Positions 1 to 64,000 of a stretch of 64,000 nt of DNA are shown here, piece by piece. The number at the start of each line of letters is the position of its first letter. Within the stretch, counting starts at the first letter, position 1. The notes beneath the pieces were generated by a model. That model saw nothing but the letters and a program-made list of their open reading frames with translations. It was not told the DNA's origin and searched no databases. The translations under genes were made by a program, and so were the position numbers. This stretch comes from Microbacterium saperdae (lineage in GTDB: Bacteria > Actinomycetota > Actinomycetes > Actinomycetales > Microbacteriaceae), in assembly GCF_006716345.1 (NCBI RefSeq), contig NZ_VFOX01000001.1, positions 2,666,001 through 2,730,000 of the forward strand, in the 5' to 3' direction.

Positions 1-492
1 CGCCTGCGCGATCCGATCCACCCGGGCGCGCAGCTCCACCGGATCGACGCCGAGGATGCCGACAGTCGGATCCACGCGCACGATGACACCGTCGTCGCAC
101 ACCGGCGGCTCACCGTGGAGGTCGACGACCGGATCGTCCACCCAGGCCCACGGCAGGGCACCGGCGTACTCGCGGATCATCCGCAGCTTGTCGAACTGCA
201 CGGGCAGGAACGGCCACGGCTCCTCCGGCAGATCGAGCGCCTGCCGGAACGCGGTGTGGGCGTTGTGCCCCCACTCCGAGGCCCACACGATCTCGAACCG
301 CGTGGCCAGTTCCGCCAGCCGCGCGGCGGCGGCATCCGGGATCGCCACATCGCGCACCCACCGCCCCCAGGCCGAGAGGTGGTGCACCGAGACCGGTACG
401 GCCGCCTCGCCCTCGAGCACGACGACGCCGCTGATCCCGAGCACGAGCAGAGGACGATCGCCCCGCGGCGGTCGCGCCGTGTACTTGGCCAT
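1..492 (-). CDS. HAD-like hypothetical protein, 3' end cut by window edge
   Basis: The reading frame starts at the ATG at 492 and runs off the left edge, so the C-terminus is missing. About 164 residues are visible. The layout (LLVLGISGVVVLEG near the N-terminus, then FEIVWASEWGHNA, then ALPWAWVDDP) matches the small actinobacterial HAD-like family whose members normally begin LLFLDVDGV and carry WATGW and WVDD. Here the nucleophile motif DxDG is replaced by GISG, so the usual aspartates are absent and phosphatase chemistry is unlikely. A weak AAGGAC ribosome site precedes the start. It lies 20 bp downstream of the Rieske oxygenase gene and is probably cotranscribed with it. The family assignment comes from remembered motif patterns; function is unknown. 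Confidence 0.6.
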   Translation of the reverse strand, partial: MAKYTARPPRGDRPLLVLGISGVVVLEGEAAVPVSVHHLSAWGRWVRDVAIPDAAAARLAELATRFEIVWASEWGHNAHTAFRQALDLPEEPWPFLPVQFDKLRMIREYAGALPWAWVDDPVVDLHGEPPVCDDGVIVRVDPTVGILGVDPVELRARVDRIAQA

Positions 493-512
493 GTCAGTCG
501 TCCTTCGTCACG

Positions 513-1715
513 TCAGTCGTCCACGGCTTCGGCGAGCAGCGGAGCATCCGCCGCGCCCTCGAAGTAGTTGCCGCCCTCGATGCGCACCAGGCGCTCCGAC
601 TCGTCGAAGAAGACACCCACAGGGTCGCCGCCGCCGGCGACCGCGCGGTGCTGCTTGGCCATCATGCGGCGGATCATCGCGATGCCCTGATCGGTCGTGG
701 TCAGGTGGTCCTCGGAGTGCAGCGAGATCGACCCCTGCGACTTCTGGGCCTCGTAGTCGCCGGGGAGCCGCTGGTGCTCGAGCTCGGTGAGCTCCTTCCA
801 GGGCTTGCCCTCGTGCGTGGAGCGGAGCTTCGCGAGGAAGTCGGAGTCCTCATCGCGGGCCACCGTGAAGATGCGGAAGTTCGTGTCGTCCATCGGCACG
901 ACCCAGCCGATCATGTTCGTCTGACCGGAGCTGAGCTTGGGACTGGCGACCACGCGCAGGTTCGGGAAGATGACCTCGGTCACGCGTCGGAGCTGACGGC
1001 CGTCGCCGAGATCGCGCATCTGGATCGAGCGCACCCCCAGCGGCGTGTACTCGTAGCTGACCTCGGGGATCAGCGCCATCTCCGGCGTGAACTGGTTGCC
1101 GCTGAAACGCGCGTGCAGGATCGGCACATGGAACGGATCCATCACGTTCTCCCAGTGCTGCAGCCAGTTGAAGTCGAGCACTGCGGGTCCCCCGCCGCCG
1201 ACTCCCTGGTCGTTCACGATCAGCTGCTCACCGGGCGCGAGGTCTTCGAGCGTGTCGTAGCGGGGCAGCACGGGCTTCTTGTCGGGCGGACCCATGTAGG
1301 CCCAGAGCAGGCCGTACTGCTCCTCGACCGAATACCAGGGCTGGCGCACGCGGTCGCGGTGCAGGCCGAGGTCGGGCTCGCAGGGCTGCTCGAGGCAGTG
1401 CCCCTCGGTGTCGAACACCCAGCCGTGATAGCAGCAGCGGATGCCCTCGTCTTCCACGCCGCCATAGAACAGCGAGGCACCACGGTGGATGCAGCGCGGG
1501 TGCAGCAGGCCGGGCTTGCCCTTCCTGGTGCGGAAGAGCACGAGCTCCTCACCCAGCACCCGCAGCGAGATCGGACGCGTCGTCGCATCCTCGACCTTCG
1601 CCACCGGATGCCAGTAGCGGCGCAGCACCTCGCCGTAGGGGGTGCCGGGGCCCACCTGGGCGAGCTCGTTGAGCGGCTGCCCCAGGCGGAGGCCGTATGC
1701 GGTTCCGGTGTCCAT
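513..1715 (-). CDS. Rieske (2Fe-2S) non-heme iron oxygenase, alpha subunit
   Basis: This 400-residue protein is the terminal oxygenase of a two-component system. The Rieske cluster ligands are visible as C75-x-H77 and C94-xx-H97 (CIH and CCYH). The mononuclear iron site follows as N190-xx-D193-xx-H196-xxxx-H201. Such enzymes use O2 and electrons from a reductase to hydroxylate, O-demethylate or N-demethylate a substrate. The reductase gene lies directly upstream with a 19-bp gap, as in VanAB-like pairs, and no small beta subunit is present, which favours a homomeric oxygenase. The start has GGAGAC upstream. The substrate cannot be read from the sequence; an aromatic or quaternary-amine substrate is possible. 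Confidence 0.9.
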   Translation of the reverse strand: MDTGTAYGLRLGQPLNELAQVGPGTPYGEVLRRYWHPVAKVEDATTRPISLRVLGEELVLFRTRKGKPGLLHPRCIHRGASLFYGGVEDEGIRCCYHGWVFDTEGHCLEQPCEPDLGLHRDRVRQPWYSVEEQYGLLWAYMGPPDKKPVLPRYDTLEDLAPGEQLIVNDQGVGGGGPAVLDFNWLQHWENVMDPFHVPILHARFSGNQFTPEMALIPEVSYEYTPLGVRSIQMRDLGDGRQLRRVTEVIFPNLRVVASPKLSSGQTNMIGWVVPMDDTNFRIFTVARDEDSDFLAKLRSTHEGKPWKELTELEHQRLPGDYEAQKSQGSISLHSEDHLTTTDQGIAMIRRMMAKQHRAVAGGGDPVGVFFDESERLVRIEGGNYFEGAADAPLLAEAVDD

Positions 1716-1734
1716 GTTGTCTCCGTTTCGGATG

Positions 1735-2703
1735 TCAGATGTCGAGCACGAGGGTGGAGTCGAGGGAGCGGGAGACGCAGATCATCATGGTCTCGTTGCT
1801 CTCGCGCTCCTCCGGGGTCAGGATCGAGTCGCGATGTTCGGGGGCGCCGTCGATGACGACCGTCTCGCAGGTGCCGCAGACACCCTCCAGGCACGAGCTC
1901 GGCACGCCGATGCCGGCCTGCTCGAGCATCTCGAGGATGCTGCAGCCGCGTTCGACCGTCACGATGAGGCCGGAGGCTCTGGCCTCGACCTCGAAGGTGT
2001 CGGCACCCTGGGACTCGCCGAACACCTTCGCCTGGAAGCGTTCGAGGTGCAGCGCGCCCTGCGGCCACCCGGTGCTGAGGGTCTCCAACTCGTCGAGCAT
2101 GCGGGCGGGGCCGCAGGCGTAGATGCCGGTGCCTTCCGGGACGGAGCCGATCCAGGTCGCCAGGTCGAGCCGTTCCTCCCGGTCACGACTGACCAGCCGC
2201 GCGGGCGGTGCGCTCAGGTGCGGGGCCGAGGCGAACGCCATGCCCTCGCTGCGCGTGCCGAGGTACGCCAGCCGCCACGGGACGCCGCGGCGCTCGGCCT
2301 CGGCGATCATCGGGAGGATCGGGGTGATCCCGATGCCGCCGGCGAGGAAGACGTAGGCGCTCGCGTCTTCGAGCGCGAAGTGATTGATCGGAGCGGAGGC
2401 CGTGACGGCGTCGCCGACGCGCAGGGTCTGGTGCACATAGCGGGAACCCCCGCGGCTCGGGTTCTCGGCCAGGACGGCGACGCGCCAGGTGCGGAGGTCG
2501 GCGGGATCGGAGCACAGCGAGTACTGGCGTTCGACGCCGTTGGCGAAGCGCAGGTCGATGTGGGCGCCGGGAGCCCACTCCGGCAGCAGGGCACCGGAGG
2601 GGTCGTCGAGCTCGAGGGACAGCACATCGTGGGCCTCCCACCGCATGGCACGGACCCGGAGGTCGAGGGGCTGCGGGGAGAGCTCGGCCGCGAACTGAGA
2701 CAC
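1735..2703 (-). CDS. PDR/VanB-type oxidoreductase (FMN, NAD, plant-type 2Fe-2S)
   Basis: The protein carries electrons from NAD(P)H through FMN to a C-terminal ferredoxin domain and on to the neighbouring Rieske oxygenase. From the preferred start (322 residues) the flavin motif RQYS is at 59-62, the nucleotide-binding GGIGITP at 122-128 and the 2Fe-2S cysteines at C271, C276, C279 and C309. I chose the GTG at 2703 because AAGGAG lies about 10 bases upstream. An in-frame ATG at 2769 would add 22 residues but would begin inside an AT-rich inverted repeat that looks like an operator. It is the first gene of the reductase-oxygenase-HAD-like operon. Confidence 0.88.
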   Translation of the reverse strand: MSQFAAELSPQPLDLRVRAMRWEAHDVLSLELDDPSGALLPEWAPGAHIDLRFANGVERQYSLCSDPADLRTWRVAVLAENPSRGGSRYVHQTLRVGDAVTASAPINHFALEDASAYVFLAGGIGITPILPMIAEAERRGVPWRLAYLGTRSEGMAFASAPHLSAPPARLVSRDREERLDLATWIGSVPEGTGIYACGPARMLDELETLSTGWPQGALHLERFQAKVFGESQGADTFEVEARASGLIVTVERGCSILEMLEQAGIGVPSSCLEGVCGTCETVVIDGAPEHRDSILTPEERESNETMMICVSRSLDSTLVLDI

Positions 2704-2744
2704 CGTCGTTCCGCTCCTTCCGTCGATCCGATCACCCCTGATCG

Positions 2745-2771
2745 AATTGACAACATTGGATATAGTCAATT
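2745..2771. promoter_or_regulatory. Divergent promoter/operator: inverted repeat AATTGAC-N13-GTCAATT
   Basis: A perfect 7-bp inverted repeat with a 13-bp spacer lies in the only AT-rich part of the 126-bp gap between the leftward reductase-oxygenase operon and the rightward aminotransferase gene. This is the expected place for a shared operator. The binding protein is unknown and no regulator gene is adjacent. Confidence 0.5.
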
Positions 2772-2829
2772 GCGATACTATGAATCCCGCCCGAGGCTGT
2801 CAAACGGGCGACGAACGAGAGGCGGAACG

Positions 2830-3927
2830 ATGTCGGACCTGAGACTGCGTGAGGATCTGAGCGCGATCCCGGACTACAAGCCCGGGAAGACGACGACGCA
2901 GTCGGCCCCCACGGGCCCGGTGTTCAAGGTGTCGTCGAACGAGAACCCCTATCCGCCGCTCCCCTCGGTGGCGAGCGCGATCGCGGACCGGATCACCCAC
3001 ATCAACCGCTACCCCGAGACCGCGGCCACCGCCGTCGTCGCGCTCCTGTGCGAGCGATTCCAGGTCTCGCCCGTGAACATCGTGCTGGGCAGCGGCTCCG
3101 TCGAGGTGGTCTCGCAGCTCATGCGCGCCACCGCCGGCGAGGGCGATGAGGTCATGTTCGCGTGGCGCTCCTTCGAGGCCTATCCGATGCTGGTGCGCGC
3201 CGCCGGCGCCACTCCCGTCGCCGTGCCCCTCACCGCGGACCACCGCCACGACCTCGACGCGATGCGCGCCGCGATCACGCCGCGCACGCGCCTGATCCTC
3301 GTCTGCAACCCGAACAATCCCACCGGCACCACGATCGGGGAGGACGAGCTGACCGCGTTCCTCGACGCCGTCCCCGCCGACATCACGGTCGTGATCGATG
3401 AGGCGTACGTGCACTTCAACGAGCGCACGGACTCCCCCTCCGGGATCGAGTACTTCCGTCGCTACCCGAACGTCGCGGTCGCGCACACGTTCTCGAAGGC
3501 CTACGGGCTCGCCGGACTGCGCATCGGCTACGCGATCGCTCCCGAGCGCCTCGCGAACGCCCTGCGCAAGGTCGCGATCCCCTTCGGCGTCACGGATCTC
3601 GCACAGGCCGCAGCTGTCGCGTCGCTGCACGCGGAGGGCGAGCTCTCTGCCCGCGTGGCCGACCTCATCGCCGAGCGCGAGCGCGTGGTCGGCGCCTTCC
3701 AGGATGCGGGCCTCGACCTGCCCGAGACGCAGGCGAACTTCATCTGGGTCCCCTTCGGCGACGCCACGACAGCGGCGGCAGAGCTGCTGGAGAGCCACGG
3801 GCTCCTGGTCCGCCCCTTCGCGGGAGAGGGCTTCCGCGTCACGGTCGCCGAGCGCGAGGCGAACGACCTGCTCGTGCGGCTGATCCCCGAGCTGGCCGCG
3901 CTGCGCACACCCGTCGCAGCCGGCTGA
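2830..3927 (+). CDS. HisC/Pat-like class I/II PLP aminotransferase
   Basis: A 365-residue fold-type I aminotransferase of the histidinol-phosphate/aromatic aminotransferase group. The motifs NPNNPTGT (160-167), D190-E-A-Y and the PLP lysine K223 in HTFSKAYGLAGLRIGY are visible. The ATG at 2830 follows a GAGAGG ribosome site; the frame is open upstream, but that extension has shadow-like composition and crosses the operator. The gene is not near other histidine genes, and its opening resembles the phenylalanine/aromatic aminotransferase Pat, so aromatic transamination is as likely as histidine synthesis. It is divergent from the Rieske operon and may be coregulated with it. Confidence 0.85.
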   Translation: MSDLRLREDLSAIPDYKPGKTTTQSAPTGPVFKVSSNENPYPPLPSVASAIADRITHINRYPETAATAVVALLCERFQVSPVNIVLGSGSVEVVSQLMRATAGEGDEVMFAWRSFEAYPMLVRAAGATPVAVPLTADHRHDLDAMRAAITPRTRLILVCNPNNPTGTTIGEDELTAFLDAVPADITVVIDEAYVHFNERTDSPSGIEYFRRYPNVAVAHTFSKAYGLAGLRIGYAIAPERLANALRKVAIPFGVTDLAQAAAVASLHAEGELSARVADLIAERERVVGAFQDAGLDLPETQANFIWVPFGDATTAAAELLESHGLLVRPFAGEGFRVTVAEREANDLLVRLIPELAALRTPVAAG

Positions 3928-3934
3928 CCCGCGC

Positions 3935-5011
3935 TCAGCCGGCGAGGAATCGCGTATAGCGGCCGAGCGCGTTCGCGAGAGCCTCCTCGGGCACCGACTC
4001 GGCGCCGACGAGCCCTGTTCCGAACAGTTCCGGAACAGGGCTCTCTGCGCGGCGGCCCGCCGACGTGGAGTGTCCCCAGACCCCGATGACCACGCCATCC
4101 ACGAGCAGGACAGGACGCACCATGCCGTTCTTCCCCGGGCCGATGGTCGCGAGATGCTCCGGCGCGCAGACGGTCGTGCGGTCGGCGTAGGAGATGTAGT
4201 ACTCGTCGAAGGCGCCGAGAGCATGCACGCTCGGCACGCGGGCGGACCGGCGCGGGCGCCTCTCAGCCACGAACAGTCCGCTCTCGACCTCGACCACACG
4301 CGCGGCCGCCCGCTCGGCCGCCTGGCGCGAGAGGCCGAGCGGGAGCCCCGACCACCAGGCGAAGTCCGCGACTCCGGCCGGTCCGTGGCCCGCGATGTAG
4401 CGCACGAAGAGCTCGGCCAGCGCGTCGTCCGGATGCGCATGCTCGCGGATGTGCTCGTCGACCAGCACGAAGCGCTGCTCGCGGGCCACACCGTCGCGTG
4501 CGACGACGGGCCCCTGGCAGATCAGTCCGTCGATCGTGAGCGTGAACAGCAGGTGGATGCCGCGCTGCCCGGTGGGGTCGATACCGATGCCCTCCAGCAG
4601 CGTGAACACCTCGGCGCGCGTGAGACCGCCGTCACGTAGCGCCGGCGTCAGTGTGCGTGCGGCCGCCGCGACCATCTCGTCGTCGATCCCGAGATCACGG
4701 TGACGCGATGCCGCCTGTTGGCGCTGCCTGGGTGCCGTGACCTCCAGGATCCATCCCAGATCGCGCGCCGGAACCGTGTGCAGCGTGCCGCGCATGGTCC
4801 ACGCCCGCACGAGATCGCCGCGGTCGAAGGCGCGGTCGACCGCGCGCAGGCCCGGCTCCCCGCGCGTACGCACGGCCAGCGCCCACCGCCCGGCGGTGAA
4901 GTCCTGGCTCTGCACCGCGAGCAGGTGGCCGGCCGCCTCCGACACCGTGCGCGCCGGCGCCGTGAGGCGGTGCGCACGCAGCCGCTCCGACAGCAGTGTC
5001 TCGCTCTTCAT
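3935..5011 (-). CDS. Winged-helix DNA glycosylase, AlkZ/YcaQ-like (HTH_42)
   Basis: A 358-residue protein of the family that includes Streptomyces AlkZ and E. coli YcaQ, which unhook interstrand crosslinks or excise alkylated bases. The catalytic QxQ motif is visible as Q34-S-Q36 in LAVQSQDF, followed by RAWTMRGTLHTV, typical of the first winged-helix repeat. AlkZ itself protects a producer from azinomycin, but most homologues are general repair or orphan proteins, so the damage it repairs is unknown. It converges on the aminotransferase gene with only 7 bp between stops. Its 3' part contains a long perfect hairpin (separate entry). Confidence 0.8.
   Translation of the reverse strand: MKSETLLSERLRAHRLTAPARTVSEAAGHLLAVQSQDFTAGRWALAVRTRGEPGLRAVDRAFDRGDLVRAWTMRGTLHTVPARDLGWILEVTAPRQRQQAASRHRDLGIDDEMVAAAARTLTPALRDGGLTRAEVFTLLEGIGIDPTGQRGIHLLFTLTIDGLICQGPVVARDGVAREQRFVLVDEHIREHAHPDDALAELFVRYIAGHGPAGVADFAWWSGLPLGLSRQAAERAAARVVEVESGLFVAERRPRRSARVPSVHALGAFDEYYISYADRTTVCAPEHLATIGPGKNGMVRPVLLVDGVVIGVWGHSTSAGRRAESPVPELFGTGLVGAESVPEEALANALGRYTRFLAG
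4010..4043. repeat. 13-bp perfect inverted repeat inside the AlkZ-like gene
   Basis: Two 13-base arms, GAGCCCTGTTCCG and its exact complement, flank an 8-base centre. They lie within codons near the 3' end of the glycosylase gene and encode ESPVPELFGTG. An RNA hairpin this stable inside a reading frame could act as a transcriptional pause or terminator, or it may be a short inserted element. No U-tract follows on either strand. Confidence 0.6.
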
Positions 5012-5053
5012 GCCCCCATCATGCCGGGGCCCTCCCCCATTTCCCGGGAGGTG

Positions 5054-6502
<1,449 letters not shown>

Positions 6503-6647
6503 CTGCGTCCTTGCATGTGTGAGCGCGCACCGAGATCGCCGGCGCGCGAGTTGCCGGGTGAGCTTCGGGGGATGCCTCCAGCGTACGCGGCCGGGACGAG
6601 GGCTCCGAATCGGCGGCTCTCACCTCTCCCCTGCGCCCTCGTTTTAC

Positions 6648-6663
6648 GTCTACACTGGTGGAA
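6648..6663. promoter_or_regulatory. Shared 16-bp palindromic operator, site A
   Basis: The site gTCTACACTGGTGGAA ends 2 bases before the ATG of the amidohydrolase. It matches three other intergenic sites in the window (consensus kTCTACAnnnGTGGAA). Its TACACT also resembles a -10 box 9 bases from the ATG, so the transcript may be nearly leaderless, with the operator lying on the promoter. Repression by occlusion is the simplest reading. Confidence 0.55.
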
Positions 6664-6665
6664 TA

Positions 6666-8009
6666 ATGAGCGACACATCCCCCGGCGACGAAGCCGATCT
6701 GATCATCCGCGGCGGGCGGATCCACACCTTCGACGGCCAGGACTCCGCCGTGAGCGCCCTGGCCGTCCGTGCGGGGCGCATCATCGCCCGGGACTCCGAG
6801 GCCGAGAAGCTCGCAGCAGCGCGCACGATCGAGCTCGACGGGCGCACCGCCATCCCCGGCATCAACGATGCGCATCTGCACGCGGCCTGGCTCGGCGCCC
6901 GCTGGCCGCACCTGTTCTTCTCCGACACTCCCCCGGAGGATCAGCCCTCCGGCCGGCTGGTGACGACCGAGACCGAACGCCGCGCGGCCCTCACCCGCGC
7001 CTGGGGTCTGCTCGCCGAGCTCGGCATCACGAGCTACACCGAGCCGGGCATCGGCCCGGGAGAAGACGACGGGGAGACCGGATGCTTCGGCACCGACATG
7101 CTCGCCACCTACACCGCGTTGCACCGCGAGCGCGCACAGACGTCCCGCGTGACGCTGCTCCGCCTGTTCGGCACGATCGACGGCGAGAGCACCCTCGAGG
7201 ACTTCGAGCGGGGCATCCGCACCACGGCACCGACCACGGACCCGCACTGGCTCGCGGTGACCGGGGTGAAGATCTTCGCCGACGGCATCCCGCCGATGGC
7301 GACCGCCTGGGTCGAAGAGCCCTACCCCGACGGATCGACCGGAGAGCTCCTGACGCGTGGCAGCGATGCCCCTCTGAGCGCGTTCCGGCGGATGATCGAG
7401 CTCGCCGCCGCGCGCGGCCTGCAGATCGCCGTGCACGCGACAGGAGATCGCTCGATCACCGAGTTCCTGCACGCACTGGAAGGTCTCGACGCTGCTCCGC
7501 CCGCTGCGGGCCCGCACTATGTGGTGCACGGCGACCTCGCGACCACCGCGCAGCTCGAGCGGATGCGGCGCCTGGGGGCGGGGTTCGCGGTGCAGCCGCT
7601 CATCGCCGCCCACACGCACGACTGGGCGGGCGCGCAGCTCGGACCCGAACGATTGGCGCGGGCCTGGCCGCTGCGCGAGATGCTGGCCACAGGGACCCTC
7701 ACGACGATCACGAGCGACGCCCCCATCGCGACGCCTGACTGGCGGGTCGGCCTCGATTCCTCTCTCGCACTGCTCTCCGCAGCGGGCCGCCCGGACGACA
7801 CGGAGCTGCGCAGAACGCTGCTGCGCACGATGACCGTCGATGCCGCACGCCAGGACGGCGCCGTGACATGGAAGGGATCGCTCGAGGTGGGCAAGGTCGC
7901 CGATCTCACAGTTCTCGACGAGGACCCCTGCGCGCCGGGCCGCCCCTTCGCGTCCCTCGCGGTCGCGCGTACGATCGTCGACGGCCGCAGCATCTACCTC
8001 CGCGATTGA
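6666..8009 (+). CDS. Amidohydrolase family 3 (YtcJ-like) protein
   Basis: A 447-residue metal-dependent hydrolase of the amidohydrolase_3/YtcJ group. The metal-binding HxH is H70-x-H72 in INDAHLHAAW, further histidines lie in IAVHATGDRS, and the C-terminal SDAPI motif holds the catalytic aspartate. The C-terminus has the usual EVGKVADLTVLDEDP composite-domain strand. The ATG at 6666 lacks a strong ribosome site, which fits the nearly leaderless promoter at operator A. Family members hydrolyse amides, lactams or related bonds; the substrate is unknown. Operator A links it to the methyltransferase, transporter and reductase genes downstream. A strong terminator follows. Confidence 0.85.
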   Translation: MSDTSPGDEADLIIRGGRIHTFDGQDSAVSALAVRAGRIIARDSEAEKLAAARTIELDGRTAIPGINDAHLHAAWLGARWPHLFFSDTPPEDQPSGRLVTTETERRAALTRAWGLLAELGITSYTEPGIGPGEDDGETGCFGTDMLATYTALHRERAQTSRVTLLRLFGTIDGESTLEDFERGIRTTAPTTDPHWLAVTGVKIFADGIPPMATAWVEEPYPDGSTGELLTRGSDAPLSAFRRMIELAAARGLQIAVHATGDRSITEFLHALEGLDAAPPAAGPHYVVHGDLATTAQLERMRRLGAGFAVQPLIAAHTHDWAGAQLGPERLARAWPLREMLATGTLTTITSDAPIATPDWRVGLDSSLALLSAAGRPDDTELRRTLLRTMTVDAARQDGAVTWKGSLEVGKVADLTVLDEDPCAPGRPFASLAVARTIVDGRSIYLRD

Positions 8010-8055
8010 GCCCGACGCGCAGCGGGCATTCGCTCATCCGACTCCGAACGAGAAC

Positions 8056-8087
8056 GGCGGGCGGCATGTTCACGCATGCCGCCCGCC
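8056..8087. terminator. Hairpin terminator between convergent genes
   Basis: Thirteen-base perfect arms (GGCGGGCGGCATG and its complement) with a 6-base loop lie between the stop of the amidohydrolase and the stop of the leftward methyltransferase. A second, less perfect GC-rich stem follows at about 8115-8143. No clear U-tract is present, which is common in high-GC actinobacteria. Confidence 0.75.
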
Positions 8088-8148
8088 TCTGATCCCCCTC
8101 GGATCAGTTTTCCGCCCCGGCGCCCGAACCGGCGCGCCGGGGCCGTCT

Positions 8149-9138
8149 TCACACCGCCGTCGCGACGAGCACCCGCGGGCTTCCGGGCAGCGCGATCTTG
8201 TCGCGCACCTGCCAGCCGGCATCGTCGAGCCACCCGCGCACCTGCGCCTCGGGGTAGACGATCGTCCCGTCGATGACCAGGTACTCCCCCGCGTGCAGGG
8301 CGTCGAGCCCTCGCTGCTCAGGGTCGTCGTCGAGGAAGAAGTCGAGCACGGTGAGCGTGGCGCCCGCGACCGCCGCGCCCCGGAGGGTGCGGAAGATCCG
8401 CGCGTTCTCCTCCGCGCTGAACCGGTGGATCACGTGGTTCGCGAACACCGCGTCGTACTCGCCCTGCGGCGTGGCGGTGGCGGTGTCCCCCACCTCGACG
8501 ACCGCGCGATCCGCGACCCCCGCCGACTCGACCGCTTCGACGATGCCGTCCTCGAACCCGGGGGCGTAGAGGAACGTCGTGTGCAGCTGCGGATTCTGCG
8601 CCATCACCGACAGCGCGAACTCCGCGGACAACCCTCCGAAGTCCAGTGCACGTGTGGCGCCGCCGAGATCGACGTGGCGACCGAACTCCTGCGCGTGCAG
8701 GCGGTTGTAGGTCATGACGCCGGCCATGAAGGTGGCCCAGCGCGCGTCGTCCATCTGCAGGTCGCCCGGTTCGGTGGTGTCCACGGTGTGCGCGATCTGG
8801 AGCCAGTGCGGGTAGCTGATCTCGTCGAGGAAGGTCAGGAACGGCGCGAGATCGATCGCGGCACCCGTACCGGTCAGGTACGCCGCCGCATCCGGGGCCG
8901 TCGCATAGCGCGCATCCGCGCGGACGAGCAGCCCCTTGGCGGCCATGGCGTCGGCGAGCAGACGGGCGATCCGTTCGCTCACACCGCAGCGGACGGCGAT
9001 CGCCTCTGCCGTGTCGGCACCGGCGGCGACAGCGGAGAAGAGCCCGATCCGGCTGGCCTGGAAGAGCTGCTTCGATGCCATGTAGCCGGTCGCGATGTCG
9101 AGGATGCGCGCCGCGTCGGGAGTGGAGGTGTGGGTCAT
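8149..9138 (-). CDS. SAM-dependent O-methyltransferase-like protein
   Basis: A 329-residue protein. The N-terminal helical dimerisation and winged-helix part (about 1-100, with LFSAVAAGADTAEAIAVRCGVSE) and the C-terminal class I methyltransferase fold resemble the plant-type/antibiotic O-methyltransferase family. The SAM motif region reads ALDFGGLSAEFAL, with the usual GxGxG weakened to GGLSA. The C-terminal part has HVIHRFSAEENARIF, typical of the family. Substrates are usually hydroxyls on aromatic or polyketide compounds. The start is about 25 bp from operator B. It is probably the last gene of the leftward block, or has its own promoter at operator B. Confidence 0.78.
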   Translation of the reverse strand: MTHTSTPDAARILDIATGYMASKQLFQASRIGLFSAVAAGADTAEAIAVRCGVSERIARLLADAMAAKGLLVRADARYATAPDAAAYLTGTGAAIDLAPFLTFLDEISYPHWLQIAHTVDTTEPGDLQMDDARWATFMAGVMTYNRLHAQEFGRHVDLGGATRALDFGGLSAEFALSVMAQNPQLHTTFLYAPGFEDGIVEAVESAGVADRAVVEVGDTATATPQGEYDAVFANHVIHRFSAEENARIFRTLRGAAVAGATLTVLDFFLDDDPEQRGLDALHAGEYLVIDGTIVYPEAQVRGWLDDAGWQVRDKIALPGSPRVLVATAV

Positions 9139-9161
9139 GGTGACCGCCTTTCGTGTGATCT

Positions 9162-9177
9162 ATCTACAAATGTGGAA
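9162..9177. promoter_or_regulatory. Shared 16-bp palindromic operator, site B
   Basis: aTCTACAAATGTGGAA lies 24-39 bp upstream of the methyltransferase ATG (leftward), in an AT-rich 77-bp gap. It is a close match to sites A, C and D. Confidence 0.6.
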
Positions 9178-9215
9178 AATAATGGGCGGCGCGGAACCCC
9201 GCGGAACGATCCGAT

Positions 9216-9914
9216 TCAGCCGGCGAGGAAACCGCGCACAGCATCACGGAGCTCGGGAGCGTGCAGCGCCGCGAGGTGATCTCCGGGGACCCGAGCCGTC
9301 CGAGCATCCGGGAGGAGCGCGGCGAGCGCATCGATCCCGGCCGCCATGGCGTCGTCCGCACCACCGAGCAGCAGCACCGGCATCCGCGGCCCTTCGGCGT
9401 TCGGCGCGAACGGCTCCGCAGCGAGCCCCTCGATCAGATCGAGCAGCGCACCAGGGCGATTCCCCGGCGCCGCGATCATGTGCGCGATCATGGCCGTGAG
9501 CGGATCGCCCGGCGCCGCTCCTCCCGCGATCGCGGACCGTGCAGCGGCGAGATCCACGGCCGCGAAGGGCTCCCCCGCGCTGAGTCCTCCGAGCACCAGC
9601 CGGCGCACCGAGACGTCGGACCGCCGCGCCAGATCCCAGGCGAGACGCGCGCCGAGCGAGTACGCCACGACATCGACCTCCTCCGCACCGATGCCCTCAG
9701 CCAGGGCGTCGAGCACGGCGGCGGTCGGAGCGGTTCCGAGCGCCGGGCTGTCACCGTGCGCCGGAAGATCCACCACGAGCCGCGGCCGGCCGTCGAGCGC
9801 GTGGGCCCACTCGGCCTCCGGCCAATCCTGCGCGCCGCGCGAGGCGAGGCCGTGCAGGAACACGACCGGTCGCCCGGAGCCCGGGTGGCGTGCGATGAGA
9901 AGGGGGGATGTCAC
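9216..9914 (-). CDS. Alpha/beta hydrolase (MhpC/esterase-like)
   Basis: A 232-residue single-domain alpha/beta hydrolase. The oxyanion-side motif HG (residues 21-22), the nucleophile S86 in AYSLGAR, an aspartate in LLGGADDAM and the late histidine in VPGDHLAAL form the usual triad. The start is the GTG at 9914 with GAGAGGAC upstream. It lies 34 bp downstream of the TetR gene and is likely cotranscribed with it. The substrate is unknown; an ester or a C-C bond of a catabolic intermediate fits the context. Confidence 0.8.
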   Translation of the reverse strand: MTSPLLIARHPGSGRPVVFLHGLASRGAQDWPEAEWAHALDGRPRLVVDLPAHGDSPALGTAPTAAVLDALAEGIGAEEVDVVAYSLGARLAWDLARRSDVSVRRLVLGGLSAGEPFAAVDLAAARSAIAGGAAPGDPLTAMIAHMIAAPGNRPGALLDLIEGLAAEPFAPNAEGPRMPVLLLGGADDAMAAGIDALAALLPDARTARVPGDHLAALHAPELRDAVRGFLAG

Positions 9915-9948
9915 GGTGCGCCGTCCTCTCGGATCCGGCGCGCCGCCG

Positions 9949-10536
9949 TCAGCGGAGCCGCGCCAGGAACTGGTCGATATACGTCTGGTAGTCGGCGATG
10001 CGCTCGCCGTCGGGGTACATGAGGTTGATGACCGTCGCGCCCACCGCGACCGAGATGAACTCGTTCGCGAACGGGGCGTAGTCCTGCTCGCGGATGGCTC
10101 CCGCCTCGCGGGCGGCCTCCATGCGCTCGACGAGCATCGCGTGCCAGCGCCCGAGATGCGTCCGGTAGAGCTCCGTCAGCGAGTCGTTCGACATCGCGTA
10201 CTCCCAGAGCGCCAACAGCACGCGTCCGCTCGCGATCTCGTCGACTCCGCTCGGCAGCGTCCCCTCGAGCACCTGCCTGAGCATCTGCTCCGGCGTCGCG
10301 CCCGCCGAGATCGACTCCTGCAGCCATTCGTCGTGTTGGTGCAGCACCGTCTCGAACGTCGCCGCGACGATGCTTTCCTTGCCGGGGAAGTAGTGCTTCA
10401 GCGCACCGTTCGCGAAGCCCGCCTCCGCCGCGATGCTGCGCATCGTGGCCGCTTCGAACCCGCCCTTGAGGATGATGGACTTCGCCACCTCGACGATGTC
10501 CCGTCGACGCTGGTCGTGGTCGATGATCTTCGGCAT
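9949..10536 (-). CDS. TetR-family transcriptional regulator
   Basis: 195 residues. The N-terminal helix-turn-helix reads ATMRSIAAEAGFANGALKHYF, the standard TetR DNA-binding block; the rest is the ligand-binding domain. The ATG at 10536 was chosen because GGAAGGA lies just upstream; the 40 further residues open upstream have no family match. It sits between the ABC transporter genes and the alpha/beta hydrolase on the same strand. It is a candidate regulator of the four-site palindrome, but no such palindrome lies directly in front of it. Confidence 0.88.
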   Translation of the reverse strand: MPKIIDHDQRRRDIVEVAKSIILKGGFEAATMRSIAAEAGFANGALKHYFPGKESIVAATFETVLHQHDEWLQESISAGATPEQMLRQVLEGTLPSGVDEIASGRVLLALWEYAMSNDSLTELYRTHLGRWHAMLVERMEAAREAGAIREQDYAPFANEFISVAVGATVINLMYPDGERIADYQTYIDQFLARLR

Positions 10537-10613
10537 GGAGTCCTTCCGGCCGGTTCTGGATCGGCGATCCTCCGCACATTCCGCGTCGGCGCGGGGAGAG
10601 ATCGGGCCTGGAG

Positions 10614-11447
10614 CTACCGTACCGCCGCATCGGGCACCTCCCGCAGAGCGAGCCACTGCGCACGGCGAGCGCGTTGCGCAGCGGGGTCGGCGACCGGGGA
10701 GGCGAGACGCAGGCGTTCGGAGTACGCATGCCGCGGCGCCCGCGTGACCTGCTCGCCCTCGCCGACCTCGACGAGCTCGCCGCGATACATCACGGCCACC
10801 CGATGGCAGACTCGACGCACGACGCCCAGATCGTGCGACACGAAGAGGTACGACACCCCGGTGTCACGCTGCAGCTCGATGAACAGGTCGAGGATCGTCG
10901 CCTGCGTGGTGAGGTCGAGCGCGCTGACCGGTTCATCGCACACGATGAGCCGCGGCCCGCGCACGAGGGCACGGGCGATCGCGATCCGCTGCCGCTGGCC
11001 TCCCGAGAACTCGCTCGGGTAGCGGTCCATCGCGGCGACGGGCAGGCTCACGCGGTCGAGCATCTCCCGCACCTTCGCCTCCGCCGCCTTCGCCCCGATG
11101 CCGGTGGTGAGCAGGGGCTCCGCGAGGATGTCGCCGATCGTCATGGCCGGGTTCAGGGAGCCGTAGGGGTCCTGGAACACGACCTGCACGTCATCCGCCA
11201 GCGCGCGGCGCCCGCGGCCGCTCACCCGGGTGATGTCCTGCCCGTCGAAGCGGATGCTGCCGCTCGTGACCGGCGCGAGCCCCAGGATCGCCTTGCCGAG
11301 GGTGGACTTGCCCGAACCGGACTCGCCGACCAACCCGAGGCACTCCCCCGGGGCGATGTCGAGCGAGACGCCGTGCAGCGCGCGGAAGGCCGTGCGCCCG
11401 CGTCCGTAGTCGACGACGAGGTTGTCGACCTCGAGCAGCGCGTTCAC
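10614..11447 (-). CDS. Dipeptide/oligopeptide ABC transporter ATPase (DppF/OppF-like)
   Basis: 277 residues. Walker A GESGSGKS at 41-48, signature FSGGQ at 147-151 and Walker B LIVCDEP at 167-173 are intact, and the C-terminus has the RHAYSERL element typical of the Opp/Dpp ATPases. It powers import with the fused permease-ATPase encoded upstream, which it overlaps by 4 bp (ATGA), so translation is coupled. It is the second ATPase of the heterodimeric motor. Confidence 0.9.
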   Translation of the reverse strand: MNALLEVDNLVVDYGRGRTAFRALHGVSLDIAPGECLGLVGESGSGKSTLGKAILGLAPVTSGSIRFDGQDITRVSGRGRRALADDVQVVFQDPYGSLNPAMTIGDILAEPLLTTGIGAKAAEAKVREMLDRVSLPVAAMDRYPSEFSGGQRQRIAIARALVRGPRLIVCDEPVSALDLTTQATILDLFIELQRDTGVSYLFVSHDLGVVRRVCHRVAVMYRGELVEVGEGEQVTRAPRHAYSERLRLASPVADPAAQRARRAQWLALREVPDAAVR

Positions 11448-13252
11448 GCGTTCACCTCCGTGATCAGCACGGACCGCTGAGCGACCCGATCGAGTTCGGC
11501 ACGTCCGTCGGCGTCGTCGAGCGACGCCGAGATCAGCGCTCGGGTGTACTCCTCGGCGGGAGCCGCGAACAGGTCATCGACCGGACCGGACTCCACGATG
11601 TCGCCGCCGCGCATCACGATCACCCGGTCGCAGATGTCGGCCACGACACCGAAGTTGTGGGTCACGATCAGCAACGCCATGCCGTACTCGGCCTGCAGCT
11701 CACGCAGCAGTTCGAGCACCTCGGCCTGCACGGTCACGTCGAGCGCCGTGGTGGGCTCGTCGGCGACCAGCAACGCAGGTCGGCCCGCGATCGCACCGGC
11801 GATCAGCACGCGCTGCGCCATGCCCCCGGAGACCTGATGCGGATAGCTGCGCATGACGCGGTCGGGGTCGGTGAGTCCGACCCGCACCAGCATGGCGCGG
11901 GCGCGCTCCCTCGCGGCCGTTCTGCTCAGTCCGTGCGTGCGACGCAGCGGCTCGATGAGCTGGTGGCCGATCGTGTAGGAGGGATCGAGGTTGCTCATCG
12001 GCTCCTGCGGCACGTAGCCGATGGCGCGGCCGAGCAGAGCCTGTCGCTGCTTCGGGGTCGCCCGGGTGACGTCGGTGCCGCCGACCCAGATCGCATCGGC
12101 GACCGCGCGGCCGGTCGACGGCAGCAGGTCGAGCACCGAGAACACGGTCTGGGACTTTCCCGAGCCCGACTCCCCCACGATGCCGACGACCTCGCCCGGC
12201 GCGACATCGAGCGTGACGCCGTGCACGACCTCGGTCTCCCCCGCGGGGGTCGCATGCGCCACGCGCAGGTTCTCGACCCGCAGCGCGGCCGCTGCGGCCT
12301 CGTGCTGCGTGGTACCGGTCGCCGCGACGGTCGGCATCGGGGCAGCTGTCGACGCCCCGTTCCGGCGACGGGCCGCGCGGGGCGTGCGCACCTGCACGAG
12401 TTCGGCGAGGGTCGATCCCATGATCGCGAGCACGGCGATCGTGAGGCCGAGCGCCGCCGAGGGCCAGAGCAGCATGAGCGGGTAGGTGAGCATGAGACGG
12501 AAGCCCTCGAGCATCATCGCGCCCCAGCTGGGAACGTTCGAGTCCCCGATGCCGAGGAACTGGAGCCCGGCCTGCATGCCCATCGCGATACCCGCGGTGA
12601 GCGCGGTCTGGATGATCACCGGCGGATAGACCGCCTTGATCACGTGCCGGAAGATGATGCGCGCATCCGACAGTCCGGAGACGCGGGCGGCATCGATGTA
12701 GGGCTCGCCCCGCACCGCGAGGGTCTGGGATCGTGAGATGCGGAAGTAGCCGGGCACCATGAACACGCCGACCGTGGCCATCAGGACCTCGAAGTTGTTG
12801 CGGCTCCCTGCGGCGACCACGAGCAGGATGATCATGCCGGGGATCGACTGCAGAGCGTCGCTGATCCAGGTCGCGACCCGGTCGAAGGTCCCGCCGAAGT
12901 AGCCCGCAGCGACGCCGGCGGGGACGCCGATCACGAGGGCGGTGACGATCGTGATGAGTGCGCCCCACAGGGTCGTACGGGTGCCGTAGATGAGCCGCGA
13001 GAGGATGTCGCGGCCGGTGGAGTCTCCGCCCAGGAGATGCTCCGGACCCGGCGCGGCCTTCGCGGCCGAGAGGTCGACGAAGTTCGGATCCATCGGCGCG
13101 AGCAGGGGCGCGAGGACTCCCACGAGCAGGATCAGCAGGAAGATCGCGAGCGGGATGTAGCCGCCGGGGTGGCGGAGGAAGCGGCGGAACAGGCCGGAGC
13201 GGCGCTTCTGCGCGGCGCGGTCGAAGGCGACGCGGATGTCTGTGGTGGTCAT
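11444..13252 (-). CDS. Fused Dpp/Opp permease (DppC-like) and ATPase (DppD-like)
   Basis: A 602-residue single polypeptide. Residues about 1-290 are a DppC-type inner-membrane permease with six helices and the EAA loop near 183-205 (EPYIDAARVSGLSDARIIF). A 35-residue Ala/Thr/Arg-rich linker follows. Residues about 325-602 are an ABC ATPase with Walker A 360-367, Q-loop near 416, signature VSGGM 474-478 and Walker B LLVADEP 494-500. The start at 13252 overlaps the DppB stop (ATGA); the frame is open further upstream but only as a shadow of DppB. In most bacteria these are separate genes; similar fusions are known in actinobacteria. Confidence 0.9.
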   Translation of the reverse strand: MTTTDIRVAFDRAAQKRRSGLFRRFLRHPGGYIPLAIFLLILLVGVLAPLLAPMDPNFVDLSAAKAAPGPEHLLGGDSTGRDILSRLIYGTRTTLWGALITIVTALVIGVPAGVAAGYFGGTFDRVATWISDALQSIPGMIILLVVAAGSRNNFEVLMATVGVFMVPGYFRISRSQTLAVRGEPYIDAARVSGLSDARIIFRHVIKAVYPPVIIQTALTAGIAMGMQAGLQFLGIGDSNVPSWGAMMLEGFRLMLTYPLMLLWPSAALGLTIAVLAIMGSTLAELVQVRTPRAARRRNGASTAAPMPTVAATGTTQHEAAAAALRVENLRVAHATPAGETEVVHGVTLDVAPGEVVGIVGESGSGKSQTVFSVLDLLPSTGRAVADAIWVGGTDVTRATPKQRQALLGRAIGYVPQEPMSNLDPSYTIGHQLIEPLRRTHGLSRTAARERARAMLVRVGLTDPDRVMRSYPHQVSGGMAQRVLIAGAIAGRPALLVADEPTTALDVTVQAEVLELLRELQAEYGMALLIVTHNFGVVADICDRVIVMRGGDIVESGPVDDLFAAPAEEYTRALISASLDDADGRAELDRVAQRSVLITEVNA

Positions 13253-14190
13253 GCGACGCGCACCTTCGGGTTGATCCAGCCGAGGACGAGATCCAGCAGG
13301 AGGTTGATGAGGACGACGAAGACGATCGAGATCACGGTGATGCCGAGGAGCATCGGGATGTCGCCGTTCTGCGAGGACTGGTTGGTGAGCTGTCCGAGAC
13401 CGGGGAGGCTGAAGATCTGCTCGACCACGATCGCGCCGGAGAGCAGGCCGACGAACATCAGGGCGATCACCGTGAGCGCGGCAGGCGACGCGTTGCGCAG
13501 GATGTGCAGATTCACGCGCGTGGCCGAGAGCCCGCGGCTGCGGAGGGTGCGCACCCAGTCCTGACGGCTCTGCGCGATGACAGCGTTGCGCAGCTGCTCC
13601 GCCACCGCGACGATGCCACCGAGCGCGAGGGAGATCGCCGGGAGCGTGATCGATCGCAGCCACCCCTCGACCGACTGCGTCGGAGGCACGTACCCCACGG
13701 CGGGGAACCACTTCAGCTGCACCGCGAGCCACATGACCAGCACGAGGCTGACCCAGAAGCCCGGGAGGGCGAACAGCACGACCGAGATGCCCTTGATGAT
13801 CCGGTCGAACCAGGTGCCGGGTCGCAGCCCCGTGATCATGCCGAAGGCGACACCGATGACGGCGGTGATGAGAGTGGCGAACGTGACGACCGAGAGCGTG
13901 ACGGGTACCTTGATCGCGAGCTGGTCCGCGACGGGCTGGAAGTTGCGCCAGGAGACCCCGAAGTCCAGCAGCGCGGCGTGCGAGAGCCAGTCCCAGAACT
14001 GCACCAGGAGAGGGCGGTCGAGACCGATCTTCTCCGCGAGCGCGGCCTGCTGGGCAGGGCTCGCCGTGGTGCCCAGCAGCGCGGCCGTCGGATCGCTGAT
14101 CGCCAGGTGGGCGAGGAAGAACGTGCCGATCGAGACCGCGACGAGCAGGAGGATGCCGGACAGCATCCGCTTCGCCGTGAACAGAAGCAT
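13249..14190 (-). CDS. Dpp/Opp-type ABC transporter permease (DppB-like)
   Basis: 313 residues with about six membrane helices. The N-terminus (KRMLSGILLLVAVSIGTFFLAHLAISDP) is typical of DppB proteins, and the EAA loop reads RTLRSRGLSATRVNLHIL. It forms the membrane channel with the fused DppC-D protein. It lies 100 bp downstream of the substrate-binding protein gene and overlaps the next gene by 4 bp. Confidence 0.9.
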   Translation of the reverse strand: MLLFTAKRMLSGILLLVAVSIGTFFLAHLAISDPTAALLGTTASPAQQAALAEKIGLDRPLLVQFWDWLSHAALLDFGVSWRNFQPVADQLAIKVPVTLSVVTFATLITAVIGVAFGMITGLRPGTWFDRIIKGISVVLFALPGFWVSLVLVMWLAVQLKWFPAVGYVPPTQSVEGWLRSITLPAISLALGGIVAVAEQLRNAVIAQSRQDWVRTLRSRGLSATRVNLHILRNASPAALTVIALMFVGLLSGAIVVEQIFSLPGLGQLTNQSSQNGDIPMLLGITVISIVFVVLINLLLDLVLGWINPKVRVA

Positions 14191-14290
14191 GAGGACCTCT
14201 CGGAGGGTCGGAGGGGGATGGATGCCGGGGCGGCGCCCGTCCGCATCACCGCAGATCGCAGTGAGGGGACAGCGGCCGCCCCGGCGGGCG

Positions 14291-15820
14291 TCAGCCCTGA
14301 GTGATGTAGCGCAGCGTGGGGAACATCATCCCGACCACCGGCTGCAGCTGGATGCCGGCAGCGGTGTAGTAGATGTTGTTCGCCTGGTACCAGACCGACC
14401 ACCATGCCTGGTCGACGAGCGCCTGATTCAGCTCCTGGATGGCGGCGGTCTGCTCGTCACCACGGGCGCTCTGCACCTTCTCGACGAGCGGGGCGATGAC
14501 CTCGTTCTTGGCGTAGTCCGGCTCGGGGTTGAACCACTGCACGCTCGTGAGCTGGCGGGAGACCGTCGCGACGTCGTTGCCGTCCATGGCCAGGAACGAG
14601 ATGAACATCGGGTAGTTCGGTGCGTTCAGCTGGTAGTCCGGCATCTGCATGTTGTCCCAGGTGACGGTGATGCCGAGCTCGTTGAGCGCCTGCTCGGCGG
14701 AGGGCTTCCACATCTCGAAGATGGGCGACATGGGCATCGAGATCTCGAAGCCGTCGGGGTAGCCGGCGTCTGCCAGCAGTTCCTTGGCCTTGTCGATGTT
14801 GTAGGCGTAGGTCTCGTTCAGCGCCGGATCGTTGATCGCGCCACCGTCGGGGAACACCTGGTTGGTCGCGACGCCCGCCCCGCTGCCGACGGCGGCGAGG
14901 ACTGCGGCGCCGTCGAAGGCGTAGTTCAGCGCCTGGCGCACCTCGAGCTTGCCGAGGGGCTCGCTCTTGGCGCCGGTGTGATCGGTGATCACGAGGCCCG
15001 CCCAGCCGGAGACGCGCTGCGCGACGTTCCACCCCTGCTGGTCGGCCTGCTCGAGGTTCGCCACGTCGCCGTACTGCACGTTGATCTGGCCGCTGAGCAT
15101 CGCGTTGTGGCGTGCCGTGGCATCTGTGATCGGGAAGATCGACAGCTCCGCGAACGGATACGTCTTGGCATCCCAATGGTCGTCGACCTTGGTGAAGTGG
15201 TACTCCGCACCGGCGACGCTCGTCGCGCTGTCGAGGACGTAGGGACCGGAGCCGATCGGCTCCTTGCCCAGCGAATCGGCGTCGATGGATGCCGGAGACA
15301 TGACGTAGCTGCGGCCGAGGCCCATCAGATACAGGATCGTGTCGTCGCGCTGCGTGAGCCTGATGCTGATCGTGTCCTCGTCGACCTTCTCGAAGGACGA
15401 GACATTGAGGTAGGCCTCCCCCGAACGGGCTCCGGCCTTGAGGTACTCCAGGCTCTTGACCACGGCGTCGGCGTCGACCGGGGTGCCGTCGCTGAACACG
15501 GCGTCGGTGCGGATGTCGAGGTCGATGCTCAGGTCGTCGTCTGCGACGGTCCATTCGGTCGCGAGCGACGGGATCGGGTTGCCGTCCTTGTCGAGGGCGA
15601 TCAGGGCGTCGTAGACGGCGGACAGGTACGGTCCGTCGAACCCGATGTCGGCCAGCGACGGGTCCCACGACGTCACGTCGAGGAAGTTGCCGATGTTCAG
15701 GGCGTCAGGGCTGTCCACGCCGCTGTCGTCGGACGGAGCCGGTGCGGTTCCGCCGCTGCAGCTGGTGAGCGCGAGTGTCGCGGCGAGGGCCGCGGCGATC
15801 GCAAGGGGCATTCGTTTCAT
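14291..15820 (-). CDS. Family 5 extracellular solute-binding lipoprotein
   Basis: 509 residues. A lipoprotein signal peptide ends in LALTSC with C21 as the lipidated cysteine. The mature protein has the SBP_bac_5 layout (SYVMSPASIDAD, GSGPYVLDS, RQALNYAFD, DAGYPDGFEI). It captures the ligand for the Dpp-type transporter encoded downstream. Family 5 proteins bind peptides, but also nickel, opines, sugars and small natural products, so the ligand is open. Operator C, about 100 bp upstream, ties it to the catabolic genes. Confidence 0.92.
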   Translation of the reverse strand: MKRMPLAIAAALAATLALTSCSGGTAPAPSDDSGVDSPDALNIGNFLDVTSWDPSLADIGFDGPYLSAVYDALIALDKDGNPIPSLATEWTVADDDLSIDLDIRTDAVFSDGTPVDADAVVKSLEYLKAGARSGEAYLNVSSFEKVDEDTISIRLTQRDDTILYLMGLGRSYVMSPASIDADSLGKEPIGSGPYVLDSATSVAGAEYHFTKVDDHWDAKTYPFAELSIFPITDATARHNAMLSGQINVQYGDVANLEQADQQGWNVAQRVSGWAGLVITDHTGAKSEPLGKLEVRQALNYAFDGAAVLAAVGSGAGVATNQVFPDGGAINDPALNETYAYNIDKAKELLADAGYPDGFEISMPMSPIFEMWKPSAEQALNELGITVTWDNMQMPDYQLNAPNYPMFISFLAMDGNDVATVSRQLTSVQWFNPEPDYAKNEVIAPLVEKVQSARGDEQTAAIQELNQALVDQAWWSVWYQANNIYYTAAGIQLQPVVGMMFPTLRYITQG

Positions 15821-15918
15821 GGTTCCTTCTCTCGGGTGCAGGGAGTGGTGAAGAAGGTTCGAAGAGCCACTGGCCGGAGAGCCGGATCAGACGCCACTTC
15901 GATGTGTCGTGCTGGTTA

Positions 15919-15934
15919 GTCTACATGCGTGGAA
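15919..15934. promoter_or_regulatory. Shared 16-bp palindromic operator, site C
   Basis: gTCTACATGCGTGGAA lies about 99-114 bp upstream of the substrate-binding protein start (leftward). The rest of the 367-bp gap 15821-16187 shows no convincing gene or RNA structure. Confidence 0.58.
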
Positions 15935-16187
15935 AAAGAGCGCAAGAGCATTCCGTGGTGAGGAGAGCGGCATCCATGCCTCCGCGCGCACCCGACTTGT
16001 CCGAGCGCGCAGGGCTTGGCGTGAGCGGCGATCGGTCGCAGCGGTCAGCTTGCGCGGGATGTCAGACGCCGAGCGGGTCGGTCCCGCAGACGATTCACGT
16101 GCGCGCAGCAGGGGTTCGTCTTCAGGGGTCCGCCTTCAGGGGGATGTGCGGTCCTGGCGTGCGTGGTGCAGTGGAGGCAGGTTCTTG

Positions 16188-16436
16188 ATGCTCCGAGGAG
16201 GAGAAGTGGACGTTCTCAGAGTTCAACGGTTGCGGCTGGCGCTGCGGCTTGTCAGTGTCGTCGCGATCATCGTCGTGAGCGCTGCGATCATCTGGTTCGG
16301 GTTCGCTGCCACCGCTGCGTCTGGCGTCCAGATGGCCGCGGCGAGCGCGATGTTCGCGGCAGCTGCCAGCGGATGGTCGGGCGCTTTCGCAGCCATCACA
16401 GCAAAGCTGAAGTCGGGCGAGGCAGCTCGAGTCTGA
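16188..16436 (+). CDS. Small two-helix membrane protein of unknown function
   Basis: 82 residues from the ATG at 16188, or 76 from the GTG at 16206, which has the stronger AGGAGG site. Two hydrophobic segments are visible: LVSVVAIIVVSAAIIWFGFA and an Ala-rich helix containing AAASAMFAAAASGWSGAFAA. It ends in a basic tail (KLKSGEAARV). No family is recognised. It is a lone gene, convergent with the DUF222 gene. Confidence 0.5.
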   Translation: MLRGGEVDVLRVQRLRLALRLVSVVAIIVVSAAIIWFGFAATAASGVQMAAASAMFAAAASGWSGAFAAITAKLKSGEAARV

Positions 16437-16539
16437 TCGTGTTTGCTCGCCCCGTCGATGAGCCGTGGATGCGTATGCGGATGGCGCAACGAGAGACGAT
16501 GGCGTGCTTGTCACACCGGGTCGACCCAGGCAGGCCAGC

Positions 16540-17880
16540 TCAGGCGGCGATGTCGAAGCGGGCGCGGCCGCCGAGGCGGGGCGTGCGGGCGAGGTCGACA
16601 TAGCGGGGTGGCACGAACCACACCCGGGCGGTGATGCCGGTGCCGTCGATGCGGATCTCCCAGTCGTTGTCATGGATGCGGTGGTGACATGTCTCGCACA
16701 ACAGCACCCCGTTCGACAGGTCCGTCGGCCCGGCATCGCGTTGCCACCACCGGATGTGATGCGCTTTCGTCATCTCCGGCGGCAACCCGCACATCGCGCA
16801 ACCCCCATCACGCTCCACCAACGCGAGTCGTTGCCCTCGGGTGAAGAGCCGCTTCTCCCGACCCCAATCCAGGATCTCGCTGTCTGAGCCCATCACCCAG
16901 GGGATCACTCCACCTCCGGCGGCCATCCGCCGGGCTGCCCCGACACTGACCGGAGCCTCGATCCCATCGATCGTCGCCGACCCCGTCCCCGACTGCAGAT
17001 CGTCCAGGGTCATTCGTACGATCACCGTCGCTCCGGCCATCGGTACCCGAGCGTCACACCCGAGCGCGTGCGCGCAGAACGCGACCAGCGCGTCGGCCTG
17101 GATCATCGACACTGTGCGCCGATCCGCATCCGCAGCATCCGGTTCAGGCGCGTCCTTCCGCGCAGCGAACGCCACCGACACGAACCCCCGCACCGCCGTC
17201 ACCACCGGCGCCGCGGTCTCCACATCCAGCACCGCGTTCAGATGCAGCATCCCGTCCCGCTCGAACATCGTCAACGACCGGCGCGCCCGCCGCTCCTCGT
17301 CGCGCGGCGGCACCCCGTCCGGGTCCAACCACGCCTCCGCCCGCACGACCAGCTTGCGCACCGCATCCAGCGCCAACCCGGACGCCGCATCCACCAGCAC
17401 CCGCTCCCCCTCAGCGACCCGCACCGGCCCCGCGGCCACCCGGCACCGCTCCAGCACCCCGATGATCAATGCCGCCGCCTGCGCGCTCAACACCCCTGAA
17501 GCCAGCGCCTCCCGCACCCGCGGGTACTTCGCCGGCAACCGTGCCCCCAGAAGATCCGTCCGTGGCGCGGTCGCCTCCCCCACCGTCACCAACCGGGACG
17601 CCTCCCCCGCCGACACCCCGGCCGCCGCGGCGATCAACGTCGCCGTGTTCCGAAACCCCTGCTGCTTCGCCAGACTCGCCGCACCCAGCTCCGGCCGCGA
17701 CTCCCGAGCAATGCCCGCCGCGACCTCCACCTGCACCGCCGACAATCGTCGCTGCAACACCCCGAGCGCATCATTGACCGCGACCAACTGCTCCCGCGAG
17801 AGATCCTGCGCGTCATCCGCCCCCGCCCAGGCCGCTTCGAGACGACCCAGCGCCTCGTGCATCCCGACCAGTTTCGACAT
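16540..17880 (-). CDS. DUF222/13E12-family protein with C-terminal HNH nuclease
   Basis: 446 residues. The N-terminal two thirds are the DUF222 (13E12 repeat) domain; the C-terminal HNH module shows CAMCGLPPEMTKAHHIRWW, then NGVLLCETCHHRIHD, with the CxxC pairs of a zinc-stabilised ββα-metal nuclease. The family is highly multiplied in Microbacteriaceae and mycobacteria and its biological role is unsettled. An SOS box lies 32 bp upstream of the start, so DNA damage is expected to induce it. A second, longer copy lies at 52.2-53.8 kb. Confidence 0.9.
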   Translation of the reverse strand: MSKLVGMHEALGRLEAAWAGADDAQDLSREQLVAVNDALGVLQRRLSAVQVEVAAGIARESRPELGAASLAKQQGFRNTATLIAAAAGVSAGEASRLVTVGEATAPRTDLLGARLPAKYPRVREALASGVLSAQAAALIIGVLERCRVAAGPVRVAEGERVLVDAASGLALDAVRKLVVRAEAWLDPDGVPPRDEERRARRSLTMFERDGMLHLNAVLDVETAAPVVTAVRGFVSVAFAARKDAPEPDAADADRRTVSMIQADALVAFCAHALGCDARVPMAGATVIVRMTLDDLQSGTGSATIDGIEAPVSVGAARRMAAGGGVIPWVMGSDSEILDWGREKRLFTRGQRLALVERDGGCAMCGLPPEMTKAHHIRWWQRDAGPTDLSNGVLLCETCHHRIHDNDWEIRIDGTGITARVWFVPPRYVDLARTPRLGGRARFDIAA

Positions 17881-17911
17881 ACCTCATTTTACCCCGAGCC
17901 ACCCCCGAGTA

Positions 17912-17927
17912 TCGAACGTATATTCGA
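17912..17927. promoter_or_regulatory. SOS (LexA) box upstream of the DUF222-HNH gene
   Basis: TCGAAC-GTAT-ATTCGA matches the actinobacterial LexA consensus TCGAAC-N4-GTTCGA with one mismatch in twelve defined positions. LexA control of 13E12 genes is known in Mycobacterium tuberculosis. The site lies 32-47 bp upstream of the leftward gene. Adjacent short palindromes ATGCCGGCAT (17932-17941) and TATCGATA (17941-17948) are of unclear meaning. Confidence 0.75.
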
Positions 17928-18039
17928 ACGCATGCCGGCATATCGATACTCCGGGCGGTTCACCTTCCCCGGGTGCCCAGGCGACTTCCCTTACCTCGCG
18001 CCAGCCCTGAGGCCGGGCTCTCGACGAGCTCCATCGACC

Positions 18040-18359
18040 TCAGCGCTCGAAGGGCGCTCCCCCAACACCCGCTCCAGACGTCGCAGCGCTCGACCGTATC
18101 TCCGCGTCGAGGTCGACCGCAGTGTCGTTGACGGAGAGCTGGAGGGGAACCAACACGGCGGCTCCGGTCAACGTGATGATTCCCGCCACACCGAGGGGGA
18201 CCATCACGCGACGACGCCTCCACCACACCACGGGAGCGTCCGCCCCGCGATCGAAGCGCGCTGCGCGTCCCTGCTCATCTGGCCCACCAGGGCATGGCGG
18301 ATGGCGTCCTCGCCGCCTTCCGCAGGATCAGCGGATGCGAGTTCCGACGACCCTGTTCA
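18040..18359 (-). pseudogene. Decayed single-helix membrane protein gene (frameshifted, truncated)
   Basis: Two overlapping leftward frames each look coding in one part only. The upstream frame (about 18359-18204) reads EDAIRHALVGQMSRDAQRAS. The downstream frame reads WWRRRRVMVPLGVAGIITL and then LQLSVNDTAVDLDAEI, a basic segment, one membrane helix and the start of an outside domain. Joining them needs one frameshift between about 18204 and 18278. After DAEI the sequence becomes low-complexity and stops. I recall similar actinobacterial proteins of unknown function with a much longer C-terminal part. No start codon fits, so this is likely a remnant. The rest of the 17881-18429 gap holds the SOS box and nothing else I can support. 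Confidence 0.42.
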
Positions 18360-18429
18360 CCCGCCGGACAGGGAATCGTGCGAGCATCCGACGCGTTCTC
18401 ACCACGGACACATCCCGAAAGGCCACTCG

Positions 18430-18813
18430 ATGACAGACCGCCCCCGCCGCTCGGCGTGGCCACCACTCCTGGTCGCCATCGCCCTGGAAGTCATGGCCAC
18501 CCTCTCGTTGCGCGCCGCCGAAGGATTCACGCATCCGCTGTGGCTGATCCTCGTGGTGATCGGCTACAGCGGTTCGCTCTGGTTGCTCTCGATCGTGCTC
18601 GACCGGGGCATGCCGGTCGGCGTCGCCTACGGCATCTGGTCAGCGATCGGCGTCGTGGCGACGGCCGTGCTCGGCACCGTGCTGTTCGGCGAGCTGTTGG
18701 GTCCGGTGCAGATCATCGGCGTCGGCGTGATCGTGGTCGGGGTGCTGCTGGTCGAACTCGGCTCCCACACGCGGGAAACCGCGCAGCCGGCCCTCCCGGA
18801 GGTCGCCGCATGA
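18430..18813 (+). CDS. SMR-family efflux protein, first subunit
   Basis: 127 residues, four membrane helices. The membrane-embedded essential glutamate is E20 in LLVAIALEVMATLSL, and the GVAYGIW signature of helix 3 is present. SMR proteins exchange protons for cationic compounds or guanidinium. The start has AAGG seven bases upstream. The gene overlaps a second SMR gene (ATGA), as in EbrAB/YkkCD-type pairs that work as heterodimers. A C-terminal tail of about 20 residues distinguishes it from its partner. Confidence 0.9.
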   Translation: MTDRPRRSAWPPLLVAIALEVMATLSLRAAEGFTHPLWLILVVIGYSGSLWLLSIVLDRGMPVGVAYGIWSAIGVVATAVLGTVLFGELLGPVQIIGVGVIVVGVLLVELGSHTRETAQPALPEVAA

Positions 18814-19133
18814 CCTGGCTGCTGCTCGCCCTCGCGATCGCGAGCGAGGTCACCGCGACGCTGAGCCTGCGCGCGTCCGAAGGGTTCCGTCGTAAGCGCT
18901 GGATCCCGGTGATCGTCGTCGGCTACCTCGCCGCGTTCACCCTGCTCGGCACGATCCTGGCGATGGGGATGCCGGTGGGCGTCGCCTACGGCATCTGGGC
19001 CGCCGCCGGCGTCGCGGTCACCGCCGTGCTGGGACGCGTGATCTTCAAGGACCACTTCTCCGCGTTGATGGCCGTCGGTGTCGCGCTCATCGCGGTCGGT
19101 GTCGCGATGATCGAGTTCGGCGGCGTGCACTGA
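18810..19133 (+). CDS. SMR-family efflux protein, second subunit
   Basis: 107 residues, the usual SMR length, with essential E13 in ALAIASEVTATLSL and the GVAYGIWAAAG motif. It overlaps the upstream SMR gene by 4 bp and probably forms an antiparallel heterodimer with that product. No guanidine riboswitch is recognised upstream, so drug or metabolite export rather than guanidinium export is plausible. Confidence 0.9.
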   Translation: MTWLLLALAIASEVTATLSLRASEGFRRKRWIPVIVVGYLAAFTLLGTILAMGMPVGVAYGIWAAAGVAVTAVLGRVIFKDHFSALMAVGVALIAVGVAMIEFGGVH

Positions 19134-19148
19134 GGCAGGTCTCGCCAC

Positions 19149-20111
19149 TCACCAGGCCCCGTCGGCTCGCACCTCCTGATCGACCCAGCACCCGGCGAGC
19201 GCGGCGCGGACCTCATCACCGTGATCACGCGCCAGCGCCAGTGCGGCGTGATTCTGCTCCAGCTGCTCGCGGCGTGACGCACCGAACAGCACGTTCGCGG
19301 TCGCGGGATTCGACAGGCAGAAGGCGACCCCCAGCGCGGCAGGAGTGACCCCGAACTCCCCCGCGATCCGCGCGACCTCGGGGTAGATCGCCGCGATCCG
19401 TTCGCGGATCCCGCCGACGTCCGCGCCGATCTTGCGCTGCGGCGAGCGCCCGGTGGCGAGAATGCCCCCTTCGAACACATCCGAGGCCTGCAGAGTCAGC
19501 GTCCCGTCGGCGAACAGCGGCCCGTATGCGTCACCCTCGGCCATCGAGCGGCGGGCGATGCCGTACTTCAGCTGCGCGAACACCGGTCCGGCAGCACCCT
19601 GCGCCTCCGCCTCCGCCAGCGCTTCCCGCGTCTGCGCGATGCGCCAGTTGTTGATCCCCCAGGAACCGACCAGCCCCTCGGCGATCAGCGCATTCACGTC
19701 GGCGACGAGGCGCGGCATGTCGGGGGCGTCGAGGTAGTCCCCCACCACCAGCGTGTCGAACCGGTCGAGACCGGCACGCTCCAGCGACTCGAGCAGCTGC
19801 GCCCGGAAACCCTGGTTCGGCCAGTCCCAGAGCCAGAGCTTGCCGCACAGCACGAGATCGGAGCGATCGACTCCGCTGGCCCGAAGAGCCTCGCCGAACA
19901 GGATGTCGGTCTGCGAGTTCTCGGCGTGCGGTCCCATGTTGTAGTACGCGACATCGAAGAATCCGGCGTCCCGCTCCACCGCGCGGCGGATCACGGCGAC
20001 CGCCTCCTCGGAGGTCATCCGATCCCAGGTGTTCCACGATCCCAGGGCCAGCGGAGGCACCACCGCTCCCCCCGATTGCAGAGCCCTGGCGGGATATGTC
20101 GATTCAGGCAT
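19149..20111 (-). CDS. Aldo/keto reductase family protein lacking the catalytic His
   Basis: 320 residues of the AKR (beta/alpha)8 family. D53 and Y56/Y57 lie in GFFDVAYYNMG, and K91 in LVLCGKLWL. The position that normally holds the tetrad histidine (LLH) is glycine G124 in TLVVGDYLD. The ATG at 20111 follows AAGGAG. The enzyme could still reduce carbonyls with altered pH dependence, or act as an isomerase or dehydratase. It is divergent from the SDR-led operon across operator D and is paralogous to the AKR at 22066-23037. Confidence 0.85.
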   Translation of the reverse strand: MPESTYPARALQSGGAVVPPLALGSWNTWDRMTSEEAVAVIRRAVERDAGFFDVAYYNMGPHAENSQTDILFGEALRASGVDRSDLVLCGKLWLWDWPNQGFRAQLLESLERAGLDRFDTLVVGDYLDAPDMPRLVADVNALIAEGLVGSWGINNWRIAQTREALAEAEAQGAAGPVFAQLKYGIARRSMAEGDAYGPLFADGTLTLQASDVFEGGILATGRSPQRKIGADVGGIRERIAAIYPEVARIAGEFGVTPAALGVAFCLSNPATANVLFGASRREQLEQNHAALALARDHGDEVRAALAGCWVDQEVRADGAW

Positions 20112-20150
20112 GAAGACTCCTTCAGCTTCGCGTGACACGGGGTTGTGTTT

Positions 20151-20166
20151 TTCTATGTTTGTAGAA
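20151..20166. promoter_or_regulatory. Shared 16-bp palindromic operator, site D
   Basis: TTCTATGTTTGTAGAA has perfect 5-bp arms (TTCTA/TAGAA) and in reverse complement reads TTCTACAAACATAGAA, matching sites A-C. It is centred in the 100-bp divergent gap between the leftward AKR and the rightward six-gene operon. Confidence 0.62.
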
Positions 20167-20211
20167 TATAACGGAGACATCCCGTCAGAACACCCGTCAG
20201 TGAGGACGAAC

Positions 20212-20946
20212 ATGACCGAATCCCCCCGCCGCATCCTGGTCACCGGAGGCGCCTCCGGGCTCGGCCGCGGCATCGCCGCCGCCTTCCGCGCGGAGGGAGC
20301 CGAGGTCTTCATCGGCGATGTCAATGCGGATGCCGCCGCCACAGCTGCCGCGGAGGTCGGGGCCACGGCGCTCACGCTCGACATCGGCGACGAGGCATCC
20401 GTCCTCGCGGCGGCCGAGCAGATCGCCGCATCCGGGGGCCTCGACGTGCTCGTCAACAACGCCGGCATCGTCGCGGGCGGCGGCACACTGCAGGAAGTTC
20501 CGGTCGACGTCGTCGATGCGGCGCTGCGTGTCAATGTGCGTGGCACGTTCCTGATGCTCCGCGTGTTCGGCGCACTGCTCGCGACCGCCGGCCGCGGCTC
20601 GATCGTCAACATCTCCTCGATCGGCGCCCGCCAGCCGACTCCCGGCCTCGGGCACTACGAGGCCACCAAGGCTGCGGTCGATGCGCTCACGCGTACCGCC
20701 GCGATCGAGCTCGCCTCGTCCGGCGTTCGCGTGAACGCGGTCGCTCCGGGGCCCGTGCTCACGCCGCTCACCGCCGCCTTCGCCTCGGACCCGCAGGCCC
20801 GCGCGGCCTGGGAGTCGCGTATCCCGCTCGGCACGATCGCCGAGATCGACCAGATCACCCCGCTCGTGCTCTTCCTCGCGAGCGATGCCGCCAATCACAT
20901 CACCGGGATCTCCGTCGCCGTCGACGGAGGACAGCTCCTGGTCTGA
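20212..20946 (+). CDS. SDR-family NAD(P)-dependent oxidoreductase
   Basis: 244 residues, a classical SDR. TGGASGLG at 11-18 binds the cofactor, NNAG is at 82-85, and the catalytic residues are S136, Y149 and K153. The C-terminal GISVAVDGGQLLV closure is intact. It opens a tightly packed operon: SDR, zinc alcohol dehydrogenase, AKR, two esterases and an MFS exporter. Three oxidoreductases with two esterases suggest stepwise oxidation and hydrolysis of one compound. Confidence 0.9.
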   Translation: MTESPRRILVTGGASGLGRGIAAAFRAEGAEVFIGDVNADAAATAAAEVGATALTLDIGDEASVLAAAEQIAASGGLDVLVNNAGIVAGGGTLQEVPVDVVDAALRVNVRGTFLMLRVFGALLATAGRGSIVNISSIGARQPTPGLGHYEATKAAVDALTRTAAIELASSGVRVNAVAPGPVLTPLTAAFASDPQARAAWESRIPLGTIAEIDQITPLVLFLASDAANHITGISVAVDGGQLLV

Positions 20947-20956
20947 GAGGACCCTC

Positions 20957-22057
20957 ATGACACTCCCCACGACGACCCGCGCCGCCGTGCTCACCGCGCA
21001 CGGCGAGCCTCTCGCCCTGCAGGATCTGCCGCTGCCGGCCGAGATCGAGCCCGGCGCCGTGCTCGTGCGCATCGCCTGCACGACCCTGTGCGGCACCGAC
21101 ATCGAGATCTGGGAGGGACGGATGACGTTCCCCGGCATGCTCCCGATGGTGCTCGGCCACGAGATGGTGGGCGAGATCGTCGCCACCGGCCCCGACGCGC
21201 GGGACGCCCTGGGCCGTCCCCTCGCCCCGGGCGACCGCATCGGCTGGTCCGAGTCGACGTGCGGCGAGTGCCACGGCTGCGTCGTGCTGCGCGAGCCGGT
21301 CGCCTGCGCCCGGCGGGGCTACGGCTTCCTGCAGCGCGCGGATGTGCACCCCTTCGCGACCGCCGGGCTCTCCGAGTACGCCTACGTCACCCCCGGTGCG
21401 GCGAAGCTCCTGCTCCCGGCAGCCGTGAAAGACACCTGGGCGTCGATGGCGGGGTGTGCGGCGAAGACCGTGCTGCGATCCTTCGAGCGCGCGGGGCGCA
21501 TCCGCCCGGGGTCGACGGTCGTGGTGCAGGGCGCAGGCGCCCTCGGCATCTTCGCCACGGCCGTCGCACAGATCGCCGGAGCAGGGCAGGTGATCACGGT
21601 CGGCGCCCCCGCATCGCGGCTCGAGCTCGCCGCGCGATTCGGAGCGGACGCGGTCGTCGACTTCCGCGACGGCCCCGTCGTCGATCAGGTGCTCGCGCTC
21701 ACGGGCGGTCACGGCGCCGACCACGTGTTCGACTTCGCCGGTGCCCCGAGCGTCGGCCCGGATGCGATCGGCATGGCTGCGCAGCGCGGCACCGTCGTGA
21801 TCGTGGGGTCGACCGGCCCGGCCGGAGACGGCTTCCCGCTCAGCACGATCATGGGCAAGGAGCTCACGCTGGTCGGCTCCCTCAACGGCGACATCTCCGA
21901 CTACGCCAGGGCGATCGACTTCTTCACCGCCTTCGCGGACCGCTACCCCTGGGACGACCTGTTCAGCGCGCCGGTCGGTCTCGCCGACGCCTCGGCCAAG
22001 ATCGCCCGGATGCACCACCTCGATGAGGTCAAGGCCGTCATCGATCCCCGACTGTGA
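20957..22057 (+). CDS. Zinc-dependent medium-chain alcohol dehydrogenase
   Basis: 366 residues. The catalytic zinc ligands are C45 and H68-E69 (GHE); the structural zinc lobe is C102, C105, C108 and C117; the Rossmann motif is QGAGALG. It oxidises an alcohol with NAD(P), probably on the same substrate path as the neighbouring SDR and AKR. The start lies 10 bp after the SDR stop, with GAGAGG overlapping the SDR end. Confidence 0.9.
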   Translation: MTLPTTTRAAVLTAHGEPLALQDLPLPAEIEPGAVLVRIACTTLCGTDIEIWEGRMTFPGMLPMVLGHEMVGEIVATGPDARDALGRPLAPGDRIGWSESTCGECHGCVVLREPVACARRGYGFLQRADVHPFATAGLSEYAYVTPGAAKLLLPAAVKDTWASMAGCAAKTVLRSFERAGRIRPGSTVVVQGAGALGIFATAVAQIAGAGQVITVGAPASRLELAARFGADAVVDFRDGPVVDQVLALTGGHGADHVFDFAGAPSVGPDAIGMAAQRGTVVIVGSTGPAGDGFPLSTIMGKELTLVGSLNGDISDYARAIDFFTAFADRYPWDDLFSAPVGLADASAKIARMHHLDEVKAVIDPRL

Positions 22058-22065
22058 GGACGACC

Positions 22066-23037
22066 ATGACCATGCCCACCACACTCCCGCTGCCGCGACG
22101 CGAGATCGGCCGCAGCGGTATCCCTGCCTCCCTGTTCTCGCTCGGCTCCTGGCACACCTACGACCGGATGGACTTCGCCGACGCGGTCGCGATGCTGCGG
22201 CAGGCGGTGGACCGCGGCGTGAACCTCTTCGACGTCGGCGTCTACTCCGCACCGGGGATGCCCCCCGTGTTCACCGACATCATCTTCTCGGCGATGGTGC
22301 GCGCCGCGGGGCTCCGCCGCGAGGACTGGCTGCTGTCGTCGAAGCTGTGGCTGGAATCCTTCGGTGCCGACGGCTTCCGGCCGCAGCTGGAGAACGCCCT
22401 GCTGCGCGTCGGCGTCGAGCATGCCGACCTCGTGATCCTCGGCGACCTGCGCCGCGACGACCTCGACCTGCGCGACCTCGTGCTCGATCTCGCGCAGCTG
22501 GCGGACGCCGGGCTCATCCGCGCGTGGGGCGTCAACAACTGGTCGGCATCGAGCATCCAGCGCCTGATCGACATCGCTGCGGCCGAAGGCGTCGCCGGCC
22601 CGCAGATCGCCCAGCTCAAGTACAGCGTCGCCCGCCGCGCGATCCCGGACGGCGAGCCCTTCGCCCGCCTCTGGGAGCAGGGCCTGACCCTGCAGGCGTC
22701 CGACTGCCTGGAAGGTGGCGTGCTCGCGGGTACCGTGGCCGGCGACCGGCAGATCGGCCGCGACCCCGGCGACATCCGGACGCGCATCATCGCGGACGTT
22801 CCGGCGTTCACCGAACTCGCCGCCTCGCTCGACGTCTCGCCCGCACAGCTCGGCATCGCCTTCACGCTGACGCACCCGGCGCTCACGACGACGCTATTCG
22901 GCGCGTCCCGCATCGAGCAGCTGCACGCGAACCTCGACGCCGCCGCCCTGGTCGACCGCGTCGGCGCCACCGAGCTGCGCCGCCTGGTCGAACCGTTCTG
23001 GACCGACCGCGGGATCGTCGATCCCGAGGGCCCCTGA
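22066..23037 (+). CDS. Aldo/keto reductase family protein lacking the catalytic His (second copy)
   Basis: 323 residues, paralogous to the AKR at 19149-20111 (shared GSW, SSKLWL/CGKLWL, INNW/VNNW, LTLQASD and FGASR blocks). D56, Y60 and K93 are present; the histidine position is G126 in LVILGDLRR. I chose the ATG at 22066 because GAGGA lies 5 bases upstream; an in-frame GTG at 22054 overlaps the previous gene. The same missing residue in both copies suggests a family trait rather than decay. Confidence 0.85.
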   Translation: MTMPTTLPLPRREIGRSGIPASLFSLGSWHTYDRMDFADAVAMLRQAVDRGVNLFDVGVYSAPGMPPVFTDIIFSAMVRAAGLRREDWLLSSKLWLESFGADGFRPQLENALLRVGVEHADLVILGDLRRDDLDLRDLVLDLAQLADAGLIRAWGVNNWSASSIQRLIDIAAAEGVAGPQIAQLKYSVARRAIPDGEPFARLWEQGLTLQASDCLEGGVLAGTVAGDRQIGRDPGDIRTRIIADVPAFTELAASLDVSPAQLGIAFTLTHPALTTTLFGASRIEQLHANLDAAALVDRVGATELRRLVEPFWTDRGIVDPEGP

Positions 23038-23060
23038 CCCCTCTTCCCGAAGGAGACCCC

Positions 23061-24059
23061 ATGACCGCCATTGCTGCCGGATACCCCGCTGTCGTCCCTG
23101 TGCCCTTCGATCCCGAGGTGCAGGCCGTGCTCGACGAGATCGCGAAGAACCCGCAACCCGCCCTCACCCGCGAGACACTGCCTCGAGAGGGCGTGGACAG
23201 GATGTTCCCCGACGCCGTGACGGTGATCGCGGGTCGCGACATCGACGCGGAGGACCGCGTGATCCCCGGTCCCGCGGGCGCCCCCGACCTCGAGATCACC
23301 GTGTTCCGGCCCCGCCGCAGGGACAGCCACATGCTCCCCGCGTTCGTCAACATCCACGGCGGCGGGATGATCGTCGGCCACCGCTCGTGGGAGACCTCCC
23401 GCGTCGTCGACATCGTCGACGAGCACCAGGTGGTCGCCGTGAACGTCGAGTACCGACTCGCGCCTGAGGACCCGTTCCCCGCCGGTGTCGAGGACTGCTA
23501 CGCCGCCTTCGCCTGGGTGCACGAGCACGCCGCCGAGCTCGGCGTCGACCCCGCGCGCATCATCGTCGGCGGCGGCAGCGCAGGGGGAGGGCTCACCGCC
23601 GCGGTCGCACTCATGGCCCGTGATCGACAGGGCCCGCGCATGGCAGGCCAGCTGCTGCTGTGCCCGATGATCGACAACACCAACACCACGGTCGCGAGCC
23701 GTCAGTACGACGGCATCGGCACCTGGCAGCGCGACATGAACCTGCTGGCCTGGTCGTGCGTGCTCGGCGATGATCTCGCCTTCAGCGAGGATGCTCCCGC
23801 GTACGCGGCTCCGACCCGCGCCGCCGACGTGTCCGGGCTGCCGCCGGCGTTCATCGAGGTGGGCGAAGCCGAGGCGTTCCGCGATGAGGACACCGAGTAC
23901 GCGCTGCGCATCTGGGCCACCGGAGGGCAGGCCGAACTGCACGTGTGGGGCGGCGGGGCGCACGGCTTCGACATGTACATGCCCGAGGCGGAGATCACCC
24001 GCGCCGCCCTCGCCGCCCGGTCGTCCTGGCTCCGACGGATCTGGCAGGGCGCCCGATGA
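23061..24059 (+). CDS. HSL-type alpha/beta hydrolase (esterase), first copy
   Basis: 332 residues of the hormone-sensitive-lipase/acetyl-esterase family. The oxyanion motif HGGG is at 99-102, the nucleophile is S173 in GGGSAGGG, and a late GAHGF supplies the histidine. AAGGAG precedes the ATG. It overlaps the next gene by 4 bp. A short-chain ester or lactone is the likely substrate class. Confidence 0.88.
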   Translation: MTAIAAGYPAVVPVPFDPEVQAVLDEIAKNPQPALTRETLPREGVDRMFPDAVTVIAGRDIDAEDRVIPGPAGAPDLEITVFRPRRRDSHMLPAFVNIHGGGMIVGHRSWETSRVVDIVDEHQVVAVNVEYRLAPEDPFPAGVEDCYAAFAWVHEHAAELGVDPARIIVGGGSAGGGLTAAVALMARDRQGPRMAGQLLLCPMIDNTNTTVASRQYDGIGTWQRDMNLLAWSCVLGDDLAFSEDAPAYAAPTRAADVSGLPPAFIEVGEAEAFRDEDTEYALRIWATGGQAELHVWGGGAHGFDMYMPEAEITRAALAARSSWLRRIWQGAR

Positions 24060-25039
24060 CCGCGCCCACCCCGGTTCCCTACGATCCGGAACTCGTCGCC
24101 GGGCTCGACGCCTTCGTGGGGATGGTCGAGATCATCCCGCTGCGCGCCGACACGATCCACGCGAACCGCGACCACTTCGCGACGATCATCCCGCCCATGG
24201 CCGTGCAGGCCGAGGGCAGGGCGATCGTCTGGGAGGACCGGCTGATCCCCGGCCCGACCGGAGCCGGTGACATCGAGATCACGATCGTGCGCCCCGCCCG
24301 CGCATCGGCGACCCCCGCACCGGCGGTGCTGTCGATCCACGGCGGCGGGATGGTTCTCGGTACCCGGTTCTTCGGCACCGGTGAGCTCGTCGACCTCGCT
24401 GAGCGCCACGGGGTGATCGGCGTCGCCGTCGAGTACCGTCTCGCCCCCGAGCATCCGGGGCCCGCGCAGGCCGAGGACTGCTACGCGGCGCTCGAGTGGA
24501 TGGCCGCGCACGCCGAGGAGCTCGGCATCGACCCCGACCGCATCATCACCTCGGGCATGAGCGCGGGTGGCGGCCTCTCAGCCGCGGTGGCACTGCTCAG
24601 CCGGGATCGCGGCGGACCACGGCTGGCAGGGCAGCTGCTCGGATGCCCGATGCTGGACGACCGCAACGAGACCGTCTCCACCCGCCAGTACGACGGGTTC
24701 GGAGCCTGGGACCGGAACAACAATGACACGGCCTGGGATGCCATCGTCGGCGCCGACCGCTTCACCGATCGGGTCTCCCCGTACGCGGCTCCGGCGCGCG
24801 CACACGACCTCTCGGACCTGGCACCCGCATTCATCGAGGTCGGCGCCGCGGAGACCTTCCGTGACGAGGCCGTCGACTACGCCCTGCGCATCTGGGCGAC
24901 GGGAGGTCGGGCCGAGCTGCATGTCTGGGCCGGCGGCTACCACGGCTTCGCCGGCTTCTCACCGGACGCAGAGGTCTCCCGTGCCGCGAACGCCGCGCGC
25001 GAGAGCTGGCTGCGCCGCACCCTGCGCCTCGCCGGATGA
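24056..25039 (+). CDS. HSL-type alpha/beta hydrolase (esterase), second copy
   Basis: 327 residues, clearly paralogous to the preceding gene (shared RLAPE, EDCYAA, SRQYDG/TRQYDG and ALRIWATGG blocks). HGGG is at 95-98, S169 lies in GMSAGGG, and GYHGF carries the histidine. Tandem duplication followed by divergence implies two related ester substrates or two esters in one molecule. Coupled by ATGA to genes on both sides. Confidence 0.88.
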   Translation: MTAPTPVPYDPELVAGLDAFVGMVEIIPLRADTIHANRDHFATIIPPMAVQAEGRAIVWEDRLIPGPTGAGDIEITIVRPARASATPAPAVLSIHGGGMVLGTRFFGTGELVDLAERHGVIGVAVEYRLAPEHPGPAQAEDCYAALEWMAAHAEELGIDPDRIITSGMSAGGGLSAAVALLSRDRGGPRLAGQLLGCPMLDDRNETVSTRQYDGFGAWDRNNNDTAWDAIVGADRFTDRVSPYAAPARAHDLSDLAPAFIEVGAAETFRDEAVDYALRIWATGGRAELHVWAGGYHGFAGFSPDAEVSRAANAARESWLRRTLRLAG

Positions 25040-26250
25040 GCATCCCTGCGCCTGAGGGGGCGTCGCATCGGCGGATGAGCACCCTGCGCGCGATGCTCGT
25101 GCTCGGGATGCTGGAGGCGTTCGGTCCCCTGTCGATGGACCTGTATCTGCCCCAGCTGCCGCAGCTGGCCGCGTCGCTCGGCACCACCGAGGCGCTCGGG
25201 CAGGCCACCATGTCGGCGTGCATGATCGGCCTCGGGCTCGGGCAGCTGGTCGCAGGTCCGCTCAGCGACCGCTTCGGTCGACGCCGCCCGCTCATGGTCG
25301 GAGTGACGGCCTTCGCCGCGCTGTCGGTGCTGTGCGCGGTGGCTCCGAACATCGAGTTGCTGCTGCTCGCGCGTTTCCTGCAGGGGCTTGCGGGGTCGGC
25401 GGGCATCGTGATCTGCCTCGCGATCGCGCGCGATCAGTTCGAGGGAGCCGAGCTGTCGCGGATGCTGTCGCTGTTGTTCCTCGTGTCGGGGACAGCACCG
25501 ATCATCGCGCCCGTCCTCGGCGGCCAGCTCGCGCGCATCATGGACTGGCGCGGGATCTTCTGGGTGCTCGGCGCGATCGGGGTCGTGCTGCTGCTCGTGG
25601 TGGTGTTCGCATTGCCCGAGACCCTGCGCCCCGCCGAACGCCACGGCGGCGGCCTGCGCGCGCTGGGTGGCCATGCCGGAGCCGTGGTGCGCGACCGGCT
25701 GTTCCTCGCGGTGCTGTGCGCGGCCGCCGGCGGTGGCGTCGCGTTCTTCACGTATCTGTCGATGTCGTCGTTCGTGCTGCAGGACGAGTTCGGGCTCAGC
25801 CCGCAGACCTTCAGCCTCGCGTTCGCGGCGGGCGCGCTGGCCAGCATCGTCGGCAGTCAGACCAGCAGGCTCGTGGTGCGCCGCTGGGGTCCGTTGCGCG
25901 TGTACCTGGGCGGCGTCACCGCCACGCTGATCGCCACCGCGGCGTTCCTCGTGCTCGCGCTCACCGGCACCGGCGTGCTCGGCGTCGTGATCGCCCTCAT
26001 CGGGTTCATGCTGTGCTCGGGGATCGGCGGTCCCAACGGCCAGACCCTCGCGCTGGCTCATCACGGCTCCCGGGCCGGCACCGCCTCCGCGCTGCTCGGC
26101 ATGGCCACGTTCCTGTTCGGCCCCGTCCTGGCGCCCGTCGCGGCGGGGATCGGCGGGACGAACGCGGTCACCATGGCGGTGACGATGGCGATCGCCGCCG
26201 CCGTCGCGGCTCTGGCGGCCTGGGCCTTCGTGCGTCCTGCGGCGGTGTGA
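25036..26250 (+). CDS. MFS transporter, Bcr/CflA drug-efflux type
   Basis: 404 residues, twelve predicted helices. The N-terminal MDLYLPQLPQLA and the loop 2-3 motif GPLSDRFGRRRPL are typical of Bcr/CflA proteins, which export drugs and metabolites. Last gene of the operon, overlapping the esterase by 4 bp; it converges with the next gene 15 bp away. It may export the toxic substrate or a dead-end product, or take up the substrate. Confidence 0.88.
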   Translation: MSIPAPEGASHRRMSTLRAMLVLGMLEAFGPLSMDLYLPQLPQLAASLGTTEALGQATMSACMIGLGLGQLVAGPLSDRFGRRRPLMVGVTAFAALSVLCAVAPNIELLLLARFLQGLAGSAGIVICLAIARDQFEGAELSRMLSLLFLVSGTAPIIAPVLGGQLARIMDWRGIFWVLGAIGVVLLLVVVFALPETLRPAERHGGGLRALGGHAGAVVRDRLFLAVLCAAAGGGVAFFTYLSMSSFVLQDEFGLSPQTFSLAFAAGALASIVGSQTSRLVVRRWGPLRVYLGGVTATLIATAAFLVLALTGTGVLGVVIALIGFMLCSGIGGPNGQTLALAHHGSRAGTASALLGMATFLFGPVLAPVAAGIGGTNAVTMAVTMAIAAAVAALAAWAFVRPAAV

Positions 26251-26265
26251 TCGGCGCGCCGCTCC

Positions 26266-26838
26266 CTACCCACCAGAAGCCAGCTGAACCTGCACCACTC
26301 CCACGACGATGACGGCGATCCCGCCGATCGCCAGCAGCACGCCGAGCAGTCCGATCCACGCGGGGCGCTGCTGTCGTGCGAACTCGTTCACCTCCGAGAG
26401 GTGTCGCGCTGCCCTGATCCTGCGATCCAGAAAGTCGTAGATCCTCACACGGAATCGGATGAGGAAGCACCCGATGACAAGGGCAAGTGAGCCTACGATC
26501 ACAAACGGCGCCAGAGTGGCGAAGTCGGGATTGCTCGCCGCTGGCGCGTTCGAACCCACGCCCGTCGGAGCCAGAGGGTGCCCGTCGACCTGGACGATCG
26601 CGACGATCGCGCCAGTGACCATCGCGACGCCCATGCCGCAAGCGAATGCACCGACGACACCCAATACCCACGGCTTCTGGCGCCCGGCAGACAGCTGCGC
26701 CGCCCGCTCTCCGAGCATCGCCTTCTGGCTCTGCAAAACGAAGGCGTGCAACGGCTTCCGGAAGCGGATGATCACGATGCCACCGACGAACACGAACACT
26801 CCGACGATGAGGTTCGCGACGATGCTACTGACGGGCAC
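26266..26838 (-). CDS. Four-helix membrane protein of unknown function
   Basis: 190 residues. Hydrophobic segments lie near 8-25, 58-82, 110-130 and 165-185, with basic loops between (FRKPLHAF, RFRVRIYDFLDRRIRAARH). The two halves resemble each other: each has a helix ending in IRFR followed by an amphipathic stretch, which hints at internal duplication. No family recognised. No partner gene is evident. Confidence 0.65.
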   Translation of the reverse strand: MPVSSIVANLIVGVFVFVGGIVIIRFRKPLHAFVLQSQKAMLGERAAQLSAGRQKPWVLGVVGAFACGMGVAMVTGAIVAIVQVDGHPLAPTGVGSNAPAASNPDFATLAPFVIVGSLALVIGCFLIRFRVRIYDFLDRRIRAARHLSEVNEFARQQRPAWIGLLGVLLAIGGIAVIVVGVVQVQLASGG

Positions 26839-26908
26839 CGGTCGATCGTAGCGCGGGCTCAGTGAGCCGAGTGCGGTTCCCGCGCCTCGCCGCGCGCCGC
26901 GATGCTCT

Positions 26909-27033
26909 TCACGCGAACCCGACGCCGACGCCGACGAGAATGACGATCACCGCGGCTCCCCAAGTGAGTGCGTACTCGACAGATATGAGAATCCAGCGGG
27001 AAGACAGCTCGAATCCATCGTCAACCTCCCCAT
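26909..27033 (-). pseudogene. Possible 41-residue membrane peptide with a start-codon frameshift
   Basis: One leftward frame reads VDDGFELSSRWILISVEYAL, followed by a hydrophobic Val/Gly-rich helix and stop, a plausible tiny membrane protein. No ATG, GTG or TTG lies in that frame before an upstream stop. The ATG at 27033 followed by a run of four G is one base out of frame; a fifth G would give MGEVDDGFEL. Either it is a recent one-base loss, a sequencing error in the G run, or not a gene. The rest of the 26839-27083 gap shows nothing. Confidence 0.3.
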
Positions 27034-27083
27034 GAGTCGTTGATCATCAGAAACAGGTCAAACCAGGCGATCGCACGCACCGT

Positions 27084-27749
27084 TCAGAACTGCGCCGAGA
27101 ATGCGCCGTCGCTCTTGAGCAGCTGACCCGAGATCCACCGGCCTTCAGGGGAGACCAGGAACTCGACCACCGCGGCCACGTCGGCGGGGCGGCCGAGTCG
27201 CCCGAGCGGGGTCATGTCACCGAGGCCGATGCGCGTCTCGTCATCCATCCAGCCGGTGTCGATCGGACCGGGGTTGAGCACGTTCGCCGAGATGCCCCGC
27301 GGGCCGAGCTCGCGTGCCGCCGAGATCACGAGCCGGTCGAGCGCGCCCTTCGAGGCGCCGTACGGGAGGTTGCCCGTGACGTGGTCGCTGGTGAGCGCCA
27401 GGATCACTCCCCCGTCGTCGCCCGCCTGACGCGCGAAGGCCGCGATCAGCAGCAGGCTCGCGCGGGCGTTGACCGCAACGTGCAGGTCGAAGCTCTCGGC
27501 CGTGGTGTCGAGGATGCCGGACTCCACGTCGTGCGCGTGGCTCAGGATCAGCGCGGAGATCGTGCCGTGCTCCCGGTTCACCGCGGCGATCAGCTCCTCC
27601 GGGCCGTCGGGGGTGGAGAGGTCGGCCGGGTGGTCGGCGTCGCGCAGGTCGCTGGTGACGACGGTCCAGCCGGCCGCACGCAGACGGGGGACGATGCCGG
27701 CGGCGATGCTGTCGGCGCGCGCGGCGCCGGTGATCAGAGCGAGGGGCAT
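27084..27749 (-). CDS. SDR-family oxidoreductase with FabI-like nucleotide loop
   Basis: 221 residues. The active-site YGASK and NPGPIDTGWM are intact. The N-terminal loop reads ITGAARADSIAAG, in which the classical GxxxGxG is replaced by a longer loop with SIA, as in enoyl-ACP-reductase-like divergent SDRs. The C-terminal ISGQLLKSDGAF closes the fold. Substrate unknown. It may be cotranscribed with the membrane protein gene upstream (41 bp gap). Confidence 0.8.
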   Translation of the reverse strand: MPLALITGAARADSIAAGIVPRLRAAGWTVVTSDLRDADHPADLSTPDGPEELIAAVNREHGTISALILSHAHDVESGILDTTAESFDLHVAVNARASLLLIAAFARQAGDDGGVILALTSDHVTGNLPYGASKGALDRLVISAARELGPRGISANVLNPGPIDTGWMDDETRIGLGDMTPLGRLGRPADVAAVVEFLVSPEGRWISGQLLKSDGAFSAQF

Positions 27750-27790
27750 CCGGCCACGGTACCGGAGAGTGCGCGATCAGAGGTCCCGGA

Positions 27791-28321
27791 TCAGTGCGCC
27801 GCCCACATCACGATCACGCCCACGGTCATCGCCCACGACTCGACGGCGAGCAGTCGCGAAGCGGCCGTCCGCGGGTGCGGGCGGATCCGGTCGGCGACGG
27901 TCCAGGCCAGGAGCAGCAGCACGCCGACGGTCGCGATGCCGGGCACGGCATCCGTCCCGAGATGCGGGCCGTGACCGGACAGGACCTCCGCGCCCGGCGC
28001 CACCCCCGCCCCGTGCGCCACCCCGGCGAACGAACACACCGCCATCACGAGCGATCCCAGCGCGCGGTGGCAGCATGCCCGCACCGCTGTCGCGCCGCGC
28101 AGTCCCGCCGTGCCGAGCATCGCGGAGGCCAGGAGCGCGACCCCCGCGAGCAGCGCGACGCGCGGATCGCCGGCCGCGAGGACCATGCCGATCATCGCGA
28201 AGGCCATCACGATCACCGACTGGCGTCCCTGCCACGGCACGGAACGGCCGGCCGCGAGGCAGCACGCGACCGTGACGATCGCACTCGCGATCATCAGCAC
28301 CATCGCCGCGGGTCCACCCAT
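27791..28321 (-). CDS. Multi-helix membrane protein of unknown function
   Basis: 176 residues with about five hydrophobic helices (PAAMVLMIASAIVTVACCLA, SVIVMAFAMIGMVLAAG, VALLAGVALLASAMLG and others). The start at 28321 is preferred over an ATG at 28363 because the longer form would read through the TetR operator at 28335-28350. It is divergent from the TetR gene and therefore probably under its control. Histidines and cysteines near helix ends could bind metal, but I recognise no family. Confidence 0.6.
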   Translation of the reverse strand: MGGPAAMVLMIASAIVTVACCLAAGRSVPWQGRQSVIVMAFAMIGMVLAAGDPRVALLAGVALLASAMLGTAGLRGATAVRACCHRALGSLVMAVCSFAGVAHGAGVAPGAEVLSGHGPHLGTDAVPGIATVGVLLLLAWTVADRIRPHPRTAASRLLAVESWAMTVGVIVMWAAH

Positions 28322-28334
28322 GGATCGGATTATA

Positions 28335-28350
28335 TTGATCAATCGCTCAA
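28335..28350. promoter_or_regulatory. TetR operator candidate, site 1
   Basis: TTGATCA-AT-CGCTCAA, an imperfect palindrome in the divergent gap between the membrane protein and TetR genes. It matches site 2 at 29064-29079 in layout (7-bp arms, 2-bp spacer). Confidence 0.6.
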
Positions 28351-28410
28351 AATAGTCAGACATCGATCGAAAGCAGCGAGGACACCGAGCGGATGCGCCA
28401 AGATGGGCAG

Positions 28411-28995
28411 ATGCCCCGCATCGTCGACCATGATGAGCGGCGCCGGCAGATCGCCGAGGCGCTGCTGGCGGTCGCCGCCCGCGACGGGCACGAGAGCGTG
28501 TCGTCGCGCGCCGTCGCGAAGGAGCTGGGTGTCGCCACCGGCTCGCTGTGGCACTACTTCGACGGATTCGACGATGTCGTGCGCGCCGCCGCCGCCGAGG
28601 TCACCCGCCGCACCGACGCCCGCATCGCCGACGCCACCACCGGCCTGCGCGGCCTCCCCCGCCTCCATGCACTCATGCGCGAAGTCCTGCCCGTCGATGA
28701 GCGCACCCGCTCCGAAGCCCGCGTCGTGGTCGGATTCTGGGGTCGTGTCGCGACCCTCGCGTCCACACCGGATGCCGGCGCACCGACCCTCGCGACCTGG
28801 CAGGACAGCATCCGCGATGCCCTCGAGGAGGCCGTGGCCGACGGCGAGCTCCGCGCCGACACTCCGCAGGACGCCGTGATGGCGCTGCTGCGTTCGATCA
28901 CCTACGGCCAGCAGGTGGTCGAGGTCACGGAGCCCCAGCCCGAGGCTGCCCACCTCGCCGTGCTCGACGGCATCCTCGCCCCCTGGCGCAGCTGA
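28411..28995 (+). CDS. TetR-family regulator of the amine oxidase region
   Basis: 194 residues. The HTH reads SVSSRAVAKELGVATGSLWHYF. The ATG at 28411 (MPRIVDHDERRR) was chosen because the same opening is seen in the other TetR protein (MPKIIDHDQRRR); an ATG 18 bases upstream is possible. It lies between two matching palindromes, one in front of itself and one in front of the copper amine oxidase, so it probably represses itself, the divergent membrane protein and the oxidase, with an amine as inducer. Confidence 0.88.
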   Translation: MPRIVDHDERRRQIAEALLAVAARDGHESVSSRAVAKELGVATGSLWHYFDGFDDVVRAAAAEVTRRTDARIADATTGLRGLPRLHALMREVLPVDERTRSEARVVVGFWGRVATLASTPDAGAPTLATWQDSIRDALEEAVADGELRADTPQDAVMALLRSITYGQQVVEVTEPQPEAAHLAVLDGILAPWRS

Positions 28996-29063
28996 CTCCC
29001 CCGCGGACGATCCGGCTCTTGTCACGCCGGTCGTTCCGTCGTACCATCGTGCCAACCCGTTTA

Positions 29064-29079
29064 TTGAGCAAGTGCTCGA
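29064..29079. promoter_or_regulatory. TetR operator candidate, site 2
   Basis: TTGAGCA-AG-TGCTCGA, a palindrome with one mismatch, 18-33 bp upstream of the amine oxidase ATG and in the position of its promoter. Confidence 0.65.
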
Positions 29080-29096
29080 AAATAGTGAGGTCGACG

Positions 29097-31085
29097 ATGT
29101 CCCACCACTCCCCGCAGCCCGTCTCGATCGAGAAGATCGCGGTCCCGCACCCGCTCGACCCGCTGACCGGCACCGAGATCGCCGCCGCCCGCGCCGTGAT
29201 GGATGCCGCAGGCCTGCTCACCGCGACCGTGCGGGTCCCGATGCTGCTCCCCGACGAACCCACCAAGGATGAGCTCGCCGCCTGGCTGCCGGGCGCCCCG
29301 ATCGACCGCCGCGTCGACGCGACTCTGCTCGACACGGCCACGGGCGTCGCGACCGAGGTCATCGTCTCGATCACGCGGGGCGAGGTCGTGCGCACCGAGC
29401 GCGTGCCCAACGATGCTCCCCCCTACGGACAGCCGCAGTACCTGTTCGAGGAGTACGAGCGCGCCGAGACCATCGCGAAGGCCTCCCCCGAGTGGCAGGC
29501 CGCGATGCGGCGGCGCGGACTCGAAGACCACATGGCGCTCGCGTTCTGCGGCCCGCTCGCCCCGGGCTACACGGGCCGCGCCGACGAGGTGGGGCGCCGC
29601 GTCATCCGCTCGCTCACCTTCCTGAAGTACGACGAGAACGACTCCCCCTGGGCGCACCCGGTCGAAGGCCTGATCGTGCACATCGACCTCACCGCGAACG
29701 CCGTCATCCGCGTCGAGGACCATGGCGACGTCCCTGTTCCCGCCGGCCACGGCAACTATTACCCCGAGACCCAGGGAGCGGCCCGCACGACCCTGAAGCC
29801 GATCGAGATCACCCAGCCCGAGGGGCCGAGCTTCGCCGTGACCGGCTCTCTCGTGGAGTGGGAGGGCTGGTCGATGCGGGTGGACTTCAACGCGCGCGAG
29901 GGACTCGTGCTGCACGACGTCGCGTTCGGCGGACGCTCCGTGCTGAGCCGCGCGAGCGTGCCGGAGATGGTGGTCCCGTACGGCGACACCGCCCCCGGCC
30001 GCTTCTGGATCAGCTACTTCGACGCCGGCGAGTACCTGCTGGGCAAGAACGCCAACCACCTGGAACTCGGGTGCGACTGCCTGGGCGTCATCCGCTACCT
30101 CGACGGCTACGTCGCCGACGACCACGGCCACCCGGTGCGCATCCCGAACGTGATCTGCATGCACGAAGAGGACTACGGCATCCTCTGGAAGCACACCGAT
30201 CTGGCCGGTCGCGCCGACGTGCGCCGCTCGCGCCGTTTCGTGGTGTCGTACTTCTCCACGATCGGCAACTACGACTACGGCTTCTACTGGCACTTCTACC
30301 TGGACGGTTCGATCGAGGTCGTCGCGAAGGCGACCGGCATCGTGTTCGCCGCCGCGGGTGAGCCCGGCGTGCGCCAGAAGCACGCGACCGAACTCGCCCC
30401 CGGCGTCTTCGCCCCCGTGCACCAGCACCTCTTCTGCGCGCGTCTCGACGTGGCGATCGACGGCGAGGACAACCGCCTGGTCGAGGTCGATGCGCAGCGC
30501 GTGCCGATGGGGCCGGACAACCCGTTCGGCAACGCGTTCACGTGGTCGGAGACGACGCTCGCGACCGAGTCGGAGGCGCAGCGCGACGCAGACAGCTCGG
30601 TCGCCCGCGTCTGGGAGGTGCAGAGCGCCTCGCGCACCAACCGCGTCGGACGCCCGACCGCCTATCACCTGGTGCCGGAGCCCACCGCGCTGCTCATGGC
30701 CGATCCCGCCTCGTCTGTGGCCGCGCGCGCCGCGTTCGCGACCAAGCACCTCTGGGCGACGAAGCACGAACAGGGACAGATCTGGCCGGCCGGCCGCTAC
30801 CCCAACGCGCACCAGGGCGGCGCCGGCCTGCCGGAGTACACGGCAGGCGACCGGTCGATCGACGGCGAGGACATCGTGCTGTGGCACACGTTCGGTCTGA
30901 CGCACTTCCCTCGTCCGGAGGACTGGCCCATCATGCCCGTCGACTATGCCGGCTTCTGGTTCAAGCCCTACGGCTTCCTCGACCAGAACCCCGCGATGGA
31001 CGTCCCCGAGTCCTCACAGGCGCACGGCGCGTCGGCATCCGAGGGATGCTGCGGCGGAGGTGCCAGCTGCGCCTGCGCCCACTGA
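29097..31085 (+). CDS. Copper amine oxidase (TPQ) with cysteine-rich C-terminal tail
   Basis: 662 residues. The enzyme deaminates a primary amine to aldehyde, ammonia and H2O2. The TPQ precursor tyrosine is Y392 in TIGNYDYGF, the catalytic base is D309 in YFDAGEY, and two copper ligands are H442 and H444 in VHQHLF, with the third in the late LTHFPRPEDWP segment. The ATG at 29097 was chosen because the longer frame starts upstream of the operator. The last 14 residues, EGCCGGGASCACAH, form a Cys/His-rich tail that may load copper. No signal peptide is visible, so it is cytoplasmic. The upstream TetR is the likely regulator. Confidence 0.95.
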   Translation: MSHHSPQPVSIEKIAVPHPLDPLTGTEIAAARAVMDAAGLLTATVRVPMLLPDEPTKDELAAWLPGAPIDRRVDATLLDTATGVATEVIVSITRGEVVRTERVPNDAPPYGQPQYLFEEYERAETIAKASPEWQAAMRRRGLEDHMALAFCGPLAPGYTGRADEVGRRVIRSLTFLKYDENDSPWAHPVEGLIVHIDLTANAVIRVEDHGDVPVPAGHGNYYPETQGAARTTLKPIEITQPEGPSFAVTGSLVEWEGWSMRVDFNAREGLVLHDVAFGGRSVLSRASVPEMVVPYGDTAPGRFWISYFDAGEYLLGKNANHLELGCDCLGVIRYLDGYVADDHGHPVRIPNVICMHEEDYGILWKHTDLAGRADVRRSRRFVVSYFSTIGNYDYGFYWHFYLDGSIEVVAKATGIVFAAAGEPGVRQKHATELAPGVFAPVHQHLFCARLDVAIDGEDNRLVEVDAQRVPMGPDNPFGNAFTWSETTLATESEAQRDADSSVARVWEVQSASRTNRVGRPTAYHLVPEPTALLMADPASSVAARAAFATKHLWATKHEQGQIWPAGRYPNAHQGGAGLPEYTAGDRSIDGEDIVLWHTFGLTHFPRPEDWPIMPVDYAGFWFKPYGFLDQNPAMDVPESSQAHGASASEGCCGGGASCACAH

Positions 31086-31123
31086 GGCCCCTGTCGTCGA
31101 ACCGGGCAGCTGTCGTCGAACCT

Positions 31124-31168
31124 GGCACCTGCTGTCGCTGAACGACGCACATTCCGACGACAGGTGCC
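31124..31168. terminator. Long-stem inverted repeat between convergent genes
   Basis: GGCACCTG (31124-31131) pairs with CAGGTGCC (31161-31168), with further CTGTCG/CGACGA pairing inside. It lies in a 183-bp gap that also has imperfect tandem copies of CTGTCGTCGAACC (from 31091 and from 31110). It could terminate the amine oxidase transcript. Confidence 0.45.
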
Positions 31169-31268
31169 GCCTTCGTGACAGGTCACGAGACGGAGTCGGC
31201 ACCTCGCGACGGAATCAGCTCCCGTCAGCGACAACAGGGGTCAGCTTCGCGTCCGCCGGCGCGCCGGT

Positions 31269-32219
31269 TCAGGACAGCGCGCTGATCGCGTCGCGCAGGA
31301 TGCCGTCGGCGGCGGCGAGAGCCGATGCCGACGCGTCCGCCGACGCGCCCGTGACGAGCATCAGCACCGCCAGCTTGACCGATCCCTGAGCGGATGCGAG
31401 TGCTGCGGAGGCATCCTCGACCCCGACGCCCGCGAGCTGTGTGACCGTGCGGATCGAGCGCGCGTGCAGCTTCTCGTTGGTGGCCTGCAGGTCGACCATC
31501 ACGCCGCGGTATGTCTTGCCGAGCTTGATCATCGAGAGCGTGGTCAGCATGTTGACCACCAGCTTCTGCGCCGTGCCGGACTTCAGGCGGGTCGACCCGG
31601 AGATGAACTCCGGCCCGGTGACGACCTCGATCGCGATCTCGGCCGCCGCGCCGATCGCGGAGTCGGCGTTCGAGGCGATCGCGACGGTCAATGCGCCGAT
31701 CCCGCGGGCGTAGTCGAGGCCGCCGACGACATAGGGCGTGCGTCCGGATGCCGAGATCCCCACGACCGTGTCGTTCTCGGAGAGCTCGAGGTCGCGGAGC
31801 GAGGCTTCGGCGGCCTCACCGTCGTCTTCGGCGTTCTCGACGGCCGAGCGGATCGCGGTCTCGCCCCCGGCGATCAGTCCGATGACCATCGACGGGTCGG
31901 TGCCGAAGGTCGGGGGGCATTCGCTCGCATCGAGCACACCGACGCGACCCGCGGTGCCGGCACCGATGTAGATCAGTCGTCCGCCCCGGCGGAAGCGCTC
32001 GGTGATGCCGTCCACCGCCGCCGCGATCTCGGCGACGCACGCGGCGACGGCCACCGGCACCCGCGCGTCTTCCGCGTTCATCCGCCGCACGAGTTCGACG
32101 GTCTCGAGCAGGTCGAGGTCGCCGCGCTCGGTCGTCGACGCCTCGGTGCCCAGGCCCTCGAGCACCGAGAGGAGAGCGGTCAGTCGGGAGTCGTCATTCA
32201 GCGCATCAGAGTTCAGCAC
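31269..32219 (-). CDS. murQ: N-acetylmuramic acid 6-phosphate etherase
   Basis: 316 residues from the GTG at 32219. The SIS-domain block GRLIYIGAGTAGRVGVLDAS and SECPPTFG are diagnostic of MurQ, as is LKSGTAQKLVVNMLTT. It cleaves the lactyl ether of MurNAc-6-phosphate to GlcNAc-6-phosphate in cell-wall recycling. The chosen start overlaps the end of the kinase gene by 14 bp, with AAGG upstream; an earlier in-frame ATG would lie deep inside that gene. MurQ and the kinase form one unit, divergent from an RpiR/MurR regulator. Confidence 0.95.
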   Translation of the reverse strand: MLNSDALNDDSRLTALLSVLEGLGTEASTTERGDLDLLETVELVRRMNAEDARVPVAVAACVAEIAAAVDGITERFRRGGRLIYIGAGTAGRVGVLDASECPPTFGTDPSMVIGLIAGGETAIRSAVENAEDDGEAAEASLRDLELSENDTVVGISASGRTPYVVGGLDYARGIGALTVAIASNADSAIGAAAEIAIEVVTGPEFISGSTRLKSGTAQKLVVNMLTTLSMIKLGKTYRGVMVDLQATNEKLHARSIRTVTQLAGVGVEDASAALASAQGSVKLAVLMLVTGASADASASALAAADGILRDAISALS

Positions 32220-33099
32220 GGTGCACGAACCTTTCGTGGGGGAGATCTGTCCGGCGCGCGAGGAGCGAAGCGCCCTCCAGCGCATCGCCCGCCGCGGGCA
32301 CGCTGCGTCGTCCTGCCGCCTGCAGTGCGGCGACGAGGGCGGAGTGGAACCAGCGGTGGTCGGCGAGTCCGCCGTGCAGCGTCACGTCGAGCGTGCGCGA
32401 GGAGGCGGCGACGGCGGAGGCGGTGAGCAGACGCACGGCTTCCGCGGCGATCTCGCCGGCGATCCGGTCGCCGTCGGCCGCCGCATCCAGCACCGGCGGC
32501 GCGAGGGTCGCGAGGCGGCGGGCGAGGGGCTCTGGCTGCGAGAGCCAGGCGGGGATATCGGATGCTGCGCCGATGCGGTCCTCGATCACGGCGGTGAGCA
32601 CGGTCTCGGGAGTCAGCCCTGCGGAGTGGCGCAGCACGGCACGCACCGCCTCCCGTCCGAGCCACGAGCCGCTGCCGAAGTCGCCGAGCTCCGGACCCCA
32701 GCCGTCGACCAGGCGCGCGCCGTCGGCGTCGATGCCGAGTGCGGCCGCGCCGGTGCCGGCGATGAGCAGCACGCCTTCGCCGCCGTCGAGCGCACCGGCG
32801 TGCGCCGTCACGACATCGGATGCCACCGCGACCGCGGCGCCGGTGGAGGCAGCGAGCGCCGAGGCGAGATCCTGCGCGGCAGCGGGTGCCGCCCACGCGC
32901 CGGCGGCACCGACGCCGAGCAGCGCGACGTCACCGTCGATGCGTTCGAGCAGGGGGCGGATCGCGGCGAGCGCCGCGGCGACTCCCCCGCTCGCCGCCAG
33001 GCCGGGTGCGCCGATGCCGTCATGCCGCACACCGTCGACGGCGACGCGACAACGGGACTTGCCGAGGTCGATGGCGACGACCCGGTGCGGAGAACTCAT
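32206..33099 (-). CDS. BadF/BadG-family sugar kinase (NagK/MurK-like)
   Basis: 297 residues of the ASKHA fold. The phosphate-1 loop AIDLGKSRCRVAV is at 9-21, LIAGTGAAALG gives the phosphate-2 loop, and DGWGPELGDFGSGSWLGREA is the family signature. In Clostridium a BadF-type kinase (MurK) phosphorylates MurNAc and GlcNAc. Next to MurQ and with no PTS gene nearby, this one probably makes MurNAc-6-phosphate from imported MurNAc. Confidence 0.85.
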   Translation of the reverse strand: MSSPHRVVAIDLGKSRCRVAVDGVRHDGIGAPGLAASGGVAAALAAIRPLLERIDGDVALLGVGAAGAWAAPAAAQDLASALAASTGAAVAVASDVVTAHAGALDGGEGVLLIAGTGAAALGIDADGARLVDGWGPELGDFGSGSWLGREAVRAVLRHSAGLTPETVLTAVIEDRIGAASDIPAWLSQPEPLARRLATLAPPVLDAAADGDRIAGEIAAEAVRLLTASAVAASSRTLDVTLHGGLADHRWFHSALVAALQAAGRRSVPAAGDALEGASLLARRTDLPHERFVHRAEL

Positions 33100-33132
33100 G
33101 AAAATAGTCTACGCACAGCTGAGCATCCATGA

Positions 33133-33142
33133 AACAATTGTT
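33133..33142. promoter_or_regulatory. Palindrome AACAATTGTT, MurR/RpiR operator candidate
   Basis: A perfect 10-bp palindrome in the AT-rich divergent gap between the kinase-murQ operon and the RpiR regulator gene. An AAAATAGTCTAC segment closer to the kinase (from 33101) may be the leftward promoter. Confidence 0.45.
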
Positions 33143-33218
33143 CAACGCGTCCACGGGATCATCCGCGGCTGCGCACGCGACGACCCGCGAACACGAACCG
33201 CGCGACACGAGGAGAGGC

Positions 33219-34079
33219 ATGAGCGTCCAGACGACCATCGCGACAGCCGCCGAGACCCTTCCCCCCTCGCTCGCCCGCATCGCGCGGGTGATCCGCGACA
33301 ACCCGACGACCGCGGTCGAGAGCACGATCTCGGAGCTGGCCGCACTCTGCGACACCTCCGTCGCCTCTGTCGTGCGCTTCTGCCGGGCGATCGGCCTGCG
33401 CGGCTATGCGGCGCTGCGCATGGCCCTCGCCACCGAGCTCGGACGTGAGTCGGTGCAGTTCAGCGCGCCCGCGGGCTTCGGCTCGGAGATCGCGGTGGGC
33501 GACTCGCTCCGTGAAGCGGTCGGCAAGGTCGCGGCGCTGGAGCTGCTCGCGATCGAGGAGACGGTCGGCAACCTCGACTACGACGTGCTCGCCGCCGCGG
33601 TGGAAGCGGTCGACCATGCGAACCGGATCCTGCTGTTCGGCGTCGGCGCGAGCCGACTGGTCGCCGACGACCTCGGCCACAAGCTGCTCCGGATCGGACG
33701 GACGGCGATCGTGCTCTCCGATGCACACGAGGCCAGTGCGGCTGCGGCGCTCGGCGCCAAGAAGACCGTCGCGATCGGTTTCTCGAACTCAGGGACGACC
33801 ACCGAGACCCTGCAGTTCCTGCGCACCGCCCGCGCGGCCGGCACGACGACGATCGGCGTGACGAGCGCTGCCGACTCGCCCCTCGCGACGTCCGTCGACC
33901 ACGCGCTGTTCACCCACGCCCGCGAATCCCGGTTCCGTGCAGGCGCCATGGTCAGTCGGATCGCGCAGCTCGCGCTCGTCGACTGCCTCTTCGTCGGGGT
34001 CGCGCAGCAGCGTCACGCGCACACCGTGCATGCGCTGCAGCGCACGGCGGACGCGGCGCAGGCGCTCCGCCGCGACTGA
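33219..34079 (+). CDS. MurR/RpiR-family transcriptional regulator
   Basis: 286 residues: N-terminal RpiR helix-turn-helix (ESTISELAALCDTSVASVVRF) and a C-terminal SIS sugar-phosphate-binding domain (RILLFGVGASRLVADDL, AIGFSNSGTTTE). The ATG at 33219 follows GGAGAGG; the 30 extra codons upstream cross the operator. It most likely responds to MurNAc-6-phosphate and represses the divergent kinase-murQ operon. Confidence 0.9.
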   Translation: MSVQTTIATAAETLPPSLARIARVIRDNPTTAVESTISELAALCDTSVASVVRFCRAIGLRGYAALRMALATELGRESVQFSAPAGFGSEIAVGDSLREAVGKVAALELLAIEETVGNLDYDVLAAAVEAVDHANRILLFGVGASRLVADDLGHKLLRIGRTAIVLSDAHEASAAAALGAKKTVAIGFSNSGTTTETLQFLRTARAAGTTTIGVTSAADSPLATSVDHALFTHARESRFRAGAMVSRIAQLALVDCLFVGVAQQRHAHTVHALQRTADAAQALRRD

Positions 34080-34085
34080 GCCACA

Positions 34086-34113
34086 GCCTGAGGTCGGCCG
34101 AGCCCGCTCAGGC
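34086..34113. terminator. Hairpin between convergent stops
   Basis: GCCTGAG and CTCAGGC arms with a 14-base loop lie after the regulator stop and overlap the last codons of the leftward membrane protein gene. A short bidirectional terminator candidate. Confidence 0.4.
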
Positions 34114-35223
34114 GATCGCGCTCTCCTCGCGCTCCGCCGCGGGCTGCCCCGTGACCGAGCCTGCGGTGCGCAGGAACACGATGATCCAGCTGAAGATCAG
34201 CACCGCCGCGATCAGCTCCACCGCCGTGAGGTTGTAGTAGCCGACAGCGAAGAACGCGGCGAGCAGGACGATGACCAGCACATACGCCCAGCCGAACGCC
34301 ACGAAGACCCGGGGGATCGTCGGCACGAACCACGGCAGGCCGATCACCACGACGGCGAACACGACGGTCATCCCGGTCGCGACCGTGTTGTGCAGCAGGA
34401 AGAATTCGTCCACGGGGAAGATGCCGACGCAGGCGAGGAAGATCCCCATCAGGATCAGGCCGCCGCGCACGATGAAGCGGCCTCGGCGGTCATCCGGTGC
34501 TGTCGCGGGGAGGCCTGCCGTCGCGTAGCGCGCGATCGTCGTGACCATGACCCCCGCGATGACGAGTGTCGCGTTGAACGCGAGCGAGGCGCTGTTCGTG
34601 CTCATGCCGAGCGCCGACAGGTTGTCGCGCCACCAGTGCGGATCATTGGAGGCGAGCATGCTCGCGAAGGCGCCGACCACCAGGAACACGGCGAGCACCA
34701 GCGAGAGCACCATCGGGGTGAGCGCGACGCTGCTGAGGAATGACACGTACGCCGTGAGCGCGAACGCCACCCCGACCAGCAGCGCACCGGGGAAGGGGAA
34801 GACGGGCGCGTCGGTGAAGCTGCTCTCCAGGAGCTTGGCGACGCCGAGCCATCCGAGGTACGCGATCGCGGCGTGGGCGAAGGCGATCGCTGCGAGGTCG
34901 TACCAGCGCAGCCGGTCGCCCGGCACGCTGAAGCCGTCGCGGATCGCGTCAGGACTCCGCTCCTCCGGTCGCACGGCGAGCCGCCCGAGCACGAAGGCGA
35001 TGGCAGCGGTGGCCGCTCCCCCGTACGCCGCGAACGCCCCGATCGAACCGGTGCCGCTGATCGCCATCTCGTGACCCCAGAACACGGGCCACCCGATCAC
35101 GAAGCCGACGATCAGGAACGCGGTACCCACGATGAGCGCGGTCGCCTCGAACACGGCATCCGCTGTCTCCGGCCCGCGCAGCTGCCGCAGCACCTGCCTG
35201 ACCCACTCCCCGAAAGCTCTCAT
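34108..35223 (-). CDS. Polytopic membrane protein, DUF998-like
   Basis: 371 residues with about ten hydrophobic helices. Motifs NDPHWWRDNLSALG and FNATLVIAGVM resemble the DUF998 family, in which a conserved S/N-x-LG segment precedes helix 4-5. Members may bind lipid head groups but no function is established. The ATG at 35223 opens a single-gene unit, divergent from the AraC regulator. Confidence 0.6.
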   Translation of the reverse strand: MRAFGEWVRQVLRQLRGPETADAVFEATALIVGTAFLIVGFVIGWPVFWGHEMAISGTGSIGAFAAYGGAATAAIAFVLGRLAVRPEERSPDAIRDGFSVPGDRLRWYDLAAIAFAHAAIAYLGWLGVAKLLESSFTDAPVFPFPGALLVGVAFALTAYVSFLSSVALTPMVLSLVLAVFLVVGAFASMLASNDPHWWRDNLSALGMSTNSASLAFNATLVIAGVMVTTIARYATAGLPATAPDDRRGRFIVRGGLILMGIFLACVGIFPVDEFFLLHNTVATGMTVVFAVVVIGLPWFVPTIPRVFVAFGWAYVLVIVLLAAFFAVGYYNLTAVELIAAVLIFSWIIVFLRTAGSVTGQPAAEREESAIA

Positions 35224-35339
35224 GACCCACCCTTCCGATCCACATCCTAGAAGTCGCCCCGCTCGGACGTCGCCGGTGATAACATCGCGGAACGGATCGT
35301 ATACAACGTCGTCGTTCCACCATCCCGAGGTGATCAGTC

Positions 35340-36296
35340 ATGAACGGTGCACCCGCTGCCCCCGCCGAATCGGTGTCCACTCTTGTCGCGCGCAACATCA
35401 GCGAGTTCCGCGCCGCCGTCTCCGAGTCCTTCGTGCCGCTGCAGGTGTCCAGCGGCGGCCCCGACCATTTCCGCGGAGTGATCCGCGGAGCATCCGTCGA
35501 CGAGGTCCACGTGACCGAGGTGCGAGCCACCTCGCATGTGGTCGAACGCACTCCGGAGCTCATCGCCCGTGGCGACCGCTCGTACTTCAAGGTCAGCCTG
35601 ATGCTCGCGGGCACGGGGATGCTGATCCAGGACGACCGCGAGGCCGTGCTGCAGGCCGGCGACCTCGCCGTCTACGACACCGACCGGCCCTACTCGCTCG
35701 TGTTCGACGAGGACTTCCGCACCATGGTCGTGATGTTCCCGAAGCACCTGATCAGCCTGCCGTCCGACATGATCGGCCAGCTCACCGCGGTGCGCATCTC
35801 CGGTCACGAAGGCCTCGGCGGCATGGTCGTGCCGTATCTGACGCAGCTGGCCGGCAACCTCGATCAGCTCGCCGGCACCACCGGCGCACGCCTCGCCCAC
35901 AGCGCGCTCGACCTGGTCACCACCGTGTTCACCCGTGAGCTCGGACTCGACGAAGTCTCGGCCGATCCGCACCGCGCTCTCGTGCAGCGCATCCGCTCGT
36001 ACATCGACCGCAACCTCGCGTCGACCGACCTCGGTCCCGCGTCGATCGCCTCCGCGCATTTCATCTCGACCAGGCACCTGCACGGGCTCTTCCAGGAGCA
36101 GGGCGTGACGGTGTCGACCTGGATCCGCACGCGGCGACTGGAGCAGTGCCGCCGCGATCTGCTCGACCCGATGCTCGCCGATCGACCGGTCGCGGCGATC
36201 GCCGCGCGCTGGGGCTTCGTCGACGCCGCGCACTTCAGCCGCGCGTTCAAGTCCGCGTTCGGGGTCTCCCCCAGCGAGTACCGCGCCGCCCGCTGA
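35340..36296 (+). CDS. AraC-family regulator, FeaR/MoaR-like
   Basis: 318 residues. The N-terminal part (about 1-190) is an AraC-binding-like cupin (YFKVSLMLAGTGMLIQDDRE, DLAVYDTDRPYSL), the type found in FeaR, which activates tynA for aromatic amine oxidation. The C-terminal double HTH (about 210-318) has ISTRHLHGLFQEQG and AARWGFVDAAHFSRAFKSAFG. It is encoded just upstream of a moaF homologue and an uptake system, so it probably activates them in response to an amine or its aldehyde. A GTATAC element lies in the short upstream gap. Confidence 0.9.
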   Translation: MNGAPAAPAESVSTLVARNISEFRAAVSESFVPLQVSSGGPDHFRGVIRGASVDEVHVTEVRATSHVVERTPELIARGDRSYFKVSLMLAGTGMLIQDDREAVLQAGDLAVYDTDRPYSLVFDEDFRTMVVMFPKHLISLPSDMIGQLTAVRISGHEGLGGMVVPYLTQLAGNLDQLAGTTGARLAHSALDLVTTVFTRELGLDEVSADPHRALVQRIRSYIDRNLASTDLGPASIASAHFISTRHLHGLFQEQGVTVSTWIRTRRLEQCRRDLLDPMLADRPVAAIAARWGFVDAAHFSRAFKSAFGVSPSEYRAAR

Positions 36297-36557
36297 CGAC
36301 CCGCGCACCCGCTGACGGTCCCGCGCCCGCCCCGCGCCGGGTGCGCCGGTCGGGTGCGCCGTCGCCCGCCGACGCGCGACACGACGGATGCCGGATGCCG
36401 GACTTGCCCCGGAGGGCACGCCGGTTGACTCTCGGCGCGCGATGGCCGCTGCGCCCTTGAGGCGATGACCGGCCCGGACCGAGCATGAGGCAAGCGCACC
36501 GCGATGAGGCGGTGCCCGGAGCGAAGAGGCTCCGCCACGTGCGACGTCTGGACCTCC

Positions 36558-37346
36558 ATGACCGACATCTCCACCGACCCGGCACTCGACGAATGGCGCA
36601 CCTACGACGAGTTCGCCGCCGGCATCGACACGTTCCGCCTGCCGAACACACAGCTCTCCGGCACCGCCCTCACTCTCACGCTCGACGATGCCACCACGCT
36701 GTCGCTCCGTTTCGACGCGGACGCCGTGACCTGGAGCGGGCTGGGCGCATCCGGGACCGACCCGTATGACGCGGTCCGTGTGCGCGACGACGTCGTGTTC
36801 GTCAACATCCCGCTCGAGAGCCGCGAACGGGAAGCGCTCACGGTGGTGTTCTCGTCCACGACGCATCGCGCCACCGTCATCCGCTCGCGCATCGCCGCCG
36901 CGGCGGTGGAGGGCACCCCGCAGGTCGGCCAGGACTTCTGGGCCGCGACGACAGACGCCGGACCGGCGACCGGCGAGGTCCCCGGCCCGAGCCGCGACCT
37001 GATCGGCAAGCGCAACATCTACCGCTACAGCCCGCACCATCTCTACGAGCACGTGTACGTGTCGAGTCAGCGCTATGCCTGGCAGTGCCTGGAGGGCGTG
37101 CAGCGCGGTCACGGCGACATGGACCTGTCGACCGTGTGGAAGTTCGCGGACGGGCTCTACCTGTTCTGCTTCCGTGAGTTCCGCATCGCGGTCGCGAGCG
37201 TGTGGCTGCACGACCTCGGCTACCAGCTGATGACCACGGGGATCTTCCTCGGCCTCAACGGCGACGGCCGGGCCGAGCACTCGCGCGGCGGCGGCCACAT
37301 CTACCCCCTGGGCTCCGTGGTCTATCCCGACGCCCAGCCCGTCTGA
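36558..37346 (+). CDS. moaF: MoaF-family protein, first copy
   Basis: 262 residues in two calycin-like halves. The N-terminal half has DATTLSLRFD and VFVNIPL; the C-terminal half has YEHVYVSSQRYAWQCLEG and GLYLFCFREFRIAV, the MoaF C-terminal signature. In Klebsiella, moaF lies in the monoamine regulon next to the amine oxidase gene; despite the name it is not a molybdopterin synthesis enzyme. The ATG at 36558 is used because the frame upstream is shadow-like. The 261-bp gap before it holds no gene. Next comes an NTF2-like gene and a Liv transporter. Confidence 0.85.
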   Translation: MTDISTDPALDEWRTYDEFAAGIDTFRLPNTQLSGTALTLTLDDATTLSLRFDADAVTWSGLGASGTDPYDAVRVRDDVVFVNIPLESREREALTVVFSSTTHRATVIRSRIAAAAVEGTPQVGQDFWAATTDAGPATGEVPGPSRDLIGKRNIYRYSPHHLYEHVYVSSQRYAWQCLEGVQRGHGDMDLSTVWKFADGLYLFCFREFRIAVASVWLHDLGYQLMTTGIFLGLNGDGRAEHSRGGGHIYPLGSVVYPDAQPV

Positions 37347-37389
37347 GCGGTCGACAGGCGCAGAGCCCCCACCGGATCGAGGAGAGAAC

Positions 37390-37830
37390 ATGAGCAACGC
37401 AGACATCATCCGCGAGCACTACGCCGCCAGCGACCGTGGCGACATCGACGGCATGCTCGCCCCGTTCGCCCCCGACGTGCGGTGGACGGAGGCGGCAGGC
37501 TTCCCCTACGCCGGCACCTATGTCGGACCGGATGCCGTCGCCGCGAACGTCTTCGCCCGCATCCAGGACGAGTGGGACGACTACACCGTCGCGATCGACG
37601 AGGTCGTGGACGGCGGCGACACCGTGGTCGGAATCGGCACGTACTCCGGCACCTACACCCGCACCGGCCGCTTCTTCGCGGCCAGGGTCGCGCACGTGTG
37701 GCGACTGCTCGACGGGCGGGTCGTCGCTTTCGAGCAGTTCACCGACACCGAGATGGTCAACCGGGCACTGCGCCCTTCGACGGGCGCGGGAACGCGGGGA
37801 GCGACCACAGGTTCAGGGACCCCGGCCTGA
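37390..37830 (+). CDS. NTF2/SnoaL-like protein
   Basis: 146 residues. MSNADIIREHYAASDRGDID and the fold pattern with FAPDVRWTEAAGFPYAGTYVG and FEQFTDTEMV are typical of the SnoaL-like/nuclear transport factor 2 superfamily, small cone-shaped proteins that include isomerases and hydrolases. The last 20 residues are low-complexity. GAGGAGAG precedes the ATG. Lies between moaF and the transporter genes, so a role in processing the same substrate is inferred. Confidence 0.8.
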   Translation: MSNADIIREHYAASDRGDIDGMLAPFAPDVRWTEAAGFPYAGTYVGPDAVAANVFARIQDEWDDYTVAIDEVVDGGDTVVGIGTYSGTYTRTGRFFAARVAHVWRLLDGRVVAFEQFTDTEMVNRALRPSTGAGTRGATTGSGTPA

Positions 37831-37911
37831 ACGGCACCTCGCCGCACAGCATCACCCGCACACAGCACCACCCGAACACAGCACCACCCGAACACGAGAG
37901 GCAGGAAGCAC

Positions 37912-39081
37912 ATGAACAAGCGAGCATCCGGCACCGCGGCGCTCATCGCCGTGGCAGCCCTCACCCTCGCCGGCTGCGCCGGTGGAGACGAAGGATCCGG
38001 CGGCGAAGGCGCCCCGATCGTCGTCGGCTCCGTCAACACGATCAGCGGTCCGGCGACCTTCCCCGAGGCCTCTCTGGCCGCGGCGGCGGTCTTCGACGCC
38101 TTCAACGAGGCCGGCGGCCTGGACGGACGCAAGATCGACTACAAGACCCTCGACGACAAGGGCGACCCTGCCACGGCGACCGCCTCGGCCCGCGAACTGG
38201 TCGGCAGCGACGGCGCCGTCGCGCTGGTCGGCTCCGCGAGCCTGATCGAATGCGAGATCAACGCCAAGTACTACGAGCAGGAGGGCATTCTCTCGATGCC
38301 GGGGATCGGCGTCGACACCGGGTGTTTCGCGAGCGACAACATCTCGCCCGCGAACGTCGGTCCCTTCAACGACATGACCCTCACGCTGCAGTACGGCTCG
38401 GAGGTGCTCGGTCTGGACGACATCTGCATCCTGCTCGAGATCGCCGGCTCCACCCGTCCGACCTACCAGGCCGCGATCGACAAGTGGACCGAGATCACCG
38501 GCAAGGAGCCCAAGTACGTCGACGACACCGTGCCCTACGGTGCATCCGACTACACGCCGTACATCGTGAAGGCGCGTGACCAGGGCTGCAAGGCGCTGGC
38601 GATCAACCCGGTGGAGCCCGACGCGATCGGGCAGGTCAAGGCCGCGAACGCGCAGGGCTGGGATGACGTCACCTGGCTCTACCTGACGAGCGTCTACAGC
38701 GAGAACTTCGCCGACGCGATCGACAACGCGGGTGCCGGCATCTACGTGCCCGCCGAGTTCTACCCGTTCACGGATGACAACGAGATCAACGCTGACTGGC
38801 GTGAGCTCATGGAGGCGAACGACATCCCGCTCACCTCCTTCAGCCAGGGCGGATACCTCGCCGCGAAGTACTTCATCGAGGTGCTCGAGGGCATCGACGG
38901 CGACATCACGCGCGAGAGCGTCTCGGAGGCTCTCCAGAGCATGGAGCCGATTGAGAACCCCATGGTCGGAACGCCGTACGCGTTCGGAACCCAGAACACC
39001 GCCGGCTGGCCGATCATCCTGAAGTCCGGCACCAACGCGTGGGAGAAGGTCGCAGAAGACTGGCTCCGCATCGGCGAGTAG
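37912..39081 (+). CDS. Branched-chain-type ABC substrate-binding lipoprotein (LivK-like)
   Basis: 389 residues. The lipoprotein signal ends in LTLAGC with C22 lipidated, followed by the type I periplasmic-binding fold (IVVGSVNTISGPATFPE, DALVGSA-like segments). Proteins of this family bind Leu/Ile/Val but also amides, urea and aromatic acids. It begins the LivKH(MG)F transporter operon. The moaF context suggests an amine- or amide-type ligand, but branched-chain amino acids cannot be excluded. Confidence 0.9.
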   Translation: MNKRASGTAALIAVAALTLAGCAGGDEGSGGEGAPIVVGSVNTISGPATFPEASLAAAAVFDAFNEAGGLDGRKIDYKTLDDKGDPATATASARELVGSDGAVALVGSASLIECEINAKYYEQEGILSMPGIGVDTGCFASDNISPANVGPFNDMTLTLQYGSEVLGLDDICILLEIAGSTRPTYQAAIDKWTEITGKEPKYVDDTVPYGASDYTPYIVKARDQGCKALAINPVEPDAIGQVKAANAQGWDDVTWLYLTSVYSENFADAIDNAGAGIYVPAEFYPFTDDNEINADWRELMEANDIPLTSFSQGGYLAAKYFIEVLEGIDGDITRESVSEALQSMEPIENPMVGTPYAFGTQNTAGWPIILKSGTNAWEKVAEDWLRIGE

Positions 39082-39113
39082 CTCCTCACACTCTTCGTCT
39101 CGCTTCGCTCGCT

Positions 39114-39139
39114 CAGGGACCGGAGGCAACCGGTCCCTG
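39114..39139. repeat. Intergenic hairpin element between livK- and livH-like genes
   Basis: CAGGGACCGG and CCGGTCCCTG arms with a 6-base loop, followed by the phrase CCTGTCGAAGGG. Short hairpins with this tail look like dispersed intergenic repeats in Microbacterium-type genomes. Here it could attenuate the transporter genes relative to the binding protein. Confidence 0.6.
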
Positions 39140-39179
39140 AACCTGTCGAAGGGTCCCCCTCATTCAGGAAGGACGCCTG

Positions 39180-40040
39180 ATGCTGCAAGGCGCCATCGCC
39201 GGTCTCGCTGCCGGTGGCCTCTACGCCGTCCTCGGCGTATGTCTCACCCTCATGTCGCGGCTGGTGCGGGTGGTCAACTTCGCGCAGGCCGCGACCGGCA
39301 TGTTCGGTGCGTTCACCGCCGTGTGGTTCGTCCGCGAGATCGGCCTGCCGATCTGGCTGGGCTCGGTGCTGGGCGTCCTGGTCGCCGGGCTGCTGGCCGC
39401 CGCGATCGGGTTCATCGCCGCGACCTGGCTGTCGGAGGCCTCCACGACCACACGCTCCGCCATGACCGTAGGACCCCTGCTGCTGCTGATCTCGATGTCG
39501 TTCATCCTGTTCGGCAACAAGCCGCAGCCGTTCACCCCGATCATCGCCGGTCCCGCCTTCGCGTTCGGGGGCGTCGTGATCAGCCAGGTGACCGTCGCGA
39601 CCGTCGCGATGGCGATCGTCACCGCGATCGTGGTGCGGATCGTGCTGCGTCGCACCCGCGTCGGCACCCAGCTGCGGGCGCTGTCGGAGCGCCCCACCAC
39701 CGCCGAGCTGCTCGGCATCCGCTCCCGTCCGCTCTCGATCGCGGTCTGGTTCGTCACCGGTGTCATCAGTGCGATCGCGATCATGATCGTGGCGCCTTCG
39801 CAGTCGAACGATGCGACGAGCCTGTCGATGCTGATCGTCCCCGCGGCGGCGGCCGCGCTGCTCGGCGGTTTCCGCCGCCTCGACCTCGCCGTGGTCGGCG
39901 GCGTCGTGCTCGGAGTGCTGGGTGGTCTCGTCGCGCAGATCGACGAGGTCGCGCTGGTGCGCAACTTCCTCCCGTTCCTGTTCATCGTCGTCCTGCTGCT
40001 GTGGACGCAACGCAAGGAGGTGTGGGATGCCGCTCGCTGA
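39180..40040 (+). CDS. Branched-chain-type ABC permease (LivH-like)
   Basis: 286 residues, about eight helices. AGLAAGGLYAVLGVCLTLM at the N-terminus and the cytoplasmic ALSERPTTAELLGI loop are typical of LivH. It overlaps the next gene by 14 bp, indicating coupled translation. Confidence 0.9.
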   Translation: MLQGAIAGLAAGGLYAVLGVCLTLMSRLVRVVNFAQAATGMFGAFTAVWFVREIGLPIWLGSVLGVLVAGLLAAAIGFIAATWLSEASTTTRSAMTVGPLLLLISMSFILFGNKPQPFTPIIAGPAFAFGGVVISQVTVATVAMAIVTAIVVRIVLRRTRVGTQLRALSERPTTAELLGIRSRPLSIAVWFVTGVISAIAIMIVAPSQSNDATSLSMLIVPAAAAALLGGFRRLDLAVVGGVVLGVLGGLVAQIDEVALVRNFLPFLFIVVLLLWTQRKEVWDAAR

Positions 40041-41817
40041 CCGCCCCCGTTTCACCGAGAGCCGGACGTTCCGGATCTCCTGGCCGTTCGCGGTCGCCGT
40101 CGCCGCGATCGGCGTCGGTGCGATCCTCAGCGCCGCCCTGCCCGGGTACTTCGTCTTCCTCGCCATCAGCGCCGTCATCGCCTCCATCGCGATCCTCGGC
40201 CTCGGCATCGTGACCGGATCCGCCGGAATGATCGCGCTGTGCCAGCTCACCTTCGCCGCGGTCGGCGCCTGGATCGTGTCGTTGCTGAACGTGATGCAGG
40301 CACCGGGCGGCTTCGTCGTCTGGCTCGTGCTCGGCGGCATCGCGGCAGGACTCGTCGGCGTGCTGGTCGGACTTCCCGCTCTGCGCCTGCGCGGTGTCAA
40401 TCTGGCCGTCGTCACGCTCGGATTCGCCGCCGCAGCCGATGTCACGCTCGTCCAGATCCAGTTCCCCGGCTCGGCCGACGGCACCGCGATCGAGCGTCCG
40501 GCGATGTTTTCCAACGACCGGCAGTTCTTCTTCCTGTCGATCGTCGTGCTCGCCCTCTGCGCGCTCGCGGTGTTCTTCCTGCAGCGCAGCCGGTGGGGAT
40601 CGAGCTGGAAGGCCGTCGCATTCTCCGAGCGAGGCACCGCGGCCGCAGGGCAGAGCGTGCAGATCGCGAAGCTCACGGCGTTCGCGGTCTCCGCCGCGCT
40701 CGGAGGCATCGCGGGCGGGCTGCTCGCCGGACAGGTGCAGCTCCCCTTCGCCTCGAGCTTCACCCCGCTGCAGTCGCTCGCACTGTACGTGCTGGCGATC
40801 ATGTCGGGCGCGCACCTGATCGACATGGCGATCTTCGGCGGCATCCTGTGGGTGCTGGTGCCCGAGCTGCTCAAGCGCTGGGGCATCCCGCAGGACTGGG
40901 GATTCGTGGTCTTCGGTGTGCTGGGGGTGCAGGCGCTCACCAGCGGCACGAACCTCGGCCAGGGCATCCGCAACCTCTTCTACCGCCGCGCGGACCGAAG
41001 AGCAGCGCAGGCCGAGCTCACGGCGCTGCCGATCGATGCGGATCCCGATGCCGCGGTCATCACCACGACCACCACGGCGACGGTCGACGAGGCTGCGCTC
41101 GACGGGGCGCCGGTGCTGACCGTCGACGGACTCACGGTGCAGTTCGGCGCACTCAAGGCATTGGACGACGTGTCGTTCCAGATGCCGGCGGCGTCGATCA
41201 TGGGCTTGATCGGACCCAACGGTGCCGGGAAATCGACCTTCGTGGACGCCATCAGCGGGTTCCTGCCCCAGCACACCGGACGCGTGCTGCTCGGCGATCG
41301 AGACCTCGCCCGCCTCTCCCCCACCCGTCGCGCCCGTCTCGGACTGCGGCGCACGTTCCAGCAGGACCGCGTGCCTCCCGCCCTCACGATCGGCGCCTAC
41401 GTGCGCTTCGTCGCGCGGCGCCGCCTCGCGACGGCCGACATCGAGGAAGTCCTGGCGTTCTTCGGCTGCCCGCCGTCACGCGCGCGGCTGTCGAGCGTCG
41501 ACGTCGGCACACGCCGGCTGGTGGAGGTCGCCGCGAACGTGGTGGCCCGCCCGCGGCTGCTGATCCTCGACGAGCCCGCCGCCGGACTGTCGCACGAGGA
41601 GCACCTCGCCCTCGCCGCGCGGTTGCGCGAACTGCCCGCGCGCTACGGGGTCGCACTCATCATCATCGAGCACGATCTCGACCTGGTCCGCTCGGTGTGC
41701 CCGACGCTCACGGTGCTCGACTTCGGTCGGGTGCTCGCGAGCGGGCCGCAGGCCGAGGTGCTGGCGGACCCCGCGGTCGTGAAGGCCTACATGGGAGAGA
41801 CGGAACTGCTGAAATGA
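40027..41817 (+). CDS. Fused LivM-like permease and LivG-like ATPase
   Basis: 596 residues. Residues about 1-320 are a LivM permease (GQVQLP and the AAVGAWIV start of the transmembrane core); a Thr/Ala-rich linker covers 335-360; residues 362-596 are an ABC ATPase with Walker A GPNGAGKS at 396-403 and Walker B LLILDEP at 511-517. The signature motif is degenerate: where LSxGQ is expected the protein reads SSVDVGTRRLVEVA. Walker A and B are intact, so the partner LivF may supply the complete signature. The ATG at 40027 lies inside the livH end. Confidence 0.88.
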   Translation: MPLADRPRFTESRTFRISWPFAVAVAAIGVGAILSAALPGYFVFLAISAVIASIAILGLGIVTGSAGMIALCQLTFAAVGAWIVSLLNVMQAPGGFVVWLVLGGIAAGLVGVLVGLPALRLRGVNLAVVTLGFAAAADVTLVQIQFPGSADGTAIERPAMFSNDRQFFFLSIVVLALCALAVFFLQRSRWGSSWKAVAFSERGTAAAGQSVQIAKLTAFAVSAALGGIAGGLLAGQVQLPFASSFTPLQSLALYVLAIMSGAHLIDMAIFGGILWVLVPELLKRWGIPQDWGFVVFGVLGVQALTSGTNLGQGIRNLFYRRADRRAAQAELTALPIDADPDAAVITTTTTATVDEAALDGAPVLTVDGLTVQFGALKALDDVSFQMPAASIMGLIGPNGAGKSTFVDAISGFLPQHTGRVLLGDRDLARLSPTRRARLGLRRTFQQDRVPPALTIGAYVRFVARRRLATADIEEVLAFFGCPPSRARLSSVDVGTRRLVEVAANVVARPRLLILDEPAAGLSHEEHLALAARLRELPARYGVALIIIEHDLDLVRSVCPTLTVLDFGRVLASGPQAEVLADPAVVKAYMGETELLK

Positions 41818-42506
41818 GCGAGCTCGTATTGGATGCCGTCACCGTGAGTCGCGGCGCCGGACCTGTCATCTCCGACGTCTCGCTGCGCGTGGGCGGCGGG
41901 GAGGTGCTGGCGCTGGTCGGCCCGAACGGCGCCGGCAAGACGAGCCTGATCGAATCGGTGTCAGGCGTGACCCCGCACTCCGCGGGCACCATCACGCTCG
42001 ACGGTGAGCCGATCGACAAGCTGTCGCGCGTCGCGCGAGCGCGGCGGGGCATCGTGCACATCGAGCAGGGGCGGGCGGTCTTCCCCTCCCTCACGGTGCG
42101 CGAGAACATCTCGTTGACCGCGCGCACCCCGGCGGAGCTGGACGCGGCGCTGGCGCAGTTCCCCGAGCTCGAGAAGCGCATCGACTCCCCCACCGCGCTG
42201 CTCTCCGGTGGCGAGCAGCAGATGGTCGTGCTCGCCCGCGCGTTCGCCGCGAAGCCGCGCATCCTGCTGATCGATGAGATGTCACTCGGCCTGGCGCCGG
42301 TCGTCTTCCTGCGGCTGATGCCGATCGTGCAGTCGATCGCCCAGTCCGGGGTGGGCGTGCTGCTGGTCGAACAGTTCACGCAGCTCGCGCTCGGTCTCGC
42401 GCGCGAAGCCGTGGTGGTCGCGGGCGGGCAGGTCTCGTTCCAGGGCACATCTGCGGCGCTCACGGCCGATCCCGCGTTGCTCCACCGCGCGTATCTCGGC
42501 GGCTGA
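41814..42506 (+). CDS. Branched-chain-type ABC ATPase (LivF-like)
   Basis: 230 residues. Walker A GPNGAGKT at 36-43, signature LSGGEQQ at 130-136 and Walker B ILLIDE at 150-155. The LVEQFTQLALGLA segment is typical of LivF. It pairs with the ATPase part of the fused protein, overlapping that gene by 4 bp. Confidence 0.92.
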   Translation: MSELVLDAVTVSRGAGPVISDVSLRVGGGEVLALVGPNGAGKTSLIESVSGVTPHSAGTITLDGEPIDKLSRVARARRGIVHIEQGRAVFPSLTVRENISLTARTPAELDAALAQFPELEKRIDSPTALLSGGEQQMVVLARAFAAKPRILLIDEMSLGLAPVVFLRLMPIVQSIAQSGVGVLLVEQFTQLALGLAREAVVVAGGQVSFQGTSAALTADPALLHRAYLGG

Positions 42507-42521
42507 CGGCATCCGCCGGGT

Positions 42522-42527
42522 TAGCCT
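42522..42527 (+). promoter_or_regulatory. Leaderless-type -10 box (TAGCCT)
   Basis: TAGCCT ends 6 bases before the GTG start of the HAD gene. No room for a proper ribosome site exists, so the transcript probably starts at the GTG, a pattern common in actinobacteria. It means the HAD gene has its own promoter despite the 27-bp gap to livF. Confidence 0.5.
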
Positions 42528-42533
42528 GAAGGG

Positions 42534-43184
42534 GTGACCCAGACCATCAACGCCCGCGCCGTCCTGCTCGACATGGACGGCACCCTGGTCGACTCGACCG
42601 CCGTCGTGGAGCGGCTCTGGCTGGCCTGGGCGGAGCCGCACGGGATCGACCCCGAGACCGTGCTCCACGTGGTCCACGGACGCCAGGGGCACCAGAGCAT
42701 GGCGATCATGCTCCCCGAGCGCGATCACGCCATCAACCTGCACGAGAACGACGTCATGCTCGCCAACGAGACAGCCGACGTGGACGGCGTCGTGACGATT
42801 CCCGGGGCCGGGGCGGTGCTCGAGGCGCTGCTCCCCTTCCCGCACGCGATCGTCACCTCGGCGAACGTGGCGCTGATGACCGCACGGATGCGGGCGGCGG
42901 GCCTCCCGATCCCCGCCATCGCCGTCACGGCCGAGAACGTGTCGGCGTCGAAGCCCGATCCGGAGGGGTTCCTGCTCGGCGCGCGTCTGCTCGGCGTCGA
43001 CCCCGCCGACTGCATCGTGTTCGAGGACTCCGGCGCCGGCATCCAGGCCGGTCTGGCCGCGGGCATGCGGGTGCTCGGCGTCGGTCCGCATGCCGGTGCG
43101 CACAACCCGACCTATCGGGTCGACGACCTCACGCAGGTCGCGGTCATCCCCGACGGCGACGGCTTCGCGCTCACCGTGCGCTGA
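42534..43184 (+). CDS. HAD-IA family phosphatase
   Basis: 216 residues. Motif I DMDGTLVDS contains the nucleophile, motif II lies in IVTSAN, the lysine in SASKPDPEGF and motif III in FEDSGAGI. The pattern matches sugar-phosphatase/phosphoglycolate-phosphatase-type enzymes such as YfbT. Substrate unknown. GTG start, probably leaderless. Confidence 0.88.
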   Translation: MTQTINARAVLLDMDGTLVDSTAVVERLWLAWAEPHGIDPETVLHVVHGRQGHQSMAIMLPERDHAINLHENDVMLANETADVDGVVTIPGAGAVLEALLPFPHAIVTSANVALMTARMRAAGLPIPAIAVTAENVSASKPDPEGFLLGARLLGVDPADCIVFEDSGAGIQAGLAAGMRVLGVGPHAGAHNPTYRVDDLTQVAVIPDGDGFALTVR

Positions 43185-43189
43185 CGCGC

Positions 43190-44005
43190 CTACATCCCGG
43201 CGTGGTCGAAGGCGATGGTCGGCACATCCACCACGTGCGATCCCCCATCCGCCACGATCACCGACCCGGTGATGTACGAGGACTCGCCCGAACCCAGGAA
43301 ACGCACGACCGAGGCGATCTCGGCCGGACGGGCGGGGCGCCGCAGCGGCACATCGGCCGTGACAGTCGCGTAGGCCTCCTCCCGGGACTCGAGGCCGGCG
43401 TGCGAGGCGAACTCGTCCATCTCCTCGTCGGCCATCGGCGTCTGCACCCAGCCGGGGCACACCGCGTTCACCCGCACGCCATGTCGGCCGTAGTCCCGCG
43501 CCAGCGTGCGGGTGAGTCCGATCAGCGCGTGCTTGCCGACCGTGTATCCCGCGACCGATGGGCCGGCGAACAGCCCGGCGAGCGACGACACGATCACGAT
43601 CTGCCCCTTCGACTCGAGCAGCGCCGGCAGCGACTCCCTGGCCATCACGAAGGCCGTGGTGAGGTTGGCGCGGATCGCCGCATCCCACCCCGCGTCGTCG
43701 GTGTCGGCGACCGGCGAGAAGCCGTGCCCTCCGGCATTGGCGACGAGCACGTCGATGCGCCCGAAGGTCGCCAGCACCTCGGCGACAGCGGCCTTCGCGG
43801 AAGCCGTGTCGGCGGCATCAGCGACGACCGGGTGGGCACCGACGGCGCGCTCCACCGCCTGCAACGGTTCCGGCCGGCGACCGACGACCACGACGTGCGC
43901 GCCCTCTGCCGCATAGCGCTCCGCGATGGCGGCGCCGATGCCGGTGCCGCCTCCCGTGATGACGACGACGCGTCCGGAGACCGTCGATCCGACCGCAAGT
44001 CCCAT
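43190..44005 (-). CDS. SDR-family oxidoreductase
   Basis: 271 residues. TGGGTGIG at 17-24, catalytic S141, Y154 and K158. A loop near 190-215 (MADEEMDEFASHAGLESREE) is longer than in typical SDRs. Probably cotranscribed with the second SDR upstream (73-bp gap). It could oxidise a hydroxy intermediate of the amine or amino alcohol pathway. Confidence 0.88.
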   Translation of the reverse strand: MGLAVGSTVSGRVVVITGGGTGIGAAIAERYAAEGAHVVVVGRRPEPLQAVERAVGAHPVVADAADTASAKAAVAEVLATFGRIDVLVANAGGHGFSPVADTDDAGWDAAIRANLTTAFVMARESLPALLESKGQIVIVSSLAGLFAGPSVAGYTVGKHALIGLTRTLARDYGRHGVRVNAVCPGWVQTPMADEEMDEFASHAGLESREEAYATVTADVPLRRPARPAEIASVVRFLGSGESSYITGSVIVADGGSHVVDVPTIAFDHAGM

Positions 44006-44078
44006 GTCTGCTCCTTGTGCTGGTGTGGGGTTGTCTGTTCCGGCGCGGGTGCGCGAGATGTCGAAGGGCGATGTCGCG

Positions 44079-44843
44079 CTAGGCGGGGAAGCCGGAACGC
44101 GCGCTGAACCCGAAGTCGCTGAGGAGTGTGGTGCCGGACACCGCCCGGCCGCGCGGCGAGACCAGGTAGACCACGTGCGCGGCGACCTCCGCCGCCGCCT
44201 GCACGGGGAAGGCCGGGGCGTCGAAGGCCTCGGCTCCCAGGTCTCCGCGGCTCATCGGGGTGTCGACGATCGACGGCGCCACGGTGTTCACCCGGATGCC
44301 GGTGCCGGCCAGGTCGACCGACAACGCACGCGCGAACTGCACCAGCGCGGCCTTCGACGCCGCATAGGGCGCCATCCCCGGTGAGGCGACGAACGCGGAG
44401 TCGCTCGAGAGCAGGACGACGGATGCCGCGGCGACGGCGCGCAGTGCAGGGAGCGTGTGCCGCAGCACGAGGAACGCGCCGGTCACATTCACCGCGAACA
44501 CGGCGTTCCATTCGGCGAGCGACGTCTGCTCGATCCCCCGACCGACCGGTCCGGAGATCCCGGCGCAGCACACCACGGCGTCGAGCCGACCGAGCTCGGC
44601 GATCGCGGCGTCGACGGTTCGCCGCACCTGCTCCTCGTCGGTGAGGTCGACGACGAAGGCGGCCGCATCGCTGTGGCCCTGCCCACGCAGGGCCTCGGCC
44701 GTCTCCGCCAGCGCCGCCGCATCGCGGTCGAGCAGCGCCACGCGCACTCCCTCTGCGGCGAGCGCGAGCGCGGTCGCCCGGCCGATGCCGCTCGCGGCAC
44801 CCGTGACGAGGGCGGTCGTTCCGGCGAGGTGGAGGTCCATCAT
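44079..44843 (-). CDS. SDR-family oxidoreductase
   Basis: 254 residues. TGAASGIG at 14-21, catalytic S147, Y160 and K164; the NNAG motif is altered to CCAG. I start at the first of two adjacent ATGs at 44843, preceded by GAAGGAC; the frame upstream is low-complexity. Divergent from the APC permease gene across a 243-bp gap in which no clear palindrome is seen. Confidence 0.87.
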   Translation of the reverse strand: MMDLHLAGTTALVTGAASGIGRATALALAAEGVRVALLDRDAAALAETAEALRGQGHSDAAAFVVDLTDEEQVRRTVDAAIAELGRLDAVVCCAGISGPVGRGIEQTSLAEWNAVFAVNVTGAFLVLRHTLPALRAVAAASVVLLSSDSAFVASPGMAPYAASKAALVQFARALSVDLAGTGIRVNTVAPSIVDTPMSRGDLGAEAFDAPAFPVQAAAEVAAHVVYLVSPRGRAVSGTTLLSDFGFSARSGFPA

Positions 44844-45086
44844 GTCCTTCGACCGCGACGTCTGCGCCGGAGTGGCGCGTGAGGAGGACGGCGGTGTCTT
44901 CTCCGTCATCCTGCCCCTCGCTCTCGCCGAGGCGAACGGGACGATGCGGGCTGTGCACGCTGACACCATCGTCTTTCGCTCAGGGTCAAGCGCGGTCGCC
45001 GCTGCGCGAGCAGACTCGCTCTATCGACGATCCCCCTCGTCGTCGATGCCGTGCACGCACGGCCGTCACCGAGCAAAGGAGCCGAC

Positions 45087-46541
45087 GTGGCAGACCCGAC
45101 ATCTGCGGCCACGACGCAGAACAGCACTTCCCTCCGACCCGGCGCCCTCGGCGTCGCCGGCATCGTCTTCCTGGTGCTGGCGGCCGTCGCGCCGCTGACG
45201 GGCATCGTGGTGGTCGCCTCGCTCGCGATCGCTCTCGGCAACGGCGGCGGCACCCCGATGTCGTTCTTCCTGGTCGCGGCGATCCTGCTGCTGTTCGCGG
45301 TCGGCTACGCGCAGATGTCGAAGCAGCTGGTCAACGCCGGAGGGTTCTACGCCTTCGTCGTGAAGGGCCTCGGCCGCACGGGCGGTCTGATCGCCGGACT
45401 CATCGCCACGCTCGGCTACAACTTCTTCGTGGTCGGCACGATCGGCACCAGCGGCTTCTTCATGCAGACGATCATCCGCGACCTCACCGGCCTCGACGTG
45501 CACTGGCTCGTGTGGGGGCTCCTGTCGATCGTGGTGTGCTTCGTGCTGGCCCGCATCGGCGTCGACTTCAGCTCGAAGGTGCTGGGCGTCTGCCTCGTCC
45601 TCGAGGTGCTCATGCTGGTCGTGTTCGACGTCTCGGTGCTCGTGCAGACCGGATACGACCTGGGCGCGTTCAGCCCGGAGGCGGTGTTCTCCGGATCCCT
45701 CCCGATCGGCCTGCTGCTCGCGGCCACCGGCTTCCTCGGTTTCGAGGCGACCGCGCTGTTCAGCGAAGAGGCGAAGCAGCCGCTGCGCACGATCCCGCGG
45801 GCGACCTACACCTCGATCATCGCGATCGGCATCATCCTCGGCATCACGACCTGGGCCGTGGTGAGCGCGACCGGCGTGGCGCAGGCGCAGGCGACCGCGC
45901 TGGAGCACCTGCCGACGGGCGACCTCATCTTCACGCTCTCGCAGCAGTACCTGGGCGGCCCGCTCACGACAGTGATGATGGTGCTGCTCCTGGTGAGCCT
46001 GTTCGCCGCGATGCTGGCGTTCCACAACTCGGCCACCCGCTACCTGTACTCGCTGGGACGGGCGCGGATCCTGCCGCAGGCCCTCGCCCGCACCCGGTCC
46101 AACGGCGCCCCGCAGCTCGCGGGGATCGTGCAGGCGACCTTCGCCGGCGTCGTCGCGATCATCTTCGCGATCGCCGGGGCCGACCCGATCGTCACCCTCG
46201 TTCCTGCCATGCTCGGCTTCGGCACCCTGAGCGTGCTGATCCTGCAGGGCCTCGCCGCCATCTCGATCGTCGTCTACTTCCGCCGCGGCCGTGACCCCCG
46301 GTGGTGGAGCACGTTCATCGCCCCCGGCATCGGCTTCCTCGGCATCGCCGCGATCTCGGTGCTCGCGATCGTGAACTTCAACATCGTCGCCGGCTCCGAA
46401 GAGCTCGCGATCCGGTTGATGCCGCTGCTGCTCGTGCTGGCCGTCATCGGCGGCATCGTCTACGGCATCTACCTGAAGCGCGCGAAGCCGGCCGTGTACG
46501 AAGGCCTCTCCTCCGACCTGGAGCAGTTCAGCAACCGTTGA
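45087..46541 (+). CDS. APC-superfamily permease (amino acid/amine)
   Basis: 484 residues with twelve predicted helices. The helix 1 unwound segment LVLAAVAPLTGIVVV and the FEATALFSEEAKQP segment near helix 6-7 are typical of the APC family. The GTG at 45087 was chosen because AAAGGAG lies 5 bases upstream. It is followed by a moaF copy and an amidohydrolase on the same strand, which suggests uptake of an amine, amino acid or amide for that pathway. Confidence 0.9.
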   Translation: MADPTSAATTQNSTSLRPGALGVAGIVFLVLAAVAPLTGIVVVASLAIALGNGGGTPMSFFLVAAILLLFAVGYAQMSKQLVNAGGFYAFVVKGLGRTGGLIAGLIATLGYNFFVVGTIGTSGFFMQTIIRDLTGLDVHWLVWGLLSIVVCFVLARIGVDFSSKVLGVCLVLEVLMLVVFDVSVLVQTGYDLGAFSPEAVFSGSLPIGLLLAATGFLGFEATALFSEEAKQPLRTIPRATYTSIIAIGIILGITTWAVVSATGVAQAQATALEHLPTGDLIFTLSQQYLGGPLTTVMMVLLLVSLFAAMLAFHNSATRYLYSLGRARILPQALARTRSNGAPQLAGIVQATFAGVVAIIFAIAGADPIVTLVPAMLGFGTLSVLILQGLAAISIVVYFRRGRDPRWWSTFIAPGIGFLGIAAISVLAIVNFNIVAGSEELAIRLMPLLLVLAVIGGIVYGIYLKRAKPAVYEGLSSDLEQFSNR

Positions 46542-46579
46542 CGCTCCCCGCATCCGCCCCTCCGAGAGAAGGAACACGT

Positions 46580-47419
46580 ATGACCACGCTGAACCCCGCC
46601 GACACGTCCACCTGGCTCCCGCTCGAGGGACTCGCCCCCGGCTTCGACGCCAACAAGGCTCCGCACACCACCGCGCTGAGCGGTCGCGAGATCGCTGTCG
46701 TCGACGCCAGAGGGACGCGGATCGTGCACCGCTTCTCCGACACCACGGTCGCCTGGGAGTACCAGCCCGGGGCAGATGATGACACGGCGGCCGCAGCCGA
46801 CACCGACGCCTACGAGGCCTTCGAGGTCGACGAGGAGCTGTACTTCGTGCAGTTCCACCACCGCTACCTGCCGAACGAGGCCGTCTCACTCGTGGTCGAC
46901 CTGCGGCAGGGCCGGGCGCTCGCGATCATCTCGATCATCCTGCCCGCCCCTGAGAAGGGCCGCACCCGCGTGCAGCACGTCTTCGCGCCCAGCGTGATCG
47001 AGGGCGTCGAGGTGTCCGGTGCGGAGGCGGCGCCCACCACGACGCTCATCGGACGACGGGTCGAGTGGGTGTACAGCACCGAGCACGCCTACGAGCACGT
47101 GTACCTGTCGCCGCGCTGGTACTCCTGGCAGTGCCTGGCCGGCCCCGAGCGCGGCCTCGCCGACACGGACGAGAACAGCGTGTGGGAGGTGCGTCCCGGC
47201 ATCTACATCTTCGCGTGGCGCGAGAAGGTCATCCCGTGCGCCTCGGTGACGATCGCCGACCACCGCGACGTCAACGCGATCCGGTCGCACGGCGTGCTGT
47301 TCGGACTCGACGAGACCGGCGAGGTGCCGACGCACTTCACGTTCGGCGCACACGGACGTCTGCTCTCGACGACGCTGCACACGCCGGAGCTCGAGCCCGC
47401 CACGTTCGGGGACGCCTGA
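46580..47419 (+). CDS. moaF: MoaF-family protein, second copy
   Basis: 279 residues. The C-terminal half has YEHVYLSPRWYSWQCLAG and the YIFAWREKVIPCASV strand pair, the same signature as the copy at 36558-37346. The N-terminal half differs strongly between copies (LYFVQFHHRYLPNEAVSLVV here), pointing to different ligands. GAAGGAA precedes the ATG. It lies between an APC permease and an amidohydrolase, so both MoaF copies are next to uptake systems. Confidence 0.87.
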   Translation: MTTLNPADTSTWLPLEGLAPGFDANKAPHTTALSGREIAVVDARGTRIVHRFSDTTVAWEYQPGADDDTAAAADTDAYEAFEVDEELYFVQFHHRYLPNEAVSLVVDLRQGRALAIISIILPAPEKGRTRVQHVFAPSVIEGVEVSGAEAAPTTTLIGRRVEWVYSTEHAYEHVYLSPRWYSWQCLAGPERGLADTDENSVWEVRPGIYIFAWREKVIPCASVTIADHRDVNAIRSHGVLFGLDETGEVPTHFTFGAHGRLLSTTLHTPELEPATFGDA

Positions 47420-47420
47420 G

Positions 47421-49064
47421 ATGACGGAGGTCGCCGACCTCATCGTCACCGGTGCCGTGATCCGCACCGCGGATCGGACGAACCCGGTCGTCGAGGCGTT
47501 CGCTGTGCGCGACGGGAGGATCCTCGCCCTCGGCTCTGCTGCCGACATCGAGCGGTTCCGCGGACGACGCACCAGGACGCTCGAGGTCGGCGACGCCGCC
47601 GTGTACCCCGGCTTCGTCGACGTGCACAACCATCATGCGCTGGCGGGACGCACCGATCTGTTCGAGCTCTCACTGCCACAGGCACTGACGCTCGACGAGA
47701 TCCTCGACCGCGTGCGCGACAAGGCGGCCTCGTTGCCGCAGGACGCCTGGATCGTGGGCGGGGCCGTGCCGACCACGCTGCTGCCGACCCTCGCGAACAC
47801 GGCCTCGCGTCTGCGGTTGGACGAGGCCGCGGGAGGGCGCCCCGTCGTGCTGGTCGAGGACTCGCGCCACAACCGCTGGGCGAACACCCGGGCACTGGAG
47901 CTGGCGGGCATCACGGTCGACAGCATCCCGTCGTCCGGTGTGACGATGCTCGACCCCGACGACGGCACCCCGACCGGCGTGCTGCTCGAGGCGGCAGGCA
48001 TCCCGGTGCAGGAGGCCTACGACCGCAGCGGCGGACTCACGCCGGCGCAACACGCGGCGGCCTCCCGCCGCGGTGTGGAGCTGCTGAACTCCTTCGGCAT
48101 CACCACGTTCCAGGACGCCGGAGTGTCGGTCGAGATCCTGCAGGCGCTGGCCGACCTGGATCGCGCCGACGAGCTCCATGCCTGGGTCGTCTCATCGCTC
48201 CTGATCAACGACGAGATCTTCGGCTTCGACCCGATCGGCGAACCGCTGATCGCGCGCGGCGAGGAGTTCCGTACCGCGCACCACCGCCCGGACTTCGTGA
48301 AGATCTTCCTCGATGGGGTGCCGCCGGCGCGCACCGCCTCGTTCCTCGAACCGTATCCGGAGGATGCCGCGCATGGCGCGCACTTCCACGGCGAGACGAC
48401 CATGACCTTCGACGAACTCGCCGGCTGGCTCCGTGCGGTCGCCGCCCGCGGCCTCGGCGCCAAGGTGCACTGCACGGGAGATGGGTCGGCTCGACTCGTG
48501 CTCGACGTCGCCGAGGCGCTGCGGGCCGAGGGCATCACCACGCCGATCCAGATCGCACACGGACAGTTCCTCGCCGACTCCGACATCCCCCGGCTGCGCG
48601 CGCTCGACGTCTCCGCCGATATCTCCCCGTTCATCTGGTATCCCGGGGTCATCCCGCAGGCGCTCGCGGATGTGCTGGGCGAACGAGCGGAGCACTCGCA
48701 GCCGAACCGCGCACTGATCGACGCGGGCGCGCTCGTCGCGGGAGGCTCGGACTGGCCGGTGAGCGAGTCGCCGAACACCCTCGAAGGTCTGCAGGGGCTG
48801 GTGACCCGTGCGGATCCGCTCGGTCGCGCACCGGGGGTGCTGTGGCCAGCGCAGGCGATCACGGCCGAGGAGGCACTGGAGGTCTTCACGATCAACGCGG
48901 CGACCGCCATGGGCCTGGCCGCCGAGACCGGTTCGCTGGCCGTGGGCAAATCCGCGGATTTCGTGGTGCTCGCGCGCGACGCGATCGCCGGCCCTCCTGA
49001 CGAGATCGTGCACACCGAGGTGCTGTCGACGTGGTTCGCCGGCCGTGAGGTCTACTCGCGCTGA
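47421..49064 (+). CDS. Amidohydrolase family 3 (YtcJ-like) protein, second copy
   Basis: 547 residues, 100 more than the first copy at 6666-8009, and closer to the YtcJ norm. H69-x-H71 in DVHNHH binds metal; further metal ligands are expected in KVHCTGD and QIAHGQF; GGSDWPV holds the catalytic Asp. The gene starts 1 bp after moaF, so the two are translated as a unit. Likely an amide or formamide hydrolase in the amine path; unproven. A strong terminator follows. Confidence 0.87.
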   Translation: MTEVADLIVTGAVIRTADRTNPVVEAFAVRDGRILALGSAADIERFRGRRTRTLEVGDAAVYPGFVDVHNHHALAGRTDLFELSLPQALTLDEILDRVRDKAASLPQDAWIVGGAVPTTLLPTLANTASRLRLDEAAGGRPVVLVEDSRHNRWANTRALELAGITVDSIPSSGVTMLDPDDGTPTGVLLEAAGIPVQEAYDRSGGLTPAQHAAASRRGVELLNSFGITTFQDAGVSVEILQALADLDRADELHAWVVSSLLINDEIFGFDPIGEPLIARGEEFRTAHHRPDFVKIFLDGVPPARTASFLEPYPEDAAHGAHFHGETTMTFDELAGWLRAVAARGLGAKVHCTGDGSARLVLDVAEALRAEGITTPIQIAHGQFLADSDIPRLRALDVSADISPFIWYPGVIPQALADVLGERAEHSQPNRALIDAGALVAGGSDWPVSESPNTLEGLQGLVTRADPLGRAPGVLWPAQAITAEEALEVFTINAATAMGLAAETGSLAVGKSADFVVLARDAIAGPPDEIVHTEVLSTWFAGREVYSR

Positions 49065-49083
49065 ACGCGCTTTCGGTGCAGAC

Positions 49084-49117
49084 AAGAACCCCCGCCTGTT
49101 CGCAGGCGGGGGTTCTT
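49084..49117. terminator. Strong bidirectional hairpin terminator
   Basis: Perfect 15-base arms (49084-49098, 49103-49117; AAGAACCCCCGCCTG) with a TTCG tetraloop and T-rich flank, between the convergent amidohydrolase and GMC genes. The clearest terminator in the window. Confidence 0.93.
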
Positions 49118-49128
49118 CTGTGCTCGAC

Positions 49129-50592
49129 TCAGCCTTCCAACACGAACGTCGCGCCGCGTTCGCCGATCATCGCGGCGGGGGCGTTCGTGTTGCCGGTGGG
49201 AACCGTGGGGATGACGGAGGCGTCGATCACGCGCAGCCCTGGGATGCCATGCACCCGCAGCTGCGGGTCGACCACGGACTCCGTGCCGGTCCCCATCCGG
49301 CAGGTGCCGACCTGGTGGTGGTAGGTGATGGCCGTGCGCCGCACCCAGTCCTCGACATCCGCATCTGCGACATCAGGACCCGGGTACACCTCGACCGCGC
49401 CCCACTCCTCCGCCAACGCCGGGCGGGCGCCGATCCGCCGGCACTGGCGCACGGATGCGGCGAGTGACGCCACATCGCGGTCGTCGGCGAGCGCGGCGAG
49501 GTCGATGAGCGGCGGGTCGGCGAGCCCGGGACCGGACAGCGTGAGGGCACCGCGGCTGTGCGGAGTGACGAGCCCCGCCATCAACGAGAAGCCGTCATCA
49601 CCCTGCGGCTCGAGCTCGCCCCACATCGGCACCGAGAACAGGATCGGCTGCGTGTCGGGCTCGGCGAGGTCGTCGCGACTGCGCCAGAACAGGTGCGTCT
49701 GAGTGACCGAGACGCCGGGCTGCGGCGGTCCGACCGGCCGCTCCGTCGTGAAGATCACGGGCGACAGGAGGTGATCGTGGAGATTCTTCCCCACGCCGGG
49801 CAGGTCCTGCACGACAGGGATGCCCAGCGCCTCGAGCTCCGCCGCGGGGCCGATGCCGGAACGCAACAGGATCACGGGGGTGCCGATGGCGCCTGCCGAG
49901 AGGATGACCTCATCGGCGCGCAGCTCTTCTGCCGCCGCGCCCTCCCCCAGTCGCACTCCGACCGCGCGACCGTCTTCGATGATCACCGAGTGCACTTCGC
50001 GGCCGGTGATCACGGTCAACCTGTCGGCGACGGGCTGCGCGTACGTCGTCCAGGTGTTCGCCCGGCGGCCGTCGCGCATCGTCACCTGTTCCTGCGAGAT
50101 GCCGTCGAGCGTGCCGCCGTTGTAGTTCGGGTTGTGCGGCAGACCCTCCTGCACCGCAGCGTCGATGATGGACGCCTGGATCGGCGACAGCGGGTAGTCG
50201 TCGGTCACCGGCAGCAGGTCGCTCTCGATCGCGGTGAACACCGGCTCGACCGCGGACCAGCCCCATCCGTCCGCCCCGCCGCGTTCCCATCCGTCGTAGT
50301 CGGAGGCGGCACCACGCACCCAGATCATGGCGTTCAGCGCGTGGGATCCGCCCGTGACCTTGCCGCGCGGCAGGTGCAGCCGTCGTCCGGCCGCATGCTC
50401 CTGCGGCACCGTGAAGAAGTCCCAGTCATCGGCGGAGTGCCAGAGCTCTCCGGCGCGCGCGGGGTCGTGGATGGCCGGGTTGGTGTCGTAGCCTCCGGCT
50501 TCGATGAGCGTGACCTCGACGCCGGCATCCACCAGACGCCGCGCGACGATCGCGCCCGAGGTGCCCGCGCCGACGATGATGACGGAGCCCAC
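49129..50592 (-). CDS. GMC-family FAD-dependent alcohol oxidoreductase
   Basis: 487 residues. The FAD Rossmann motif GAGTSGAIVARRL starts at residue 8, the GMC signature GGSHALNAMIWVRG follows, and the active-site histidine lies in [12 protein letters not shown], with the partner Asn in TGNTNAP. The family includes choline dehydrogenase and other alcohol oxidases. The aldehyde dehydrogenase gene lies 3 bp upstream in the same operon, so alcohol to aldehyde to acid is the expected order, as in BetA-BetB. A paralogue is cut by the right window edge. Confidence 0.9.
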   Translation of the reverse strand: MGSVIIVGAGTSGAIVARRLVDAGVEVTLIEAGGYDTNPAIHDPARAGELWHSADDWDFFTVPQEHAAGRRLHLPRGKVTGGSHALNAMIWVRGAASDYDGWERGGADGWGWSAVEPVFTAIESDLLPVTDDYPLSPIQASIIDAAVQEGLPHNPNYNGGTLDGISQEQVTMRDGRRANTWTTYAQPVADRLTVITGREVHSVIIEDGRAVGVRLGEGAAAEELRADEVILSAGAIGTPVILLRSGIGPAAELEALGIPVVQDLPGVGKNLHDHLLSPVIFTTERPVGPPQPGVSVTQTHLFWRSRDDLAEPDTQPILFSVPMWGELEPQGDDGFSLMAGLVTPHSRGALTLSGPGLADPPLIDLAALADDRDVASLAASVRQCRRIGARPALAEEWGAVEVYPGPDVADADVEDWVRRTAITYHHQVGTCRMGTGTESVVDPQLRVHGIPGLRVIDASVIPTVPTGNTNAPAAMIGERGATFVLEG

Positions 50593-50595
50593 GGG

Positions 50596-52035
50596 TCAGG
50601 CCTTCCGACCGGGGCCGGACACGACCTGGGTGACGGCCACGGACTTGAGCCCCTCGACGCCGAACTCCAGTCCGTAACCCGAGCTCTTGACACCGCCGAA
50701 CGGCACCATCGGGTGCAGCCCGCCGTGCGAGTTGATCCATACCGTGCCCGACTGCATCCGCGATGCCGCCGCCCGTGCCGCTTCGGGGTCGCTCGACCAG
50801 ACGGAGGCGCCGAGGCCCACGTCGACTGCGTTCGCGAGCGCGAAAGCCTCGTCGACGTCGCTGTAGCGGATCACGGGGAGAGCGGGTCCGAACTGCTCCT
50901 CCTGCACCAGGGCGGCATCGTTCTCGATGTCGGCGACGATCGTGGGGCGGTAGAACAGCTCGCCGAGCTCGGGGGCGGCCTCGCCACCGGTCGCGATGCG
51001 CGCACCTCGGCTCTTGGCGTCGTCCACCAGACGGCTGACGATGTCGAACTGCGCGCGGTTCTGCAGCGGTCCGAGCACGTTGTCCTCGTCGAGCCCGTTG
51101 CCGATCGGTACGGATGCCGCGATCTCCGCGAGCGCATCGACGACCTCGTCGTACACGGAGTCGTGCACGTAGAGGCGCTTGAGGGCGGCGCAGGTCTGGC
51201 CGGTGTTGATGAAGGCTCCCCAGAACAGGTCCTGCGCGATGCCGGCGACATCGGTGTCCGGAAGCACGATGCCGGCATCGTTGCCGCCCAGCTCCAGCGT
51301 GAGGCGGGCGAGGTTGCCTGCGGAGCTCTCGATGATGCGGCGACCGGTGGCCGTCGATCCGGTGAACATGATCTTGTCGATGTCGGGATGCGATGCCAGC
51401 CGCGCTCCGACTTCGCGGTCACCCGAGACGCCGATCAGGACGTCGGCAGGCAGGTGCTCGTTCATCACCGCGAGCATCGCCAGCACGCTGAGCGGGGTGT
51501 ACTCGCTGGGCTTCGCGACGACCGTGTTGCCCATGCGCAGCGACGGCCCGATCTGCCAGATGGTGATCATGAGCGGCCAGTTCCACGGCCCGATCGCGCC
51601 GACGACTCCGGCGGCCTTGTAGACGAGCTCGGCGTGCAGGTTCTCGTCGTCGACGAGCACCTGCGATTCCAGCACGGTCGCGGCGTTGGTGCGCAGCCAG
51701 GCGGAGCAGGCGCCGAGTTCGAACCGCGCGTTGGGGCCGTTGAGCGGCTTGCCCTGCTCCCGTGAGAGCAGATAGGCGAGTCCTTCGGCGTTCGCGTCGA
51801 TCGCGTCGGCGACGGCGAGCAGCACCTCGATCCGCTTCTCGTGGCCGAGGGCCTCCCACGCGGGCTGCGCCGCCTTCGCGCGCGCGATGGCATCGTCGAG
51901 CTCGGCGACCGAGTGGACCGGCGCGCGACCGATGACCTCTCGCGTCGCCGCATCCGGGATATCGCGCCCTGCGCCCTGCGGCGCCTGGATGCGGTCGAGC
52001 AGCGCAGCAGCTGCGGAGGCGGCGGATTCGGACAT
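50596..52035 (-). CDS. NAD(P)-dependent aldehyde dehydrogenase
   Basis: 479 residues. N152 (PWNWP), K175 (AKPSE), general base E248 (LELGG) and nucleophile C282 (GQTCAALKR) are intact. The ATG at 52035 follows GAAGGAGAG. It oxidises the aldehyde formed by the GMC enzyme, or by the copper amine oxidase, to the acid. The gap 52036-52244 upstream is otherwise empty apart from the promoter of this operon, which I cannot place. Confidence 0.93.
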   Translation of the reverse strand: MSESAASAAAALLDRIQAPQGAGRDIPDAATREVIGRAPVHSVAELDDAIARAKAAQPAWEALGHEKRIEVLLAVADAIDANAEGLAYLLSREQGKPLNGPNARFELGACSAWLRTNAATVLESQVLVDDENLHAELVYKAAGVVGAIGPWNWPLMITIWQIGPSLRMGNTVVAKPSEYTPLSVLAMLAVMNEHLPADVLIGVSGDREVGARLASHPDIDKIMFTGSTATGRRIIESSAGNLARLTLELGGNDAGIVLPDTDVAGIAQDLFWGAFINTGQTCAALKRLYVHDSVYDEVVDALAEIAASVPIGNGLDEDNVLGPLQNRAQFDIVSRLVDDAKSRGARIATGGEAAPELGELFYRPTIVADIENDAALVQEEQFGPALPVIRYSDVDEAFALANAVDVGLGASVWSSDPEAARAAASRMQSGTVWINSHGGLHPMVPFGGVKSSGYGLEFGVEGLKSVAVTQVVSGPGRKA

Positions 52036-52244
52036 CGGGACTCTCCTTCGAGCGGGGTGCGGCCAGCGTGAAGAGACTGGTCGTCTTCTCATTCTCGATC
52101 GCCGCCTGCGACCCCACTTGTCGAGGAGTGCGCCGCAGATGTCCCAGTGCGAAGGGATGCTCCCGCATGCGACATCTCACGGTGTGCGGTTGCCCGGAGA
52201 CCGCGGTCGCCCGGGGGCTTGCGGCGTGTCCGCCCGCCGCACTC

Positions 52245-53828
52245 CTACCGTCGAAGCGCCGTGCCCGACCGGATCCTTCGCGTGCGGGGCACCCCGGGTC
52301 GTGGTGTGCGCCATCGTCGTGTGGGGTCCCACCACGCGGGTCCGCGGACGGTGGGCGTGCCGTTGTCCATGCGGATCTCCCACCCCGAGGTTTCCAGGGT
52401 GCGGTGGTGGTGCCAGCACAGGGTGACGCCGTTGTCGGTATGCGTCGGCCCGCCGCGGGAGTGTTCCTGCACGTGGTGGATCTCGCACCAGGCTGCGGGG
52501 ACGTGACATCCCGGGATCAGGCACTCCGTGTCGCGGAGGGTGATCGCACGGCGTTGGTGGGTGGTGAAGATGCGGTCGGTGTTCCCGATGCCGATGATGC
52601 GGCCTTCGGGGTCGAACAGCACCCGTTGGATCGTCCCGCCGCAGGCGGTGTGGCGGGCGGCGGCGATCGTGGTGGGAGTGTCGATCCCGTCGATGTGCGC
52701 CCACCCGCGCCCGGTCGCATAGTCCTGCGCCGCGACGGACACGATCAGCGTCGGCGCCGCCCCACCCAGTTTCGGCATCTCCTCATGCCGGGCCGCGATC
52801 CCGAGCATCGCCGCGAACGCATCATGCTGCTTCTGCGCACGCGACCGCGGGTCAACCTGCCCACCCGGATCCCCCGACGGCAACACACCACCATCCCGAC
52901 CCTGCCGATCCTGCACAGCCTGCACGCCCTGGACACCCTGGACACCCTGGACACCCTGGGAAGCGTGCGCGTCCGGGGAACCGTGGGCATCACCCTCTTC
53001 GGACAGCACGAACCGCACCCCCAGTACCGGGGGCCCGTCCACCTTCGGGTTCAGATACGCATCCCAGATCCGCTGCAACTGCCCCGCCGTCTCCGGCAAC
53101 AAGTCCCCATGGATCGGGATCAACCCGTTCTTCACCCGCCCGAGGATCACCCCGCGGCCGCGCATCGCGATCTCCTCCGCGGGCTCGGCGCCGTCGGGGT
53201 CGAGGAACATCACGATCCGTTGCGCGAGGATCCGCAAGTCTTCCGGCGTCGCCGCCGGCCCGACGCCCGGGTCACCAGCATCGACCTCGACCTCGACCTT
53301 GGCATCCGACCCGGCGACCGCGAACCCGCGCGCATACCCGGCGAGTTCCGCATCCGCCCGTACCCGGTCCGCCGCTCCGACGCGTCCTCGCGCCTGCTCG
53401 ATCGGCCCGGTCGCCGCCAACAGCCCGGTGATCCCCACCGTCCCGTCCACGAGCGCCTCCCGCAACCGCGGCCACAACGCCGGCAACCAGCCCCCGGAAC
53501 TGATGTCCACCTCTCGGCGCACCAGCCGTGCGGCCTTGATCACCCGCCCCGCACCCGCCGCATCCGTGCGCAGCACCCGTTGCAACAGCTCGCTCACGCT
53601 GCGGCACCCGAACTGTCCACAGAACGCGGGATCCCCCGACCCCGCCGGCCGTGCCGGCACCGCAGCCACCGTCTCCACGACCAACGCCTCCGCCCGCCGC
53701 ACCACCTCACCCGCCGCGCGCAACACGTCCAGTTTCTCCGCATCCGACACCCCCACCACCGACCCCGCACGCAGCAGCCCGTCGAGGTCGCTCACGACCT
53801 GATCGAGCACATCCACGGGGTGGTTCAT
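52245..53828 (-). CDS. DUF222/13E12-family protein with C-terminal HNH nuclease (long copy)
   Basis: 527 residues. DUF222 domain in the first two thirds; the HNH module shows CLIPGCHVPAAWCEIHHV and NGVTLCWHHHRTL, a CxxxC variant different from the CAMC of the first copy. The ATG at 53828 has GAGGGG just upstream. A run of Val-Gln-Gly repeats in the linker comes from a 9-bp tandem repeat. Unlike the copy at 16.5 kb, no SOS box is seen upstream; only a TCGAAA half-like site occurs in the 261-bp gap. Confidence 0.88.
   Translation of the reverse strand: MNHPVDVLDQVVSDLDGLLRAGSVVGVSDAEKLDVLRAAGEVVRRAEALVVETVAAVPARPAGSGDPAFCGQFGCRSVSELLQRVLRTDAAGAGRVIKAARLVRREVDISSGGWLPALWPRLREALVDGTVGITGLLAATGPIEQARGRVGAADRVRADAELAGYARGFAVAGSDAKVEVEVDAGDPGVGPAATPEDLRILAQRIVMFLDPDGAEPAEEIAMRGRGVILGRVKNGLIPIHGDLLPETAGQLQRIWDAYLNPKVDGPPVLGVRFVLSEEGDAHGSPDAHASQGVQGVQGVQGVQAVQDRQGRDGGVLPSGDPGGQVDPRSRAQKQHDAFAAMLGIAARHEEMPKLGGAAPTLIVSVAAQDYATGRGWAHIDGIDTPTTIAAARHTACGGTIQRVLFDPEGRIIGIGNTDRIFTTHQRRAITLRDTECLIPGCHVPAAWCEIHHVQEHSRGGPTHTDNGVTLCWHHHRTLETSGWEIRMDNGTPTVRGPAWWDPTRRWRTPRPGVPRTRRIRSGTALRR
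52922..52958. repeat. 9-bp tandem repeat (GGACACCCT), four units
   Basis: Three exact and one imperfect copy in phase with the DUF222-HNH reading frame, encoding GVQ repeats between the DUF222 and HNH parts. Length variation by slippage would keep the frame. Confidence 0.8.
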
Positions 53829-54089
53829 ACCCCTCATCCAACCCGCACCCACCGACATTCCGACCTCGAAACATGCCAGGTCAGAGCAATATTCCGGAAC
53901 ACAAAGCGGGTTCACTAGCTCTCCACAGCAGCCTCGAAAACCCCGCACTTCCACACACCCCGGGGACCGCCGCGTCCCGCCATCCGTGGCTCATCGAGTG
54001 CACGGCATCGACGCGAGCACACGACTCATACCCGTCCACTCGTCAACACCCTGTGCACTCGGCAACAGGGCAGCGGCGGCAGCGAACGC

Positions 54090-54527
54090 TCACACCCGGG
54101 TGAAGTCCTCGAAGATCAGGATCGTGCGGGTCGAGCGGATCGAGGGGATCGCCTGGATGTCCTCCAGCACGATGCGGCGAAGGTCGCGAGCGTCGCTCGC
54201 ACGCACCAGCAGGATCACGTCGTAATCGCCGCCCACCAGCGCCATGTGCTCGATCTCGGGGATCGCGCGCAGCCGGGCACTCACGTCCTGCCAGGTCGCC
54301 TGCTCGATCGCGAGGGTCACATAGGCACTCGCGTGATGCCCGAGCAGCACCGGGTCCGTGCGCACCGTGTATCCCGTGATCACCCCGGCATCCGTGAGTC
54401 GCTTGATGCGCGCGTGCGCGCCGGCACGGGAGATGTGCACGGCATCCGCGATCGCCGTCATCGAGGCGCGCGCGTCACGACGCAGCTCCTCGAGGATCGC
54501 GTGGTCGACCTCATCCAGCACCGCCAT
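54090..54527 (-). CDS. Lrp/AsnC-family regulator
   Basis: 145 residues: N-terminal HTH (SMTAIADAVHISRAGAHARIKRL) and C-terminal RAM domain (HMALVGGDYDVILLV). It is divergent from the branched-chain 2-oxoacid dehydrogenase operon, the classic BkdR arrangement, and likely activates that operon with a branched-chain amino acid as effector. Confidence 0.92.
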   Translation of the reverse strand: MAVLDEVDHAILEELRRDARASMTAIADAVHISRAGAHARIKRLTDAGVITGYTVRTDPVLLGHHASAYVTLAIEQATWQDVSARLRAIPEIEHMALVGGDYDVILLVRASDARDLRRIVLEDIQAIPSIRSTRTILIFEDFTRV

Positions 54528-54543
54528 GGGAACCCCCTCGTTC

Positions 54544-54561
54544 TGTCACCGAATTCTGACA
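54544..54561. promoter_or_regulatory. Inverted repeat TGTCA-N8-TGACA in the lrp-bkd divergent gap
   Basis: Five-base arms, 8-base spacer, located 17 bp from the Lrp start. It is the best candidate for an Lrp/BkdR site. A 12-bp palindrome GGCAAGCTTGCC at 54639-54650 lies nearer the dehydrogenase start. Confidence 0.4.
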
Positions 54562-54679
54562 CTTCGACATTCAGATCGGCAATAACCAACCGATCATCCA
54601 GTATTCCGCGCCGCATCTTGGACGACTGTCGCAAAGGAGGCAAGCTTGCCCCATCGAGTTCGGCAAGGAGGGCGAACGG

Positions 54680-55804
54680 ATGCTGCACACGGAACTGCTC
54701 CCGCGAGACACCGCGGTCCGTCTGATCGACGAGAACGGCACCGCCGTTACGGATGAGCACTACGCCCTGCCCGACGCCGACACCCTCGTGCGCGCCTATC
54801 GCGGACTGATCGAGGGCCGCCGCATCAACGATCAAGCCGGCGCTCTCGTGCGCCAGGGCCGACTCGCGGTCTACCCCTCCTCGCACGGCCAGGAGGCCTG
54901 CCAGGTGGGAGCGTCGATGGCGATCGGCGACACGGACTGGCTGTTCCCGACCTACCGCGATTCGGTCGCCGTGATCGCCCGCGGCGTCGACCCCGCTGAC
55001 GCCCTGGTGCTCCTCAAGGGAGACTGGCACTCCGGCTACGACGTCCGCGCGCACCGCGTCGCTCCGCAGACCACGCCGCTCGCGACCCAGCTGCTGCACG
55101 CCGTCGGGTTCGCGCAGGCCGCGAAGCATCGCGGCGAGGACACGGTCGTGCTCGCGCTCTGCGGCGACGGCGCGACAAGCGAGGGCGACTTCCACGAGGC
55201 CCTGAACTTCGCGGCGGTGTTCCACGTGCCGGTCGTCTTCTTCGTGCAGAACAACGAGTTCGCGATCTCGGTCCCGCTCTCCCGGCAGACCGCCGCGCCG
55301 TCACTGGCGCACAAGGCCATCGGCTACGGGATGCCGGGGCAACGAGTCGACGGCAATGACGTCGCCGCCGTGCTGGCGGTGCTGGGGGAAGCGGTCGAAC
55401 GCGCCCGCACCGGCGGAGGGCCCTCGCTCGTCGAGGCGCACACCTACCGGATGCAGGCGCACACGAATGCCGATGACGACACCCGCTACCGCGAGCGTGA
55501 AGAAGTTCAGGCCTGGGGGGCACGGGATCCGCTGGTGCGTCTGCGCACCTACCTCGCCGGCATCGGCGCACTCGACGACGCCGCCGAAGCGCAGTTCGCC
55601 GCAGGCGCCGAGACGATCGCCACTGCGATGCGCGCCGCCCTGAACACCGATACCGACCTCGACCCCGAGGACCTGTTCCGCTTCGTCACCGAGACGCGAT
55701 CCCCGCAGCTCGAGGAGCAATGGGCGCTGCTGCGCGGAGAGATCGAGCGCGGGCGACCCGAGAACGCCGAGAACGCCGCGACCCCGACCGGAGGCCACCG
55801 ATGA
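54680..55804 (+). CDS. bkdA: Branched-chain 2-oxoacid dehydrogenase E1 alpha subunit
   Basis: 374 residues. The thiamine diphosphate motif runs from GDG (162-164) to NN (191-192), and YPSSHGQEACQVG is typical of the alpha subunit. With E1 beta it decarboxylates the 2-oxo acids of Val, Leu and Ile. AAGGAGGG lies 9 bases before the ATG. A pyruvate or acetoin role is possible, but the divergent Lrp gene and E2 type favour branched-chain acids. Confidence 0.88.
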   Translation: MLHTELLPRDTAVRLIDENGTAVTDEHYALPDADTLVRAYRGLIEGRRINDQAGALVRQGRLAVYPSSHGQEACQVGASMAIGDTDWLFPTYRDSVAVIARGVDPADALVLLKGDWHSGYDVRAHRVAPQTTPLATQLLHAVGFAQAAKHRGEDTVVLALCGDGATSEGDFHEALNFAAVFHVPVVFFVQNNEFAISVPLSRQTAAPSLAHKAIGYGMPGQRVDGNDVAAVLAVLGEAVERARTGGGPSLVEAHTYRMQAHTNADDDTRYREREEVQAWGARDPLVRLRTYLAGIGALDDAAEAQFAAGAETIATAMRAALNTDTDLDPEDLFRFVTETRSPQLEEQWALLRGEIERGRPENAENAATPTGGHR

Positions 55805-56832
55805 CCATCGCACACGACGACGTCCGCGTCGCCGACCGATCGGACCGCGACGTGACGACCCTCAGCATGGCCGCGGCTCTGAATCTCGCCCTGGCGGACG
55901 CGATCGCACAGGATCCCGACGTGGTGGTGTTCGGCGAGGACGTCGGCGCACTCGGCGGCGTGTTCCGCATCACCGACGGGCTCACGGCCCGCTTCGGCGA
56001 AGACCGCTGCTTCGACACTCCCCTGGCGGAGTCCGGAATCGTGGGCACCGCCGTCGGCATGGCCATGAACGGCCTGCGGCCCGTGGTCGAGCTGCAGTTC
56101 GATGCGTTCGCCCTCCCCGCCTTCGAACAGGTCGTCAGCCACGTCGCCAAGCTCGGCAACCGCACACGCGGAGGGATGCGGATGCCGCTGGTGATCCGCA
56201 TCCCGTTCGGCGGAGGCATCGGCGGCGTGGAGCACCACTGCGATTCCTCCGAGGCCTACTACGCGCACACACCCGGACTCACCGTGGTCAGCCCGTCCAC
56301 CCCGCAGGACGCCTACTCGCTGCTGCGCGCCGCGATCTCCTCGCCCGACCCGGTGATCTTCCTGGAGCCGAAGAAGCTCTACTGGACCAAGGGTGAGGTC
56401 GACACCTCGCTCACGGCCGAGCTCGGCACCGCACGCATCGCCCGCGACGGCACCGATGTGACCCTCCTGGCCTACGGCGCCTCCGTAGCGCTTGCTCTGG
56501 AAGCCGCGGACGCCGCCGCCGCAGAAGGGCGCAGCGTGCAGGTCATCGATGTGCGCTCGCTCTCGCCCTTCGACGATGAGACCGTGACGGACGCGGTGCG
56601 ATCGACCGGACGCGCCGTCGTCATCGCCGAGGCCCCGGGCTACGCCTCGGTCGCCTCCGAGATCCAGGCGCGCGTCTTCGAGCGCTGCTTCGAGTTCCTC
56701 GCCGCGCCGGTGCGGAAGGTCACGGGCTTCGATGTGCCCTACGCGCCGCCGAAGCTCGAGCATTGGTATCTGCCCGACGTCGACCGTGTACTCGACGCGA
56801 TCGACACGCTGCACTGGGATGAGGACGCATGA
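55801..56832 (+). CDS. bkdB: Branched-chain 2-oxoacid dehydrogenase E1 beta subunit
   Basis: 343 residues; FGEDVGALGGVFRITDGL and TPLAESGIVGTAVGMA are typical of the beta subunit, and the transketolase C-terminal domain ends in KVTGFDVPYAPPKLEHWYLP. The ATG overlaps the alpha-subunit stop by 4 bp. Forms the alpha2beta2 E1 component. Confidence 0.9.
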   Translation: MTIAHDDVRVADRSDRDVTTLSMAAALNLALADAIAQDPDVVVFGEDVGALGGVFRITDGLTARFGEDRCFDTPLAESGIVGTAVGMAMNGLRPVVELQFDAFALPAFEQVVSHVAKLGNRTRGGMRMPLVIRIPFGGGIGGVEHHCDSSEAYYAHTPGLTVVSPSTPQDAYSLLRAAISSPDPVIFLEPKKLYWTKGEVDTSLTAELGTARIARDGTDVTLLAYGASVALALEAADAAAAEGRSVQVIDVRSLSPFDDETVTDAVRSTGRAVVIAEAPGYASVASEIQARVFERCFEFLAAPVRKVTGFDVPYAPPKLEHWYLPDVDRVLDAIDTLHWDEDA

Positions 56833-58232
56833 GCGCGCCGAGCACCACCACCCACGTCTTCCGCCTGCCCGACCTCGGAGAGGGTCTGACCGAGGCCGGA
56901 CTCGTGCAGTGGCTCGTGGCGGTCGGCGACACGATCGCGACCGACCAGCCCATCGCCGAGGTCGAGACCGCCAAGAGCGTCGTCGAGCTGCCCTCCCCCT
57001 TCGCCGGGGTCGTGACGGCGCTGCACGGAGAGGCCGGAGACACGATCGACGTCGGCGCCCCGGTGCTCGAGGTGGCGGATGCCGCGCAATCCTCCACCCC
57101 GCAGAACGAGATGCAGAACGACGTGGAGCACGAGGCGTATCGCGAAGAGGAACGCGCCGGGTCCGGCAACGTGCTGATCGGCTACGGCACCACCGAGAGC
57201 ACCTCGAAAGGACGCCGACGTCGGCCGGCCGCCACCGCCCCGCGCTCCGGCGCGACCGCGCCATCGCCGGTACCGAGCGTTCCGACGGCCACAGCACCCG
57301 ACCGCTCCCCGGCTGCGGATCGGCGCCCCGTGGCCGTGCGCTCCCCGCTCGTGCGTCGTCTGGCGCGCGATCTCGGCCTGGACGTGCAGACGATCGCCGC
57401 CACCGGGACCGACGGCGCCATCACCCGCGCCGATGTGCTGCGGGCAGCGGTCGACAACGCCGTCGACGGCGCCGCCGCACATCAGCGCGACGCCGCCGCA
57501 CGCACCGCGCCACCGTCCGGTGACGTCATCGACGGGCTCGCCGTGCTCTCCCGAGAGCGGATGTCGCCGCTGCGGCGAGCCGTGAGCGCGAAGCTCAGCC
57601 GCAGCAGGAGCGAGATCCCCGAGGCCACGGTGTGGGTCGATGTGGACGCGACCGAACTGTGGGGGCTGCGGGCGCAGATGGCGCCGGTCGACGGCAGAGC
57701 CCCGTCGATCACGGCACTGATCGCGCGCTTCGTGCTGATCGCCCTCGCCGACTACCCGATTCTCGCCTCGCGCCTCAGCGAGGACGGCAGCGAGCTGATC
57801 TCGTTCGACGGCGTCAATCTCGGCGTCGCGGCTGACACCGAGCGCGGGCTGATGGTGCCGGTCATCCCGCACGCGCACACCCTCACGATCGAGCAGCTCG
57901 ACGCCGGCCTGCGCGAACTCGCTGCGACCGCACGCTCGGGATCGATGGCCCCCGAACGGCTGCGCGGGTCGACCTTCACGCTCAACAACTACGGCGGGCT
58001 GGGGGTCGACGGCTCAGCGGCGATCATCAACCATCCCGACGTCGCGATCCTCGGGATCGGCCGCATCATCGAACGCCCATGGGTCGTCGACGGTGCGATC
58101 GTCGCCCGACGCATCGCCCAGCTCTCCCTGGTGTTCGACCACCGGGTCTGCGACGGCGGCTACGCGGCGGGCTTCCTCCGCCGCGTGACCGAGCTCATCG
58201 AGCATCCGCTCCGCGCATTCGGGCGGATCTGA
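56829..58232 (+). CDS. bkdC: Dihydrolipoamide acyltransferase (E2) of the 2-oxoacid dehydrogenase
   Basis: 467 residues. One lipoyl domain with K49 (EVETAKSVVE), a long linker rich in Ala/Arg/Thr, a subunit-binding domain (RSPLVRRLARDLGLDVQTI) and the catalytic domain with H438 and D442 in FDHRVCDGG. Overlaps E1 beta by 4 bp. No E3 gene is in the operon, so the general lipoamide dehydrogenase must be shared. Confidence 0.9.
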   Translation: MSAPSTTTHVFRLPDLGEGLTEAGLVQWLVAVGDTIATDQPIAEVETAKSVVELPSPFAGVVTALHGEAGDTIDVGAPVLEVADAAQSSTPQNEMQNDVEHEAYREEERAGSGNVLIGYGTTESTSKGRRRRPAATAPRSGATAPSPVPSVPTATAPDRSPAADRRPVAVRSPLVRRLARDLGLDVQTIAATGTDGAITRADVLRAAVDNAVDGAAAHQRDAAARTAPPSGDVIDGLAVLSRERMSPLRRAVSAKLSRSRSEIPEATVWVDVDATELWGLRAQMAPVDGRAPSITALIARFVLIALADYPILASRLSEDGSELISFDGVNLGVAADTERGLMVPVIPHAHTLTIEQLDAGLRELAATARSGSMAPERLRGSTFTLNNYGGLGVDGSAAIINHPDVAILGIGRIIERPWVVDGAIVARRIAQLSLVFDHRVCDGGYAAGFLRRVTELIEHPLRAFGRI

Positions 58233-58253
58233 GGCGAAGCCGGGGCGTCGGAC

Positions 58254-58469
58254 TCATCCGAAGTCGAGGGTCGGCCGTACTGTCGCGTCCTCGATGGTGA
58301 TCCCGACGATGACGGCGTCCGCCTCGGCGACGTCGCGGTCGGTGCGGAACCGGAACAGGCGTCCGTCGCGAGTGGCGGTCTCGTAGGAGTAGTCGCCGGA
58401 AGAGGCGATCAGAGCGCGATCCGGACTGCCGAGATCTGAACGATACGGATCGCATGCGCCGCGGAGCAT
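58254..58469 (-). CDS. Short hypothetical protein, possibly a gene fragment
   Basis: 71 residues, MLRGACDPYRSDLGSPDRAL then DGRLFRFRTDRDVAEADAVI and a DATVRPTLDFG end. The composition looks coding and domain-like, but the start has only a weak ribosome site. It may be the 3' end of a longer lost gene. Convergent with the E2 gene across 21 bp. No family recognised. Confidence 0.45.
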   Translation of the reverse strand: MLRGACDPYRSDLGSPDRALIASSGDYSYETATRDGRLFRFRTDRDVAEADAVIVGITIEDATVRPTLDFG

Positions 58470-58511
58470 ATATCGCCGGCCCTGGGTGCCTCCCAGAGCG
58501 ATACGAAGGGT

Positions 58512-60977
58512 TCAGGCGCGGCCGCGACCGGGGAGCACCGCCGAGGCCGCGGCCCGTGCCTCCGCCGCCGTTCCCGTGGCGAGCACCGCGTGCGCCGCCC
58601 GTCGACAATCGTCCTCGGTGACTTCCGCGACCGCTGCGGCCACGCGTCCCAGCGAGCGCGGCGTCATCGACAGCGACGTGACGCCGAGCCCGATCAGCAC
58701 CGGCGCGAGAGCGGGGTCTCCCCCGGCCTCGCCGCAGACGCCGACCGCCTTCCCTGCCGCGCGTCCGGCTTCCCCCACCATGCCGATCAGGCGCAGCACG
58801 GCGGGCTGCCAGGGATCGTTCAGATCGCCGAGCTCACTGAGCAGCCGATCCGCGGCGAGCGTGTACTGCGCCAGGTCGTTGGTGCCCAGGCTGACGAAGT
58901 CGACGATCTCGAAGAGCTCGGCGGCCAGCAGCGCGGCGGAGGGCGTCTCGATCATGATGCCGACACGGGAGAGCCCGGCCGCCCGCGCACGATCGGCGAA
59001 GTCTCTCGCCTCCTCGACGGTCGCGACCATGGGCGCCATCACCTCGACCTGTGCGGATTCCGCCTCGGTCGCCTGCGCGAGCGCGCGCAGCTGATCGTCG
59101 AGCAGCGCAGGGGTGCGTCGCGCGATGCGCAGACCTCGCACACCGAGCGCGGGGTTGCCCTCGTGATCCGCGTTGGCGAACGGGAGGGGCTTGTCGCTGC
59201 CGGCGTCGAGCGTGCGAACGACGACCTTGCGACCGGGGAACGCCGCGAGCACGCCGCGGTAGGCCGCGACCTGCTCCTCGACGGAGGGCGCATCGACGCG
59301 GTCGAGGAAGCAGAACTCGGTGCGGAACAGTCCGACGCCGTCAGCGTGCGCCGCCGCTGCGTTCACGGCATCCGCCGCCCCGCCGACGTTCGCGAGCAAA
59401 GCGAGAGGGCGTCCATCGCCGAGCGCGCCCTCGCCGTCGAACGGCACGACGGTCGCGGCGGCGATCGCCGCCGCGATGCTCGACTCCGCCGGATCGACCT
59501 CGGCCGTGCCGTGCTCACCGTCCACCAGCAGCACGGCCTCGTCGGGGATCGCCGTCGCGCCGGCGACGCCGACGATCGCCGGCAACCCGAGCGAGCGGGC
59601 GATGATCGCGGTGTGGGAGGTCGGGCCACCCTGTTCCGTGACGAGGGCGACGCACTGCCCGCCCTCCAGCGCCGCGGTGTCGGCGGGAGCGAGGTCGACC
59701 GCCACCAGCACGAACGGCTCGTCGCTCTCCGGCACGCCCGGCATGTCGACCTCGAGGATCTCGGCGATGATCCGGTCTCGCACATCCCGGATGTCGGCGA
59801 CGCGCTCGGCCATCCGTCCGCCCAACGCGGCGAGGCTCTTCTCGTGCGCGCCCGCGGTCTCCCAGACCGCTCGAGCGGCACTCCGGCCCTTCGCCCGCAC
59901 CAGTGCGGTCGCCTCCGAGACCAGCTCGGGGTCCGAGGCCAGCAGGCGCGAAGCATCGAGAATGGCTCGCGCCTCGCCCGTCGCCTGCGCCGTGCGGGAT
60001 CTCAACTGATCGGCCACGGCCACGGCGGCCCATTCGATCGCCGAGGCCTCGGTCTCGCGCTCCTCCACCGGGACGGTGACACCGGCATCGGGTTCCGGTA
60101 ACGCGGGGGCGAGATGCCGTACCGGCGCGGCGACGCTCCCTGGGCTCACACCCCGCCCGCGGAGCACGGTTCCCGAAGCGATCGTCACCGTCTCGCTCGA
60201 CGGCGCCGTGACCGGTGCGACAGGCACGACGGGGGCCGCCGCGACAGAGGTCCCCTCACCGAATCCGTCGTCGAACAGGGCCGCAAGTCTGTCGAGTGCC
60301 GCGTCTGCACCGGCACCGTGGGCCGAGAGCTCGAGTTCGTCACCCTGCCGCGCACCGAGCACGAGCAGCCGCGACAGGCTCGCCGCTGAGGCCTCCGGGC
60401 CATCGGGGAGCCGTCGCAGGCGGACGTCGGCGCCGGCCGATGCCTCCGCGATCAGGGCTGCGGGCCGGGCGTGGATCCCGAGCGGATTGCGTACCTGCAC
60501 CTGCCGCGTGCGCGCGTCTCCTGCGGCGGTCGGGACGTCAGCGGCAGGAGCAGCCGCATCTTCCCCGAGCTGCCCCGTCTTGGCCCCCAGCGCTGCTGAC
60601 GCCTCGGCTGCGACCGCGTCGAGCGAACCGCCGGCAGCGGCCGACACCACGGCAGCCAGCAGCCCCTCCACGAACGGCGCCGGCGCGAGTCGCACGGGGA
60701 CATCGCTCATGCGCAGCTCCAGCGCGAGCTCGGCACTGAGCACCGCGGAGCCCAGATCCATCAGCACCAGCACGCCGTCGCAGTCCGTGGCGAGCTCATC
60801 GATGGCCGCGGCGACCGCGACGGCATCCGTGCCGAGAATGGGCGCGCCGTCCGCGTCCGTCCCCGCCCCGGCGGCGACCTGCACGCGCACGCCGCCTCCG
60901 TGGACCATCTGCAGGGCAAGCTCGAGAGCCGCCTCACCCAGCCGTGCGCTGTGGGAGACGGCGACGATGCCGATCAT
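58512..60977 (-). CDS. dhaM: DhaM-HPr-enzyme I fusion (dihydroxyacetone kinase phosphotransfer protein)
   Basis: 821 residues. Residues 1-135 are the EIIA-mannose-type DhaM domain with H9 as phosphoacceptor; 157-240 are HPr with H169 in NPLGIHARPAAL; 265-821 are enzyme I with H455 in GGPTSHTAIIARS, the PEP-site SLGTNDLAQYTLAADR and the catalytic Cys in GVCGEAGGDP. A full chain of this kind is self-sufficient, taking phosphate from PEP to DhaL-ADP without the general PTS. Its ATG overlaps the dhaL stop. Confidence 0.93.
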   Translation of the reverse strand: MIGIVAVSHSARLGEAALELALQMVHGGGVRVQVAAGAGTDADGAPILGTDAVAVAAAIDELATDCDGVLVLMDLGSAVLSAELALELRMSDVPVRLAPAPFVEGLLAAVVSAAAGGSLDAVAAEASAALGAKTGQLGEDAAAPAADVPTAAGDARTRQVQVRNPLGIHARPAALIAEASAGADVRLRRLPDGPEASAASLSRLLVLGARQGDELELSAHGAGADAALDRLAALFDDGFGEGTSVAAAPVVPVAPVTAPSSETVTIASGTVLRGRGVSPGSVAAPVRHLAPALPEPDAGVTVPVEERETEASAIEWAAVAVADQLRSRTAQATGEARAILDASRLLASDPELVSEATALVRAKGRSAARAVWETAGAHEKSLAALGGRMAERVADIRDVRDRIIAEILEVDMPGVPESDEPFVLVAVDLAPADTAALEGGQCVALVTEQGGPTSHTAIIARSLGLPAIVGVAGATAIPDEAVLLVDGEHGTAEVDPAESSIAAAIAAATVVPFDGEGALGDGRPLALLANVGGAADAVNAAAAHADGVGLFRTEFCFLDRVDAPSVEEQVAAYRGVLAAFPGRKVVVRTLDAGSDKPLPFANADHEGNPALGVRGLRIARRTPALLDDQLRALAQATEAESAQVEVMAPMVATVEEARDFADRARAAGLSRVGIMIETPSAALLAAELFEIVDFVSLGTNDLAQYTLAADRLLSELGDLNDPWQPAVLRLIGMVGEAGRAAGKAVGVCGEAGGDPALAPVLIGLGVTSLSMTPRSLGRVAAAVAEVTEDDCRRAAHAVLATGTAAEARAAASAVLPGRGRA

Positions 60978-61621
60978 CAGGAGCTGCCGGAGATCGCTGC
61001 GGCGAGTGTGTCGAACAGGATCGCGGTCGAGGCCGCCCCCGGGTCGATGTGGCCCGCGCTCCGCTCACCCAGGTAACTGGCGCGGCCCTTGCGAGCGACG
61101 AGCGGGAGGGTCGCCTCGCGTCCGGCCGCGGCGGCGTCGGCCGCACGGCGCGAAGCGGATGCGAGGTCCGCTCCCCCGGCGATCGCCGCATCGAAGGCGT
61201 CGACCGCGGGAGACATCGCGTCGAACATCGTCTTGTCGCCAGCCTCGGCCTTGCCGCGCGCGACGATGCCCTCGAGCCCTGCCCGCAGCGCGGCGGCGAG
61301 ACCGGCCGCATCGAGCTCGGTCACCGCGCCCGCCGTCATGCCCATCCGCAGGAAGAGCGTGCCGTACAGCGGACCGCTGGCACCACCCACCGAGCTGACC
61401 AGCGTCATCCCCACGCCCTTGAGCAGTTCGTCGACCGTGGCGGGCGCTCCGGCATCCAGCTTCTCGACGACGGCGGTCATGCCGCGCGCCATGTTGGAGC
61501 CGTGGTCCGCGTCGCCGATCGCCGAGTCGAGCTCGGTGAGCCACTCGCGCTTCTCGACGACCGCATCACGGAAGCGCGTGATCCAGTCGAGCAACGTGGT
61601 GGTTCCGATGGTGTCAGTCAT
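60977..61621 (-). CDS. dhaL: Dihydroxyacetone kinase ADP-binding subunit
   Basis: 214 residues. The Mg-ADP binding acidic motif ELDSAIGDADHGSNM and GGASGPLYGTLFLRMG are typical. Start at the ATG at 61621; the extra codons upstream reach into the dhaK end. DhaL-ADP is rephosphorylated by DhaM. Confidence 0.94.
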   Translation of the reverse strand: MTDTIGTTTLLDWITRFRDAVVEKREWLTELDSAIGDADHGSNMARGMTAVVEKLDAGAPATVDELLKGVGMTLVSSVGGASGPLYGTLFLRMGMTAGAVTELDAAGLAAALRAGLEGIVARGKAEAGDKTMFDAMSPAVDAFDAAIAGGADLASASRRAADAAAAGREATLPLVARKGRASYLGERSAGHIDPGAASTAILFDTLAAAISGSS

Positions 61622-61674
61622 GCAGCTTCTGTCCTTCTGTCGATTCGGAGCGGGGTCGGGTCGGAGCTCGTCGG

Positions 61675-62667
<993 letters not shown>

Positions 62668-62688
62668 CGTGCGATCTCCTTTGATCTC

Positions 62689-62726
62689 TTTCGCGAAAAT
62701 CGGAAAGCAATTCGTTAATGTCGAAT
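62689..62726. promoter_or_regulatory. IclR operator candidates in the dhaK-iclR divergent gap
   Basis: Two palindromes lie in AT-rich DNA: TTTCGCGAAA (62689-62698) and ATTCG-N7-CGAAT (62710-62726). Both are in the leftward promoter region of dhaK. Confidence 0.55.
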
Positions 62727-62815
62727 ATGCTCGGAGCCAGTCGGCTTGTCAAGATCTATCCGGAAGCCCGACGCAGACGCCGGCTCGATGAGGAACCGGA
62801 AGAGAGGACGGCCGC

Positions 62816-63583
62816 GTGATCCAGGCCATCGACCGCGCCGCGAAGGTGCTCGAACTGCTGCAGGGCGCCCGCCACCTCGGCATCACCGACCTCGCCGCCG
62901 CACTGAGCCTTCCCCCGTCGACCGTGCACGGGATCGTGAAGTCGCTCCGCGCGCACGGGCTCGTCGCCAAGGAGCGCGGCGGGCAGCGCTACATGCTCGG
63001 ACCCACGCTGCTGCGACTCAGCAACGTCTACCTGGACACCCTCGATGTGCGCGCCAGGGCGATGCGCTGGACGCAGGAGCTCGCGCGACGCACCAGTCTG
63101 CCGGTGCGGCTCGGGGCACCGCATTTCCACGAGGTGCTCGTGATCCATCACGATCTGCGCCCCGACGACAGTCAGCAGATGCTCGAGACCGGCGTCGCGA
63201 TCCCCGCGCACGCCTCGGCGATGGGCAAGGTGCTGCTCGCCTACGACCAGGGCTTCCAGCGCAGCGTGTTCGAGCAGCCGCTGCGCAGCCTCACCGGTGA
63301 CACCATCACGGATGTCGCACGACTGACCCTCGAGCTGCCCGCCATCGCCGAACGCGGCAGCGCGAGCGAGATGGACGAGGCCGTGCTGGGCGAGTCCTCG
63401 GTCGCCGCGCCGGTCGCCGACGCCTCGAACGACATCGTCGCCGCGGTCGCCGTGGTCATGCCGACATCGCAGGCACCGGCATCCGACGCCGTGCTCAACG
63501 CCCTGCGCGAGACGGCCCGCAACATCTCCCGCGAGCTCGGGGCGACGTCATGGCCGCCACGGATGGCGCCCGCCGAGGACTGA
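62816..63583 (+). CDS. IclR-family regulator
   Basis: 255 residues: N-terminal winged helix (GITDLAAALSLPPSTVHGIV) and C-terminal IclR effector domain (IPAHASAMGKVLLAYDQ). GTG start with GAGAGGAC upstream. Position suggests control of dhaKLM, like GylR-type regulators of glycerol metabolism. The gap 62668-62815 holds its operators. Confidence 0.9.
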   Translation: MIQAIDRAAKVLELLQGARHLGITDLAAALSLPPSTVHGIVKSLRAHGLVAKERGGQRYMLGPTLLRLSNVYLDTLDVRARAMRWTQELARRTSLPVRLGAPHFHEVLVIHHDLRPDDSQQMLETGVAIPAHASAMGKVLLAYDQGFQRSVFEQPLRSLTGDTITDVARLTLELPAIAERGSASEMDEAVLGESSVAAPVADASNDIVAAVAVVMPTSQAPASDAVLNALRETARNISRELGATSWPPRMAPAED

Positions 63584-63620
63584 ATCGTCCCCGACGGGCG
63601 GGTCACTTCTCGCGTCCGCA

Positions 63621-63642
63621 GGCCCGCTCAGAAGCGCGGGCC
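63621..63642. terminator. Hairpin between convergent genes
   Basis: GGCCCGC and GCGGGCC arms with an 8-base loop between the IclR stop and the GMC stop. Confidence 0.6.
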
Positions 63643-63655
63643 CGCGACAACCGGA

Positions 63656-64000
63656 TCAGACCACGGCGAGCAGGAAGTCCGCCGCGCGCTCGCCGATCAT
63701 GATCGACGGCGCATTCGTGTTGGCGCTCGGCACGAACGGCATCACCGACGCGTCGGCGACACGGAGCCCTCGCACCTCGCGCACCCGCAGCTGCGGGTCG
63801 ACGACGGCCTTCTCATCCACACCCATCCGACACGTACCGACCTGGTGGTGATAGGTGCCGACCGTGCGCCGCGCGAAGTCGCGCAGCTCCTCACGCGTCG
63901 TCACCTCGGGCCCGGGTGCGAACTCGGCTTTGCGGAACGGCGCGAATGCCTCCTGCGCGCCGACTCCGCGCACCAGCTCGATCGCGTCGACCATGGCTTC
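63656..64000 (-). CDS. GMC-family oxidoreductase, C-terminal part (cut by window edge)
   Basis: 114 residues visible to the right edge in one frame. [12 protein letters not shown] and [19 protein letters not shown] match the C-terminus of the GMC protein at 49129-50592, so this is a paralogue. The start lies outside the window. Substrate unknown. Confidence 0.85.

Follow-up and report, generated by a model that had tools for sequence, protein, structure and literature searches.

The window, the whole stretch of 64,000 nucleotides of the Microbacterium saperdae genome analysed here, contains transporter, hydrolase, oxidoreductase and regulator genes grouped as follows, with operon extents taken from strand and spacing only.

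6666..8009, + strand: AMH3, amidohydrolase family 3 (PF07969; profile match, metal-ligand motifs by eye)
8149..9138, - strand: OMT, small-molecule O-methyltransferase (PF08100 and PF00891)
9216..9914, - strand: ABH, alpha/beta hydrolase (PF00561), final gene of the C operon
9949..10536, - strand: TetR, the proposed repressor (PF00440 and BetI-type C-terminus PF13977)
10614..11447, - strand: DppF-type ABC ATPase (profile match)
11444..13252, - strand: DppCD, fusion of a DppC-type permease and a DppD-type ATPase, 602 aa (domains by eye)
13249..14190, - strand: DppB-type permease (position and sequence, by eye)
14291..15820, - strand: SBP, peptide/nickel-type solute-binding protein (profile and structure-sequence matches)
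19149..20111, - strand: AKR1, aldo/keto reductase, nearest PDB relative AKR6D1 (profile and PDB sequence match)
20212..20946, + strand: SDR, opening the D-right operon (profile match)
20957..22057, + strand: ADH, zinc-type alcohol dehydrogenase (profile match)
22066..23037, + strand: AKR2, second aldo/keto reductase (profile match)
23061..24059, + strand: HSL1, alpha/beta-hydrolase-3-type esterase (PF07859; start by eye, script start 23100)
24056..25039, + strand: HSL2, second alpha/beta-hydrolase-3-type esterase (likeness to HSL1 by eye)
25075..26250, + strand: Bcr/CflA-type efflux MFS transporter, closing the D-right operon (TIGR00710, 277 bits against a cut-off of 200.9)

Relatives hold an ORF of similar length to the DppCD fusion, and OMT is present in all 19 genomes with a TetR orthologue (19/19). 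For SBP, HSL1 and OMT, comparison with the sequences of solved structures pointed to no specific substrate. These genes are brought together by four copies of a palindromic site.

6648..6663, + strand: operator A (GTCTACACTGGTGGAA); 6649-6663 match TCTACANNNGTGGAA exactly
9162..9177, + strand: operator B, upstream of the O-methyltransferase gene; 9163-9177 match TCTACANNNGTGGAA exactly
15919..15934, + strand: operator C, upstream of the SBP-DppB-DppCD-DppF-TetR-hydrolase operon; 15920-15934 match TCTACANNNGTGGAA exactly
20151..20166, - strand: operator D, common to the divergent AKR1 and SDR promoters; two mismatches to TCTACANNNGTGGAA (20151-20165)

Operator A starts 17 nt and ends 2 nt upstream of the amidohydrolase ATG at 6666; operator D has one mismatch to TCTACNNNNGTRGA and continues into TAGAAT toward SDR. 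The first-pass annotation had located the four sites correctly, and each lies between called genes, as it had claimed (4/4), in orientations that differ relative to the genes they precede. Its figure of 15 or more genes is borne out as 15, namely AMH3, OMT, six genes of the C operon, AKR1 and six of the D-right operon.

That the four sites are chance look-alikes finds support in loose matching: allowing up to three mismatches gives 14 matches in the window where 13.2 are expected, and at up to two the whole genome holds 54 against 136 with the reversed pattern, so that loose matches, with counts at or below control, are uninformative. The signal lies in the three exact sites. TCTACANNNGTGGAA occurs exactly three times in the 4.3-Mb genome, and every copy lies inside the cluster, so that the even spread over the genome named earlier as a refuting outcome does not hold for exact matches; the expectation for the exact pattern is ~1e-4 per 9.3 kb (estimated from the 6 exact matches that the 178 Microbacterium genomes lacking a TetR match contain, at a mean genome size taken as 3.4 Mb). 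A further one-mismatch match (G000:C2:365445) is taken as chance because its surroundings, inspected by eye, hold no cluster gene. Together with the conservation at promoters and the 198-genome count presented below, each already in contradiction with chance, the exact matches reduce this explanation to a negligible probability.

Conservation was assessed in 80 relative loci, which were chosen through the TetR, so that the 198-genome motif count and a 394-genome sample alone are free of this selection; at up to two mismatches they gave 227 matches compared to 18 for the reversed pattern, and 14 of the 80, mostly from Streptomyces, gave no strict-pattern match at that limit. In Microbacterium, a site at up to one mismatch precedes AMH3 in 21/22 upstream regions, with the operator A 14-mer exactly 3 nt upstream of the called start in 20/22. 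An exact match to TCTACNNNNGTRGA lies upstream of SBP in 23/23, and a site with one mismatch upstream of both AKR1 (20/20) and SDR (20/20). The OMT sites are degenerate, reaching 15/26 regions at up to one mismatch and 24/26 at up to two (two mismatches in 9/26, worse in 2). No site at up to one mismatch was found in the Microbacterium regions upstream of TetR (0/25), ABH (0/26), DppF (0/24), ADH (0/16), AKR2 (0/11), HSL1 (0/5), AlkZ (0/14), HNH (0/6), HisC (0/3) or FdRed (0/3).

Outside the genus, in Leucobacter, Amycolatopsis, Streptomyces and alphaproteobacteria, the operator accompanies the same genes in other arrangements. It stands upstream of TetR, ADH and OMT in Leucobacter/Rothia (11/13, 11/11 and 13/13), of TetR, DppF and OMT in Amycolatopsis/Actinocrispum (10/10, 9/9 and 10/10), and of TetR in Spongiactinospora/Nonomuraea (5/5); Streptomyces has sites at AKR1/SDR and AMH3, with none upstream of OMT (0/9) or SBP (0/8), and in Cucumibacter/Devosia the OMT regions lack one (0/2). 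The sites thus track the genes across rearrangement. This survey covers genes of at least 38% identity to those of the window with at least 150 bp of upstream sequence, called with a simple codon-score script that makes the relatives' start codons approximate; 8 of the 80 loci were left out (L082, L083, L092, L098, L108, L118, L124, L127) and L182 was added. Among those left out, L082 shows the cluster and its sites at a lower gene-score threshold, a site precedes TetR in L108 and L124, L083 is a 4.5-kb contig, and L098 lies on the chromosome of L094. The remaining three (L092, L127, L118) are TetR-match loci without a site at up to one mismatch; of core-enzyme and MFS relatives beside the TetR, L092 holds an MFS, L127 an HSL2 and L118 none. 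Since site A also stands 127-206 nt upstream of Gap2 in 13/20 loci and site C upstream of SMR1 in 4/6, the two may act additionally on these genes. The retention of sites in related clusters of other strains, and at the same promoters, supports the earlier proposal of one palindrome linking four promoters into one catabolic regulon. The consensus given for it then, kTCTACAnnnGTGGAA, persists as a Microbacterium variant; in general the symmetric KTCTAC-N4-GTAGAM holds, and the general operator predicted from these sequences is the palindrome kTCTACRnnYGTAGAm (143 distinct sites).

Promoter geometry bears on what the palindrome does. TATAAT, TATACT or TAGAAT occurs at the operator-like stretch in 49/54 SDR upstream regions, counted for SDR of at least 45% identity with such a stretch upstream (8 of 10 positions). 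A sigma-70 scan returned one promoter-like match, at D, with TATGTT as its -10 rather than the proposed TAGAAT. One could read the motif as a shared promoter element, a -10 plus start region and no operator, given that the -10-like hexamer coincides with one arm and that A reaches to the start codon. We hold this reading to be very improbable: conservation covers both arms, A-D do not all face their genes the same way, and few genomes lacking the TetR contain the strict motif (6/178). The same geometry, with the hexamer at the operator and A abutting the start codon, fits occlusion and argues against the TetR binding the sites as an activator or in a mixed role, an option to which we assign a slightly better, still slim chance; certain TetR-family proteins are activators, and the profile listing has FasR as an activator family.

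The encoded TetR exceeds the cut-offs for both the N-terminal HTH (PF00440, 43.7 bits against 24) and the BetI-type C-terminal domain (PF13977, 50.2 against 27), and its predicted structure is all-helical (mean pLDDT 87.9). Its recognition helix is near-invariant among relatives whose whole-protein identity drops to 39%. Of 198 Microbacterium genomes, 20 have a TetR match; 18 of these carry the strict motif, in 35 copies that all lie within 6.5 kb of the TetR, and 6 of the remaining 178 carry it, one copy each. Fisher's p for the association is 1.6e-18, a value that overstates independence because the genomes share descent. In G043, one of the strict-pattern misses, the corresponding promoters carry relaxed operators. 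The class-level sample of 394 genomes gave AKR1 (E <= 1e-70) in five, precisely the holders of the five best TetR matches; the TetR line of E <= 1e-38 was drawn afterwards, and at a limit of 1e-25 there are 11 TetR matches, the other six at 31-34% identity. A 28.9-kb stretch of an Embleya plasmid that carries the core enzymes and no relative of the TetR showed no site at up to one mismatch; by eye, it holds another, unrelated TetR-like ORF. An Aminobacter AKR of 37% identity (five plasmids, one examined) was set aside as belonging to a different ABC/IclR kind of cluster.

Based on the motif/TetR co-occurrence and the near-invariant recognition helix, the TetR at 9949-10536, named earlier as the nearest candidate regulator, is very likely the repressor acting at A-D. 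The most serious competitor, though an improbable one, has the palindrome as a real operator bound by a regulator encoded elsewhere, with the TetR a passenger of the cluster. It can draw on TetR binding being a prediction, on the site-less TetR upstream regions of Microbacterium, and on G163, a genome with sites before AKR1 and ABH/OMT and no TetR match, in an assembly 76% complete and on a contig of 3.6 kb. It is opposed by the motif tracking the TetR over the 198 genomes, by the sites before the TetR's own gene in the three groups of other genera listed above, and by the labelled genes common to the loci, which include no other regulator (not all unlabelled genes being identified). With high confidence, then, sites A-D are predicted to be operators of the BetI-type TetR and to control the 15 genes. 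As in a local regulon, the regulator gene has in its vicinity several transcription units that are preceded by palindromic sites.

The operon extents and the course of binding, repression and inducer release are inferred. Without inducer, a TetR dimer would bind kTCTACRnnYGTAGAm and cover the -10 region at five promoters (for the amidohydrolase, the stretch right before the start codon), thus blocking transcription. An inducer, which is probably either the pathway's substrate or one of its early intermediates, would free the TetR from its operators and so turn on the 15 genes: the four-gene oligopeptide-type ABC importer, the amidohydrolase, three alpha/beta hydrolases, two AKRs, SDR, ADH, the O-methyltransferase, the efflux pump and the TetR itself. 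The TetR, by gene order the fifth gene after operator C, would control its own gene through that operator, in negative feedback.

Regarding the substrate, the regulon adjoins a copper amine oxidase/MoaF/FeaR-like cluster that includes the following gene.

29097-31085: primary-amine oxidase (NF008559, 845 bits against a cut-off of 651)

The MoaF-like marker of this cluster occurs in 20/20 TetR-match genomes and in 18/178 others. Genes of the paa and hpa type lie farther right, with HpaD and HpaE above cut-off in the genome; HpaD co-occurrence was rejected as a pathway clue because the gene is present in 166/198 Microbacterium genomes and hence uninformative in the genus. The esterase-type, amidohydrolase, AKR and SDR genes would suit the ester- or amide-bearing, hydroxylated compound originally suggested, and the context points more to one of arylethylamine/arylacetate type. 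From the adjoining amine oxidase cluster and the paa/hpa genes beyond it, we tentatively suggest, at somewhat less than even chances, that the regulon serves as the upper pathway in the breakdown of a conjugated compound of arylethylamine type, with the product passing into that cluster and the paa/hpa pathways. A broader and more speculative proposal, which we regard as rather unlikely, is an undescribed upper pathway, moved with its operators between actinobacteria and alphaproteobacteria, that would import and deconjugate a natural compound of arylethylamine type, in acylated, sulfated or esterified form, to feed an amine-oxidase/phenylacetate/homoprotocatechuate island, with the TetR effector domain, of which there are two types, repeatedly exchanged and the DNA-binding domain fixed. 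Such exchange, if true, would tune the inducer per strain and leave the operators unchanged.

Our analysis has importance in that a TetR subfamily gains a specific predicted operator together with 15 putative target genes open to testing, a set recurring in two phyla and linking such seemingly unrelated enzymes as an AKR6-like reductase, an OMT and a family-3 amidohydrolase. For many genomes, regulator, pathway and substrate could then be assigned through a single binding assay plus a single screen for inducers. Among the papers listed from the open-licence PMC literature, judged by title and opening of the abstract, none treats the regulon.

Several known systems share parts of it. N-substituted formamide deformylase is of amidohydrolase family 3 like AMH3; the likeness rests on family and on source-given names (2 of the 120 listed AMH3 homologues are called N-substituted formamide deformylase precursor), and the activity of AMH3 is putative. 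FeaR-tynA-feaB serves amine oxidation in E. coli and is matched in the adjoining cluster by the primary-amine oxidase above cut-off and a FeaR-like AraC regulator, which differs in scoring 169.9 against the FeaR cut-off of 199; we know of no TetR-regulon counterpart in that system. Pseudomonas putida U degrades tyramine and dopamine through a 3,4-dihydroxyphenylacetate catabolon, which is alike in coupling amine oxidation with an hpa-type lower pathway; it is not known to include, under a TetR of this sort, an upper regulon of AKR, SDR, OMT and amidohydrolase genes. The closest PDB sequence to the TetR, the TetR-family protein 2nx4, is similar over the whole length (E 8e-30), and its PDB listing names neither operator nor function. 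BetI and the TetR-family local repressors with PF13977 resemble the present regulator in their domains, all-helical model, local palindromic sites and a regulator inside its own regulon. BetI targets choline/betaine genes, unlike the regulon described here, and the TetR falls below the BetI equivalog cut-off (TIGR03384, 71.1 against 201.3 bits). The system is understood as a local TetR catabolic regulon, which is a known kind.

The four putative operators lie where the first-pass annotation had placed them, A before the amidohydrolase gene AMH3, B before the O-methyltransferase gene OMT, C before the operon of the importer protein SBP and D between AKR1 and SDR. The pattern TCTACANNNGTGGAA is exact at three of these sites, with two mismatches at site D. 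Since relaxed searches gave counts close to or below expectation or control (14 matches vs 13.2 expected in the window at three mismatches allowed; 54 vs 136 for the reversed pattern in the genome at two), only exact matches carry meaning. The 4.3 Mb genome holds 3 exact copies, all inside 9.3 kb, and the genome scan proposed in that annotation thus revealed no even spread.

Conservation in related clusters, the other test named there, was assessed on 80 fetched loci with relatives of TetR, the proposed repressor encoded at 9949-10536. At two or fewer mismatches these contain 227 sites vs 18 for the reversed pattern, with no site in 14 of the 80 loci, mostly from Streptomyces; the consensus from 143 distinct sites is the palindrome kTCTACRnnYGTAGAm. 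The common gene order in Microbacterium is SDR-[D]-AKR1 ... [C]-SBP-DppB-DppCD-DppF-TetR-ABH-[B]-OMT-AMH3-[A]. When sites differing from TCTACNNNNGTRGA at no more than one position were counted in the 220 bp 5' of each Microbacterium gene, they were found upstream of AMH3 (21/22), SBP (23/23), AKR1 (20/20) and SDR (20/20), and upstream of OMT in 15/26, or 24/26 with two mismatches. None was found upstream of TetR (0/25), ABH (0/26), DppF (0/24), ADH (0/16), AKR2 (0/11), HSL1 (0/5) or the neighbouring genes AlkZ (0/14), HNH (0/6), HisC (0/3) and FdRed (0/3). The neighbours Gap2 (13/20) and SMR1 (4/6) scored because they are divergent to sites A and C, respectively. Shuffled control sequences contained a site within one mismatch in no more than 2.5% of cases. 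The AMH3 14-mer stops precisely 3 nt ahead of the called start codon in 20 loci.

Some Microbacterium loci have further genes. Those for a Rieske-type oxygenase (weak family matches) and a ferredoxin-domain reductase lie left of the regulon at 513-2769 and at the matching place in L052, L059 and L071; an operator precedes the reductase in 0/3 Microbacterium loci. An ORF of 775-801 aa, in L073 (2157-4484) a sulfatase (PF00884), occupies the AKR1-to-operator-C interval in some strains (also L055, L113).

Gene arrangement differs in other genera, and the sites travel with the genes. Upstream sites are found in Leucobacter/Rothia for OMT (13/13), SDR (12/12), AKR1 (12/13), ADH (11/11), AMH3 (10/10) and TetR (11/13); in Amycolatopsis/Actinocrispum for OMT (10/10), TetR (10/10), DppF (9/9), SDR (7/7) and AKR1 (6/7); and in Streptomyces for AKR1 (9/9), SDR (8/8) and AMH3 (4/4), with none for OMT (0/9) or SBP (0/8). 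The alphaproteobacteria Cucumibacter and Devosia have them at SBP (2/2), AKR1 (2/2) and AMH3 (1/2), with none at OMT (0/2); Maritalea has both cluster and sites. Phosphotriesterase-family genes (PF02126) adjoin regulon genes in Leucobacter and Sphaerimonospora (L100:10629-11786, L096:1455-2537).

A genus-wide comparison independent of cluster choice covered 198 Microbacterium genomes, 20 of which have a TetR match at a cut-off of 1e-30. The strict motif, the Microbacterium form of the pattern, occurs 41 times in 24 genomes, and the reversed-pattern control 7 times. Thirty-five of the 41 occurrences fall in 18 of the 20 TetR genomes, all on the TetR contig and no more than 6.5 kb away, and the remaining 6 are single occurrences among the 178 genomes without a match; two or more occurrences characterize 15 genomes, with TetR in 15/15. 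This co-occurrence (18/20 vs 6/178; Fisher p = 1.6e-18, with descent not corrected for) backs the earlier proposal of TetR as candidate regulator, its binding being predicted. Two TetR genomes lack the strict motif, G043 and G081. In G043 (TetR of 60% identity) the promoters concerned keep looser sites, those of OMT and AKR1/SDR at two mismatches; the match in G081 is a 37% paralogue by an amine oxidase, with neither the AKR1/OMT core nor a site at one mismatch or fewer; and G163, an assembly 76% complete, has sites and no TetR match. At class level, AKR1 (1e-70) is present in 5/394 genomes and TetR (1e-25) in 11/394, the five best TetR matches (E <= 1e-38, a line drawn afterwards) being those of the five AKR1 genomes; G216 and G376, from other genera among these five, have sites. 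A 28.9-kb Embleya plasmid stretch (L180; NZ_CP108785.1, 1955805-1984725) encodes relatives of AKR1, AKR2, SDR, ADH, OMT and AMH3 and an unrelated TetR-like ORF; that stretch contains neither a relative of the regulon TetR nor a site within one mismatch.

The recognition helix FANGALK.YF scarcely varies among 30 homologues with identity to the window's TetR down to 39%. Microbacterium TetR (9949-10536 and orthologues in L052-L074, L090 and L113) comes in two effector-domain types, across which residues 1-63 are 95-100% identical and residues 64-195 about 60-68% alike. Because type is out of step with the tree of neighbouring genes, several nodes of which are weakly supported, the comparison suggests that the sensing domain has been exchanged. 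A second BetI-type TetR lies at 28393-28995; in both G199 and G313 a related TetR is encoded next to an amine oxidase.

In 49 of the 54 SDR upstream regions that contain an operator-like stretch, TATAAT, TATACT or TAGAAT stands at that stretch where one arm ends, which is the geometry of a predicted occlusion. By eye, operator C in Microbacterium is flanked by TTGCGC and TAGACT. A consensus promoter scan returned a single promoter-like match, at D with a different -10 (TATGTT), and none at A-C, so the promoters are treated as putative. We infer that TetR would bind the sites, repress transcription and be released by an inducer; by gene order it is a member of the C operon, which would imply negative feedback.

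Enzymes encoded by the 15-gene regulon are three alpha/beta hydrolases, two AKRs and one each of amidohydrolase, SDR, ADH and OMT; its other products are the importer, a Bcr/CflA-type efflux pump and TetR. The catalytic His (HRPD in AKR6D1) is apparently missing from both AKRs (19149-20111 and 22066-23037), with 'GD' at about that position in AKR1 by alignment and in AKR2 by eye. Right of the regulon, at 29-52 kb, are a copper amine oxidase, a FeaR-like regulator, MoaF-like proteins, an aldehyde dehydrogenase and a branched-chain-type ABC transporter. This second conserved catabolic cluster (29097-52035) also has a family-3 amidohydrolase, and its MoaF-like proteins number two. Its MoaF-like marker occurs in 38/198 Microbacterium genomes, in 20/20 with a TetR match vs 18/178 others, and parts of the cluster adjoin TetR in Amycolatopsis, several Leucobacter loci, G216 and G376. 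Farther right follow paa genes (PaaA, PaaE, PaaZ and PaaK above cut-off) and hpa genes (HpaD and HpaE above, HpaH slightly under). Next to its core enzymes the Embleya stretch has hpa-type genes, HpaD above cut-off among them, and an importer of the branched-chain type; the one Streptomyces locus looked at (L077) has HpaE/HpaG-like genes by the core, under cut-off. From the amine oxidase cluster and the paa/hpa context, our guess is that the regulon substrate might be an arylethylamine-type compound; against this counts the presence of HpaD in 166/198 Microbacterium genomes regardless.

No description of the regulon was found among the papers listed in the literature searches, the coverage of which was partial. 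As a kind, the local TetR catabolic regulon is already known; as an individual member of that kind, the present regulon appears to be new.
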